Of a DNA stretch of 42,425 nt, positions 1 to 42,425 are shown one piece after another. The position numbers and the translations under genes are program-made. The notes under the pieces are model-generated. The model saw only the letters and a program-made list of their open reading frames with translations, searched no databases and was not told the origin of the DNA. Positions within the stretch are counted from its first letter, which is position 1. Each line of letters begins with the position of its first letter. Source of the DNA: a virus; the IMG/VR virus record IMGVR_UViG_3300033153_003124, positions 1-42,425 of that record; one strand, given 5' to 3'.

Positions 1-36
1 AGCCGAAGAGGATATAAACGAAGCTCTACAAATCAC
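1..36. repeat. Terminal direct repeat, left copy
   Basis: These 36 bases are identical to the last 36 bases of the window (42390-42425). A coding frame reads through the joined ends without a break, so the repeat is most simply the overlap left by assembling a circular molecule. It could instead be a very short true terminal repeat, but phage direct terminal repeats are normally longer. It means the genome is complete or circularly permuted. Confidence 0.9.
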
Positions 37-73
37 AGAGGACTTAATTAAGAGATTTAACCTAAAAGAATAA
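1..73 (+). CDS. Small charged protein, 3' part (gene crosses the joint)
   Basis: This is the C-terminal part of a gene that starts at 42304; joined, it gives about 52 residues beginning MNNEIDTAQQAILKAQKELF and ending KRFNLKE. It is Glu/Lys/Ala-rich and predicted helical, with no recognised family. Its stop codon overlaps the start of the next gene in a TAATG, suggesting translational coupling. The intact frame across the joint is the best evidence that the contig is circular. Confidence 0.7.
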   Translation, partial: AEEDINEALQITEDLIKRFNLKE

Positions 74-420
74 TGGCATTTCAACAACAAAGCGAGGGTG
101 AGATTTGCAACAAGTGTAACAAAGCAAAGATTGTTAAGAATCCTAATAAAGGCACGGTTTTTTGTGAGGACAAATGTTGGCTAAAGGGTGCAGTAGGAAA
201 CATGCAAGTAACTAAACCACAAGGGGATACAGATGGTTGGGGTAAGTGTAAGTATGGATTCCTATTAGAGTCATATAAGAAAGAAGAAGAACTAGCTAAA
301 GCAGAACCAAGAGCAGAACTCTGGGCTGATGCTTGTATGAGAAACTCAAAGACAACACCACCACCAGTTCCAGTAGTAGATGTGAACGAAGAGATTGATG
401 TAGAGAATCTTCCATTCTAA
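73..420 (+). CDS. Zinc-ribbon protein with SSB-like acidic C-terminal tail
   Basis: This 115-residue protein has an N-terminal pair of cysteine knuckles (CNKC near residue 12, CEDKC near residue 31) that probably binds zinc. A charged helical middle and a Pro/Val linker follow. The last residues are EEIDVENLPF, which closely resembles the acidic tip of bacterial single-strand DNA-binding protein that recruits replication and repair partners (typically DDDIPF). No OB-fold is obvious. It sits at the head of the rightward early genes, coupled to both neighbours. The tail similarity is seen directly; a role in drawing host replication proteins is inference. It could also be a divergent SSB or recombination mediator. 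Confidence 0.75.
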   Translation: MAFQQQSEGEICNKCNKAKIVKNPNKGTVFCEDKCWLKGAVGNMQVTKPQGDTDGWGKCKYGFLLESYKKEEELAKAEPRAELWADACMRNSKTTPPPVPVVDVNEEIDVENLPF

Positions 421-578
421 TGGACAAAGAAGAATACCAAGAATTTAAGACTATGAGAAGAAGAGATGTCTATGTTAAATATGCCATTAAGATGGGTAAG
501 GGAGAGATAGAAAGAGAAGAGTACCAGAGAATCGTAGAATTATGGGAAAAAGCTAACAGAGGAATATTAGACTTATGA
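420..578 (+). CDS. Small hypothetical protein
   Basis: This gene encodes 52 residues starting MDKEEYQEFKTMRRRDVYVK. The start overlaps the previous stop in TAATG and the stop overlaps the next start in ATGA, so it is part of a tightly coupled early operon. The product is strongly charged and looks all-helical. No family is recognised. Coupling on both sides is the main support for its being real. Confidence 0.6.
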   Translation: MDKEEYQEFKTMRRRDVYVKYAIKMGKGEIEREEYQRIVELWEKANRGILDL

Positions 579-751
579 TTTTAGACCAATACAAATGGGC
601 TGACGAGAGTTTGCCTAAACTAAAAGAGGAAATGGGTACACAAGATGTACCTGATATGTTTGATGCAGACAAACATGTCAGACTAATGAGAACTAATACT
701 CAACAAGCATTAGAAGAAAGGGCAATACCAATAGGGTTACTAACAAAATAA
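575..751 (+). CDS. Small hypothetical protein
   Basis: This gene encodes 58 residues starting MILDQYKWADESLPKLKEEM. Its ATG overlaps the previous TGA. It ends right at the AGGAGG ribosome binding site of the metallophosphoesterase gene. No transmembrane segment or metal-binding motif is visible, and I do not recognise it. Confidence 0.6.
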   Translation: MILDQYKWADESLPKLKEEMGTQDVPDMFDADKHVRLMRTNTQQALEERAIPIGLLTK

Positions 752-761
752 GGAGGGCTTT

Positions 762-1499
762 GTGAACAAAATATTAGTCTTGTCGGACATACACTTTCCA
801 TTCCATGATAAGAAAGCTATGAGGGCTGTGGAAAAGTTTATGCCAGACTTCAATCCAGATACTCTCATATATCTGGGCGACCAAATGGACTTGAAACTTG
901 TCATGGATTTATGGCAAGGAAACATAGGAGAAATTAAAGAACAATCTATAATCTCAGAATACAGAGGATTTAACGAGATGATGAACCACCATATCAAGCT
1001 ATGTAAAAAGCCTAAGGTGGTTTTTTTCGAGGGCAACCATGAAGAGAGGGCAAGGAAGATAGTAAGACAACAACCTCTACACAGAGAATCTAATGTTGAT
1101 ATAGAAGATTACTTCCGATTCAAAGAGAGGGGAATCAAGTTCATACCATTCAATAAGGTACATAGAGAGGGGAAACTCCACTTCATGCACGGCATCTACT
1201 ACAATCAGTACCATGCTAAGAAACATGTAGACGCATACAAGAGGTCAATCATGTACGGACATGTCCACGATAGACAAGTCTACACAGATGTATCTCCATT
1301 CGATGTAAATGATGTACATACTGCTCAGAGTATTGGGTGTCTTTGTAACAAGAACCCAGATTACAAGAAGAATCAACCTAGTCGTTGGATTCATGGATTC
1401 GCAGTCGCCTATGTTCAAGACAATGGCAACTTCAATGACTACTTCGTCAAAATAACCAAGGGTAAATTTACCTTTGATGGGAAAGAATATGAAAAATAA
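762..1499 (+). CDS. Calcineurin-like metallophosphoesterase
   Basis: This 245-residue protein carries the whole metallophosphoesterase signature: D-x-H at residues 9-11 (SDIHFPFHD), GDQMD at 39-43, GNHE at 91-94, MHG at 142-144 and GHVHD at 166-170. These residues hold two metal ions and hydrolyse phosphoester bonds. Phage members act on DNA ends, nucleotides or protein phosphates, and the sequence does not say which. The start is GTG at 762, chosen because a perfect AGGAGG lies at 751-756 and the DIH motif follows directly. It is the largest enzyme among the early genes, so a nucleic-acid role is plausible. Confidence 0.9.
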   Translation: MNKILVLSDIHFPFHDKKAMRAVEKFMPDFNPDTLIYLGDQMDLKLVMDLWQGNIGEIKEQSIISEYRGFNEMMNHHIKLCKKPKVVFFEGNHEERARKIVRQQPLHRESNVDIEDYFRFKERGIKFIPFNKVHREGKLHFMHGIYYNQYHAKKHVDAYKRSIMYGHVHDRQVYTDVSPFDVNDVHTAQSIGCLCNKNPDYKKNQPSRWIHGFAVAYVQDNGNFNDYFVKITKGKFTFDGKEYEK

Positions 1500-1947
1500 A
1501 CACAAAAATATGACAATCAAAAAAGACTTACCACGATTCATCTATCTAATATCATTTTGCCTGTTTACGGCTTGGATTCTCATGATAGGTGTGCCAAGAC
1601 CTGTTGGGGATATAAACGCTTCTATCACGCTTCCACACGCTTCAGAGGCACATATAGAGGGTAGTTTAGCAGTCATAGAGGAGATAAAAAGGGTCGCAAA
1701 CGAGCAAGAGTTCGAAGAGGTAAATTGGCTACTTGCCATCGCAAAATGTGAATCTGGTTACGACCCCCTAGCTGTCGGTGATGGGGGTTATTATAGTAGA
1801 GGACTTTATCAAATCTCATTCTTCTATTGGGAGAATGTACCAGATAAATGTGCTTTTGATATTGAGTGTTCTACTATCTGGACTATCAATAAAGTTAAAG
1901 AGAGCGAATCTAATAAATCACTATGGTCGTGTAACGACTTAATATAG
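1489..1947 (+). CDS. Membrane-anchored lysozyme/transglycosylase-like protein
   Basis: The product is about 152 residues. A lysine-rich N-terminus is followed by one hydrophobic segment (around residues 17-35), then a domain with ECSGYDPLAV-like spacing: AKCESGYDPLAVGDGGYYSR followed by GLYQIS. This is the Glu-Ser and G-x-x-Q-I-S pattern of soluble lytic transglycosylases and goose-type lysozymes, which cut peptidoglycan glycan strands; the Glu in CESGYD would be catalytic. I chose ATG 1489, though TTG 1474 and ATG 1477 are in frame. It overlaps the metallophosphoesterase by 11 bases. Lying among early genes rather than in the lysis cassette, it may serve in wall remodelling. The domain is short (about 85 residues). 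Confidence 0.7.
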   Translation: MKNKHKNMTIKKDLPRFIYLISFCLFTAWILMIGVPRPVGDINASITLPHASEAHIEGSLAVIEEIKRVANEQEFEEVNWLLAIAKCESGYDPLAVGDGGYYSRGLYQISFFYWENVPDKCAFDIECSTIWTINKVKESESNKSLWSCNDLI

Positions 1948-1955
1948 GAGGTTAT

Positions 1956-2153
1956 ATGGATTATTTAAGAGAGATGATAATGAGTGGGAAAGTAAAACTC
2001 ATAGAGTGGGTCTGTGAGGATTGTGGATTATGGTTTCAGACTGGTCAAGGTGGCAATTATGAATGTCCTGCTTGTCATGGAGATGTAAATATCAACAGTA
2101 TATATAGTGGTGATTATGATGGTAGAGAAGAAGAAAAACCCAATCATGAATAA
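1956..2153 (+). CDS. Zinc-ribbon (rubredoxin-like) small protein
   Basis: This 65-residue protein has two CxxC knuckles, CEDCG and CPACH, separated by a Gly/Gln-rich turn. This is a classic zinc ribbon like those of transcription factors and rubredoxin-like proteins. A clear AGGAGG precedes the ATG. The C-terminal tail is acidic (GREEEKPNHE). Its function is unknown; small zinc ribbons in phage early regions often bind nucleic acid or RNA polymerase. Confidence 0.7.
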   Translation: MDYLREMIMSGKVKLIEWVCEDCGLWFQTGQGGNYECPACHGDVNINSIYSGDYDGREEEKPNHE

Positions 2154-2391
2154 GAAGTATTTTGAAAGACAAACAGATAAGTGTGAGAGGTTAGAGTTCC
2201 AACAATGGTATCTTCCTCAGTATGGTCTATTTGCTTATGACAATCTAGTGAATAGACCTATGAGGATAGCTACAAAGGATAGGTATGAAACTATTAAGGA
2301 GTTAATGAGGAGGTTCAATGGGGAAGGAAGAGAAGTATTATCGAAACAAAGCAGACAAGGTTATGCAAGAATGGGGGAGGAGAACCTATAG
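2146..2391 (+). CDS. Hypothetical basic protein
   Basis: I place the start at ATG 2146, giving 81 residues beginning MNKKYFERQTDKCERLEFQQ. A longer in-frame start at 2107 would lie deep in the previous gene. It overlaps the previous gene by 8 bases and the HNH gene by 74 bases, an unusually long overlap. It is rich in Arg, Lys and aromatic residues. No family is recognised. Confidence 0.5.
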   Translation: MNKKYFERQTDKCERLEFQQWYLPQYGLFAYDNLVNRPMRIATKDRYETIKELMRRFNGEGREVLSKQSRQGYARMGEENL

Positions 2392-2662
2392 TGAATGTAT
2401 GGTCTGTAGAGGAGAACTATCTTGTCTCCATCACTACTTCCCCAAGTCCACATCTTCGGCACTCAGATATGAGAAAGATAATCTAATACCGTTATGTGTA
2501 AGTTGTCATTTCAGACATCATAAAGGAGACCCTAGAACACACGATAGAGTAAGAGCATTGAAAGGTAAACCTTGGCTAACCAGATTGTATAAGAAGAAAG
2601 AAGGATATGTGAAACCCACTATAAAGTATTACAAATCTATAATAAAAAAATATGGACAATAA
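2318..2662 (+). CDS. HNH endonuclease
   Basis: This 114-residue protein has a compact HNH nuclease core. Two CxxC zinc pairs (CMVC near residue 28, CVSC near 66) flank a LHHYFPKS segment carrying the catalytic histidine, and a final SCHFRHH supplies the last metal ligand. HNH enzymes nick or cut DNA. In phages they are homing enzymes, packaging accessories or recombination nucleases. Start 2318 has a perfect AGGAGG five bases upstream, although it lies within the previous gene; an alternative ATG at 2363 keeps the domain intact. A homing role is less likely because the gene is embedded in an operon with long overlaps. Confidence 0.85.
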   Translation: MGKEEKYYRNKADKVMQEWGRRTYSECMVCRGELSCLHHYFPKSTSSALRYEKDNLIPLCVSCHFRHHKGDPRTHDRVRALKGKPWLTRLYKKKEGYVKPTIKYYKSIIKKYGQ

Positions 2663-3020
2663 TATATTCCAAGTTCCAGCTACTATTGAAACCATTAGTA
2701 CGCTAAAGGACAAGACAATTAAGCTAGGCGTGTATGTTGGATTAGAACTAGGTGCAGATGAGATGGCTAAGATATTCTCACTCAATCAGAAAGAGGGTTG
2801 GTTTGTGTTTAGTGAGAACACTATTACTGAAACTGATATACCTAAAGAAGAGGTAGAGTTCAAAGAGGGTAAGACACCATCAGAAAGACTCAGAGCAGTC
2901 TACTATAGACAATGGGAGAAGTTAAGCCAGAAAGAGAAAGACAAATACCCATTCACCATATTCTATAATACAAAGATGGAACGCATAATTGAAGATGAGA
3001 AAGGAAAGATTGATGGATGA
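2652..3020 (+). CDS. Conserved-looking phage protein, function unknown
   Basis: This 122-residue protein begins MDNNIFQVPATIETISTLKD and contains KLGVYVGLELGADEMAKIF, then SERLRAVYYRQWEK near residue 80 and a C-terminal charged helix. The layout suggests a small beta sheet followed by two helices. It resembles a recurring type of phage early protein, but I cannot name a family. It overlaps the HNH gene by 11 bases and the next gene by 8. A DNA-binding or recombination role is only a guess from its position. Confidence 0.65.
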   Translation: MDNNIFQVPATIETISTLKDKTIKLGVYVGLELGADEMAKIFSLNQKEGWFVFSENTITETDIPKEEVEFKEGKTPSERLRAVYYRQWEKLSQKEKDKYPFTIFYNTKMERIIEDEKGKIDG

Positions 3021-3150
3021 ACAACAAGACGAAGAAATAGATGAGGTCTTTCATAACATAGACCAAGCTATAACAGATGATATGAGAACAGATAAGACTG
3101 TACAGGCTATATATGAGGGTGAAAAGAGAATAAGGAGATTATTAACATAA
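3013..3150 (+). CDS. Small acidic protein
   Basis: This gene encodes 45 residues starting MDEQQDEEIDEVFHNIDQAI and ending in a basic KRIRRLLT. The start lies just inside the previous gene, and the following gene begins seven bases after the stop. The acidic head and basic tail suggest an all-helical adaptor. No family is recognised. Confidence 0.5.
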   Translation: MDEQQDEEIDEVFHNIDQAITDDMRTDKTVQAIYEGEKRIRRLLT

Positions 3151-3156
3151 ACAAAC

Positions 3157-3555
3157 ATGACCAAAGAGACAGTAATTTGCCCTAAATGTGGTGTACCAAT
3201 AGGAGAATATCCTAAAGTAAGGTATCTTTCGGTGCGTGTTCCATGTTTTAGCTGTCTTTCTATCCTAATAGTAAACAGAAATAGAGCTGTAGGTGGACCT
3301 AAAACACCAGAAGTCCTATCTTTAGAGGAGAAACACATAGATGATATAGCCCATTATGACCCTACAGAGAGACTCAACGATGATATAGACAGACAAATAC
3401 TACTTAAAAAGCTAGAACCAGTAGATAAAAAGATATGTAACATGCTTTATCAAGGTTATACCTATGAGGAGATAGGCAAGGAGCTTGGTACAACGAAACA
3501 ATCTGTACATAGTAAGCTGAAAACTATCAGAAAAAGACTAAAGAAAAAGACCTAA
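3157..3555 (+). CDS. Zinc-ribbon plus sigma70 region-4-like regulator
   Basis: This 132-residue protein has a zinc ribbon at residues 8-33 (CPKC and CFSC) and a C-terminal helix-turn-helix at about 84-125 (LEPVDKKICNMLYQGYTYEE, IGKELGTTKQSVHSKLKTIR). That pattern matches region 4 of sigma factors, which reads the -35 element, and related LuxR-like HTHs. No region 2 is present, so it cannot be a full sigma factor. As the last gene of the early operon it is the best candidate for switching on the late leftward operon. The basic end RKRLKKKT would aid DNA binding. The late-gene role is inference. Confidence 0.8.
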   Translation: MTKETVICPKCGVPIGEYPKVRYLSVRVPCFSCLSILIVNRNRAVGGPKTPEVLSLEEKHIDDIAHYDPTERLNDDIDRQILLKKLEPVDKKICNMLYQGYTYEEIGKELGTTKQSVHSKLKTIRKRLKKKT

Positions 3556-3566
3556 AATTTAGGTCT
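3548..3566. terminator. Terminator between converging operons
   Basis: A 9-bp perfect inverted repeat (AGACCTAAA, one base, TTTAGGTCT) sits where the rightward early and leftward late operons meet; its left arm overlaps the 3' end of the regulator gene. Read leftward, the hairpin is followed by TTTTTCTTT, a good intrinsic terminator for the late operon. Read rightward, the tail is CTTCTTAT, so stopping in that direction may be weaker. Confidence 0.75.
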
Positions 3567-3588
3567 CTTCTTATAGATGTTGATGTTG

Positions 3589-3675
3589 TTATTCAGCCAC
3601 TTCTTCAGTAGCTTCTTCAGTTGCTTCTTCTGCAACTTCTTCAACAACGTCATCTTTTGTTTCTTCTTCATTCAT
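3589..3675 (-). CDS. Tiny hyperacidic peptide
   Basis: A 28-residue frame reads MNEEETKDDVVEEVAEEATE and then more Glu/Ala/Thr/Val repeats. An AGGCGGTG ribosome binding site lies upstream of the ATG. Direct DNA repeats (CTTCTTCAGTAGCTTCTTCA and variants) underlie the peptide repeats. It is the last gene of the leftward operon, after the amidase. No family is known. It could be a DNA mimic, an inhibitor or a chance frame; the good start signal and the absence of other coding here favour a real gene. Confidence 0.5.
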   Translation of the reverse strand: MNEEETKDDVVEEVAEEATEEATEEVAE

Positions 3676-3695
3676 AGTATTCACCGCCTTTCGTT

Positions 3696-4307
3696 TTAGG
3701 ATTCGTACTTTCCCTTGAATAGGGAGTAATCGTTTGCTCTAACTTCATCTCTACCATATCTTCCGTATACTATTGCTCTTATCTCAACCTCAGTAAGTTC
3801 TCTACCAAAGTATGATATTTGTTTACGAGCAACCAGTCTTTCTTCTAGCCAAGATTTCCATGTTCTGCTTCTATCGTAATACTCTCTCCAATTTACTAGG
3901 TTTAGTAGATAGTTCTTATCGATAAATGAACCTGGACATCCAGTTGCAGATGCGTCTCTGTGTAGTAGTAGATGTTTTGCGTCTATTTTATGTGATTCCA
4001 TTAACAGAATTAAAAGTTCTGTTATTTTGTTTGTTTGAAAACCTGTTAGCGTTCGAGTGTTGTTAAAGTTTCCTGCTAAACACACTCCCAATGCTACTTC
4101 ATTCCATCCGTATGTATGCGCTCCTATCTCATCTTCGTCTCTAGCTTGTAGTGCATCGTTAGCCAGTATCAAAAAATGATACCCTATGTTCCATCCTCTT
4201 GATGACTCAGGGAATCCTCTTTGTTTGTGCCACGCATTAACACCCTCAGCAGTTGTAGTTTGCTGGTCTGATGCTGTGTGATGGACTATTATATATTTGT
4301 TTTCCAT
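3696..4307 (-). CDS. Endolysin, N-acetylmuramoyl-L-alanine amidase (Amidase_2/PGRP)
   Basis: This 203-residue protein contains a complete Amidase_2 domain in about residues 1-135. Zinc-ligand and catalytic residues are visible: His9-His10 (IIVHHTA), GYHF at 42-45, LLHRD at 114-118 (His116) and TGCPG at 122-126 (Cys124). The enzyme cuts the bond between muramic acid and the stem peptide of peptidoglycan, releasing virions. The basic C-terminal 65 residues probably bind the wall or act as a linker. It has no signal peptide, so export would need a holin; several holin candidates lie just upstream. AAGGAGA precedes the start. Confidence 0.93.
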   Translation of the reverse strand: MENKYIIVHHTASDQQTTTAEGVNAWHKQRGFPESSRGWNIGYHFLILANDALQARDEDEIGAHTYGWNEVALGVCLAGNFNNTRTLTGFQTNKITELLILLMESHKIDAKHLLLHRDASATGCPGSFIDKNYLLNLVNWREYYDRSRTWKSWLEERLVARKQISYFGRELTEVEIRAIVYGRYGRDEVRANDYSLFKGKYES

Positions 4308-4348
4308 GTTTTCTCCTTAGTTGATTTGTAAAAAAAGGGGGAAAGAAA

Positions 4349-4618
4349 CTAGCAGTATGGACCACTAACGATTTCCCCATTGGAGTTGGTAGCGTTCCAC
4401 CAATGCACCGAGAGGTGCGAGATGATGACGCTTGCAACGCCTGCTGGTAGGAACTCATTTAAGAGAACCTGAATTTCGGTGGGAGTGTTGTTGGAGAACA
4501 ACTGGTGGTAGATTTCGTGTTTACGCTTGTCTACCTCAATGATGTTGTTTTCCTTGTTGTTTCCACCCCTACTTCTTGGAATGACGTGGTGGGCGTTTTT
4601 GCCCTTCTTTGTTTTCAT
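4349..4618 (-). CDS. Small HNH-type endonuclease
   Basis: This 89-residue protein begins MKTKKGKNAHHVIPRSRGGN and continues with a KENNIIEVDKRKHEIYHQLF segment. This is the beta-beta-alpha HNH core: the first HH, the central Asn and a final His in the HEIYH helix. It lacks flanking CxxC pairs. A strong AGGAGGG lies upstream. It sits inside the lysis cassette between membrane proteins and the amidase, a typical place for a free-standing homing nuclease, although a packaging role cannot be excluded. It overlaps the 3' end of the previous membrane-protein gene by 50 bases. Confidence 0.75.
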   Translation of the reverse strand: MKTKKGKNAHHVIPRSRGGNNKENNIIEVDKRKHEIYHQLFSNNTPTEIQVLLNEFLPAGVASVIISHLSVHWWNATNSNGEIVSGPYC

Positions 4619-4727
4619 CTCTTTTCCCTCCTATTTGGTGAGGACCTTGTTCTAGTTGCCATAAACCGCAACCAATGACTAAGATGGCAATTACGCCAAA
4701 GATATATCCAAAGATTGTTTCTACCAT
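4569..4727 (-). CDS. Small one-span membrane protein (lysis cassette)
   Basis: A 52-residue frame starts MVETIFGYIFGVIAILVIGC and then becomes highly charged (Lys/Arg/Glu-rich, ending PPRHSKK). There is one N-terminal transmembrane segment and a basic cytoplasmic tail. A GGGAGGGAGG ribosome binding site lies just upstream. Its 3' end overlaps the HNH start, whose own ribosome binding site is inside this gene. The position next to other membrane peptides suggests a holin partner or antiholin. Confidence 0.65.
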   Translation of the reverse strand: MVETIFGYIFGVIAILVIGCGLWQLEQGPHQIGGKRDENKEGQKRPPRHSKK

Positions 4728-4749
4728 GCCTCCCTCCCTTGTTAAGGTA

Positions 4750-4896
4750 CTACTTCTTCTTACTCATGAAGAAGTTACTTGCTATTCCCCATACGAGGAA
4801 TCCTAATATTCCTAATGTTTTATAAAAAAGTCCATGTACTAAGAAGATTGTTGAGTATATTCCAAGTACCGTTACCCATACTACCCATAAGTTCAT
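4750..4896 (-). CDS. Two-span membrane protein, holin candidate
   Basis: This gene encodes 48 residues starting MNLWVVWVTVLGIYSTIFLV, with a second hydrophobic stretch (TLGILGFLVWGIASNFF) and a short basic tail MSKKK. Two transmembrane helices with a basic C-terminus match class II holins, which form the inner-membrane holes that release endolysin. The start lies one base after the stop of the preceding gene. No sequence family is recognised, so the call rests on topology and position. Confidence 0.6.
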   Translation of the reverse strand: MNLWVVWVTVLGIYSTIFLVHGLFYKTLGILGFLVWGIASNFFMSKKK

Positions 4897-4897
4897 A

Positions 4898-5365
4898 TTA
4901 TAAGTTAAAATTATTAACTACATAGAATGACTCTGTTGTTTCTACTAAACTTTCGTGCTTATGTAAATTCATTACCCAAACTATTTCATAAGTAATAGTT
5001 AGTCTTAATCTATATTCTCCTGGTCTGGTACTAAATGGTAGTGAAATTGAACCACCAATGAATTTCTTACAACCCTTCTCATAAACCACATCAAGTGTTC
5101 CTATCGTAACTACTGGTACAGCTTCATTATTTGGTATCAAGGCATAAGTTATATGTGCTGGGTAAGTATCTGTACTGCATCTATCATAATGAATATCTAT
5201 CGCATTACCTGCTTCAAATATATCTTCTTCACCATTAACTGTTATAGAATTGTAGGTGATTGCATCTGTATTATATCCGTAATGGAAGTATAATGCAATT
5301 AAGGTATATGCTAATAATATGAATACTCCTATCCCCATAATTGTTATTGCAAATTTACTTTTCAT
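4898..5365 (-). CDS. Membrane-anchored exported protein, unknown
   Basis: This 155-residue protein has an N-terminal positively charged end and hydrophobic segment (residues 8-28), then an extracytoplasmic domain of about 125 residues rich in beta strands (TYNSITVNGEEDIFEAGNAI, RPGEYRLRLTITYEIVWVMN) with two cysteines. It may be an Ig-like beta sandwich. It lies in the lysis cassette between the XhlA-like gene and the holin candidate and abuts both, so it may help lysis (a spanin-like role) or exclude superinfection. No family is recognised. Confidence 0.65.
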   Translation of the reverse strand: MKSKFAITIMGIGVFILLAYTLIALYFHYGYNTDAITYNSITVNGEEDIFEAGNAIDIHYDRCSTDTYPAHITYALIPNNEAVPVVTIGTLDVVYEKGCKKFIGGSISLPFSTRPGEYRLRLTITYEIVWVMNLHKHESLVETTESFYVVNNFNL

Positions 5366-5589
5366 TATAGTTTGAGTAATTGGATTAAGGATGATACTAA
5401 CCCACCGACTGCAGCAGTTGCTATTATCCAGAAGAATCTTTTAAGCCAAGCTACGTCTGTTGCTATCTGTGTTGAGTTATGATTGATTACTTTATAGGCA
5501 TCACTAAGTTTCTCTAATGATTTAGAGTTCTTTTCACAATCCTTTTCAAGATATTCTAGTTTTACTTTGTCTCCGTTTTCTATCGGCAT
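5365..5589 (-). CDS. XhlA-like holin/haemolysin-type membrane protein
   Basis: This 74-residue protein has an N-terminal helical coiled-coil segment (VKLEYLEKDCEKNSKSLEKL), then IATDVAWLKRFFWIIATAAV and a C-terminal transmembrane helix. This order, with the D-x-x-W-L-K-R motif just before the membrane span, is typical of XhlA-type proteins that act with holins in cell lysis. It directly follows the large virion protein gene, with stop and start abutting, and opens the lysis cassette. Confidence 0.72.
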   Translation of the reverse strand: MPIENGDKVKLEYLEKDCEKNSKSLEKLSDAYKVINHNSTQIATDVAWLKRFFWIIATAAVGGLVSSLIQLLKL

Positions 5590-8500
5590 TATTTTTCTTC
5601 TTGTTTTCTTTTTAAGGCATCTAATACTGTTTGCACATCTGTAAAACGATTAAGATGTAGTTTCTTGTAATTAGTTCTTACATAGCTAGTGGTACTCTTA
5701 ATAAGGTCAGACCTTTCATCATCAGTTGCTTGTTCATACTCAGGTGTTGTCATAAGTATAGTAAGTAAACCCTCTAATATTCCACCAGATTCTTTTCTAA
5801 GTATATCTAATTCTAATGGTTTGAGGTCTAATTGAACACCAGCTACACTTTGAGTCTTTCCTAATTCAGATGGTGTAGGATTATAACCTATCTCTCTTAG
5901 ACGTTTAAGCTCATCAACAACTATACTTGTTTTAGGTGTAGATGAATTAAATAAATCAAAGAAAGCAGTAATACCATGTTGGTCATTGATAAGTGCTTCT
6001 CCTAAAACATCTCTTTGAGGTGGTAAGGTTTGACTTAGACCTGGAACACCTGCTCGGAAAGCATCAGTTAATCCATACCTTTCACGCTTTAATGGGTCTA
6101 AAGACTTTGCTAAGTCTTTTAGTATATTAGGTATAACAGATGCTAGTTGTGATTTAAGGTAAGTACCACCATATCTTTGTGGGTCAGATACTGCATTTAA
6201 TGGTCCTTGGACACCAGCTAGTAAGGATTGGCTTAGGAAGTCCTGTCCTATAGCTCCTCCAAATGCACCAATACCACCACCATCTTCTGACATTAGTTCT
6301 TGTTGTGCCTTAGCACCTGCAAGCATTACCATTGTCTGTGGTCCTACCGAGTTTATGTTTCTCCACTTACCGAGTATAAATATTGAATTAGGTTTTTTAC
6401 CCTCTAGTTCCCATTGGTTTCTTTCTGCTTTATCTTTAGCTTGTCCAGTCATTAAACCTTTCTTTGCAAGCCAAGCTGATATACTAAATATTCCAGTACC
6501 GATAACACCTCTAGCCATCTCTTTACCAGCTTGTAGTTGTAGGCTAGGTACATTCTTTGCTAATACAATCCCTACCTTTGTTGTACCCTTTAATAAACCA
6601 ATAGGTGAGTAGTCAACAATCTTACTAAGGATGGAACTTGGTACACCAGTAAACGGCATAGCAACTTCTCCAGCTCCCTTTAGGAGTCCAGAAAAGGTAT
6701 TATTATAGAATTGTGCATAAGCATCATCAGACTTTAATCTCTTACCCATAGCCTTCTTAGCTGCTGTTGCAATCTGTGCAAGTTTTGTTTTATCCTTAAA
6801 TGTAGCATATAGAGCATCTTTAGTAGCTTGTTCTAACATATCTTGTGTAATTTCTGTAACTTTTCTACCTGCGTTCTTAGATGCTGCACCCAACGAACTC
6901 TGAATAGAATGTTCAAAGGTCATCTTATAGAACACTTGGTCTTGTGCTGCTAGATTTCTAAATACAACATTAGTGCTAAACTCTAAGGCTTTACCAGTTT
7001 TAGTTTTACCCCAGTTAATTCTCCTTACATCAAACTTTGTAGCCATCTCCTCTGGGTCTACACCATATCTAATTAAATCCCAAGCTGATTGGAAACCCTT
7101 TTTAGCTCCTGGAACAATACCTTTTGGTGTAGTAACCATAGTTCTCTGTCCAGTACGAGCTTTCATTATTATATCTAAAGGACTCTGGACAATATCTTTA
7201 GCAAATTCTGCACCAGTCTGGAATGAAGTACCAAGTAGATTTCTCTCAGACGTTCTAAGAGATGTTAAAAGACCAGCTTTCCATACTGTGATAGCCTTTT
7301 CTCCTAGAGTAGATGGAATCATATCTGCCATCTGCTTTTCAAGTTTAGCAATCAGTATGTTTCTTTGTCTACCGACTGGAGTTCTTACAATCTTATTCAC
7401 TAAGCCACTCAAAGACTTCTGTTGTTTACCAGTAAGTTCAGCTATCTTCCTTGATGCTGTTAGATTGTATCTTCTTATTTTACCAGCTACAGATAATGAG
7501 ATAGCTTCAGGACTCATCTTATCTATCATGGAGAACGCTTGTATACCACGACCCATCTCTGTACCCTTTTCTGATAAGTTATTAAATAGATTTGCCGCAG
7601 CTTGATGGTCTCCTTTTGCATCTAAGTTTATTGCCTCTTGCATTGTCGCTGCAACCTTCTTGTCTATATCTACCACCTTATTCAAATCAAGGTCTGCACC
7701 TTCTTCTAATAATGCTCTAGCTTCTCCCATGAGTTTCTTATTCTTCTTAGGGTCATAAGAACTTGTTACCCCAGCTTTAGTTTTCTCACTAATCTTCTGA
7801 CTTTCTTGTACTGACTCTGTAAATCCTCTTGCCTTCTTACCAGATGTTGGCTTAGTAGTAGGTGTACTATCTGCTACCTTGCCTACTGCCATTGGTTGAG
7901 GTTGTGCTTCTGTAAATACTTTAGAGATAATACTTGGTTCGCTAAGAGATGTTGCCATTTCAGTAGCTTGTCTTGTTGCTAGTCCTCTAAAGGATAGAGG
8001 TGTACCGTCTGGTAATACACGGTCTAATGCTTCTACTAATTCACCAAGGTTCTTATATTGGTAATCTCCTAGACTATTGATTGAATCATATACCTTCTTA
8101 GCAAACTTATCTTTCTTTAGAACATCATCTATAGATAACCCAAGATATTCAGGTTTCATTATCTTAATCTGTTCTGATGTATCGTATAGAAGTTTATTAA
8201 CATAATCAGGACTTAAAGATGCTGTATCTGATGGTGAGAATCCAAGATTCTTTATAGTTGTTTGTTGACCCTTACCTACATGACCTGTTCTTATATCTAA
8301 TCCACTATCAGCACCTTTTAATAAATCTTCGGCAGACAATACTGGTCCTCTACCTTTGAACTTACCTATTAGTTTAGATATTAAAGGTGTTGCTAATTCT
8401 GTTGTTCCTGCTAATACTGTTCCACCTATAATACCAGTTGCTACATCTTCTTTAGTAGGAGTTCTATCTTCACTTAAAGGATGTAAGGTGGCAAAACCAC

Positions 8501-9152
8501 CAGCCATTAACTGTGCCATAAGGATTCTTGCTGCAGGCGCACCAATCTTACCTAGTTTATTTATAAGTTTATATGCTTTACCCCAAGGTATTCCCCATTC
8601 AACGAGTGTCATAACATCACCAAAGACCTGCTTGGCTGTTGGTTTAGGTACTGGTACTGATGGGATTCCTTTCTCTTGTTGGTCAGTTATTTCCATTACC
8701 TTATTAGTAAACTGTCCACTCAGACGTACTGCTTGCTTAGGTCCTAACTCTGTTAAGAAGTCCATTGTAGAACTTAAAGCATTAGGTACTGTTGCTAGTA
8801 ATGACTGAGGTTGTCTGCTAGTAACATCTAATGGTTCTCTCTGTGTTGTCTGACTAACTAGATTCTGTACTGTTGATTTAGTATCTCCAGTAAGAGGAAC
8901 TCTCTTCTGTTGTGGTTGTACATAGTATCTACCGAAAGTCTGATTGAATCTATCTTGTATTGCATCTTTTGCTGTTGGTTGTGGAGGTGGTGCTGTAGCT
9001 TGTTGAATTGCATCAGACTTACCCCTTAACTGTCTAACTCTATCCATAATGTTTCCTCCACCACTACTAACACTCCCAGTCTGTGTAGGTTGGGTAGGAG
9101 AAGGGGTTTCGCCACTTCTCATCGCTCTAACTCTGTCCATTATATCTGACAT
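5589..9152 (-). CDS. Large virion protein, putative ejection/internal protein
   Basis: This 1187-residue protein is the largest product. Its N-terminus carries two copies of a peptide IMDRVR-x-M/L-R (residues about 4-12 and 35-43), spaced by low-complexity Pro/Thr/Gln. Hydrophobic Gly/Ala-rich segments follow (around residues 205-260 and 860-920), with long helical stretches and a charged C-terminus. Proteins of this size and make-up beside the tail genes of short-tailed phages are ejected with the DNA and form the channel across the cell envelope, as T7 gp16 or P22 pilot proteins do. No catalytic motif is evident. The role is inferred from size, composition and position. Confidence 0.6.
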   Translation of the reverse strand: MSDIMDRVRAMRSGETPSPTQPTQTGSVSSGGGNIMDRVRQLRGKSDAIQQATAPPPQPTAKDAIQDRFNQTFGRYYVQPQQKRVPLTGDTKSTVQNLVSQTTQREPLDVTSRQPQSLLATVPNALSSTMDFLTELGPKQAVRLSGQFTNKVMEITDQQEKGIPSVPVPKPTAKQVFGDVMTLVEWGIPWGKAYKLINKLGKIGAPAARILMAQLMAGGFATLHPLSEDRTPTKEDVATGIIGGTVLAGTTELATPLISKLIGKFKGRGPVLSAEDLLKGADSGLDIRTGHVGKGQQTTIKNLGFSPSDTASLSPDYVNKLLYDTSEQIKIMKPEYLGLSIDDVLKKDKFAKKVYDSINSLGDYQYKNLGELVEALDRVLPDGTPLSFRGLATRQATEMATSLSEPSIISKVFTEAQPQPMAVGKVADSTPTTKPTSGKKARGFTESVQESQKISEKTKAGVTSSYDPKKNKKLMGEARALLEEGADLDLNKVVDIDKKVAATMQEAINLDAKGDHQAAANLFNNLSEKGTEMGRGIQAFSMIDKMSPEAISLSVAGKIRRYNLTASRKIAELTGKQQKSLSGLVNKIVRTPVGRQRNILIAKLEKQMADMIPSTLGEKAITVWKAGLLTSLRTSERNLLGTSFQTGAEFAKDIVQSPLDIIMKARTGQRTMVTTPKGIVPGAKKGFQSAWDLIRYGVDPEEMATKFDVRRINWGKTKTGKALEFSTNVVFRNLAAQDQVFYKMTFEHSIQSSLGAASKNAGRKVTEITQDMLEQATKDALYATFKDKTKLAQIATAAKKAMGKRLKSDDAYAQFYNNTFSGLLKGAGEVAMPFTGVPSSILSKIVDYSPIGLLKGTTKVGIVLAKNVPSLQLQAGKEMARGVIGTGIFSISAWLAKKGLMTGQAKDKAERNQWELEGKKPNSIFILGKWRNINSVGPQTMVMLAGAKAQQELMSEDGGGIGAFGGAIGQDFLSQSLLAGVQGPLNAVSDPQRYGGTYLKSQLASVIPNILKDLAKSLDPLKRERYGLTDAFRAGVPGLSQTLPPQRDVLGEALINDQHGITAFFDLFNSSTPKTSIVVDELKRLREIGYNPTPSELGKTQSVAGVQLDLKPLELDILRKESGGILEGLLTILMTTPEYEQATDDERSDLIKSTTSYVRTNYKKLHLNRFTDVQTVLDALKRKQEEK

Positions 9153-9167
9153 ATCTTTATATTAGGT

Positions 9168-10274
9168 TTATTGAGGTATGTAACCTGATAGTATATCTGC
9201 TGCGGTCTTAGGTCTATTTCTTTCTTCTGTACTTGGGTACATATCATAGATGTCATCCATGATGTCTTTTGGATTCATAAATGGGTTATCTTCTGCCACT
9301 ATTGCTCCATATTCTTCTCTAGTCATCTTGGTATCACTTCCAGGTTCATCTACTGCTAAGAAAGATGTTATTGGTAGACCATTATATTCCCTAAGAGCTA
9401 AATTATATTGGTTCTTATCAGTCTGAGTTACCTTATCAGTTGTTCCAGTATTAGGATTGAAGTAAGGTTTACCTAAGTCATACTCTTGTTTGAGTATATC
9501 TCTTTCTTCTTTCTCACTTAGAGCGAAGAAGTCATCACCCATCTGTATTACATGTCTACCTTGTGCTATTAGTCTATCTCTCTCTGCTGGTGAGGATATG
9601 TAGTTTCTACCCTTACCTGCTTGTTCATCTCTATTCTTTCTAATGTATGCTTGTGTTCCTGGAATATCTCCTTCTGCTTCAGCAAGTTTCAATTCAAAGT
9701 CTCTAGCATCTTTATATGCAGTAATCTCTGCACCTCTAGTTGCGGCTGCTTGGTCTATTATTCCTTGTACTATCTTATTCTTTAAGTCGTACTTCTGTTG
9801 TGAATCTAATCCTGTTAGCTGTTCTATCTTTAAGTTAATACCTGAAATATCTTCTTGCTCTCTTCTACCTAATGACTCCATAGCTAGTGAATGTTGCTTA
9901 CCAGTAGAGGTTAATTGTCTAGTAAGTGGAGCTATATTACGAGCTGCAACGCCTTGTCCAATGCCAGATAATTGTCCAGATGCGTCATAAAGCTGTCTAG
10001 AGGCAGAACCAGCCCTTGTTTGGATACCAACCTCTTCCATACCAAACTTGATTTGGTCTAAAGTATCTTGATATGTGTTAATTCTTTGTTGTCTTAGGTC
10101 AGCATAAGAACCCTGAGTTGTACTCAGTTCTTGCTGATAACCCGATTGGGTTAATCCTGTTTGTTGGTTGATGAGGTCAATACCCTCTGTGTATTGTACG
10201 TTTTCTGGCAACTGTTCCGCTGCTGTGTCGTAATCAGGAACAGATGTGAAATCATCTTGTATTTCTTCTGGCAT
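9168..10274 (-). CDS. Coiled-coil virion protein, putative internal protein
   Basis: This 368-residue protein has a Gln/Thr/Ser-rich, helical N-terminal half (for example YADLRQQRINTYQDTLDQIK) and a more mixed C-terminal half. There is no transmembrane segment or enzyme motif. It sits just upstream of the 1187-residue protein, like the smaller internal-core or ejection proteins of podoviruses that act together. That assignment rests on context and composition only. Confidence 0.55.
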   Translation of the reverse strand: MPEEIQDDFTSVPDYDTAAEQLPENVQYTEGIDLINQQTGLTQSGYQQELSTTQGSYADLRQQRINTYQDTLDQIKFGMEEVGIQTRAGSASRQLYDASGQLSGIGQGVAARNIAPLTRQLTSTGKQHSLAMESLGRREQEDISGINLKIEQLTGLDSQQKYDLKNKIVQGIIDQAAATRGAEITAYKDARDFELKLAEAEGDIPGTQAYIRKNRDEQAGKGRNYISSPAERDRLIAQGRHVIQMGDDFFALSEKEERDILKQEYDLGKPYFNPNTGTTDKVTQTDKNQYNLALREYNGLPITSFLAVDEPGSDTKMTREEYGAIVAEDNPFMNPKDIMDDIYDMYPSTEERNRPKTAADILSGYIPQ

Positions 10275-10318
10275 GTTTGTTTAATTAGTGTTTATTTTAC
10301 ATTAAAATTAGATAGCAA

Positions 10319-10359
10319 GAGTACCAAAGTGGCTGGAGGATAACACCGCTCGGGTACTC
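10319..10359. other. Two-stem RNA structure between genes
   Basis: An outer 7-bp stem (GAGTACC at 10319-10325 with GGTACTC at 10353-10359) encloses an inner 5-bp stem (10328-10332 with 10346-10350, one G-U pair). It lies in the 100-base gap between two leftward virion genes. It lacks a clear U-tract in the leftward sense (TTGCTATCTAATTTT), so it may be a weak terminator or an mRNA stability or processing element. Confidence 0.45.
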
Positions 10360-10374
10360 ATGTCATTCAATTTT

Positions 10375-10524
10375 CTATTTCTTCTTCTCTTCTTTTACAA
10401 CTTCTGGTTGTGGAGTTGCTTTGCTTTGTAGTAATCCAATTAGTTGGAATACTTCTGCGTAAGGTTTTGAAGCTAGGTAATTAAGTATAGCTTCTGCTTC
10501 TTGTTTTGTGAGTGTTACCTCCAT
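10375..10524 (-). CDS. Small helical protein
   Basis: A 49-residue frame begins MEVTLTKQEAEAILNYLASK and ends in a charged KEEKKK tail. It lies between the collar-like fibre gene and the structured gap. The sequence looks like two amphipathic helices, perhaps a fibre chaperone or small virion part. No family is recognised. The upstream sequence AACGAACAAACGT has no good ribosome binding site. Confidence 0.5.
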   Translation of the reverse strand: MEVTLTKQEAEAILNYLASKPYAEVFQLIGLLQSKATPQPEVVKEEKKK

Positions 10525-10535
10525 ACGTTTGTTCG

Positions 10536-11639
10536 TTAGTAAATTATTACTTGTTGCTTAAATGTATCTCCAGCTCCTTCGTACTTTACGAAGATTGCTG
10601 TTCTATATAATGGGAATCCAGATTCTGCTGTATTGACTGCTAGTCCTGGAGTTGAATTTCCTACTGTCCAAGTATGACTATGGTCATAAGTCGGTACTGT
10701 ATAAAATGGTGAAGTTCTATCAACAACTGTACTAGCACCATTACCATCTGTTGCACTATGATTGTGTCCTGTATTTCCAGTATGAGTATGTTGTGATGAA
10801 CCACCTGTATCTACTGCATCATCTGCTCTTAGGAACTTGCCATCTTGTAGAGTTACTCTTACCCAACCTGCTGGTATATCTACTACATCTCCATCAAAGA
10901 TTCCTATAAGTCCTACTGGTGTTTCTGCTCCTGCTGCTGTCGCTGCTATTAAATCTCTATAAGTAGGTGAGTCATTTCCATTATGGATATTTGAACTACT
11001 ACTTCCAAATGCTACCGAATGAGTATGTGCTTGTGCTGCTGTTGAACGAGATAAAAATACTGCACCTAGAAATGCTCTACCACCTGGATTACTTGTTGTA
11101 TTAGAATGGGTATGTGCTGTTGTATGTGTATGGTTATTTGAACTTCCACCACCATCTCCTGCATCTCCACCTGCTCCAACTCCTTTAAGAAACTTATTAT
11201 TAAGAGCTGCATAGTTTGACCAACCATCTGGTAATGCTTCATCAAATAAAGCTATCACTCCTGCTGGTACATCTTGGTCTGCTCCGCTTGGTGTTATATA
11301 AATTACTTCCCAATTAGGTGGTTCGTTAGCTGCTGTTCCTGATGCTGTTGTACTTGCGTTACTATTCTTACTTGCGTGAGGATGTGCTTCTATTGAAAAA
11401 GCTGTAGCTTTACTACCTATTGATGCTGTAGTCGTGTTTGTAGTTACATTTGATACAAATGTGTGAGTATGACTTACATGATTATGAGTATGTGTTGTGC
11501 TACCACCATCTGTTCCGCCATTAGCATCTGTTGCTGCTCCAAATACACACCTACCAGCAAACTGAGTACCTTCTTCCCATCCTGCAGGTATGTTCGCATT
11601 GTCATCATCAAAAGGGAGATATACTCCATTAGGAATCAT
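10536..11639 (-). CDS. Tail fibre with three collar-like, His-rich repeats
   Basis: This 367-residue protein consists of three repeats. Each contains a phrase like PAGWEEGTQFAGR, PDGWSNYAALNNKFLKG or PAGWVRVTLQDGKFLR, followed by a histidine cluster (THTHNHVSHTH, NHTHTTAHTH, QHTHTGNTGHNH). The PxGW...GxF signature is that of phage tail-collar domains, and HxH clusters in fibre tips such as T4 gp12 hold iron ions that stiffen a trimer. Each repeat also ends in a Y-R strand. It likely forms a receptor-binding or short fibre. It abuts the next fibre gene, sharing one base. Confidence 0.8.
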   Translation of the reverse strand: MIPNGVYLPFDDDNANIPAGWEEGTQFAGRCVFGAATDANGGTDGGSTTHTHNHVSHTHTFVSNVTTNTTTASIGSKATAFSIEAHPHASKNSNASTTASGTAANEPPNWEVIYITPSGADQDVPAGVIALFDEALPDGWSNYAALNNKFLKGVGAGGDAGDGGGSSNNHTHTTAHTHSNTTSNPGGRAFLGAVFLSRSTAAQAHTHSVAFGSSSSNIHNGNDSPTYRDLIAATAAGAETPVGLIGIFDGDVVDIPAGWVRVTLQDGKFLRADDAVDTGGSSQHTHTGNTGHNHSATDGNGASTVVDRTSPFYTVPTYDHSHTWTVGNSTPGLAVNTAESGFPLYRTAIFVKYEGAGDTFKQQVIIY

Positions 11640-13849
11640 TATGGTTTCTCACATTTAATTGTAACGGACAATCCATTCGGTGCTGTCGTAGAGTGAACGG
11701 CATCAATATCTATATATAAAGCATCTCCTGTAGCTAGGTCATCATTAGCTTCATTAACTACTCCATCTGAGGCAAACCATTCATCTCCTATTGTAACTTT
11801 AGTTGAGAGTACATCTACCTCAGCTCCTGCTCGTCTGCGTCTTACTTGAATATCAGTAGTATCATCTACTCCTTTATCATCTACTATTGCTGTTACATCG
11901 GTTATTTCATAACCATTCAAAGTTGCGTTAATAGGTATTGCAGTTAGTCCATCTATTACTGCTACTGCTACATCTGCTGCTACTAATGATTGAGCTACTG
12001 TTTTTGTTACTACAGTTGCTAAATCTACATCAGTATCTGCCATTGTAATTGTTCTGGTATTCCCTGTGGTAATTTGGTCTGCTTCAAAATCAATTATACT
12101 TGTAGGGTCGCCATCATCATATATGTGAAAGTTAGCATCACTAAATTCTGTTAAAGCAGTAGAACCTGCACCACCACCGATAGTTCCCATTGGAGAACCA
12201 GTTAAGGAATATACTTCAGCTCCTACTGGAGTGTGGTCGCCTGCTGTTTTCTTAAATGTAACTCTACATACTAGGAACGCTGTATTATTAAATTCTTGGT
12301 CTGCTGTTCTTACATCAAAGTTACTAGAATCTGATATTACTGCTGATTCAGAATTGTAAACTCCAGTTGGTAGATTTACAAACAGTTTAGATTGATTCCC
12401 TGTCTGGTCGCTTGATGCCATTGTAGCCCAGATAGTTATAGAGAAGTATTTATTAGTACCAATAGCATCTCCATTAGCCAATTCTGCTACATCATTCAGG
12501 TCATGTATATTTTCTAGTTTAGCAAAAGTTCCGATACCACTAGCATTAGCTACTGTAGCTCCATGTGTTACAACATTAAGTGCTGGAAAATCTTGTCTAT
12601 GTAATTGAAATACTACTCCTGCTGTTACTGACAAATTCATAGCAACACCATCATCTAATGTAGAAGCACAACCAGATACATATTTAGGTCCAAGCCATCT
12701 TAATTTCTCTCTCATATAAGATAGTTGTCCTCTACCATTATGCTTTACAGCTTCAGTAGTTCTTTGTAAGGATATTGGTCCATGTGAAGTAACTGTTGCT
12801 GCATCTTGTATTACAACTATTGAGTGCCAAGCAAATGTTCCAGTAGGTAGTGATGTACTAGCTGCTAAGGTTGCTACTCCAGCTCCATCAGGAATTACAT
12901 ATACATAGTTTATTTGAGGAGCAGTAGCTGTACCTACAGTTAAAGCAATCTGTGCCTTACCTGCTGTACCAGCTCCAGTAGTACAATCAAGTATGTGCTT
13001 TTCTTCATCAAAGACATAAGCTAAATTACCACCAGCTTCTCCACCTCCACCTGCAACATCTTCAGTTTCCATGTAAACAGCAGCACCATCAACTACTACA
13101 TTAAGTGCTTGTTGAAATGCTGATAATCCAGATAGAGGATAACTGATTCTGTTTACTACATTATCTCCAAGAAGTTCTAATCTATCTGCAGTTATTTTAC
13201 TGGCGTTCTGAACTTCATTACTGTTCATATCAATATTGCCAGCCATTGTGCCACCAGTTAGTTCTAAGTAATTTGCATCTCCCCAAGCATTTAATCCATG
13301 TATAAATTCAGGGTCAGGGAAATGAACTATGTTTACATATATTTCACCAGCACCATTATTAGACCTTTGAACATGACCTACTACTACTGGATGATAAGTG
13401 TCTGCATCTACTGGGGTATTTTGTACTCCACCTGCTACTGTTCCACTAAGGAATAATGTATCTCCTGCAGAAAATGTACTTGTATCTAAATCCCTAACTA
13501 TTCCTGCTGTATTTATATATCCTAAACTCCCACTATTTATATCTTCTGTTGCCATTCCTATAGCTCTGAATTGAGGTGAACCAGTTGCTATTGCTCTTGT
13601 TACTGTTACATTTGTTCCATCAGCACCATCTACATATACTACATCTCCATTTGAAATATTCTCACTTGCTTTAACTCTTAAAACAAACTCTTGTCCTACT
13701 TGTAGTTTTACAGTTCCACCTTTAAGTCCAACCTCTAAAGTTCCAGCATCATCATCCCAATGTAATCTACCTTCCTTGTGTCCAGGAGTTATATTGGTAT
13801 TGAAATCAATCCAAGGTTTATTTAATGATGAGTGAGACTTCTTTATCAT
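11639..13849 (-). CDS. Large tail fibre/virion protein
   Basis: The product is about 736 residues from ATG 13849, which has GGGAG upstream and overlaps the previous stop as ATGA (a TTG 18 bases earlier is also in frame). Early segments (VLRVKASENISNGDVVYVDG, and GDTLFLSG) resemble the small beta-barrel decoration domains found in phage fibres; the rest is Ala/Thr/Gly/Asp-rich beta structure. A repeat-like C-terminal part (DATTIDIQVRRRRAGAEVD region) precedes the end. It is one of a run of adhesin genes. Its specific binding role is unknown. Confidence 0.7.
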   Translation of the reverse strand: MIKKSHSSLNKPWIDFNTNITPGHKEGRLHWDDDAGTLEVGLKGGTVKLQVGQEFVLRVKASENISNGDVVYVDGADGTNVTVTRAIATGSPQFRAIGMATEDINSGSLGYINTAGIVRDLDTSTFSAGDTLFLSGTVAGGVQNTPVDADTYHPVVVGHVQRSNNGAGEIYVNIVHFPDPEFIHGLNAWGDANYLELTGGTMAGNIDMNSNEVQNASKITADRLELLGDNVVNRISYPLSGLSAFQQALNVVVDGAAVYMETEDVAGGGGEAGGNLAYVFDEEKHILDCTTGAGTAGKAQIALTVGTATAPQINYVYVIPDGAGVATLAASTSLPTGTFAWHSIVVIQDAATVTSHGPISLQRTTEAVKHNGRGQLSYMREKLRWLGPKYVSGCASTLDDGVAMNLSVTAGVVFQLHRQDFPALNVVTHGATVANASGIGTFAKLENIHDLNDVAELANGDAIGTNKYFSITIWATMASSDQTGNQSKLFVNLPTGVYNSESAVISDSSNFDVRTADQEFNNTAFLVCRVTFKKTAGDHTPVGAEVYSLTGSPMGTIGGGAGSTALTEFSDANFHIYDDGDPTSIIDFEADQITTGNTRTITMADTDVDLATVVTKTVAQSLVAADVAVAVIDGLTAIPINATLNGYEITDVTAIVDDKGVDDTTDIQVRRRRAGAEVDVLSTKVTIGDEWFASDGVVNEANDDLATGDALYIDIDAVHSTTAPNGLSVTIKCEKP

Positions 13850-14319
13850 AAGATAGCTCCCTTCCAAAAGTTCTGTGTTGCTGTATCTGATACTACATAT
13901 ACTGCGTTGTCTACATCATTGTAAGATAGTTCAACAGAATCTCCAGGTAATAGGAATGTTAAAGCATTAGAGCCATCATTAGCTACATTAGATTTACCTA
14001 CATATAGAGTGCCTTCATTATCATAATCTGCTGCTATAGTTATTGCCTGAGTTGTTCCTGTAAAGGTAGCTTCTACTGCTGTAGTTCCTACTGATACTTT
14101 ACCGCCACCTTCCATGTCTTTAGATTCAGTCATATCACCAGCAACTAGGTTCACATCCATAGCTGTTTTAGCACCAGTAACAGTACCTGTAACTCTACCA
14201 ACTGTAGAACCTACTACGGTTTCTACTTGTGGAGTAGTGTTCAGGGTAAGATAAGAACTATCCTGAGCTTCATTGTGGATTCTTTGTGATGTTTTTTCTG
14301 TTCTTGAACCTGTTGCCAT
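13846..14319 (-). CDS. Small beta-rich virion protein
   Basis: This 157-residue protein has a polar, charged N-terminus and then a Thr/Val/Gly-rich beta domain (VVGSTVGRVTGTVTGAKTAM). It ends by overlapping the large fibre gene. The strand pattern suggests a compact beta barrel or fibre accessory. No catalytic or metal motif is visible and no family is recognised. It lies in the middle of the adhesin block. Confidence 0.6.
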   Translation of the reverse strand: MATGSRTEKTSQRIHNEAQDSSYLTLNTTPQVETVVGSTVGRVTGTVTGAKTAMDVNLVAGDMTESKDMEGGGKVSVGTTAVEATFTGTTQAITIAADYDNEGTLYVGKSNVANDGSNALTFLLPGDSVELSYNDVDNAVYVVSDTATQNFWKGAIL

Positions 14320-14339
14320 GTTTGTTTAGTTAGTTGTTA

Positions 14340-15086
14340 TTATGTTTTAGCTATTAAATGTCCACTCCACATAGTAAGGTCTATTCTACCTTTCAATGTA
14401 GGACTACCAGCTGCACCCTCTAATACTTTTAGAGTAACTGTTTCACTTGCTGAAAGATGAACTGTTTGACTACCAGGGATACCTAAACCACTAGTACCAG
14501 AAGTGTGTTGGTTAGTTAGAAAAAATACACCAAGTGATGAACCAGTTAATGTAAATCCATAATAGTTCTGGTCAATAGTTGGACTATAATGAACCTTACA
14601 ATCAAAATGATAATATCCTGCATATGGAGCTGTAAATATCCCTGTTGTATTATTATAATTACTTCCTATATCATATATTTCTGTATTACATATAATAGTA
14701 TCACCACTATCAACAGTATCATCAGCACTATTATAAGCCCTAAATCCAACAAACCCACCCTCAGGATATAATTTATTACCATGTATCCCATCAACTGTAT
14801 CAGCATTTCCTGTAACAGATAGTGCTTGCATATAATCTACTCGTACTGATGCTCCAGTTGCAGGTGCAGTTACGAATGTAAATGTTCCTGCTCCTGGTGA
14901 AGTTTCATTAAAGTCATCTGTAGGAAACTTCCTTTGACCATTAAGCCACACTATAAGTGAACCACCAACATAAGCGTTAGCACAGGTATAGAGAGTGTTA
15001 GCAGAGTTCACTAAACCAGCAGGAGTTTCCGAGTGTGTCCACCCATTCATTCCGAAGTCTGTTCCTCTTGTAAATGATTGGCTCAT
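14340..15086 (-). CDS. Receptor-binding protein with C1q-like domain
   Basis: This 248-residue protein has an N-terminal fibre-type region with a WLNGQRKFPTDDFNET segment, typical of phage fibre attachment. A C-terminal domain of about 145 residues carries a C1q/TNF-like signature: FVGFRAY, then a Y-D-I-G-S-N-Y strand, GIFTAPYAGYYHF and a final Ile-Asp-Leu-rich strand. C1q-like heads form trimeric jelly rolls that bind proteins or acidic sugars. Here it probably forms the tip of a fibre. Confidence 0.75.
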   Translation of the reverse strand: MSQSFTRGTDFGMNGWTHSETPAGLVNSANTLYTCANAYVGGSLIVWLNGQRKFPTDDFNETSPGAGTFTFVTAPATGASVRVDYMQALSVTGNADTVDGIHGNKLYPEGGFVGFRAYNSADDTVDSGDTIICNTEIYDIGSNYNNTTGIFTAPYAGYYHFDCKVHYSPTIDQNYYGFTLTGSSLGVFFLTNQHTSGTSGLGIPGSQTVHLSASETVTLKVLEGAAGSPTLKGRIDLTMWSGHLIAKT

Positions 15087-16033
15087 GCTGTTCTACTTAA
15101 TAATCTTACTTCCATATATGTTCTTGCTATTCCAGTTTTAATATCAACACTATCTCTATTATCTGTTGGGTATGCTGCTCCTCTTATATCAATATCTACT
15201 CCAGCATCTAAATATTTTGTTACATTTGATGCTACGGATATTTGATACCCAGAAGTATCTTGACCATTTATACAATCATATTCACCAATAGCAGCACCAT
15301 CTGCATAAATATATATTATTAGTAAAGTCCAATTTGGGTCCCAAGTTCCAAATTCTGCTTGACCAGTAATCTGATAATAACCAGCATAAGGTGTAACAAA
15401 TTTACTATTTGCTAAATCATAGTTACTACCCACATCATAATCTTCTGTATCTAATAAAATTTTAGTAGTAGTATCGTGTGTGATATTAGATTGTTGTACT
15501 GCTAGATAAGCTCTTGCTCCAATAAAATCATTAACTGCAGTATAAGGTTTAGATATTAAATGTACAAAACCATAACTATTTTGATTAGCACTATATAAAT
15601 CTGGAGTATCTACTGCTGATGTTTGATATACTCCAAAATAAACTTTATCACCAGCACTCCAATAATTAACATCATTACAAGCAACTGTCATATTTTCAGT
15701 TCCACTAGGTGTATTTATCCCTAAAGCAACATCACTACTAGCTCCCTCATAATCACCATTAGAAATAACACAATAGTATCTTTGCTGGTCAACTACATTA
15801 CTCCATCTCAAATTTAGTCCAATATGATAATAGCCATCTTCTGGGATTGTATAATAACTATTTGCTCCACTGGTAAAATTACTACCAATATCATAATCTA
15901 CGCCATTAAAATCTACATTAGTTGTAGTATTTTTAACTATATTTAATTGATGACCATCTAAAAAAAATCTTGCACCTATAAAGTCTTTAGGTTTATAACT
16001 TGCTAATGCTGAATTTGTGTATCCTTGTGCCAT
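15083..16033 (-). CDS. Protein with two tandem C1q-like domains
   Basis: This 316-residue protein consists almost entirely of two C1q-like jelly-roll domains. The first (about residues 16-150) has FIGARFFLDG, VDYDIGSNF and YYTIPEDGYYHIGL. The second (about 168-315) has FIGARAYLAV, EDYDVGSNY and FVTPYAGYYQI. It overlaps both neighbours by a few bases. Such domains assemble as trimers and are likely host-recognition heads. The two domains are clearly related to each other and to those encoded on either side. Confidence 0.78.
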   Translation of the reverse strand: MAQGYTNSALASYKPKDFIGARFFLDGHQLNIVKNTTTNVDFNGVDYDIGSNFTSGANSYYTIPEDGYYHIGLNLRWSNVVDQQRYYCVISNGDYEGASSDVALGINTPSGTENMTVACNDVNYWSAGDKVYFGVYQTSAVDTPDLYSANQNSYGFVHLISKPYTAVNDFIGARAYLAVQQSNITHDTTTKILLDTEDYDVGSNYDLANSKFVTPYAGYYQITGQAEFGTWDPNWTLLIIYIYADGAAIGEYDCINGQDTSGYQISVASNVTKYLDAGVDIDIRGAAYPTDNRDSVDIKTGIARTYMEVRLLSRTA

Positions 16034-16515
16034 TATCCTGTCCTTCCTATTAAGTGAACATTCCAGAAATTATAATCATCATTAGCAAATAATGATACTG
16101 CAGCTCCTTGATTTTGTGTTATATCCATTGTAATAACATCACCCTCAGTAGCATAAAAATCTGCTGTTAATAATGAGTGTTGATATGATGACCTTGATAC
16201 ATCACTTTCATCACGAAAACCATTAACAATATTAGTACCATCTATTATCAATGATAGTAACATACGCTCTCCTGCTGCAAATGTTGCTGGAGCTAACATA
16301 GCGGCAGCATCTGTATGATAATATCCAGTAACTGGAACAGTAAATTCACCATTAGTAGCATTATAGTTATTATTACCAAATCCAACATCATACACTTGGT
16401 CCTCAAATATAATTGTAGTCCAAGTATTATTAGGTATTGATTGACCACTATCTGACCTTGCTCTAAATCCTACAAAGCCGAAGTTATCTTGTGGTGTTAA
16501 TAATGTTTCTGTCAT
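16033..16515 (-). CDS. Single C1q-like domain protein
   Basis: This 160-residue protein is one C1q-like domain with a short N-terminal lead: FVGFRARSDS, QVYDVGFGNNNYNATNGEFT and VPVTGYYHTDAAAML. It is the first of three consecutive genes (in transcription order) that give four such domains. It shares a single base with each neighbour. It is probably an adhesin head on the tail or capsid. Confidence 0.78.
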   Translation of the reverse strand: MTETLLTPQDNFGFVGFRARSDSGQSIPNNTWTTIIFEDQVYDVGFGNNNYNATNGEFTVPVTGYYHTDAAAMLAPATFAAGERMLLSLIIDGTNIVNGFRDESDVSRSSYQHSLLTADFYATEGDVITMDITQNQGAAVSLFANDDYNFWNVHLIGRTG

Positions 16516-16844
16516 TATGTAACCTCTGTTCCAGTAAGATTAAATGTTAAATCACCAAGTCCACAATATACCGATACGACATCAGTAGTAGCTAACGTTA
16601 TCCCTAGTGTTGCTGCGAATGTATCGTTAGCAGGTATTGCTACATCATAGTAAAGATAATGCTTGTTATCTATTCCTGCTCCACCAACTCTTAAAGCAAC
16701 TCTAAAAGTATCATTAACTGCTCCTCTATTACAAACAGTAAGTGTTGTTATTATTGATTCAGTAGCTCCTGGAACTGTGTAAAGAGTTTCCAAGGTTGTA
16801 GCTGCTGCGTCTAATTGTCCTAAGACTTTATATGCTTCTGCCAT
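16515..16844 (-). CDS. Small virion/fibre protein, unknown
   Basis: This 109-residue beta-rich protein has a hydrophilic N-terminus (MAEAYKVLGQLDAAATTLET) and alternating strands (SIITTLTVCNRGAVNDTFRV), with one cysteine pair. It resembles short phage proteins placed among fibre genes that may decorate the capsid or plug the tail. No family is firmly recognised. Confidence 0.6.
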   Translation of the reverse strand: MAEAYKVLGQLDAAATTLETLYTVPGATESIITTLTVCNRGAVNDTFRVALRVGGAGIDNKHYLYYDVAIPANDTFAATLGITLATTDVVSVYCGLGDLTFNLTGTEVT

Positions 16845-17005
16845 TATAGTTTTTTTAGTTCTTTAATATCATTATCAATAATATCAACTCTAGCCTGAAT
16901 AAGTGCTTTTCTTTCCTCTAGTTCTTCTATTGTTATATCAATAATACTTGCTTTAGTTTCTGTAATTGTATATTTATCTCCTATTTTTTCGTATGTTTTT
17001 GCCAT
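16844..17005 (-). CDS. Small coiled-coil protein
   Basis: I start this at ATG 17005, giving 53 residues (MAKTYEKIGDKYTITETKAS and a Glu/Lys-rich coiled coil ending KELKKL); a longer in-frame start lies inside the previous fibre gene. GGGAG precedes the ATG, and the start overlaps the previous stop as TAATG. It resembles small phage chaperone or attachment-helix proteins. Its function is unknown. Confidence 0.6.
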   Translation of the reverse strand: MAKTYEKIGDKYTITETKASIIDITIEELEERKALIQARVDIIDNDIKELKKL

Positions 17006-19170
17006 TATGCTCCCATTATTAAGAATGAATGTGCGAATCCCCCACCACCTGCTGAGGCATCTCCCCATGATAGGTTACCTGCACCATCTGTTTTAAGTGC
17101 TTGGTCTGCATCACCATCTTCATCTGGTAATATCCATATCTGGTCTGCTGCTAAGGCTGGTGCTTCAAATCCTACATAGTTAGCACCTTCATAGAATCTG
17201 AGTTCGTTATTAGAACCACCTACATATATACTACCATTAACTCTAAAGTATTGGTTAGCAACTGTTGCACTAAATATACCGTAGACTAATGAGTCTGTTC
17301 TTCCTGCTGCTTCACTAGCTCTATCTTGATTATCTATTATTAGTGTACTGCTACCTGTTTCATCCATTCCAGCAGCATATCCCAAGAACACACTACTTGC
17401 TCCAGTACAAGCATATCCTGAATACTGACCTATCGCTACATTATTTGAACCACTAGCATTTCTACCTGCTTGGTATCCTATTAAAACTGACCTTGTAACT
17501 CCTGTTGCACTACCTCCAGCTATACTACCTAGTAGTACATTATCATCACCAATAGTAGTATTACTTGTTCCACCACCTGCATTATGACCTACTAATACAT
17601 TATCATCTGCTCCATTTTCAATACCACCAGTACCATAACCAACCATTGTATTACGAGTACCAACAGTTATAGAATTACCAGCTTCTTTTCCTATAAAGAC
17701 ACTCTCATGTGCTTCAGTTGCTGCATCACCAGCACTATTACCAACTGCTGTATTACCAGCTCCAGTTGTTAGATTGTCTAAAGCTGTGTTCCCTACTCCT
17801 GTATTTGTTGTTCCAGTTAAAGTTCCATTACCAGCATTGTATCCAAAGAAGTCATTTAGATTAGTTATATCAATAGCTCTTGCTGCTCCAGTTAGAACCT
17901 GACCTCCTGAGATAGTCCATGTTCCATCTGTAAAAGCACCATCTATGGTTAGACCATTTGCTGTTATAGTAAAATTGCCTACATCCCAGTTAGCTGTAAG
18001 AGGAACAGTACCATCTGCTAATAGGTCTCCTCCACCACCGCCTCCTGCTGCAGCCCACTTTAAGCCACTAGCTTCACCTGAGTCTGCTGTTAAAACCTGA
18101 GTATCTGCTCCAACTGATAGTATTACTGGTGTATCATCAGCACTTGCTGAGAGTATGTCTCCTTTAGCATTAAAATCTTCTTCCATAACTGCACCTGCTG
18201 AAGCTACATTAGTAGCATCTGTTACATCAGCACCATCTTCTACATTTATATCAGACCTAACTTCTGTCATGTCTCTACCCTCTAAACCACCACCTGCTGC
18301 GAATCTAGCATAATCTGCTACTCCTACAAAACCATCATTTACTGTTACTATATGGTTATTTAGTGAACTATGTTGTATTTGATGTTGGTGGTCTGCTCTA
18401 GCTAGATAGTCTGAAGTACCCTCTGCAGCTGCTTGTACACCTACTAATTCCTCTGGACTAGCACATGTTAGTGCATCTCCACCAGTCTGTGGTGCGTGTG
18501 ATGCTGCGTGTGCTTGTGGTGCATTACTGCCAGTTACATCTGCTCCGTCTGCTACGTTAATATCTGAACGTACTTCTGAGTATGAACGACCCTCTACTCC
18601 ATCTGCTGTAAATTTAGCATAATCATTATCAATAATGTCAGCTACATCAGCTATAATTATTTGGTTAAGTCCTATACCTACGTCTGCATCTATTGTTACA
18701 GCACCATCTATTGTTCCACCACCAGTTAAACCAACACCTGCTGTTATTGTTATAATAGAATGGTCTGAATGTTGGTTAGCATCATAGTTAGCAAGAGCAT
18801 TATGGTCTATATTACCTTCATTTACTGTTAGCTCTACATCATGAGTAGCTCCATCTAAAGCTACTGTAAGTCTGTTATTCTCACTCTTAATGGCATTGAA
18901 CTCTAAGTCTACACCTGTCTTTTGATAATAAAGTGATATACCACCACCAGAACTAGATGCTGTATTGGTCTCTCCTCCGCCTCCTCCACCACCAGCCCAG
19001 CTAATGTCAGTACCGTCTGTGAATAGATATTCACCAGCATGACCAGTTTGGTCTGGCGTAAGTACATTAACCACATTCTGTATAGCTACTAATTCTAAGT
19101 CTACCTGACCACCATCAGGGGGAGACCCACTATAAAAAGAGTGCGATTTATTGTACCTATAATTTGCCAT
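17005..19170 (-). CDS. Tail fibre with YadA-like head repeats
   Basis: This 721-residue protein has an N-terminal region rich in Gly/Asp, then middle repeats of about 90 residues built around Asp/His phrases (DYAKFTADGVEGRSYSEVRS and DYARFAAGGGLEGRDMTEVR are near copies). From about residue 450 it carries GxNxxxG-type turns (TNTGVGNTALDNLTTGAGNT, VTRSVLIGYQAGRNASGSNN). This is the left-handed roll pattern of YadA-like trimeric adhesin heads, in which each turn buries hydrophobic residues. A receptor-binding trimer is likely. It ends one base into the next gene. Confidence 0.78.
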   Translation of the reverse strand: MANYRYNKSHSFYSGSPPDGGQVDLELVAIQNVVNVLTPDQTGHAGEYLFTDGTDISWAGGGGGGGETNTASSSGGGISLYYQKTGVDLEFNAIKSENNRLTVALDGATHDVELTVNEGNIDHNALANYDANQHSDHSIITITAGVGLTGGGTIDGAVTIDADVGIGLNQIIIADVADIIDNDYAKFTADGVEGRSYSEVRSDINVADGADVTGSNAPQAHAASHAPQTGGDALTCASPEELVGVQAAAEGTSDYLARADHQHQIQHSSLNNHIVTVNDGFVGVADYARFAAGGGLEGRDMTEVRSDINVEDGADVTDATNVASAGAVMEEDFNAKGDILSASADDTPVILSVGADTQVLTADSGEASGLKWAAAGGGGGGDLLADGTVPLTANWDVGNFTITANGLTIDGAFTDGTWTISGGQVLTGAARAIDITNLNDFFGYNAGNGTLTGTTNTGVGNTALDNLTTGAGNTAVGNSAGDAATEAHESVFIGKEAGNSITVGTRNTMVGYGTGGIENGADDNVLVGHNAGGGTSNTTIGDDNVLLGSIAGGSATGVTRSVLIGYQAGRNASGSNNVAIGQYSGYACTGASSVFLGYAAGMDETGSSTLIIDNQDRASEAAGRTDSLVYGIFSATVANQYFRVNGSIYVGGSNNELRFYEGANYVGFEAPALAADQIWILPDEDGDADQALKTDGAGNLSWGDASAGGGGFAHSFLIMGA

Positions 19171-20349
19171 TTATTTTTCTAGTTCTTTTACTCTCTCGGT
19201 CAATTCTCTGATTGAACCAATCATTATAGACATAAGATTGTTTACATTCAATCCTTCGTTAGTTATGATTTCACCCTCTGCATAATCTTTCTGTGCAACT
19301 TCATCATCTATTGAATCTATTGGGTCGCCTTTCTTTATTGCCTTGTCTGCTAATTTGCCAGGTACATAAACTGATTTAGGAAAAGATGACTTATCATAGT
19401 ATTTGAATCCAGTCTTTTTATCCTTTATCTTTTCTTCTTTTGTACTTTCACCTATTCCTGAAAGAGCTTCAGTATTAGATACCTTTGAACCATCAGCCAT
19501 TTCTATTTCATTTCCTGTTTCTACTAAACTATGTGCGTGTAGTGTGTGATAATGAACTTCATTCCAAGACCATGAGGCTTGTCCTAAACTTTGTCCTAAG
19601 TTATTGGTAGGTCTAATAGATGTCATATTATCCATCTGTAGAACTCCACCACTTACTACAATATAACCATCTGTATCACTATGATATATTCTTACATGTT
19701 TATCGTTTCCTGCACTATATGCGTATAAGTCTCCACCATCTCTAGCTGATATATCTCCATCAGCTCTCAAATATCCACCACTAGAAATTATGTTTCCTGA
19801 AGCTGTAACTGATGCTGGTGTTAATGCACTTCCACCCTCTGCTGCTGAAGCATGTGAATGAACTGCATCACTCCAACAAGTATCCCAATCTAAATTACCA
19901 CCTTCTCCTGCTGAAGCGTGGCTATGTACTGCATCTGTCCATACGTTATCCCAATCAAGCCCAAGTGAACCAGTACCTTTAACAGATATTGCTCCAGATG
20001 AAGTTGTAAAGTGATTAGTATTGAATGATGCTTTTCCCTTAACTGTAGTTGAGGCATCCTTAATAGTTACTGCACCAGCGGTAACAGTAAACATAGCAGT
20101 TGGGAAACTAGCTATTCCTTTATTAGTGATTGTTGCATCCTCTCCTGATATTACTCCACCTCCTGATAGGTCTATCCCCTCTCCTGCTGATAGTGCTAAT
20201 TTACTTACAGCTATAGCGGCACTAGAATTAACTTGTGCATCAACTATATCATTGACAGAGCTGCCTAAATCAACAATCTCTGAGTTTACATTATCACCTG
20301 ATGCTGTGTTGCCATCGGCAAATGTATATGTTTGTGTATATGTTGCCAT
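19171..20349 (-). CDS. Tail fibre with duplicated motif and C-terminal helical tail
   Basis: This 392-residue protein contains an internal duplication, LDWDNVWTDAVHSHAS and LDWDTCWSDAVHSHAS. A beta-rich middle and a C-terminal region follow, with NNLMSIMIGSIRELTERVKE at the end, a typical trimeric coiled coil. The C-terminal layout recalls fibre ends that carry an S74-type self-cleaving chaperone, but the catalytic Ser/Lys pair was not identified, so that remains open. It abuts the YadA-like fibre gene. Confidence 0.68.
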   Translation of the reverse strand: MATYTQTYTFADGNTASGDNVNSEIVDLGSSVNDIVDAQVNSSAAIAVSKLALSAGEGIDLSGGGVISGEDATITNKGIASFPTAMFTVTAGAVTIKDASTTVKGKASFNTNHFTTSSGAISVKGTGSLGLDWDNVWTDAVHSHASAGEGGNLDWDTCWSDAVHSHASAAEGGSALTPASVTASGNIISSGGYLRADGDISARDGGDLYAYSAGNDKHVRIYHSDTDGYIVVSGGVLQMDNMTSIRPTNNLGQSLGQASWSWNEVHYHTLHAHSLVETGNEIEMADGSKVSNTEALSGIGESTKEEKIKDKKTGFKYYDKSSFPKSVYVPGKLADKAIKKGDPIDSIDDEVAQKDYAEGEIITNEGLNVNNLMSIMIGSIRELTERVKELEK

Positions 20350-20350
20350 A

Positions 20351-22114
20351 TTATTTCTTTCTTAATATTCTATATTTATATTCAAATGAGTATAACTCTG
20401 TCTGGTCTAGGTTGGAGTTCTCCTCAAAAGTTAGTTTAAGTTCTCTAGCGTTTCCACTTAGAACATATCTCTGGTCTGGGTATGGTACTTCTGGTAATGA
20501 ACCCCAAAGGAAAGCTCCCCATACATCAGTTCCCCAAGTACCACCAGTTACTTGTAGTGGTATTGATTTTGATAGCTGATACCCACCTCTATCTGTACTA
20601 AAAGATACGTTTATTGAATAGGTATCTCCTGAGGTAGATTTTGCGTCTAACCAACCAAATTTATATTTCTTAAATAGATTCTTTTCACCATCTCCCATTG
20701 AGATAGTTGTGTATTTGAATTTAGGTGCTATATTTACTTCTTTATTATCTGCATGTGTAGCTGCTTCCGTACCTGAATAACCTCTAACACAACCACCAAA
20801 TTCTGTACTAGCACCACCTGTTTTAGTTTCATACCATATTGATTCACCTTCTATAACTATAACGCCAGTAGATGGGAAGTCTGCTGTTGAGTCTACTGTT
20901 ATTGTGGTAGCATCTGCTGTTATGTTGGCAACGTCATCTATAAGAGTAAATGGAAGTTCTAATCCAGTACCATCATTCTCTAATGTTACTATTCCAGTAT
21001 CATTAGCATCTTGCCAATAAGTCTCTGGTTTAGGTGAACCTAGTTTTGTATAAGCTACTGCTGACCTATAAGGTAATTTAATCCATCTACCACTTATAAA
21101 ATCATAAGCATAGGTGGTGTCATTAGCTGTGTTAGCTCCAGTACATACTGAGATACGGTATTGTTTAGCTTCTGTATCGTAGTAGGCTGCTGCTTGGTCT
21201 AATCTAGCTGTATTCAAATCTTCTCTGATTTCATCCCAACTCTCATGTCCTAGTATTTCAAATGATGCACCATTAAACGCCCACACATAATCTGCACCTA
21301 AGTAGATGTGAGTTGGTTCTCCACTCTTATTACCTTTATATTGAACTATAGACCTGTGTGATACACATGGATGCGGATTCTCTATCTCTCTAAAGGAGAG
21401 TAGATTTGGTTCGAATCCAGATATTAAATGAATAGACCTTTCTGTATAGACTACTTGATAATCACCCATAGGTTTTAAGCCTACTATTGTATGTCTAAAT
21501 GTCTTTGTATTACCAGAGTATGCTTCAGGGTCTCCAGCATCTGATACGTTTAGCTTATTAGGAGCAGTTATAGTATTACATGCAAACATCATAAAGTTGT
21601 GCCAAGATAAATACTTAGCAACTGTACTAGCACCACTTAATGGTTCTCCTACTGCTAAGGCTGACCATGTTCCTGCTGCTACTCTCTTAATTACTGCATC
21701 TACACCATTAGTGATATATAGAACATCATTAGTTTGTTCGAACTCTACTGTGTTTCCATTAGTTACAAACCTAGCTGTAGCACCCTCTGAATATGCTTCT
21801 GCACTAGCTGAACGCATTGAGTATATTTGTGTGTCTGGTGTTGCATTATCCCAAGCTGCATATACATAGGTATAATTACCTACTGATGGTTGAAATCCAC
21901 CTAAACCTAGTCCTGCTTTAGCTCCTGGTGTTGCTCCTGCGTTCACGTTGAATCTAGTAAATCCTTTTGTTTTCTTAACCTGAATATCATTCCTATTAGA
22001 AGCGTTCTCTGCTAGGTCAAAATAAAGGTTACTTAACTCTCCTTCTTTATAAGAAGAATAGCGTCTTAGGTCTCTATGTTTACTATAGGCGTGTTGAGGA
22101 GGTGGAAATGGCAT
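20351..22114 (-). CDS. Tail nozzle/stabilization-like beta-propeller protein
   Basis: This 587-residue protein is beta-rich with recurring Trp/Tyr/Gly blades (YVYAAWDNATPDTQIYSMRS, MGDYQVVYTERSIHLISGFE, YAYDFISGRWIKLPYRSAVA). Position and pattern fit the tail-tube-B/nozzle protein of T7-type and P22-type short-tailed phages, a beta-propeller hexamer below the adaptor. The start MPFPPPQHAYSKHRD is also typical of this class. It is separated by only two bases from the adaptor-like gene upstream. Confidence 0.68.
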   Translation of the reverse strand: MPFPPPQHAYSKHRDLRRYSSYKEGELSNLYFDLAENASNRNDIQVKKTKGFTRFNVNAGATPGAKAGLGLGGFQPSVGNYTYVYAAWDNATPDTQIYSMRSASAEAYSEGATARFVTNGNTVEFEQTNDVLYITNGVDAVIKRVAAGTWSALAVGEPLSGASTVAKYLSWHNFMMFACNTITAPNKLNVSDAGDPEAYSGNTKTFRHTIVGLKPMGDYQVVYTERSIHLISGFEPNLLSFREIENPHPCVSHRSIVQYKGNKSGEPTHIYLGADYVWAFNGASFEILGHESWDEIREDLNTARLDQAAAYYDTEAKQYRISVCTGANTANDTTYAYDFISGRWIKLPYRSAVAYTKLGSPKPETYWQDANDTGIVTLENDGTGLELPFTLIDDVANITADATTITVDSTADFPSTGVIVIEGESIWYETKTGGASTEFGGCVRGYSGTEAATHADNKEVNIAPKFKYTTISMGDGEKNLFKKYKFGWLDAKSTSGDTYSINVSFSTDRGGYQLSKSIPLQVTGGTWGTDVWGAFLWGSLPEVPYPDQRYVLSGNARELKLTFEENSNLDQTELYSFEYKYRILRKK

Positions 22115-22116
22115 TT

Positions 22117-22770
22117 TTAGTAGGTTCTAAATGGTGAATTATATGGGAGTCTTACTTTCTGCGAACCCCTAGTTAGTAGTGGGTTAGTTACTGCTTGTGG
22201 CATCTTATAGAAGCCTAACATCTGTGCAAGTAGTTCTTGGTAAGGAATCTCAAACTCATCAGATACTTCTCTTTGTTGTTTCTGGTACATTACTAATGCT
22301 TTGAATATTAGAATCCAATGGAAGTCTGATATAAATGCTGGACTATCTCCATCTGCCATATCTGCATAAGATTTAATATAATCTACAGTTATTGTATCTG
22401 TAGAGTTTCCAGGTTCTGGTACTATGCCAATAGATAGGTTGTCAGGTGTAATATAATAAGCGTTAGTTAATCCAACTGCGAATCTATCTTCATAGTTTAC
22501 TGGTGATAGTAGTACCTTATCAGCACTACCTTCTAGCCAAACTCTTAGTGGTTTAGCAAAGTCTGTTACAGCTACTGAGAAGGCTGTAAAAAGGGTCTCT
22601 TGTGTTCCAGAGGTTACGGTGTAATCACCATTCCCCACTACGAAAGACCAGTCATACTCCTTTAAGAGCAACTTGTAATAGTTATTTATCCATATACCAG
22701 CTTGACTATCAGTTATACTTGGGTCATCAGCCAGTACAATGAATTGAGCTTTTAGTTCAGCTAATGTCAT
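22117..22770 (-). CDS. Tail adaptor protein (T7 gp11-like)
   Basis: This 217-residue protein begins MTLAELKAQFIVLADDPSIT and has DSQAGIWINNYYKLLLKEYDW (helix), beta strands (LTNAYYITPDNLSIGIVPEP) and a long second helix (FHWILIFKALVMYQKQQREV). This helix-beta-helix order and its length fit the tubular adaptor that joins portal to nozzle in podoviruses. It abuts the nozzle gene downstream and overlaps the gene upstream by one base. Confidence 0.68.
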   Translation of the reverse strand: MTLAELKAQFIVLADDPSITDSQAGIWINNYYKLLLKEYDWSFVVGNGDYTVTSGTQETLFTAFSVAVTDFAKPLRVWLEGSADKVLLSPVNYEDRFAVGLTNAYYITPDNLSIGIVPEPGNSTDTITVDYIKSYADMADGDSPAFISDFHWILIFKALVMYQKQQREVSDEFEIPYQELLAQMLGFYKMPQAVTNPLLTRGSQKVRLPYNSPFRTY

Positions 22771-23300
22771 TATTTTAATTCGTTAATTTGTTCTTGTATT
22801 TGTTTACTTCTTTCACGATACAGCTTTTGTACTCGTAGAAGTCTTATCCCCTTATTTAATAGTTCTAAAGCTCTGAGATTCTCCAAGTTCTCATTAACTC
22901 CTAGATTTGTCTTTAATTCTGTGAGAATATCCATATACCCCTCTGGGGTATCCTTCCATTCTCTTGATTTCATTTCCTCTAGTATAAAATTGTCTACCTC
23001 TGCTAGTTCTCTACCTATCTCTAACTGTCTAATCTCTGTACTACCCATGTCGAATACTCTAGCTATATAAGGTCTTGCTGTTCCTGAAAATGCAGACGGT
23101 CCTAACCCCTCCTCTGCTTCTAAGTCTATTCCATCTGATGTAGAGAAACTAACATCTCTGTCTATTACTGATGGACTACTTTCTGAAACCTCCTGTGAGG
23201 TATCTGTCGAATAGCGTACGCCAGTTTCCGATGTTTCTCTCGATGGAGAACTCGTCTCTGATACGTTCTCTGGAGTTTTCGACAAGTCGTTTTCCGTCAT
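22770..23300 (-). CDS. Ser/Thr-rich protein with helical C-terminus
   Basis: The 176-residue frame begins at ATG 23300, inside the previous sugar-enzyme gene, overlapping it by 125 bases. The first 75 residues are very Ser/Thr/Glu-rich (SETSSPSRETSETGVRYSTD) and the rest is helical (LEIGRELAEVDNFILEEMKS). An ATG at 23051 would avoid the overlap but leave a non-coding gap; neither start has a strong ribosome binding site. It may be a virion accessory protein. No family is recognised. Confidence 0.5.
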   Translation of the reverse strand: MTENDLSKTPENVSETSSPSRETSETGVRYSTDTSQEVSESSPSVIDRDVSFSTSDGIDLEAEEGLGPSAFSGTARPYIARVFDMGSTEIRQLEIGRELAEVDNFILEEMKSREWKDTPEGYMDILTELKTNLGVNENLENLRALELLNKGIRLLRVQKLYRERSKQIQEQINELK

Positions 23301-24273
23301 TAGGGTTATTCAATAAATGGTTTATGTTATATACCCAGTTCTCTTTGTATACATCCACACCATCTCTTAGTCCTTTATATGGTCCAATGTCAGATACAAT
23401 CGTTGGTATATTTGTCATCGTGTACTCGAACCATTTAACTAGAGAGCGTGCTTCATTAAACTGTGAGTCTATTAGAGGTGCTAGACCTACGTCATATCCT
23501 TGGTCTGCTAGTAGTCTTGGGAATGTCATATCATTATTAGGATTACCAGCCCACCAAGATAGTGCTGGCTTTATCTCCCAATTCTTCCTAGGTACTTTCC
23601 TTAAATGCTTTGGTAACATGTGTCCTACGAAAGAGAATACTACGTCTGGATTGGTCTGTATTACTTTAGTATAGTGCTTATCCATTACTGGATGGTCGAC
23701 TATGTGTGAACCTGACCCAGCCCATCCTACTGTCTTTCGCATGTGTGTTCTATTTGTCCACTTCCAATCATCCATATCGCAGGAGTTTGGGAGTAGGTAA
23801 ACATTCTTGTTGTACTTCTTGTAAACTTTTACTAATTCTGGTGTAGATACTGTGATTGCTGTAGTCTCCTTTAATAGAGTCTCTATGTAGTGTCTCATCT
23901 CAGAACCTTTTTTATATACAAACGCATCTGGGTTCTTCCCATCATAGGCGAATACATTATCATCAAAATCTATTATCAAGGGTTTGTCGTAGTAATCACA
24001 AGCTCCTAATAACATATAGATTGTTGAGGGATTATCTAGGTGTTTTGTATATACTAAGTTGTGTGTTTCCACCATTTCTACAATAACTTTCTCAAAATTC
24101 TCTGGTGGAGTGTTCGCTAATCGCCCTCCAACGTGGTTAAATGTGTACTCTGGGAGGTGTTTTGCCACCATTCTTTGCCTATAATAACCAACACCACCGT
24201 ATAAACCTAGCTTTTTAGCTATATCTGACCCAAATTGGGTGTTTATTGTTAGTATTTTGAGCTTATTGAGCAA
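23176..24273 (-). CDS. GT4-like glycosyltransferase
   Basis: This 365-residue protein has the two-lobed GT-B layout. The N-terminal lobe has a GLYGGVGYYRQRM loop near residue 25, which holds a sugar donor in this family. IIDFDDNVFAYDGKN follows, then PNSCDMDDWKW and a C-terminal lobe with TVGWAGSGSH, YDVGLAPLIDSQFNEARS and KWFEYTMTNIPTIVSD. The usual E-x7-E is represented by the FNEARSLVKWFEY segment. It should move a sugar from a nucleotide donor. It is a paralogue of the next gene and overlaps it by 11 bases. Confidence 0.85.
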   Translation of the reverse strand: MLNKLKILTINTQFGSDIAKKLGLYGGVGYYRQRMVAKHLPEYTFNHVGGRLANTPPENFEKVIVEMVETHNLVYTKHLDNPSTIYMLLGACDYYDKPLIIDFDDNVFAYDGKNPDAFVYKKGSEMRHYIETLLKETTAITVSTPELVKVYKKYNKNVYLLPNSCDMDDWKWTNRTHMRKTVGWAGSGSHIVDHPVMDKHYTKVIQTNPDVVFSFVGHMLPKHLRKVPRKNWEIKPALSWWAGNPNNDMTFPRLLADQGYDVGLAPLIDSQFNEARSLVKWFEYTMTNIPTIVSDIGPYKGLRDGVDVYKENWVYNINHLLNNPNDGKRLVENSRERIRDEFSIERNIGNWRTLFDRYLTGGFRK

Positions 24274-25405
24274 AACCTTGTCCTATATATTTACTTAATA
24301 CCTTATCCCACTTCTTCCAATGACTCTTCCATTGGTGGTTTCTTTTAACCTCATCGTATGCGTGTTGACCTATACGGTCTCTTTCGTGTTTGCTATCAAC
24401 TAAATGTGATATAGCATCTACCCATTCCTTTTGATTCTTTGCCAGTAATCCTGTCAGTCCGTGTTTAATTTTCCTCTTATATGGTCCGAAGTTGGATGCT
24501 ACTGTTGGTATCTTATACATAGCATATTCCATCCACTTACCATGTCCTTTACCATCGTTGAACTTTGATTCCTTTAATGGAGCTAGTCCTATGTCGAAAG
24601 CCCATGAGGCTAATCGTTGATGGAAGTCTCTCATTGTTCTTGTTCCAGAGAATACTGCGTATGCTTCTTTAGGTAGACTCTTGAACTTGATGTCTAGCCC
24701 TCCACATACAGCGAAGATTACTTTATCGCCATACTTATCCCATATCTCTTTCATTACTGGTTCTAATACTTCTAAGTCTGCTTCATGTGTCTGTGATGCT
24801 GTCCAACCTATGATTATCTTCCCATCAGGTCTTTTAGGCTTCTCAAAATCCCAGTCATTAACATCATTATAGTTTGATATAACATGTACATTTGGATTGT
24901 ATTCTTTGTATACTTTTTTTAGTGGTTCAGTTGATACTATTATTGCTGTTGCTGATTTGAATAGTTCCTCATGCACAACCTGTGCCATCTCTCCCTCTTT
25001 GAAGTATTTTCTATTTGGATTCAACTCATCTACTGATAGGTAGTCATCATCCATGTCTAGTATTAAGGGTTTATCGTAGAAGTCTGCTGCACCCATGAAC
25101 TGTGCTAAGGCTGCTGGATGAGATACGTTCTTCATTAAGACTATATCTGTATCCTTTATAAGGTTTGGTATAATCTCATTTATACTCCAATCCTTATTAA
25201 CCTCTTTTATGTTCTTCTGTAGTGTTGTGAAATCACCAAACTCTACCACGTCATACTTCTGGCGTAGGTATTGCATTGGTTTCTGTATACGATAATATCC
25301 GACTCCTCCTATAAAGTCTGTTCCCTTTGGTCCTAATCCATTCCAGTCATTACGGAACGCTAGGATTCTAGGTCTATGTAATACTGGTTTCTTCTTCATG
25401 CTCAT
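24263..25405 (-). CDS. GT4-like glycosyltransferase (paralogue)
   Basis: The product is about 380 residues from ATG 25405. It shares the blocks of its neighbour: FIGGVGYYRIQKPMQYLRQK near residue 35, LILDMDDDYL, then IIGWTASQTHEADLEVLEPV and FDIGLAPLKESKFNDGKGHG followed by KWMEYAMYKIPTVASNF. These are GT-B (GT4) signatures. The E-x7-E position is degenerate (ESKFNDGKGHGKWMEY). Two close copies side by side suggest duplication with divergence in sugar specificity. It overlaps the upstream gene by 32 bases. Confidence 0.85.
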   Translation of the reverse strand: MSMKKKPVLHRPRILAFRNDWNGLGPKGTDFIGGVGYYRIQKPMQYLRQKYDVVEFGDFTTLQKNIKEVNKDWSINEIIPNLIKDTDIVLMKNVSHPAALAQFMGAADFYDKPLILDMDDDYLSVDELNPNRKYFKEGEMAQVVHEELFKSATAIIVSTEPLKKVYKEYNPNVHVISNYNDVNDWDFEKPKRPDGKIIIGWTASQTHEADLEVLEPVMKEIWDKYGDKVIFAVCGGLDIKFKSLPKEAYAVFSGTRTMRDFHQRLASWAFDIGLAPLKESKFNDGKGHGKWMEYAMYKIPTVASNFGPYKRKIKHGLTGLLAKNQKEWVDAISHLVDSKHERDRIGQHAYDEVKRNHQWKSHWKKWDKVLSKYIGQGFAQ

Positions 25406-26351
25406 CAAATATATTTACTGGTTTATGTTTCTCTTTCTTATACTTGTCTGATAGGTCGCTGATTATAGATGTGATGCTTCTAACAGGTGTATCTGTTTCT
25501 GGGTCTCCAGCATCCTCCAATAATCTCTCTCTAGCTTCTTGTTTCATTAGATTAGGATTATCCATAGCTTTCTTTATTGCTTTGGCTAAACCATCTCTCT
25601 CACAAGCTATTGAACCTTTACCTGGCAGAGTGTCCTCTACTCCTTGCCATGTTCCTTCTAGTTCTTTATGTTTGAATCCTTTAACGTGTACTACTGGTAT
25701 TCCTAATGCGTGAGCAAATAGTTCCATTGTACTTTCCATCATACAGACTACTACTGATGCTCTCTTAATGAGGTCAAAGGTAGCTTCTATATGTCCAGGT
25801 TCATCTCTGTATGTTAAACATTGTTCTCCTATATAGTTCTTCTGGTTCTGGTCTGATGGAGTAATCATCTTAGCTACTGGTCTAATTCCTTCTATTTTCT
25901 TTAATGCAGCCCAAGTTCTCTTTGATTCCATAGTATCTATGTTCCAATGAGGTACATCGTATACTACTAATCCTTTTTCTTCTTGTCTTTCTGGTATGTA
26001 AGTGAACCAAGGCGCTCCTACTCTGAATACTCTTGTTGGATGCCACTTACCTTCTATAGCATCTTCATAGTCTTTCATTCCCCAGACGAAACAAGCTAGT
26101 GATGTAGGTTCTCCTACATGTGTCCAATAATCTCTCATAGCTCTACGACCATGTTGTACCACAAATGTTGGTACACCATTCTGTAAGGCTGTTGCACATA
26201 TCATCTTGTAATCGTTTGGATAGTCTGTCCAAGTGATTAGACAGTCTGGTTTCTTTTTCTTATCAGCGATGTCAGTTAGCTCTGCTTCTTCAAATGTTGA
26301 ATACAGAGGTGTGTTTATATCGTTGAAGTTTAATATTACTGCTTTCTTCAT
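25374..26351 (-). CDS. GT-B-fold sugar enzyme, function uncertain
   Basis: This 325-residue protein contains FVVQHGRRAMRDYW, then FVWGMKDYEDAIEGKW and VVVCMMESTMELFAHALGIP. The Q-H-G motif, the W-G-x-x-D segment and the E-S-T-M-E loop before G-I-P resemble UDP-sugar 2-epimerases, CDP-glycerol or capsule transferases, and PseG-type hydrolases, all of which share the GT-B fold. Context (beside two glycosyltransferases, with a nonulosonic acid cluster elsewhere in the operon) suggests glycan transfer or a missing pathway step. The ATGA overlap with the previous gene indicates coupling. Confidence 0.6.
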   Translation of the reverse strand: MKKAVILNFNDINTPLYSTFEEAELTDIADKKKKPDCLITWTDYPNDYKMICATALQNGVPTFVVQHGRRAMRDYWTHVGEPTSLACFVWGMKDYEDAIEGKWHPTRVFRVGAPWFTYIPERQEEKGLVVYDVPHWNIDTMESKRTWAALKKIEGIRPVAKMITPSDQNQKNYIGEQCLTYRDEPGHIEATFDLIKRASVVVCMMESTMELFAHALGIPVVHVKGFKHKELEGTWQGVEDTLPGKGSIACERDGLAKAIKKAMDNPNLMKQEARERLLEDAGDPETDTPVRSITSIISDLSDKYKKEKHKPVNIFDEHEEETSIT

Positions 26352-26683
26352 ATTTTTAAGAGTTGTTGCTCATGTCTATGCCTCAATGCTCTTGCACCTT
26401 CAAGCATCCTTGTCATCTCGTATCTTCCCCTACGCATGCGTGAGTGTATGTATGGTAGTGGTTCTTTTCTTCCAGGTATTCTTTCAACTCTCCAAAGTGT
26501 AGGTCGTGTATGATAAGGCATGTGTCCATCTATCGTTGTAGTGAGTGGTGATGAACCATATCTTGTGAATACACAAGCCATTGAGAAGCCTTCGCTCTTC
26601 AATAGCACCCAACCTGTTCTCTTACGAAGTCTAAGGTATGGATTGAGGTATCTTATTCTTGCATTGTATGATGCTAGATTCAT
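26348..26683 (-). CDS. Basic hypothetical protein
   Basis: This 111-residue protein is very Arg-rich (MNLASYNARIRYLNPYLRLR, and GRYEMTRMLEGARALRHRHE). A TAATG overlap links it to the GroES-like gene and an ATGA overlap links it to the sugar enzyme. It is positively charged throughout and could bind nucleic acid or the capsid interior. No family is recognised. Confidence 0.55.
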   Translation of the reverse strand: MNLASYNARIRYLNPYLRLRKRTGWVLLKSEGFSMACVFTRYGSSPLTTTIDGHMPYHTRPTLWRVERIPGRKEPLPYIHSRMRRGRYEMTRMLEGARALRHRHEQQLLKI

Positions 26684-27027
26684 TATTTTGTTACTATCTT
26701 TTTCTCAGATACTATTGCTCGTATATCTTCTAGTGGTACTAGGTCTAGGAACTTACCTACATTACCTTCTCTATCATCTGCAATAATTCCTGCTGAATAT
26801 TTGGAGTACCATACTCTATCTCCTACTTTTAACTGTACCTCATTTAATGCCCTACTCTTATCTATGAGTAGGTTCTGGTCTTTAGGTGCGAATATTACTT
26901 TGCCAAATACTAATCCCTCATTCTCTACTTGTCCTGTAGGGGTTACTATTCCTGACTTTAGTGTAACAAATTCAGTTTTTGCTACGTCTTTTTCTATTAA
27001 GACGTTTTGATTCAATGGTATTATCAT
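26683..27027 (-). CDS. GroES/Cpn10-like co-chaperonin
   Basis: I start this at ATG 27027, with GGGAGGAACA directly upstream, giving 114 residues. Its blocks line up with Cpn10: IPLNQNVLIEKDV at the start, SGIVTP with a mobile-loop-like insertion, GLVFGKVIFAP, LKVGDRVWYSKYSAGII and the final DIRAIV strand. GroES caps the GroEL chamber; phage versions such as T4 gp31 help fold the capsid protein. It sits directly downstream of the major capsid gene, which fits that job. No GroEL partner gene is present, so it would use the host chaperonin. Confidence 0.85.
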   Translation of the reverse strand: MIIPLNQNVLIEKDVAKTEFVTLKSGIVTPTGQVENEGLVFGKVIFAPKDQNLLIDKSRALNEVQLKVGDRVWYSKYSAGIIADDREGNVGKFLDLVPLEDIRAIVSEKKIVTK

Positions 27028-27056
27028 TGTTCCTCCCATTATTGTTTAGAATCCTT

Positions 27057-27102
27057 GTCTTACCAACCCTTGCCTCTCCAGGTAAGACTTTTGAGGCAAA
27101 GG
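27057..27102 (-). other. Interleaved inverted repeats (pseudoknot-like or switching hairpins)
   Basis: In the leftward RNA, 15 bases after the capsid stop, CCTTTGCCTC (27102-27093) can pair with GAGGCAAGG (27076-27068). GTCTTACC (27088-27081) can pair with GGTAAGAC (27064-27057). The two pairings cross each other, giving either a pseudoknot or two mutually exclusive hairpins. The 3-base last loop is short for a full pseudoknot. There is no U-tract. It lies between the capsid gene and the GroES-like gene and may set their expression ratio. Confidence 0.6.
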
Positions 27103-27116
27103 TAAATTGAAGGATT

Positions 27117-28064
27117 TTAGCTTGTTGCTTTTGCGTAAAGCGTGATTATCCAATCGGTGTTTAGAGTTACTGCGTTGAACGGTGCATACCATCCCATGGT
27201 TGACCATAGTGATAGTGGGTTATAGGTATCGTTAGGACCAGAGTCCTTGATAACTAAGTTTGCCGCTCCAGGCGAGGTAACATCCTCAGAATCGATTGAA
27301 ACAACGCCATAGGCTTCTTTACCGAATATCCAAGTAACGTATCCACCTGAACCACTTGTGTTAGGTTTATAGTTATTGTTCGTTTCTACGAATTCTACTC
27401 CAAAGAATGTACCTAGAATTCCACGTTTCATTGGGTCTGGGTTTACATACTGTTGAGTACCTTGCCATGTAGTATCACCTAGTAAGTCATAAGCACATTC
27501 AGGTCCAATTAGAGAACCAAAGACAGGGTTGCCTTGTGTTCCTTGGAAAGGAATACCTTTATTCTTTTTAAGTGTTCTAACAGCTTTTCGTATATCGCTT
27601 GAATCAATCGCAGAAGCTACTGATGTAGATGATGTTGAACCGTCTGTGTATTGAGCAGTTCCTCCACCAGCTACTAATGTATTTCTGATGATTGTGTCGA
27701 TAGATTCACCCATGTTAATACCCATAGCTTCGACTTGTTCTCTGAGTCCAACATCGATAGATGTTCTCTCATAGAATTTCGAGATATTGGTATATGAACC
27801 ATATTCTACTAGAGTAGTAGTTACAGTTGCTCCAGAAACGGTTACTGCTGTAGGATTTGTTCCTTCAGTTAAACCACCTGTTGCTACTGCTGGTTGGGTA
27901 TGACGTGTGAAATTAACAATTTTACCTTGGTTAGAAGGTACACCACGTTTCTGTGCGAACGCATCATGTCTTAGAATAAGACGTGCCTTTTCCAAAAATA
28001 CTTTGGAATAGTATGTCGCCATTGTGGCTGTTAATGTTCCTGTCGTTGTCATGTCTGTTGCCAT
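27117..28064 (-). CDS. Major capsid protein, N4-gp56 family (HK97-type fold)
   Basis: This 315-residue protein begins MATDMTTTGTLTATMATYYS and carries features of the N4-gp56 major capsid family: an N-terminal FLEKARLILRHDAFAQKRGV helix, VNFTRHTQP, LTEGTNPTAVTVSGATVTTT, EYGSYTNISKFYERTSIDVG, GPECAYDLLGDTTWQ and WSTMGWYAPFNAVTLNTDWI near the end. It forms the icosahedral shell. It follows a scaffold-like gene and is followed by a GroES-like gene. AAGGACA precedes the start. The length is typical for the family. Confidence 0.9.
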   Translation of the reverse strand: MATDMTTTGTLTATMATYYSKVFLEKARLILRHDAFAQKRGVPSNQGKIVNFTRHTQPAVATGGLTEGTNPTAVTVSGATVTTTLVEYGSYTNISKFYERTSIDVGLREQVEAMGINMGESIDTIIRNTLVAGGGTAQYTDGSTSSTSVASAIDSSDIRKAVRTLKKNKGIPFQGTQGNPVFGSLIGPECAYDLLGDTTWQGTQQYVNPDPMKRGILGTFFGVEFVETNNNYKPNTSGSGGYVTWIFGKEAYGVVSIDSEDVTSPGAANLVIKDSGPNDTYNPLSLWSTMGWYAPFNAVTLNTDWIITLYAKATS

Positions 28065-28092
28065 TGTGTTTTGTCCTTAGACAACCTTTGGC

Positions 28093-28809
28093 TTATCGTG
28101 GCGGAGCTTGAAATCCCAAATGTTCTTCCATCTCTTTTATTGACATCTTTTTGACATCGAGCTTGGTGTCCGTTTGGTCAACCTCTGCCGAACTTGCCTT
28201 TAAGGGTTGTCCTTCAGTTGTTGTTTGTAATTTCTTTGCACCAAGTTTTTTACCTGCGTCTATGATTGGAGCATACTTTGCTCTCCATATTTCTGATACT
28301 GATTTGCCTGTCTGTAGTGATTCTGCGAAGAGTGTATCTTTTATAACTTCTGCCTCAGGTACATCCTTTACGAATGAATCTGTTTCGATACGAATAACCC
28401 TTTTGGTTGTCGCATCTACTGGAGATGGTCCAATGGCTTGTTCAGGAGCTGATACAGCCTCTGGCTCTATTGGATTAGTTGCCTGAGCATCGATTACTTC
28501 AATTAGCTCATCTGTAGAAAGATTAGCCTGCTTTGCTAAGCTCTCAATAGCTTTACGCTGTTTCGAGACAGTCTGGTCTCCCACTAATGAGTTAAGGTTA
28601 GATAATGTTTTCTCTGCTTCTTCTACTGATTCAAATTCTCTTCCGAGAACTTTCTCTGCAAATAGTACCTCCGCTGGTTTCGCCTCAACTTTAGGTTCTT
28701 CAACCTTTGGCTGGTCGGCATCTTGTGATTGTGCCGAATCCTTGGTAGACATATCAGCGTCTGGAGTAGGAGATGCCTCTCCTTCCGAGTTTGATGTTTG
28801 TGTTTCCAT
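28093..28809 (-). CDS. Scaffolding-like protein
   Basis: This 238-residue protein has a disordered, acidic and Pro-rich N-terminus (about 50 residues), a helical core (FAEKVLGREFESVEEAEKTL) and a charged C-terminus with KKMSIKEMEEHLGFQ. Its position immediately before the major capsid gene and its helical, charged make-up match capsid scaffold proteins, which guide shell assembly and are then lost. No sequence family is certain. Confidence 0.65.
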   Translation of the reverse strand: METQTSNSEGEASPTPDADMSTKDSAQSQDADQPKVEEPKVEAKPAEVLFAEKVLGREFESVEEAEKTLSNLNSLVGDQTVSKQRKAIESLAKQANLSTDELIEVIDAQATNPIEPEAVSAPEQAIGPSPVDATTKRVIRIETDSFVKDVPEAEVIKDTLFAESLQTGKSVSEIWRAKYAPIIDAGKKLGAKKLQTTTEGQPLKASSAEVDQTDTKLDVKKMSIKEMEEHLGFQAPPR

Positions 28810-28876
28810 AAATTCTTAGAATATTACTTGTTTAGAAGCACATATTCGACCTTTAAGTTAATTAAGTGCTTTATGA

Positions 28877-28895
28877 TGGGGTCGATTAGACCCCA
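28877..28895. other. Hairpin in gap before scaffold gene
   Basis: A 7-bp perfect stem (TGGGGTC, 5-base loop, GACCCCA) lies in the 100-base gap between a small gene and the scaffold-like gene. In the leftward sense it is followed by TCATAAAG, with no U-tract, so it is more likely an RNA stability or processing element than a true terminator. Confidence 0.45.
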
Positions 28896-28910
28896 CGAAA
28901 AGAACTAAAT

Positions 28911-29093
28911 TTATTTTGCTGCATCTGGAGTAGCACCCATATAATCTGGTGTACCTTTGATGTCAATATCGCCCTTCTCTGTTGAGAGTGGTGATTCAGT
29001 CATTCCAGGACCTGAGTTATTACCCTGGTCTTTAGGAACGGACTGTTTTTTTGTCTTTCCATTTTTGGCTAAATCTGCCATTACGTCTGACAT
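28911..29093 (-). CDS. Small disordered protein
   Basis: This gene encodes 60 residues beginning MSDVMADLAKNGKTKKQSVP and continuing Gly/Pro/Asp-rich with little predicted structure. AAAGGACA precedes the start. It lies between portal and scaffold genes, where head-completion or portal accessory proteins are often encoded. No family is recognised. Confidence 0.55.
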   Translation of the reverse strand: MSDVMADLAKNGKTKKQSVPKDQGNNSGPGMTESPLSTEKGDIDIKGTPDYMGATPDAAK

Positions 29094-29108
29094 ATAATTG
29101 TCCTTTCT

Positions 29109-29288
29109 TTATCCGTTAAGTGTTTTTCTTTTTTTGGGGTAAATTCCTCTTACGTCTGAGACAGAATCTAGGCTTCCACCTTTTCGTTCTGACATCTTTG
29201 GTGAGAGTTCCCAGCCTGGAGTAGATTTAGGAGATTTGTCTCCTAACTGCTTTCCCCATTTGACCTTTATTGTTTGTGATTTTGGCAT
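29109..29288 (-). CDS. Small basic protein
   Basis: A 59-residue frame starts MPKSQTIKVKWGKQLGDKSP and ends KKRKTLNG. It contains an internal 7-bp hairpin (TTAGGAG and CTCCTAA, 29227-29246). It lacks a good ribosome binding site but fills an otherwise empty gap in a dense operon. The strongly basic sequence may bind DNA or the inside of the head. No family is recognised. Confidence 0.5.
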   Translation of the reverse strand: MPKSQTIKVKWGKQLGDKSPKSTPGWELSPKMSERKGGSLDSVSDVRGIYPKKRKTLNG

Positions 29289-29295
29289 AGTGTAT

Positions 29296-29559
29296 TTATA
29301 TTACTTTATTTTCTTCTGGTATATCCTCACGCACTATTCTAGCTTTCATAGCATCACCCTCAGTTTTACACATCTCTATATAATCGAGTATGTAATAGAG
29401 TCCTGCTACATAGCCTTTGAGTCGAGCGGCTTCTTTACCCTCTACCTCGTAGGCATGCTTTAGTGAATCAATCTCATCCTTTATAGGATTGATTAGTATG
29501 GTGTAAGCATCTGATTCTTCAAATGCTTCTACTATATTCTTTTTTTCTATTTGTTCCAT
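29296..29559 (-). CDS. Small helical protein
   Basis: This 87-residue protein is mostly helical with Glu/Lys/Ala-rich heptads (MEQIEKKNIVEAFEESDAYT, and KEAARLKGYVAGLYYILDYI). It starts five bases after the portal stop. It may be a portal-associated or head accessory protein. No family is recognised. Confidence 0.6.
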   Translation of the reverse strand: MEQIEKKNIVEAFEESDAYTILINPIKDEIDSLKHAYEVEGKEAARLKGYVAGLYYILDYIEMCKTEGDAMKARIVREDIPEENKVI

Positions 29560-29564
29560 ATTTT

Positions 29565-31499
29565 TTAGGCTACTGATTGTTCTGCTGTGGGTTGAGGTAT
29601 TCCTGCTTCTGGTGCTTCACCGCCTTGTTGTGATGGACTTCCTCCTTGTGCTTCGTTTTGTAATGCTGCTAACTCTCCTTCTATATGAGATTTGAGCAAT
29701 CTATCTACTTCTTGGTCTGACTCTGAGGACCTCATGAACTCTACATGTCTTTGTGTATGGGCTTGTGTAGCTCCAGGTGTTGGTGGTAGTTGTTGTCCGT
29801 TCATCATCTTCTGGTTCTCTTGTTCTGCCATAGCTGTGTCTGATGTTTGTTTCTTATTTACTATAGAGTCGAACAATCCTGCTAGGTCTGTTAAGTCATT
29901 TAACATTAGGAACTGTTGGTATGATGCTATCCTTAGGTCTGGTGGGATAATCTCATCCTTAGTTATTAACTGTAGGAATTGGACAACATTGTTTGATAGT
30001 TTAGCTTTACTCTGTGTTGTGAAATCTACTAATACTTCTACATCTCTATCTACTATGAAGTCCTCTTTCTCAACTTCTGTTTCTATTCCCTGTGCTGCTT
30101 CTTGTGGTGTTCCACCTAGTTTATCAATGAGTTCTGGTGATTCTATCTGTAGTGTCATGGATTCAGGACCATATATCTCGTACATCTTTATCAGTATCTT
30201 AGACATCATATACATTGAGGATTTCATTCCATTAACGATTGAGTCAAAGGAAGCCTTACTATTAGCGTCTAAGGTGTTAGCTTCGGAAGCACTCTGTACT
30301 CCTCTATCTGACACACCAGCTATAATATCTGGGAGGTTTACTACTCTCTTCCATCTCTCTAACATGTCTTGAATAATTGACCTTGATTCTCCTAGATGAG
30401 AGTTGAACTGAATAGATGTAAGTGAGTTAGGGTCTGAACCACGAGGTATCCCAGCAGACGGTGCTGCTACGAATGTTCTTGGGTCAATATTCCTGTCCAT
30501 CTTGTTATAGGTGAACATAGGGTTATCAACCAAGATATGGTTAAACGCCATCTGGTTATATGCCTCTTGTATTGAATCTTCTAATTCTCCACCTCTCTGA
30601 ATGTCTGAGATACCGTATAATCTGTTAGGTAGAGGATTACTCTTATACTTAAATAACACTATATTATTCCGCCCTATAGGATTCTCTTTATTTGCAAGCC
30701 AAATAGGTTGATTATCTAGTGCTATTGTTATTATCTTGTTTGGTGTTTGTACTTCTAGTATTCTAACTGTTCTTAGTTTATCACCAGTATTTACTCCTTC
30801 TTCCTGAGTATCATTGTATTTACTGTTTGAATAGGAATCTTTAGGTGAATAGACACCTTTAACTTTCTTCCAATTCTTATATCCTAATGCTTCAGCAGAT
30901 GCCTTAAATGCGTTAGGTGTCATCTCTGAAACTACACCAACTTCACCATCTTTAATATCTGACTGGTACTTGTTAGCAAAGAAGTTAAATATGTTTATTG
31001 GATAGAATCCTGGGTCTGATTTGATTAGGTTTCCATCTGAATCGAACTTAGTATCCCAATATAGTTGTACTGGACATGAACCGAATAAAGCCATTGAACG
31101 CTTAACTACTTCCATCTTTGTAGGACCATCCATTATATCTACAGAACTCCAAGCCTGTGTAAGAGCTTCTGAGAACAATAATGCACTTTGTACATCTTCT
31201 GGACCTTTAGGTTTTCCTCTGAAACCAAACTCTCTGCCTGGTAGGGCAGCTGTTAGTCTCTCTGTAGCATCATAGGTGAGTCCAATGTGGATGTCATCTA
31301 TATATTCATATAATGATACGTTCCTTAATAGGTTGTATCTCTCTAATGATTTACGCCATTCTATGCGTTCTCTGCGAGTTTGTTGCTCACATTGACGCTT
31401 AAAATCAATGACGTAATCAATGTCATTCTGTTCTTTACCTGTAGGGGTATATTCAGGCTGTTCTTTTTGTTCTGGCTTAGTGTTTTCTAAGTTCTTCAT
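29565..31499 (-). CDS. Portal protein
   Basis: This 644-residue protein lies directly after terL and overlaps it (ATGA), as portal genes normally do. Segments typical of portals are visible: IGLTYDATERLTAALPGREF, the long helical stem (GGELEDSIQEAYNQMAFNHI, YNKMDRNIDPRTFVAAPSAG), VSDRGVQSASEANTLDANSK (wing/crown) and a Gln-rich C-terminal tail. Twelve copies make the ring through which DNA enters. The length is typical of podovirus portals. Confidence 0.85.
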   Translation of the reverse strand: MKNLENTKPEQKEQPEYTPTGKEQNDIDYVIDFKRQCEQQTRRERIEWRKSLERYNLLRNVSLYEYIDDIHIGLTYDATERLTAALPGREFGFRGKPKGPEDVQSALLFSEALTQAWSSVDIMDGPTKMEVVKRSMALFGSCPVQLYWDTKFDSDGNLIKSDPGFYPINIFNFFANKYQSDIKDGEVGVVSEMTPNAFKASAEALGYKNWKKVKGVYSPKDSYSNSKYNDTQEEGVNTGDKLRTVRILEVQTPNKIITIALDNQPIWLANKENPIGRNNIVLFKYKSNPLPNRLYGISDIQRGGELEDSIQEAYNQMAFNHILVDNPMFTYNKMDRNIDPRTFVAAPSAGIPRGSDPNSLTSIQFNSHLGESRSIIQDMLERWKRVVNLPDIIAGVSDRGVQSASEANTLDANSKASFDSIVNGMKSSMYMMSKILIKMYEIYGPESMTLQIESPELIDKLGGTPQEAAQGIETEVEKEDFIVDRDVEVLVDFTTQSKAKLSNNVVQFLQLITKDEIIPPDLRIASYQQFLMLNDLTDLAGLFDSIVNKKQTSDTAMAEQENQKMMNGQQLPPTPGATQAHTQRHVEFMRSSESDQEVDRLLKSHIEGELAALQNEAQGGSPSQQGGEAPEAGIPQPTAEQSVA

Positions 31500-32902
31500 T
31501 GTTTTTTCTTAAATCCAAAGTATGTATTATTTTTCTTAGCATAGTGTCCTTCCCCTCCGACTACCTCTTCCTTGTCATACCAGTTTCTTTTAGATTTCTC
31601 TAAGTCTGGTAACAAGTCCATTTCCCAACATCCTATAGCTCTAGCAATAACACAATCATCGTGTTTGTTAGCTGGTGCTGAAAATTGGTATCTGCCAGAT
31701 GGTAGACGGTTGAATGAGAAGTCTCTCATCTCTGCCATCGCTACTACGTCTGGTAGTAATCTAATATCTAAATTGTCTATCTTAATAGACATGTTTGTAA
31801 TAAGACGCTCTTTCATTTGAGCAGTCTTGATTGGAGTAATATCTATACCTTTGTGTCTAAAGTGGTCTCCAATAATCATACCTAGTCCAGATTCATCCAT
31901 GTATATATCAGCGTTGTTATACTTCCTATACAGAGCTTCTAGTCTAGCTTCTCCTAAAGCTGAATCCATAGGTTGAAATCTATCTATGTAAACTTCGTGT
32001 CCTGTGTGCATATCCCATACTGAGTTCACCCAGTAATCGTGAGTGATAGCAGGGTCGCAACCAATTCTATATACTCTTCCTGGTTCTGGTTCTCTTTCTT
32101 TTAGCTCTTCACCGAAATCATCTATAACAACTTGGTCTAGCTTTCTAAACACTTGGTTTGAATCACTATTAAAGCTACATAGGTATTCCTGTGTGTATGC
32201 AGGTCCTATACCATCCGCTTCATAATCTTTTCTAATATTCTTTAACTGCTCATCACCAAATAGTCTACTGCCATCAAAATCTTTTGATTCTGTAGCTGGT
32301 AGTATTCTTGACCACCATTGTGGTCTATCTGGGTCTTGTCCTGCTGTGTATGCTTCATGTAGATGCTTGATTCCTCTAGGTGTTCCTGAGAGAACTGCTG
32401 CACCTCCGTTAGCTTCTATAATAGGTCTAACGATTTCTGAGAATACTCTTTTCTGTTGGTCATCATATTCATCTATAATATAGAGTCTACCATTACCTCC
32501 TCTATGTTTATCTGGGTTCTCATCTGTACCATCAAATATCATTTGCCAACCAGACTTGAATGTTATTACCATCCTCTGGTCATCTTTCTTCTTCACCTGA
32601 GACATAGGTAGCAGTAAAGGCAGAATACCTGGGTTATCCCAAATATGCTCTCTTATCTTCTTCTGTTGTGGATACAGATAATATACTTGTCCTGGGTTAG
32701 GTGCTGATGAACAGACCTTTATACAGGCATTAACAAGTTCAGTTGATTTGCCAGACCTACGATGGTCTACTGGTACTAGATACTGTGGTCCTTTACCAGT
32801 TGCTAGACGTTTCCATACTTTATCAGCTAGTTCTTTCTGATGAGGTCTTTGTTCGTAATCAACGACTTCGTATACTTTTCCATCTATTTTGACCTTCTTC
32901 AT
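31496..32902 (-). CDS. terL: Terminase large subunit
   Basis: This 468-residue protein has an N-terminal packaging ATPase: Walker A HRRSGKST at 48-54, Walker B RLYIIDE at 139-145 and a coupling SGT at 172-174. A C-terminal RNase-H-like nuclease domain follows, with IGCDPAITHDYW at 280-291 (metal ligand Asp283), YMDESG and a final DDCVIARAIG. It pumps DNA into the head and cuts it. It is followed by the portal gene. Unusually, the sugar cluster separates it from the small subunit gene about 5.5 kb away. Confidence 0.95.
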   Translation of the reverse strand: MKKVKIDGKVYEVVDYEQRPHQKELADKVWKRLATGKGPQYLVPVDHRRSGKSTELVNACIKVCSSAPNPGQVYYLYPQQKKIREHIWDNPGILPLLLPMSQVKKKDDQRMVITFKSGWQMIFDGTDENPDKHRGGNGRLYIIDEYDDQQKRVFSEIVRPIIEANGGAAVLSGTPRGIKHLHEAYTAGQDPDRPQWWSRILPATESKDFDGSRLFGDEQLKNIRKDYEADGIGPAYTQEYLCSFNSDSNQVFRKLDQVVIDDFGEELKEREPEPGRVYRIGCDPAITHDYWVNSVWDMHTGHEVYIDRFQPMDSALGEARLEALYRKYNNADIYMDESGLGMIIGDHFRHKGIDITPIKTAQMKERLITNMSIKIDNLDIRLLPDVVAMAEMRDFSFNRLPSGRYQFSAPANKHDDCVIARAIGCWEMDLLPDLEKSKRNWYDKEEVVGGEGHYAKKNNTYFGFKKKQ

Positions 32903-33891
32903 TTAAGTTTCCATTGTCCATTAACGTCTTGTTCTACTAAATCTCTGTTAGCATGTTTAGATACAACTCCGTCAAAGTAATCTTCTGTTATTCCTATTGT
33001 CTTACAGAAATCTCTCTTAGCTTGTGGGTCGCACTTCCAATCTCTCTCCTTTATATAGGCTAGGGATTGTTCTAGTGTTAGGAGTCCATCTCTAACGTAG
33101 CGTGATGCTATATCAGATACTCTCTGGAATCCGAACTTCACAAACTTAGTCCATAGCTGAATAATATATGCTATAGAATCTTGTTGAGTATAGTTTTCAA
33201 TGTTTCCTTGTCTAAGCCATTCTCCTGTATCATCTAAATCTATGAACCCATGTTTCTTAGCAAACTCTCTATTCCCTTGTTCTGAGTAGGGATAGAAGGC
33301 AAAGAAGAATAGTATCATCACTTCACCATCACTCTTCTCGTGTAGGTAGTCTAGTTTATGTCTTGTACCGTATTGGAACGCTGAGTTCTCTCCGAAGAAT
33401 ACTAATGGTATACCAAACTTCCTTGCTATGTTTGTTGGTACATCATATATCTTTTCCTCTACCCATTTAAGTGGATGGAGGGTTTCTTCAAAGTCCTTCT
33501 TTGTCTCCTCAATAAATGTCTTTGGTTCACAACGCCATGTTATGTGGTCGCAGTTAAACCTCTCTGCGATATTTTTTGCGTTGTGTTCTCCTGCCTTCGT
33601 GTGCGTAAACTCGTCTGTTACGGTTACAAGGAGGCATTTCATCTTGTACTTCTCTACAAGGTTTGCAACGATTACAGTTGAGTCTTTTCCTCCAGAAACT
33701 GCCACGACGCAATCGTAATCTCCATTTTGTGATTTTCTTTTTTCGCATATTGTTCTTAAATCCTTTTCTCTTTTAGCCCAGTCAAATGTCTTGGCTTTCT
33801 CATGGTTAATACAAGCTAGACACACACCATCTTTATCTTTGGTGAGTGGTCTTGTTTTTAGTGGGAATCCACATTTACTACATCTCTCCAT
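32899..33891 (-). CDS. N-acetyl sugar amidotransferase (PseA/WbpG-like)
   Basis: This 330-residue protein begins with a zinc knuckle (Cys4, Cys7, Cys24, Cys27) followed by a PP-loop ATPase motif SGGKDS at 66-71. These proteins adenylate an N-acetyl sugar and replace the acetyl oxygen with nitrogen, making acetamidino groups on pseudaminic or legionaminic acid and related sugars (PseA, WbpG). Cellular versions take ammonia from a HisH-like glutaminase, which is absent here. AAGGAGG precedes the start and the stop overlaps terL. It is the last sugar-cluster gene before the packaging genes. Confidence 0.85.
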   Translation of the reverse strand: MERCSKCGFPLKTRPLTKDKDGVCLACINHEKAKTFDWAKREKDLRTICEKRKSQNGDYDCVVAVSGGKDSTVIVANLVEKYKMKCLLVTVTDEFTHTKAGEHNAKNIAERFNCDHITWRCEPKTFIEETKKDFEETLHPLKWVEEKIYDVPTNIARKFGIPLVFFGENSAFQYGTRHKLDYLHEKSDGEVMILFFFAFYPYSEQGNREFAKKHGFIDLDDTGEWLRQGNIENYTQQDSIAYIIQLWTKFVKFGFQRVSDIASRYVRDGLLTLEQSLAYIKERDWKCDPQAKRDFCKTIGITEDYFDGVVSKHANRDLVEQDVNGQWKLK

Positions 33892-34487
33892 TAGTCCTCC
33901 TTGTATAATCTATAAGCCATTGTCTTTTCCATTGGGAACTCTTTGTCTGCAAATAACTCAAATTCACTATGTTTAATTCCACCTATGTTAGCCCATTCGT
34001 TCATCCAATCTCTTTGCCAGAGATATGTTCCTTCTCCTCTATAGTCTACTGCTTCTGTACCAAAATATTCCCAACCCATAATAATAGATTTGGAAACTCT
34101 TAATATTTCACTCATTACCTTCTTGATGTTTCTGTTTCCTATATGGATTAGTAACCCATTAGTCATTACTACATCAAAGAAGTTATCATCAAACGGTAAG
34201 TTTGTAGCTGACGACCTTATGATAGTCGCTGGTACAGTCGCCTTTTCAATAGCGAAACTGTTAATATCTACACCATATAGGTCGCCCTTGCCTTCTAGCA
34301 TTTCTAACTGAAGTCCTCTGTTGCATCCGACCTCCAGTAGTGTATCAAACTCTCCTATATATTTTCTGTTAATCTCAGAACGAGTTATTCCCCACTTCTC
34401 TTTATAAAACTTATCTAGGTTCATGTTGTTACGGTCTGTGTATTCGTTACCGAATTTACCTGACCAAAACTTTTCTTCTCTATTCAT
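33891..34487 (-). CDS. Pseudaminic acid biosynthesis-associated methyltransferase
   Basis: This 198-residue protein opens with EEKFWSGKFGNEYTDRN, the typical start of the methylases found in pseudaminic acid clusters, then has SAM-binding motif I LEVGCNRG at 51-58 and a following GVD (72-74). It should transfer a methyl group from S-adenosylmethionine to a sugar, or to an as yet unknown group in Pse pathways. GGAGGG precedes the start. Gene order, overlapping cytidylyltransferase and amidotransferase genes, supports the call. Confidence 0.88.
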   Translation of the reverse strand: MNREEKFWSGKFGNEYTDRNNMNLDKFYKEKWGITRSEINRKYIGEFDTLLEVGCNRGLQLEMLEGKGDLYGVDINSFAIEKATVPATIIRSSATNLPFDDNFFDVVMTNGLLIHIGNRNIKKVMSEILRVSKSIIMGWEYFGTEAVDYRGEGTYLWQRDWMNEWANIGGIKHSEFELFADKEFPMEKTMAYRLYKED

Positions 34488-34972
34488 AATTTTCCCTCCG
34501 CTTTATCCCAATCAACTTGGGTGTTTATATCGACTGCTCCCTCTACTGGGAACAAGAATCTTCTTTTTCCTCTAACAAAGTAGAACTGTCCTGCGTCTTG
34601 GAATGTTGGTGGGTTCTCTGTGAGTGTAGTTACTGACCAGACATCATTATCATATTTACTAGCTTCCATTAAATCTTCACGCTTAGTGAGTGGATTCGGT
34701 AGTAGGCAACAAAGTGGTTTAGGAAACATTTTCCATACATCTAGTAATACTTGGTAGTCGTCTACCTTTGGTCTACGGTGTATAGATGCTCCTTCTTCTT
34801 CTGCTATTCTCTCAATCTCATCATCATCTGTTGAAACTATAACCTTTTCAAATAGACCAGTAGACTTAGCTAGTCTAACCGAATAGACGAATAGGGGTAT
34901 ACCCTTCATCTTCTTCTTATTCTTTCCAGGGATTCGCTTACTTCCTCCCCTCGCTGGAATGACTGCTATCAT
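34484..34972 (-). CDS. CMP-nonulosonic acid cytidylyltransferase, compact (PseF/NeuA type)
   Basis: This 162-residue enzyme links CMP to a nonulosonic acid. Visible motifs: IPARGGSKRIPGKN at 5-18 (CTP binding), STDDDEIE at 47-54, DAGQFYF at 126-132 and DINTQVDWDKAE at 148-159. Cellular PseF and NeuA enzymes are about 220-235 residues, so roughly 60 residues are missing, mainly between residues 65 and 120 and around the sugar-binding lid. The nucleotide and metal motifs are intact. It overlaps the acetyltransferase gene by 35 bases. Confidence 0.88.
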   Translation of the reverse strand: MIAVIPARGGSKRIPGKNKKKMKGIPLFVYSVRLAKSTGLFEKVIVSTDDDEIERIAEEEGASIHRRPKVDDYQVLLDVWKMFPKPLCCLLPNPLTKREDLMEASKYDNDVWSVTTLTENPPTFQDAGQFYFVRGKRRFLFPVEGAVDINTQVDWDKAEGKL

Positions 34973-35354
34973 ATTTGTATGTGTATTGAATTAGTTTGAA
35001 ACCTCGCTTCTGAAAGAAGTGCTGTGATACTAGATTCTTTGGAGCTATATTGGCTAACAGGTCTTTATTCATTTTTATTACTTCTTCTAAAGCCTCACCT
35101 CCATAATTCTTTCCTTGGCAATCCTCCTTGATTGCAATTCCTACTTCGTTCTGGTTGGTTACATATATTCTTCCAACTCTCTTATCCTCATCCATAATCA
35201 CCCAGTTGTCTTTGTATGGTTGAGCATTATTAAACTCTACATGTTCTCCCCAATGCGGTACTTTAATGTGGGAGATATTCTGTTCAGGTTTCTTTTCCTT
35301 TAACAGTTCATATAGGAAATGATAGTCTTTTGGTGTTACTCTACGGAGAAGCAT
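34938..35354 (-). CDS. GNAT N-acetyltransferase (PseH-like)
   Basis: This 138-residue protein has a GNAT fold: MLLRRVTPKDYHFLYELLKE at the start, beta strands through VGIAI at 71-75, then the CoA-binding QGKNYGGEAL at 80-89 and a C-terminal FFQKRGFKLI typical of GNATs. In Pse pathways PseH adds the second acetyl group at C4. At 138 residues it is shorter than typical PseH (about 170-180). It overlaps both neighbours. The assignment uses context as well as motifs. Confidence 0.8.
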   Translation of the reverse strand: MLLRRVTPKDYHFLYELLKEKKPEQNISHIKVPHWGEHVEFNNAQPYKDNWVIMDEDKRVGRIYVTNQNEVGIAIKEDCQGKNYGGEALEEVIKMNKDLLANIAPKNLVSQHFFQKRGFKLIQYTYKYDSSHSSEGRK

Positions 35355-35947
35355 GATTTTGTCGATAAGTCTGGATAATCGTCATTTGGTAGTGGTTGGT
35401 TCACTTCTGGGAGAAAACTAAGTCGTGAGAGACCCTCTGCGGCATCTCTAGGTATCATGTGGCATTGATGACCTATAATATCAAAGTCATCTTCCTGTGG
35501 TGTTAAGCCCTCAGTTCGCCCATTAAATCTAGCTTTTCTAAGCCATACATCAGCTTCATCATCATCGTGAAGGATTGCTCCTCCAGTTCCTAGTGCTAGG
35601 GTTTTCTTCCAATGAAATGACAAGCATATAAATTGACCAGGCATATACATATCACTAGACATGAATCTAGCTGAATCCCAAATAGGATATGGTTCTAACT
35701 GGTATAGTCCTTCCCACTCTTCATCTGTAAAGTGTACTCTGCCACCTGCATTTATAACTGACATAGCTGGAGACATGTAGTTGTACTTAGGCATTGATAC
35801 TTCTTTACCTTCTACTTGGTGGTACTTTAGGGATAATAAAAGTGCGTTGGTACATGAATTGGTTGTAACAGCGTATTTCGCTCCAGTATAATTACATAGC
35901 TCCTCCTCAAAATCTTTGACTATTTGGTATGGGTCTGACTCTCGCAT
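35336..35947 (-). CDS. DegT-type aminotransferase, compact (PseC-like)
   Basis: Starting at ATG 35947 (AAAGGAGGAAAC just upstream; a longer in-frame start lies 30 bases earlier), the product is 203 residues, about half the length of normal PseC (about 380). The PLP-binding core is present: TNSCTNALLLSL at 29-40, IWDSAR at 89-94 (Asp91 for the pyridine ring) and SFHWKKTLALGTGGAIL at 110-126 with Lys115 (or Lys114) for the Schiff base. The usual C-terminal small domain is missing. It would aminate the 4-keto sugar made by PseB; whether such a short form works is unknown. Confidence 0.8.
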   Translation of the reverse strand: MRESDPYQIVKDFEEELCNYTGAKYAVTTNSCTNALLLSLKYHQVEGKEVSMPKYNYMSPAMSVINAGGRVHFTDEEWEGLYQLEPYPIWDSARFMSSDMYMPGQFICLSFHWKKTLALGTGGAILHDDDEADVWLRKARFNGRTEGLTPQEDDFDIIGHQCHMIPRDAAEGLSRLSFLPEVNQPLPNDDYPDLSTKSCFSVE

Positions 35948-36057
35948 GTTTCCTCCTTTATAGCTTCTGCTGGACAATTCTCTAGTAGAGTTTGTTCATC
36001 ATCCTCTACATCACAAAGTCCACAGTTTATACATTTATCTTTATCTATTTTAAGCAT
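35920..36057 (-). CDS. Mini-ferredoxin (single 4Fe-4S cluster type)
   Basis: This 45-residue frame is easily missed. It reads MLKIDKDKCINCGLCDVEDD then EQTLLENCPAEAIK. Cys9, Cys12, Cys15 and Cys28-Pro29 give the ligand pattern C-x2-C-x2-C...C-P for one 4Fe-4S cluster. It overlaps PseB by 13 bases and PseC by 28 bases, with GAGG and AAAGG before its start. It would carry electrons. No redox enzyme is known in the Pse pathway, so its partner is unclear. Confidence 0.75.
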   Translation of the reverse strand: MLKIDKDKCINCGLCDVEDDEQTLLENCPAEAIKEETCESQTHTK

Positions 36058-36932
36058 CCTTTGATTTCCTCCACATCCATTATATCTGGGTTAGTATCTG
36101 ATGCGTACCTGAATCCAGTTGGTTCTCCTGGTGTGATTTCATAGTGGTTTTCAAAGCCTACGATATTGTCCTCCTCTGTTATCATTACTTCATGGAGTTT
36201 CTCGCCTGGTCGAATACCACTTTCATAGGTTTCTTTACCTAGTGCCGTTGCTAAGTCTTTTATCCTGAACGATGGACTCTTGGCGACAAATACTTTGCCA
36301 CCATCTTCATCTAGTACAGCCATCATGACTAAAGTAACAGCTTGCTCTATTGTGGTCCAAAATCTAGTCATACGGTAGTCTGTAACTGGAACTTCATCTT
36401 TTATAGACTGGAATAGTGGAAGCACGCTCCCCCTACTACCTACCACGTTACCGTACCTTACGACATTGAATTTGGTTCGATTACCTGAATATGCGTTTGC
36501 TGATATGAAAAGTTTATCTGATACGAGCTTAGTAGCTCCGTATAAGTTAATTGGATTGACTGCTTTATCTGTGGAGAGGGCAACTACCTTCTCTACATCA
36601 TTAGCCATAGCTGCATGTATAACATTGTCAGCTCCATTTATGTTGGTCTTAATAGCTTCTGTAGGATTGTATTCTAATGCAGGTACTTGTTTCAGAGCCG
36701 CTGCATGTATCACAACATTAACATCTCTCATAGCTACTGAGAGTCGTTTTTCATCTCTAACATCTCCTAAGAAAAACCTAAGTCTTTTATCTGTATACAA
36801 TTTAGCCATCTCTGACTGTTTGAACTCATCTCTTGAATATACGATAAGTTTCTGGACTTTTGTATTAGCCAGTATATGGTCTACTAAAGCATGCCCTAGT
36901 GTACCAGTTCCTCCTGTAATAAGAATTACCAA
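36045..36932 (-). CDS. pseB: UDP-N-acetylglucosamine 4,6-dehydratase (PseB-like)
   Basis: This 295-residue extended SDR enzyme has the NAD-binding GGTGTLG at 7-13, then STDKAVNP at 120-127 and YGATK at 131-135. Asp122, Lys123 and Tyr131 match the D-K...Y catalytic spacing of PseB/FlaA1. It converts UDP-GlcNAc to a UDP-4-keto-6-deoxy-L-altrose derivative, the first step to pseudaminic acid. The length is slightly short for the family (about 330). It overlaps PseI by 7 bases. Confidence 0.92.
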   Translation of the reverse strand: MVILITGGTGTLGHALVDHILANTKVQKLIVYSRDEFKQSEMAKLYTDKRLRFFLGDVRDEKRLSVAMRDVNVVIHAAALKQVPALEYNPTEAIKTNINGADNVIHAAMANDVEKVVALSTDKAVNPINLYGATKLVSDKLFISANAYSGNRTKFNVVRYGNVVGSRGSVLPLFQSIKDEVPVTDYRMTRFWTTIEQAVTLVMMAVLDEDGGKVFVAKSPSFRIKDLATALGKETYESGIRPGEKLHEVMITEEDNIVGFENHYEITPGEPTGFRYASDTNPDIMDVEEIKGCLK

Positions 36933-37600
36933 TCTATCTTCCTCCCTACATAATCGGTTATCGTTTGTTTTGGTTGTGTAAGTATTCTATCAACTATGTT
37001 ACACAAATCTATTTGAATCCTTAAATCACTTGGGTTAAGAGCGTATGCGTGGTCTGGACCTTTTCTACTTCTATCGTCTGTGAAGTGTTTTTCTATTACT
37101 ATAGCTCCATTAGCAATCGCTATCAAAGGTAGTACAAAGTCTGAGGTATGGTCGGATAACCCCCACTCCATATCTTGCTCATAAGCCTTAAACGAATAAT
37201 CAAACATCTGGGCTGGGTATTTAACTACACAAGCCATAGGTATTATATTAAGTGCTGGGAAGTTCTCATCTAACGCACCGTCTGATATTAGAATATCATC
37301 TCCTTGTGCTGCATCAAATACATAATCTACAAACTCCTCATCTGCTGCCTCAGTTGAACTTATCTTCCATCTCTTAACTTTACCCACTAATAGGTCTACA
37401 CCCCTCTTATTGAATGGGGTAGCCATAAATTCTATTCTATCTCCACAATGTTCTATTAAGGGGTCTATCCACTCTTCATTGAAATCTCCTATAAGTTGGA
37501 ACTTAACAGCATCTGCTCCTGCATTAACAGCAATATCAATCAACTTCAAAGCTCTATCGAAATCTCCATCATGATTAGAACCTGCCTCCGCTATAAACAT
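36926..37600 (-). CDS. Nonulosonic acid synthase, SAF-less (PseI/NeuB type)
   Basis: This 224-residue enzyme has the NeuB-type barrel: EAGSNHDGDF at 5-14 (typical Glu and His), AVKFQ at 31-35, ATPFNKRGVDLL at 60-71, KISSTE at 79-84, YP at 128-129, GLSDHT at 147-152, EKHFTDD at 170-176 and GPDHAYAL at 181-188. It condenses phosphoenolpyruvate with a six-carbon sugar to make the nine-carbon acid. Cellular forms are about 340-350 residues; the C-terminal SAF (antifreeze-like) domain is absent. It opens the cluster. Whether it makes Pse, Leg or Neu5Ac is not settled from the sequence. Confidence 0.9.
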   Translation of the reverse strand: MFIAEAGSNHDGDFDRALKLIDIAVNAGADAVKFQLIGDFNEEWIDPLIEHCGDRIEFMATPFNKRGVDLLVGKVKRWKISSTEAADEEFVDYVFDAAQGDDILISDGALDENFPALNIIPMACVVKYPAQMFDYSFKAYEQDMEWGLSDHTSDFVLPLIAIANGAIVIEKHFTDDRSRKGPDHAYALNPSDLRIQIDLCNIVDRILTQPKQTITDYVGRKIDW

Positions 37601-37602
37601 AT

Positions 37603-37761
37603 CTAAATAGTATTAGCTCCAGATATTTTATCTCTGGTCTTATTATTAGGTTTATCGTCTACTTTATCGATACACCATTTACAATAGTAGACATCTTTAC
37701 CATCTTTCTTTCTTATGGTGAATGAACCTCCACCTTCTTTACATTCCTCGCAATATATCAT
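37603..37761 (-). CDS. Small zinc-ribbon protein
   Basis: A 52-residue frame begins MIYCEECKEGGGSFTIRKKD and has a second pair CKWC near residue 27. The two CxxC motifs form a zinc ribbon. It starts within the stop of the Phd-like gene (ATGA) and ends three bases before PseI. Small zinc ribbons of this type are common in this genome. Its function is unknown. Confidence 0.65.
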   Translation of the reverse strand: MIYCEECKEGGGSFTIRKKDGKDVYYCKWCIDKVDDKPNNKTRDKISGANTI

Positions 37762-37997
37762 TTACATCCACAAGTTAGTTTTAAGCTATTCCCATGTTTC
37801 TTGCATGTCTCCATTCTACTAGCATCTTCTGGATTCATCTTCATAGTATACGGCTTTGTTGCAACTTCAGTATCATCTTCGTCTCTATACTCTCGTATTG
37901 TTGCAACCTTAGTACCACGTTTGGTTAAGATAATAGGCAAGTTATTCAAATGACTACTTATATTACTATTAAATTCCCTCATGCTTAGTTGTTTCAT
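37758..37997 (-). CDS. Phd/YefM-like antitoxin-type protein
   Basis: The product is 79 residues from ATG 37997 (a second ATG at 37982 keeps the domain). The segment MREFNSNISSHLNNLPIILT KRGTKVATI follows the Phd pattern (helix, hydrophobic strand, R-G-x-x-V-A-x-I), which normally binds operator DNA and neutralises a toxin. The C-terminal half (MNPEDASRMETCKKHG... CGCK) is different and may bind metal. No toxin gene is adjacent, so it may instead regulate the operon or disarm a host toxin. Confidence 0.6.
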   Translation of the reverse strand: MKQLSMREFNSNISSHLNNLPIILTKRGTKVATIREYRDEDDTEVATKPYTMKMNPEDASRMETCKKHGNSLKLTCGCK

Positions 37998-38033
37998 AAT
38001 GTCTAATGTTAAAAGGGGTATTGTAGGTATGGA

Positions 38034-38060
38034 TGTATATATATACAGGGTGGTCGTCAA
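38034..38060 (-). promoter_or_regulatory. Possible leftward promoter inside late block
   Basis: Leftward, TTGACG (38060-38055) is followed after 15 bases by TATACA (38039-38034); with 17 spacing the hexamer would be TACATC. The -35 is good and the -10 is weak. It lies 38 bases before the Phd-like start and could give extra expression of the sugar cluster. The 8-base motif GTCGTCAA at its -35 is inverted at 38212-38219. Confidence 0.35.
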
Positions 38061-38363
38061 TATTTATTCTGTACAAGTGGAAGTACCCCTATACCCTATC
38101 CCCCTATTAAAGCGATATTAGTGCCTATGGGGTAGTAAATAGCTTGTTTCCTAGTGAATACGTCATTAAATCGCTTGTTTTAGCATAGGTGATGGGTCGT
38201 ACAAGGTATACTTGACGACTCAACGCTCATATCACCCAATTATAAGGGTATGATGGTGTCTATCTATTATGTATATATCTATCTATATTAACTACTATAT
38301 ATCTCTGTATCTTATTACCTATCTTATCTATATCTCTTCTGTATCTATAGTATTCCTGTAAGG
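38061..38363. other. Non-coding region next to terS, repeat-rich
   Basis: No convincing gene lies here. It holds three C-rich units close together (CCCCTATA, CCCTAT, CCCCCTAT at about 38086-38107), a shared heptamer GTACAAG at 38071 and 38199, a repeated GCTTGTTT (38142 and 38173), a dyad at 38196-38219, and a TATCTAT-rich stretch from about 38257 to 38350. Such a mix beside the small terminase gene fits a packaging recognition site, an origin, or a regulatory region. Confidence 0.5.
38196..38219. promoter_or_regulatory. Dyad, possible operator
   Basis: Arms GTCGT and ACGAC enclose CAAG and CTTG around GTATA, making a 9-bp dyad with one bulged base. It overlaps a TTGACG sequence, so a bound repressor could control transcription here. 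It may also be part of a terminase recognition site. Confidence 0.4.
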
Positions 38364-38831
38364 CTATTCCATATCTATTACTTCATGTTCTTCCTTATCT
38401 ATATCCTTTAGACTTCCTGCATCTATGAATCCGATTACATTAAGATTCAGTCCTTGTTTACTGGATGTTTTCATGTGTCCTTTTAATCTTGCTCCTAGTT
38501 CTATTCCTTTAAGGTGAGTTGAATACTGTCCATCCTTTTTACTCAGTTCTATGTTTTCTTTTAGTTCTCCTACGAGAAAGCCATCATCTATTCCTTGCTT
38601 TTCTAGCTCCTTTTGTAGGGCATTTTGAATATTCGGTTTGGTAAGGTTTTCAGATGCGATTGACCTTGCTACTACTGCGTTCTTCTTTCCACCCTTTCCA
38701 CCGATATTGTAGTTTCTTCTAACGGCTTCTGTGGGGTTCTTGGTTGCTATAACATCCTTGACAAATGCTCGCTGTCGTTGCGTAAGTGGTCTGTCCTTAG
38801 GTTCTTTCTTTGGTTTCTTATTATCATTCAT
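38364..38831 (-). CDS. terS: Terminase small subunit
   Basis: This 155-residue protein begins with a charged Lys/Pro-rich lead (MNDNKKPKKEPKDRPLTQRQ), then RAFVKDVIATKNPTEAVRRN and LTKPNIQNALQKELEKQG. This LTxxQxxFvxxvi...nptkAa pattern and helix layout match Terminase_2-type small subunits, which bind the packaging start site and hand DNA to the large subunit. The C-terminus is acidic. It is the first gene of the leftward late operon, with a promoter upstream, and is separated from terL by the sugar cluster. Confidence 0.85.
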   Translation of the reverse strand: MNDNKKPKKEPKDRPLTQRQRAFVKDVIATKNPTEAVRRNYNIGGKGGKKNAVVARSIASENLTKPNIQNALQKELEKQGIDDGFLVGELKENIELSKKDGQYSTHLKGIELGARLKGHMKTSSKQGLNLNVIGFIDAGSLKDIDKEEHEVIDME

Positions 38832-38856
38832 AGTTCGGTTCTCTCCCTCTATCTAC

Positions 38857-38885
38857 AGTATAGCATAAATATCGCTAAAAGTCAG
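38857..38885 (-). promoter_or_regulatory. Late leftward promoter (copy A)
   Basis: Leftward, CTGACT and TATACT are separated by 17 bases, about 25 bases upstream of the small terminase start. The whole 29-base block matches another leftward promoter at 41902-41930 in 24 positions, including all of the -10 and several spacer bases, so both may be read by one factor. The -35 is weak for sigma70, which fits the use of an activator. Confidence 0.7.
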
Positions 38886-38957
38886 AGATTTTCCCTATTC
38901 TATTGGGTGTGGACAACTCTATACTCATGTTAATCTTAATCAATGTTTATGGTACTC

Positions 38958-38986
38958 TTGACAAAAAGTAATAATTCCTGTAAAGT
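38958..38986 (+). promoter_or_regulatory. Rightward promoter
   Basis: A perfect TTGACA (38958-38963), 17 bases, then TAAAGT (38981-38986). This is a strong sigma70-type promoter that would drive the small-gene block from 39066 to 40400. The leader contains CTGG-TGAGAAT-CCAG, a small hairpin whose role is unknown. Confidence 0.72.
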
Positions 38987-39065
38987 AAATGGTGTAAGGT
39001 CGACTGGTGAGAATCCAGCACCGAGAACTTTGACAACATAATCTAAAATACTAACGCAAATTAAG

Positions 39066-39212
39066 ATGGAAGAAGAATTGAAAAAGATTTATCAAGATTT
39101 GAAGATGGTGAGTTATCCATCTCAAACACCAGAGCAAGAGAAGTTGATGCGAAGAGCAGAGGACTCAATCGAAGAACTCTGTGATTCATACGACATCGAC
39201 CCAAGTGCATAA
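39066..39212 (+). CDS. Small acidic helical protein
   Basis: This gene encodes 48 residues starting MEEELKKIYQDLKMVSYPSQ and ending DSYDIDPSA. It is the first gene after the promoter at 38958. It is highly charged and helical. No family is recognised. The preceding AACGCAAATTAAG gives only a weak ribosome binding site. Confidence 0.55.
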   Translation: MEEELKKIYQDLKMVSYPSQTPEQEKLMRRAEDSIEELCDSYDIDPSA

Positions 39213-39221
39213 TTCTGAGGG

Positions 39222-39240
39222 GTGTTCAAAGGTTGGACAC
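39222..39240 (+). other. RNA hairpin after small gene
   Basis: GTGTTCAA and TTGGACAC pair over 8 bp (one G-U) with loop AGG, and flanking G-U pairs may extend it. No U-tract follows. It may stabilise the upstream mRNA or slow transcription between two genes. Confidence 0.4.
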
Positions 39241-39275
39241 TCTGACTGAGTTATCTAAATATAACGAAAGGCAAA

Positions 39276-39518
39276 ATGATTAAAGTGAACTCACAATCAA
39301 GCGAAGTGAAGTTTGATAATAAGCATAATAGTAGAAAAAGAGTAGAGAGAGCATACGATAGACATTGTAACGAAAGACGAGCAAAGGCTATTGCCATTCT
39401 ACTAGGTGGCTACAATAAATATGGCAGAAGTATCGACCTAGATAAGTATAAGGAAATCAAAGAAGTATTTGATTCTGCAATACTAGATATTGAATGGATA
39501 TTGGAAGATAATAAGTAG
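39276..39518 (+). CDS. Basic hypothetical protein
   Basis: This 80-residue protein starts MIKVNSQSSEVKFDNKHNSR and contains an Arg/Lys-rich helix (KRVERAYDRHCNERRAKAIA) followed by an acidic helix. AACGAAAGGC precedes the ATG. It may bind nucleic acid. No family is recognised. Confidence 0.6.
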   Translation: MIKVNSQSSEVKFDNKHNSRKRVERAYDRHCNERRAKAIAILLGGYNKYGRSIDLDKYKEIKEVFDSAILDIEWILEDNK

Positions 39519-39525
39519 TCGTTAG

Positions 39526-39547
39526 GGTCAATCAATCTTGGTTGACC
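39526..39547 (+). terminator. Weak terminator-like hairpin
   Basis: GGTCAATC and GGTTGACC pair over 8 bp (one G-U), with a 6-base loop of AATCTT. The tail TTATAGGACTAATTATT is only mildly T-rich, so this may be partial termination that tunes expression of the genes beyond. Confidence 0.4.
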
Positions 39548-39580
39548 TTATAGGACTAATTATTAAGCGAGAGGAATAAC

Positions 39581-39697
39581 ATGTACAAACGAACTTACAT
39601 GACTAAAAGGCGAATAGCTAAGAAGAAGTTTAGAAAAGATATGTTTTATATCTTAACTATAACCTTCATGCTAGTAGCTTATATCTTATTCGGATAA
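39581..39697 (+). CDS. Tiny basic membrane protein
   Basis: A 38-residue frame starts MYKRTYMTKRRIAKKKFRKD and then has one transmembrane segment (MFYILTITFMLVAYILFG). AGAGG lies seven bases upstream. The very basic N-terminus and single span suggest an inner-membrane peptide with the positive end in the cytoplasm. Its function is unknown; small phage membrane peptides may alter host physiology. Confidence 0.6.
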   Translation: MYKRTYMTKRRIAKKKFRKDMFYILTITFMLVAYILFG

Positions 39698-39708
39698 CCA
39701 ATAATAAA

Positions 39709-40116
39709 ATGAATATAAGTAAAGTCGCAAACAACATTATGGAGGACCAAGCAAGGAGCTGGCTAGAAGATAAAGCGTTCTATGAAAAGACACCTTATGT
39801 TATAGTCAACGAGCTAATGAAATTTCCTAAAGCCGTAAGGCAAGGGAGAATACAGATACTTAAAGATTATCCTAATAAAGGCAAGGATATGATTAACTAT
39901 CACAGCACTCTATACGAATTGAGTCTGGTAAAGCCAGTTGTGAAACTGCCTAAAAATCAAAACATATTCACAACTATAATTGAAGATTTTGATAATCAGA
40001 TTGCTGACCTGAAAAAGCAAAGAGAAGAATATGTAAAGAAAGAGTGGAAGAAGGCAGTCAAACCATTCTGGCACGAACATACTATTAACAGGAAAGACTA
40101 TGCAGGAAAAAACTAA
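39709..40116 (+). CDS. Helical hypothetical protein
   Basis: This 135-residue protein starts MNISKVANNIMEDQARSWLE and has a coiled-coil C-terminal half (IIEDFDNQIADLKKQREEYV). It is Lys-rich at the end. No motif gives a function. It overlaps the HTH gene downstream by 17 bases, so the two are translationally linked. Confidence 0.6.
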   Translation: MNISKVANNIMEDQARSWLEDKAFYEKTPYVIVNELMKFPKAVRQGRIQILKDYPNKGKDMINYHSTLYELSLVKPVVKLPKNQNIFTTIIEDFDNQIADLKKQREEYVKKEWKKAVKPFWHEHTINRKDYAGKN

Positions 40117-40276
40117 TCGCAACCAGGCAATAAGGAGTATCTGGTCCGAGAGATATAAAACTGACCACAAGCCAATCACAATGAGTGATTTAGCTGGACA
40201 GTTTGGTCTAACTCGTGCTAGAATTCACCAAATAATAAATAAGAAAACCAATGAAACAAGCACTATTCAAAGTTAA
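40100..40276 (+). CDS. Small helix-turn-helix protein
   Basis: A 58-residue frame begins MQEKTNRNQAIRSIWSERYK and contains ITMSDLAGQFGLTRARIHQI, a clear helix-turn-helix of the sigma-region-4 or Trp-repressor sort, followed by basic and polar residues. It would bind DNA as a repressor or activator. It is embedded between two overlapping genes. A role at the nearby promoters is inference. Confidence 0.7.
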   Translation: MQEKTNRNQAIRSIWSERYKTDHKPITMSDLAGQFGLTRARIHQIINKKTNETSTIQS

Positions 40277-40400
40277 TAAGTGTATACTGATATTCTTTAT
40301 AGATACCAATAAGGTTATAGAGATAAAATGTTACACTATTAACCAAGCAAGGAATTATATCGCCAGAAGTAAGATAGAACAGTATCTAAATGTGGTATAA
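40251..40400 (+). CDS. Small hypothetical protein
   Basis: A 49-residue frame starts MKQALFKVNKCILIFFIDTN and overlaps the HTH gene by 26 bases. It is a beta-then-helix sequence with no clear family. It is the last gene before a strong terminator. Confidence 0.5.
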   Translation: MKQALFKVNKCILIFFIDTNKVIEIKCYTINQARNYIARSKIEQYLNVV

Positions 40401-40408
40401 GCATTAAG

Positions 40409-40430
40409 CCAGTCGAAAGACTGGTTTTTT
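40409..40430 (+). terminator. Strong intrinsic terminator
   Basis: CCAGTC, GAAA loop and GACTGG are followed directly by TTTTTT. The stable GAAA tetraloop and U-run make a textbook rightward terminator at the end of the 39066-40400 operon, just before the convergent leftward gene. Confidence 0.92.
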
Positions 40431-40432
40431 GT

Positions 40433-40963
40433 TTACCTTTTTACTACAAATGGTTCTCCTCTAATAACTTTTCCAGTATTATTACCATTATCATTAGCAA
40501 ATAGGTTTGATGCCCTAGAATGTCTGTTCTCTTCTTCTTGTGCTTTCTTGTATCGTCTGAGCATACGCTCTGTGTTCACAATTCTCCCAATATTCTTTCT
40601 CTTTTTAGTCGCTTGGAACTTATATTTATTCAAACTTGATACTAAACCGCCAGGTAATTCTACTTTATATCCTAATATCTTCTCTAAATGGACTGGAAAC
40701 TTCCTTGGATGACAGTCAAATTCAATTAACCTTACTCCATTATCCCTACAAATCTTCTTTCTAGCCTTGTTTCTTATCTTATTACCTGATAATTGGTCAA
40801 AATCCCCAGAATAGAATTGAAATCCCAACTTCAAATTAGGAAAGTAGATGTGTACTGTTAGTTGTTTCTTGTAAACCAGCCAATCTGGTCTAAAGTCTAC
40901 TATATATTTCTTCTCTGGTAAAAACCTATAGAGGGTTAAGAACCCTAATTCTTTATACTTCAT
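40433..40963 (-). CDS. Possible PD-(D/E)XK-type nuclease
   Basis: Starting at ATG 40963 (GAGAAC upstream), the product is 176 residues. The segment YIVDFRPDWLVYKKQLTVHI, then KLGFQFYSGDFDQ and KKICRDNGVRLIEFDCH, resembles nuclease folds of the restriction-enzyme type. The final strand KxCxxxGxxLIEF is characteristic, but the usual E-x-K is replaced by a Q-F-Y. The C-terminal 60 residues are very basic. It may be inactive or a distinct family. A promoter with an extended -10 lies upstream. Confidence 0.55.
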   Translation of the reverse strand: MKYKELGFLTLYRFLPEKKYIVDFRPDWLVYKKQLTVHIYFPNLKLGFQFYSGDFDQLSGNKIRNKARKKICRDNGVRLIEFDCHPRKFPVHLEKILGYKVELPGGLVSSLNKYKFQATKKRKNIGRIVNTERMLRRYKKAQEEENRHSRASNLFANDNGNNTGKVIRGEPFVVKR

Positions 40964-40991
40964 ATTGTTCTCTTTAATACTTATATTCTCT

Positions 40992-41000
40992 ATTATACCA
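40992..41000 (-). promoter_or_regulatory. Extended -10 promoter
   Basis: Leftward TGG-TATAAT is a perfect extended -10 element, 29 bases upstream of the nuclease-like start. No good -35 is visible, which is normal for extended -10 promoters. It would start transcription of the 40433-40963 gene separately from its neighbours. Confidence 0.6.
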
Positions 41001-41241
41001 CATAGACACAATCCCAGACGGTTGAGGATGTGGTGAGGTCTTGTTCTCTTCCGAGGGAGTCGATTATTACTTGGCGTTTTCTCTCGCCATAATCGTTAAA
41101 TGTCTTACACTCTTTGTGTTCGAGGGCTACAGCCAAACATTTTACTTCGGTCATTTGCACCGAAGGTGGGGCTTCCACGGCTGTATATATAACACTATCC
41201 CATCCGTATATCGGACTGTTTCGGTCTAGCGAGGAGTACAT
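40993..41241 (-). CDS. Hypothetical protein
   Basis: This 82-residue protein starts MYSSLDRNSPIYGWDSVIYT and contains CLAVALEHKECKTFNDYGER. GGAG lies nine bases upstream of the ATG. It has three cysteines, two of which might bind metal. No family is recognised. It ends inside the extended -10 promoter of the next gene. Confidence 0.5.
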   Translation of the reverse strand: MYSSLDRNSPIYGWDSVIYTAVEAPPSVQMTEVKCLAVALEHKECKTFNDYGERKRQVIIDSLGREQDLTTSSTVWDCVYVV

Positions 41242-41285
41242 ACGCCTACTCCAAACTTATGTTCTCTGGCGTTTATTACAAAGTG

Positions 41286-41429
41286 CTAGGTAGGATTGTA
41301 GCCGATTGCTCGGTGAGAACAGCCTACCCAACACTCTATAATAAACATAGAGATATTAAATGTACTTCCTTTTTCTACTCTTTTGGCGAATCTCTGAATC
41401 CTCTTCACTCTTGTTTCTTCTGTGTCCAT
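41286..41429 (-). CDS. Possible small protein, weak support
   Basis: The 47-residue frame starts at ATG 41429 inside the zinc-ribbon gene and reads MDTEETRVKRIQRFAKRVEK followed by a less polar end. It is included because it fills a gap between two genes; a GTG start at 41486 would be longer. There is no good ribosome binding site and no family. It could be a chance frame. Confidence 0.3.
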   Translation of the reverse strand: MDTEETRVKRIQRFAKRVEKGSTFNISMFIIECWVGCSHRAIGYNPT

Positions 41430-41577
41430 GAATATGCTGCCAATGTAGAAAGTTGGTATGAGTGATTCCTTTACAGAGTATATCACAGTTTGGACAGTTT
41501 ACCTTATCGGATTTTACTCCCTCAATACCAAAGGCATCACCACAACCATCAATGCAGTTGTAATAATGCACTTTCAT
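41356..41577 (-). CDS. Zinc-ribbon protein with basic tail
   Basis: This 73-residue protein contains CIDGCGDAFGIEG, then CPNCDILCKG near residue 28, a zinc-ribbon arrangement with an extra cysteine, then a basic tail (HRRNKSEEDSEIRQKSRKRK). It abuts the holin-like membrane protein gene. It may bind nucleic acid. No family is recognised. Confidence 0.62.
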   Translation of the reverse strand: MKVHYYNCIDGCGDAFGIEGVKSDKVNCPNCDILCKGITHTNFLHWQHIHGHRRNKSEEDSEIRQKSRKRKYI

Positions 41578-41759
41578 TACTTCTTCAAGGTTACTTGCTC
41601 AGAGAATCTATCAATGGTTCTAACTGCTACTGAACCACCAAATAGAACGGCAAATGCGTGTGCTATCTCGAAAGAGATAACTCCTTGACTTGCTAGGAAC
41701 TCTAGGACTGCTATCACAAACAGTTTCCAGAACCTAACTGACTTCAAGAAATCAAACAT
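41577..41759 (-). CDS. Holin-like two-span membrane protein
   Basis: This 60-residue protein starts MFDFLKSVRFWKLFVIAVLE, with a hydrophobic segment at about residues 11-28, then a second at about 31-47 (FEIAHAFAVLFGGSVAVRTI) and a short polar end. This looks like a small phage holin or membrane toxin. It lies outside the lysis cassette, in the second leftward block, so a role in early membrane change or superinfection immunity is also possible. Confidence 0.62.
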   Translation of the reverse strand: MFDFLKSVRFWKLFVIAVLEFLASQGVISFEIAHAFAVLFGGSVAVRTIDRFSEQVTLKK

Positions 41760-41841
41760 AATTGATGTCTATTAGCTTGTTAAATTCACAATAAAAATAC
41801 AGGTCAAAACCTTTAAGATTGTCTGTATATGTTGTAGTCAT
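41752..41841 (-). CDS. Tiny first gene of leftward block
   Basis: A 29-residue frame starts MTTTYTDNLKGFDLYFYCEF. A perfect GGAGG lies eight bases upstream and it overlaps the holin-like gene by 8 bases. It is rich in Tyr, Phe and Asp. It might be a leader peptide that couples translation of the membrane protein. Confidence 0.55.
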   Translation of the reverse strand: MTTTYTDNLKGFDLYFYCEFNKLIDINYV

Positions 41842-41901
41842 TGTGTATTCCTCCGTTTATATAGGGAAATCCCCCTCCTCGGATTCCTCCCTACATAAGG
41901 T

Positions 41902-41930
41902 AGTATAGCACAAATAAAGCCAAAAGTAAG
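41902..41930 (-). promoter_or_regulatory. Leftward promoter (copy B)
   Basis: CTTACT and TATACT with a 17-base spacer, 61 bases before the tiny first gene. It matches the promoter at 38857-38885 in 24 of 29 positions. It faces away from the rightward promoter at 41996, so the two share a compact control region. Confidence 0.7.
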
Positions 41931-41995
41931 AAGTCTTATTTGACCTAGATACAAAGATGTGTTAAGTTCTGTTGCCATCGGAATTGCGTCTAGTT

Positions 41996-42024
41996 TAGAC
42001 AAGATTCTTTTTTTGTGATATACT
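41996..42024 (+). promoter_or_regulatory. Early rightward promoter
   Basis: TAGACA (41996-42001), 17 bases rich in T, then TATACT (42019-42024). This is a strong sigma70-type promoter. It should drive the early operon that crosses the joint and runs to 3555. The 125-base leader that follows contains two terminator-like hairpins. Confidence 0.75.
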
Positions 42025-42068
42025 ACTTAATGTCGGTAAATGCTTGTTCATTTAATACATTGGGAAAG

Positions 42069-42117
42069 CAACAAATCTTGTTGTTTTGGTTTTTAGAGGG
42101 GGTATCAGGGAATACCC
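42069..42117 (+). promoter_or_regulatory. Leader with two terminator-like hairpins
   Basis: CAACAA-ATC-TTGTTG (42069-42083) is followed by TTTTGGTTTTT. Just after, GGGTAT-CAGGGA-ATACCC (42100-42117) is followed by TTTCT. Two hairpins with U-rich tails in a leader before the first gene suggest attenuation or a site for antitermination of the early operon. Confidence 0.5.
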
Positions 42118-42149
42118 TTTCTATAAAGCTAAAAATTAACAGCAAATAT

Positions 42150-42311
42150 ATGAGTCATAAAGGAAATGATACTTGGGAAGAGAGCCAACTGGAGTTGGCA
42201 CAAGAGTATCAATACAAGCACTCTATTAGGGAGATAGAGAAGGTGGTATCAAATCACCACAAGGCAATTAAGAACATTAACCAAAGGAGAAAGGAAATTA
42301 ACAATGAATAA
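42150..42311 (+). CDS. Small charged protein
   Basis: The 53-residue frame from ATG 42150 reads MSHKGNDTWEESQLELAQEY and ends NQRRKEINNE. The longer in-frame reading from 42015 starts at the promoter and is unlikely. It has helical, Glu/Lys/Gln-rich sequence and no strong ribosome binding site. It overlaps the next gene by 8 bases. No family is recognised. Confidence 0.5.
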   Translation: MSHKGNDTWEESQLELAQEYQYKHSIREIEKVVSNHHKAIKNINQRRKEINNE

Positions 42312-42425
42312 TGAGATAGATACAGCACAACAAGCTATACTAAAGGCTCAGAAAGAGCTGTTCTTTGCTGAGAATAGAGCTTGGGAACAAGCCGAAGAGG
42401 ATATAAACGAAGCTCTACAAATCAC
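42304..42425 (+). CDS. Small charged protein, 5' part (gene crosses the joint)
   Basis: This is the N-terminal part of the gene described at 1-73; the frame continues after the joint in the same register. The start follows GGAGAAAGG, a good ribosome binding site within the previous gene. The product is about 52 residues, helical and charged, with no known family. Confidence 0.7.
   Translation, partial: MNNEIDTAQQAILKAQKELFFAENRAWEQAEEDINEALQI
42390..42425. repeat. Terminal direct repeat, right copy
   Basis: Identical to positions 1-36, as described there. The unique genome is therefore about 42,389 bp. Confidence 0.9.

Follow-up and report, generated by a model that had tools for sequence, protein, structure and literature searches.

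Four C1q-like heads in three consecutive genes of a phage tail-fibre block: candidate receptor-binding tips

Why would a phage devote three consecutive genes to four unlike versions of a C1q-like head, and what might such heads do? The question is raised by positions 14340-16515 of a 42,425-base virus record (IMG/VR IMGVR_UViG_3300033153_003124), which was analysed whole and is referred to as the window. It carries terminase, capsid and tail-type phage genes, mostly on the minus strand, and has a 36-base direct repeat at both ends, so that it may represent a complete phage genome. The three genes, here termed A, B and C, had been pointed out in a first-pass annotation, whose coordinates, strand (minus) and gene count were correct, and they sit inside a tail-fibre block midway in the tail module (Table 1). 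Neighbouring genes overlap by TAATG (109-aa gene/A and A/B) or ATGA (B/C), the usual sign of coupled translation, suggesting that the 109-aa gene, A, B and C are translated in step. The reading favoured here, to which we assign a probability of roughly three in four, is that A-C encode receptor-binding (adhesin) heads carried on the virion of a tailed phage.

Table 1. Genes and domains of the C1q-like array, its neighbours and the sugar cassette of the window.
Feature	Coordinates	Strand	Description
721-aa fibre/spike-like protein	17005..19170	-	phrog_6002 virion structural 1.8e-11; phrog_4636 tail spike 3.7e-8
Upstream coupled 109-aa gene	16515..16844	-	tail-fibre-related; phrog_1276 9.8e-8; phrog_11338 (tail fiber) 1.6e-4
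Gene A	16033..16515	-	160 aa; single C1q-like head is nearly the whole protein (~), leader ~12 residues
Gene B	15083-16033	-	316 aa; two C1q-like heads, B1 and B2
Gene B, head B1	15539..16033	-	aa 1-165; leave-window-out HMM 9.3e-23; jelly-roll strands in AlphaFold2 model
Gene B, head B2	15083..15538	-	aa 166-316; leave-window-out HMM 1.1e-25; AlphaFold2 model
Gene C	14340-15086	-	248 aa; C1q-like head at C-terminal end
Gene C, N-terminal domain	14766..15086	-	aa 1-107; probable virion adaptor; tblastn to Cellulophaga phages
Gene C, head	14340..14765	-	aa 108-248; Pfam C1q 1.6e-8; leave-window-out HMM 1.0e-25
Downstream 157-aa gene	13846..14319	-	C-terminal ~95 aa found again near fibre-like genes of other phages
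742-aa fibre-like protein	11639..13867	-	weak Phage_cement_2 Pfam match only
367-aa repeated collar-type tail protein	10536..11639	-	phrog_5795 tail 1.1e-12; 34% identity in G002
Nonulosonic-acid-type cassette	34484-37600		224-aa NeuB match, 295-aa Polysacc_synt_2 epimerase/dehydratase, 213-aa DegT aminotransferase, GNAT acetyltransferase, 162-aa cytidylyltransferase

The array itself is real by several measures. The four domains (A, B1, B2 and C) can be aligned over ~150 residues, with F14, G16, R18, Y42, D43, G45, N50, P61, G64, Y65, Y66, G93 and L155 (numbering of A) invariant. The motifs FxG[FA]R, YD[VI]G and PxxGYY occur in all four, so that the FxGxR-type and YD-type signatures and the PxxGYY core of the first-pass annotation hold, whereas the full GxFTxPxxGYY, also claimed for every copy, is exact in A and C only and reads SYYTIPEDGYY in B1 and SKFVTPYAGYY in B2. 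A profile HMM trained on 41 C1q-like domains, all from other phages and none from the window, was significant for exactly these four domains among the 138 window ORFs taken into the profile search (5.2e-28 for A; other i-Evalues in Table 1), and matched nothing in 20 shuffles per ORF; the 41 domains had originally been collected in searches with window sequences, so this result establishes a shared family and not a blind discovery. Unlike the HMM, the match of C to Pfam C1q (PF00386) is wholly independent evidence, at 35.3 bits against a cut-off of 23.7, which A (20.3 bits) and B (19.1 bits) do not reach. On sequence grounds, A, B1, B2 and C belong to one phage C1q-like family, of which they are indeed four different copies, C being 28%, B2 26% and B1 24% identical to A. 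The domain tree places B1 and B2 on one side and A and C on the other, on long branches, and AU tests gave p values of 0.11 for a grouping of all four, 0.46 for B1 with B2 and 0.29 for A with C; a single origin was not rejected. A recent duplication in place was checked against the 24-28% identity to A and the scatter of the heads in the tree, yet the branches are long.

Structure prediction bears out the jelly roll for A and, less confidently, for B. The AlphaFold2 model of A (22 relatives in the alignment) has ten strands (pLDDT 88.8, pTM 0.82), and its best Foldseek match in the PDB is the central spike of Staphylococcus phage phi812 (knob/petal, PDB 9eul/9euf; 3.2e-9), followed by C1QL1, C1QL3, C1QL2, EDA, Caprin-2, cerebellin-1 and C1q. 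TM-scores to gC1q, normalised by target, reach 0.85, while identity in the structural alignments to animal heads is mostly 11-20%. The phi812 spike also gave a weak profile match (0.0029), and it differs from the window in that its head lies within a large spike protein, whereas A is a small separate protein; profile matches to a single-chain cerebellin-1 construct (4.8e-24) and to C1q-related factor (6e-9) were stronger. Among predicted viral proteins, the structural neighbours of A include a variable tail fibre protein of a Phormidium phage, many C1q domain proteins from uncultured Caudovirales phages and others named virion component. The model of B (pLDDT 71, pTM 0.48) shows jelly-roll strands in both halves and a TMt of about 0.8 to gC1q heads, at a confidence below that of the A model. 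Sequence and models thus support a C1q/TNF-type jelly roll for the heads, the fold class that they would have in common with animal gC1q heads (C1QL1-3, cerebellin-1, C1q) and TNF-like EDA. In contrast to the animal proteins, no collagen-like Gly-X-Y repeats were found in the translations of A, B and C, which would therefore be globular-head-only or adaptor-head proteins.

The surroundings of the array point to the tail, as the matches of the flanking genes to tail and spike PHROGs confirm, and A itself matches a virion structural family (phrog_13989, 2.2e-6). The 721-aa protein additionally contains GxNTAVGxxAG-form repeats resembling the head repeats of trimeric adhesins. On the other side of the array, the C-terminal ~95 residues of the 157-aa gene recur at 47% identity in L031/G004, 61% in L050 and 55% in L051, once adjoining a C1q-tipped fibre, and a scan of IMG/VR with the 742-aa protein found no relative. 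Residues 24-130 of gene C are 38% identical to tail/structural proteins of the Cellulophaga phages phi14:2 and phi4:1 (tblastn, E 8e-5 to 1e-4), from which its N-terminal domain is probably a virion adaptor; A and B have short leaders only, with no recognisable stalk or anchor.

Related heads recur in other phages. Scans of IMG/VR and phage records with an alignment, A1, and a closer set, A6, returned many C1q-bearing contigs, and 21 records, the window included and several of them fragments, were searched whole for C1q-like heads. Each holds one to four: the window, G008, G016 and Pelagibacter phage HTVC115P reach four and G009 has three, so the array itself, with three or four such genes also in HTVC115P and other contigs, is not unique. 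The domain lies at or near the protein C-terminus in these relatives, behind very different N-terminal parts, and the arrangement of a C-terminal head on a tail-fibre-block protein also holds for the window, B being exceptional in having two. The single head of G005 carries an inserted stretch that splits the profile match; the head in L034 (3949-6612) is broken by an insert into two partial matches within one 888-aa protein. In HTVC115P (L027, 4908-9426), the consecutive genes gp57-gp59 and the nearby gp64, all annotated as hypothetical, each end in a C1q-like head, that of gp57 scoring above the Pfam C1q cut-off; the likeness to the window lies in the run of three consecutive genes with the same C1q-like domain at the end, and the difference in one head per protein, longer leaders and no close identity to the window heads. 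When bacterial genomes were scanned, a single locus, L045, came up; its C1q-like head is 28% identical, and no further gene of the 12 kb compared is shared. This locus, from a bacterial MAG bin, combines tail and tape-measure-like genes with a C1q-tipped gene of 182 aa, which comes after two genes of similar size with the same type of leader; it is probably a prophage or a binned phage.

The literature gives these heads a likely task. In the variable islands of marine phages, few recognisable genes are as frequent as those for C1q-like proteins, which are read as receptor-binding proteins (PMC3909814), and cryoconite phage variants have them in variable host-recognition islands (PMC7468147). 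The window array is of a kind described in the marine phages (PMC3909814), with the same siting near tail-fibre genes and a block that varies between relatives; the available text of both papers describes the genes singly, whereas the three coupled genes of the window encode four heads, two of which share a chain. In corynephage CL31, changes in Clg55, which has a C1q-like C-terminus, were linked to better adsorption (PMC9671496). By analogy with these reports, the window heads would bind receptors (PMC3909814; PMC7468147; PMC9671496).

Variation of the block can be followed in one related phage, a contig of 33.4 kb (G002) with 83% identity in the capsid protein, 58% in the terminase, 48% in a 644-aa protein at the portal position, 42-65% in tail proteins and 50-64% in glycosyltransferases. 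The latter are two adjacent related genes near the capsid genes of the window (23176-25408, phrog_7162), conserved in G002, that could glycosylate the virion or the host surface. No C1q-like head was detected anywhere in G002 with the A1 profile, and the slot between its 591-aa tail protein and 294-aa gene is occupied by genes of 181 and 306 aa, unrelated to the block of the window, and by a 101-aa ORF. Later tail genes are present in G002, so a broken contig end was rejected as the cause of the absence. The tail-fibre block with its C1q heads thus appears to be exchanged between related phages, as judged from this one relative. Among the few contigs retrieved with the capsid, terminase, 742-aa and 157-aa proteins, there were no strain variants across the C1q genes, and a contig 100% identical to the window (L021) ends at window position 18884, short of them.

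The double-headed chain looks like the one unusual feature of the array: among the 21 records searched whole, two complete heads in one chain were found in B of the window only. In L016 and L037, neighbouring heads are encoded by two genes, with an intervening stop and leader; purely to align B, each of these in-frame pairs was translated across its single TAG stop. A missed stop was considered as the sole explanation of B and rejected as insufficient, because its heads are joined by a linker of just ~7 residues (PYTAVND) in place of a stop and a leader. Chains with more than one C1q head are otherwise seen in secreted animal proteins such as CTRP4, with two, and mussel HcC1qDC6, with three (PMC5519582), whereas B is from a phage. 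In Foldseek searches of B, engineered single-chain trimers ranked first, both heads being aligned in order over ~310 columns; the TM-scores of 0.34-0.38 and an rmsd of about 12 A mean that their packing is not reproduced (pTM 0.48). Coupled translation might bring the double head of B together with the single head of A, so that three heads (A, B1 and B2), each presenting a different face, would form one unit with an asymmetric tip, a natural counterpart of the engineered single-chain C1q/cerebellin trimers, but we regard this as a speculative and rather improbable arrangement.

With receptor binding as the function, the parts would fit together as follows. Each head would fold as a jelly roll and act as a trimer, as in the C1q/TNF superfamily, with its outer loops contacting the host surface, both features being modelled on known C1q/TNF structures. 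The N-terminal adaptor of gene C would fix this protein to the virion; A and B, the latter double-headed, would be produced in step and join neighbouring fibre proteins, so that A-C would all be virion proteins. Several unlike heads would offer a wider, or future-proofed, set of surfaces that the phage could grip, and the whole block could be swapped between related phages. C1q/TNF-type jelly rolls can also serve as trimerisation modules, and the heads might accordingly be structural, decorating the virion or capping short fibres with no direct part in receptor choice. That A and B are little more than bare heads without stalks, and that A matches a virion structural family, would suit such a role, yet a gene for capsid decoration should lie close to the capsid genes, and the low identity between copies, the C-terminal placement and the block replacement in G002 fit receptor binding better; we consider a purely structural role unlikely. 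The placement in the tail-fibre block argues in the same direction, and a receptor-binding tip, as proposed in the first-pass annotation, is the best function for the heads, binding as such being inferred. A presence in the virion is likewise deduced, and A and B have no obvious anchors, so that A-C might instead be released and mask receptors of infected cells or act between phages. This is hardly credible, given that no signal peptides are seen by eye in A-C and that the genes lie midway in the tail module, coupled to tail-type genes.

A more specific proposal was that the heads recognise nonulosonic acids, sialic-acid-like sugars that the phage itself can make. The window does hold a compact cassette of this type, several ORFs of which fall short of the lengths expected from the Pfam models, and some invertebrate C1q proteins are lectins, such as the LacNAc-specific OXYL (PMC6409975). 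However, G002 has the cassette genes at 54% (NeuB), 59% (aminotransferase), 47% (epimerase) and 53% (acetyltransferase) identity and is a C1q-less phage, while NeuB was found in none of the other 20 C1q-bearing records (three complete phage genomes and several fragments among them). NeuB and the C1q heads thus do not appear to travel together in the sampled records, which weakens the link. These C1q-like domains have no known ligand signature, so their ligand cannot be inferred from sequence, and the cassette may equally serve to glycosylate the virion or the host surface. The proposal is not supported by this co-occurrence pattern, and we hold it to be very unlikely. Next to the cassette lie a 330-aa PP-loop/asparagine-synthase-like protein (32899-33891; 68% identity in G002), which might act as a sugar-modifying amidotransferase, and a 100-aa ORF (37758-38060) with a stretch, MREFNSNISSHLNNLPIILTKRGTKVATI, that resembles Phd/YefM-type antitoxins by eye only.

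These findings speak against a link between the heads and the nonulosonic-acid genes that the phage itself carries, and they make the array a clear multi-head case within a poorly characterised class of receptor-binding genes of phages. A mixed trimer of A and B, if true, would be an unusual route to an asymmetric receptor-binding tip. Unannotated head arrays are also present in the cultured Pelagibacter phage HTVC115P, where the role of such heads would be testable.
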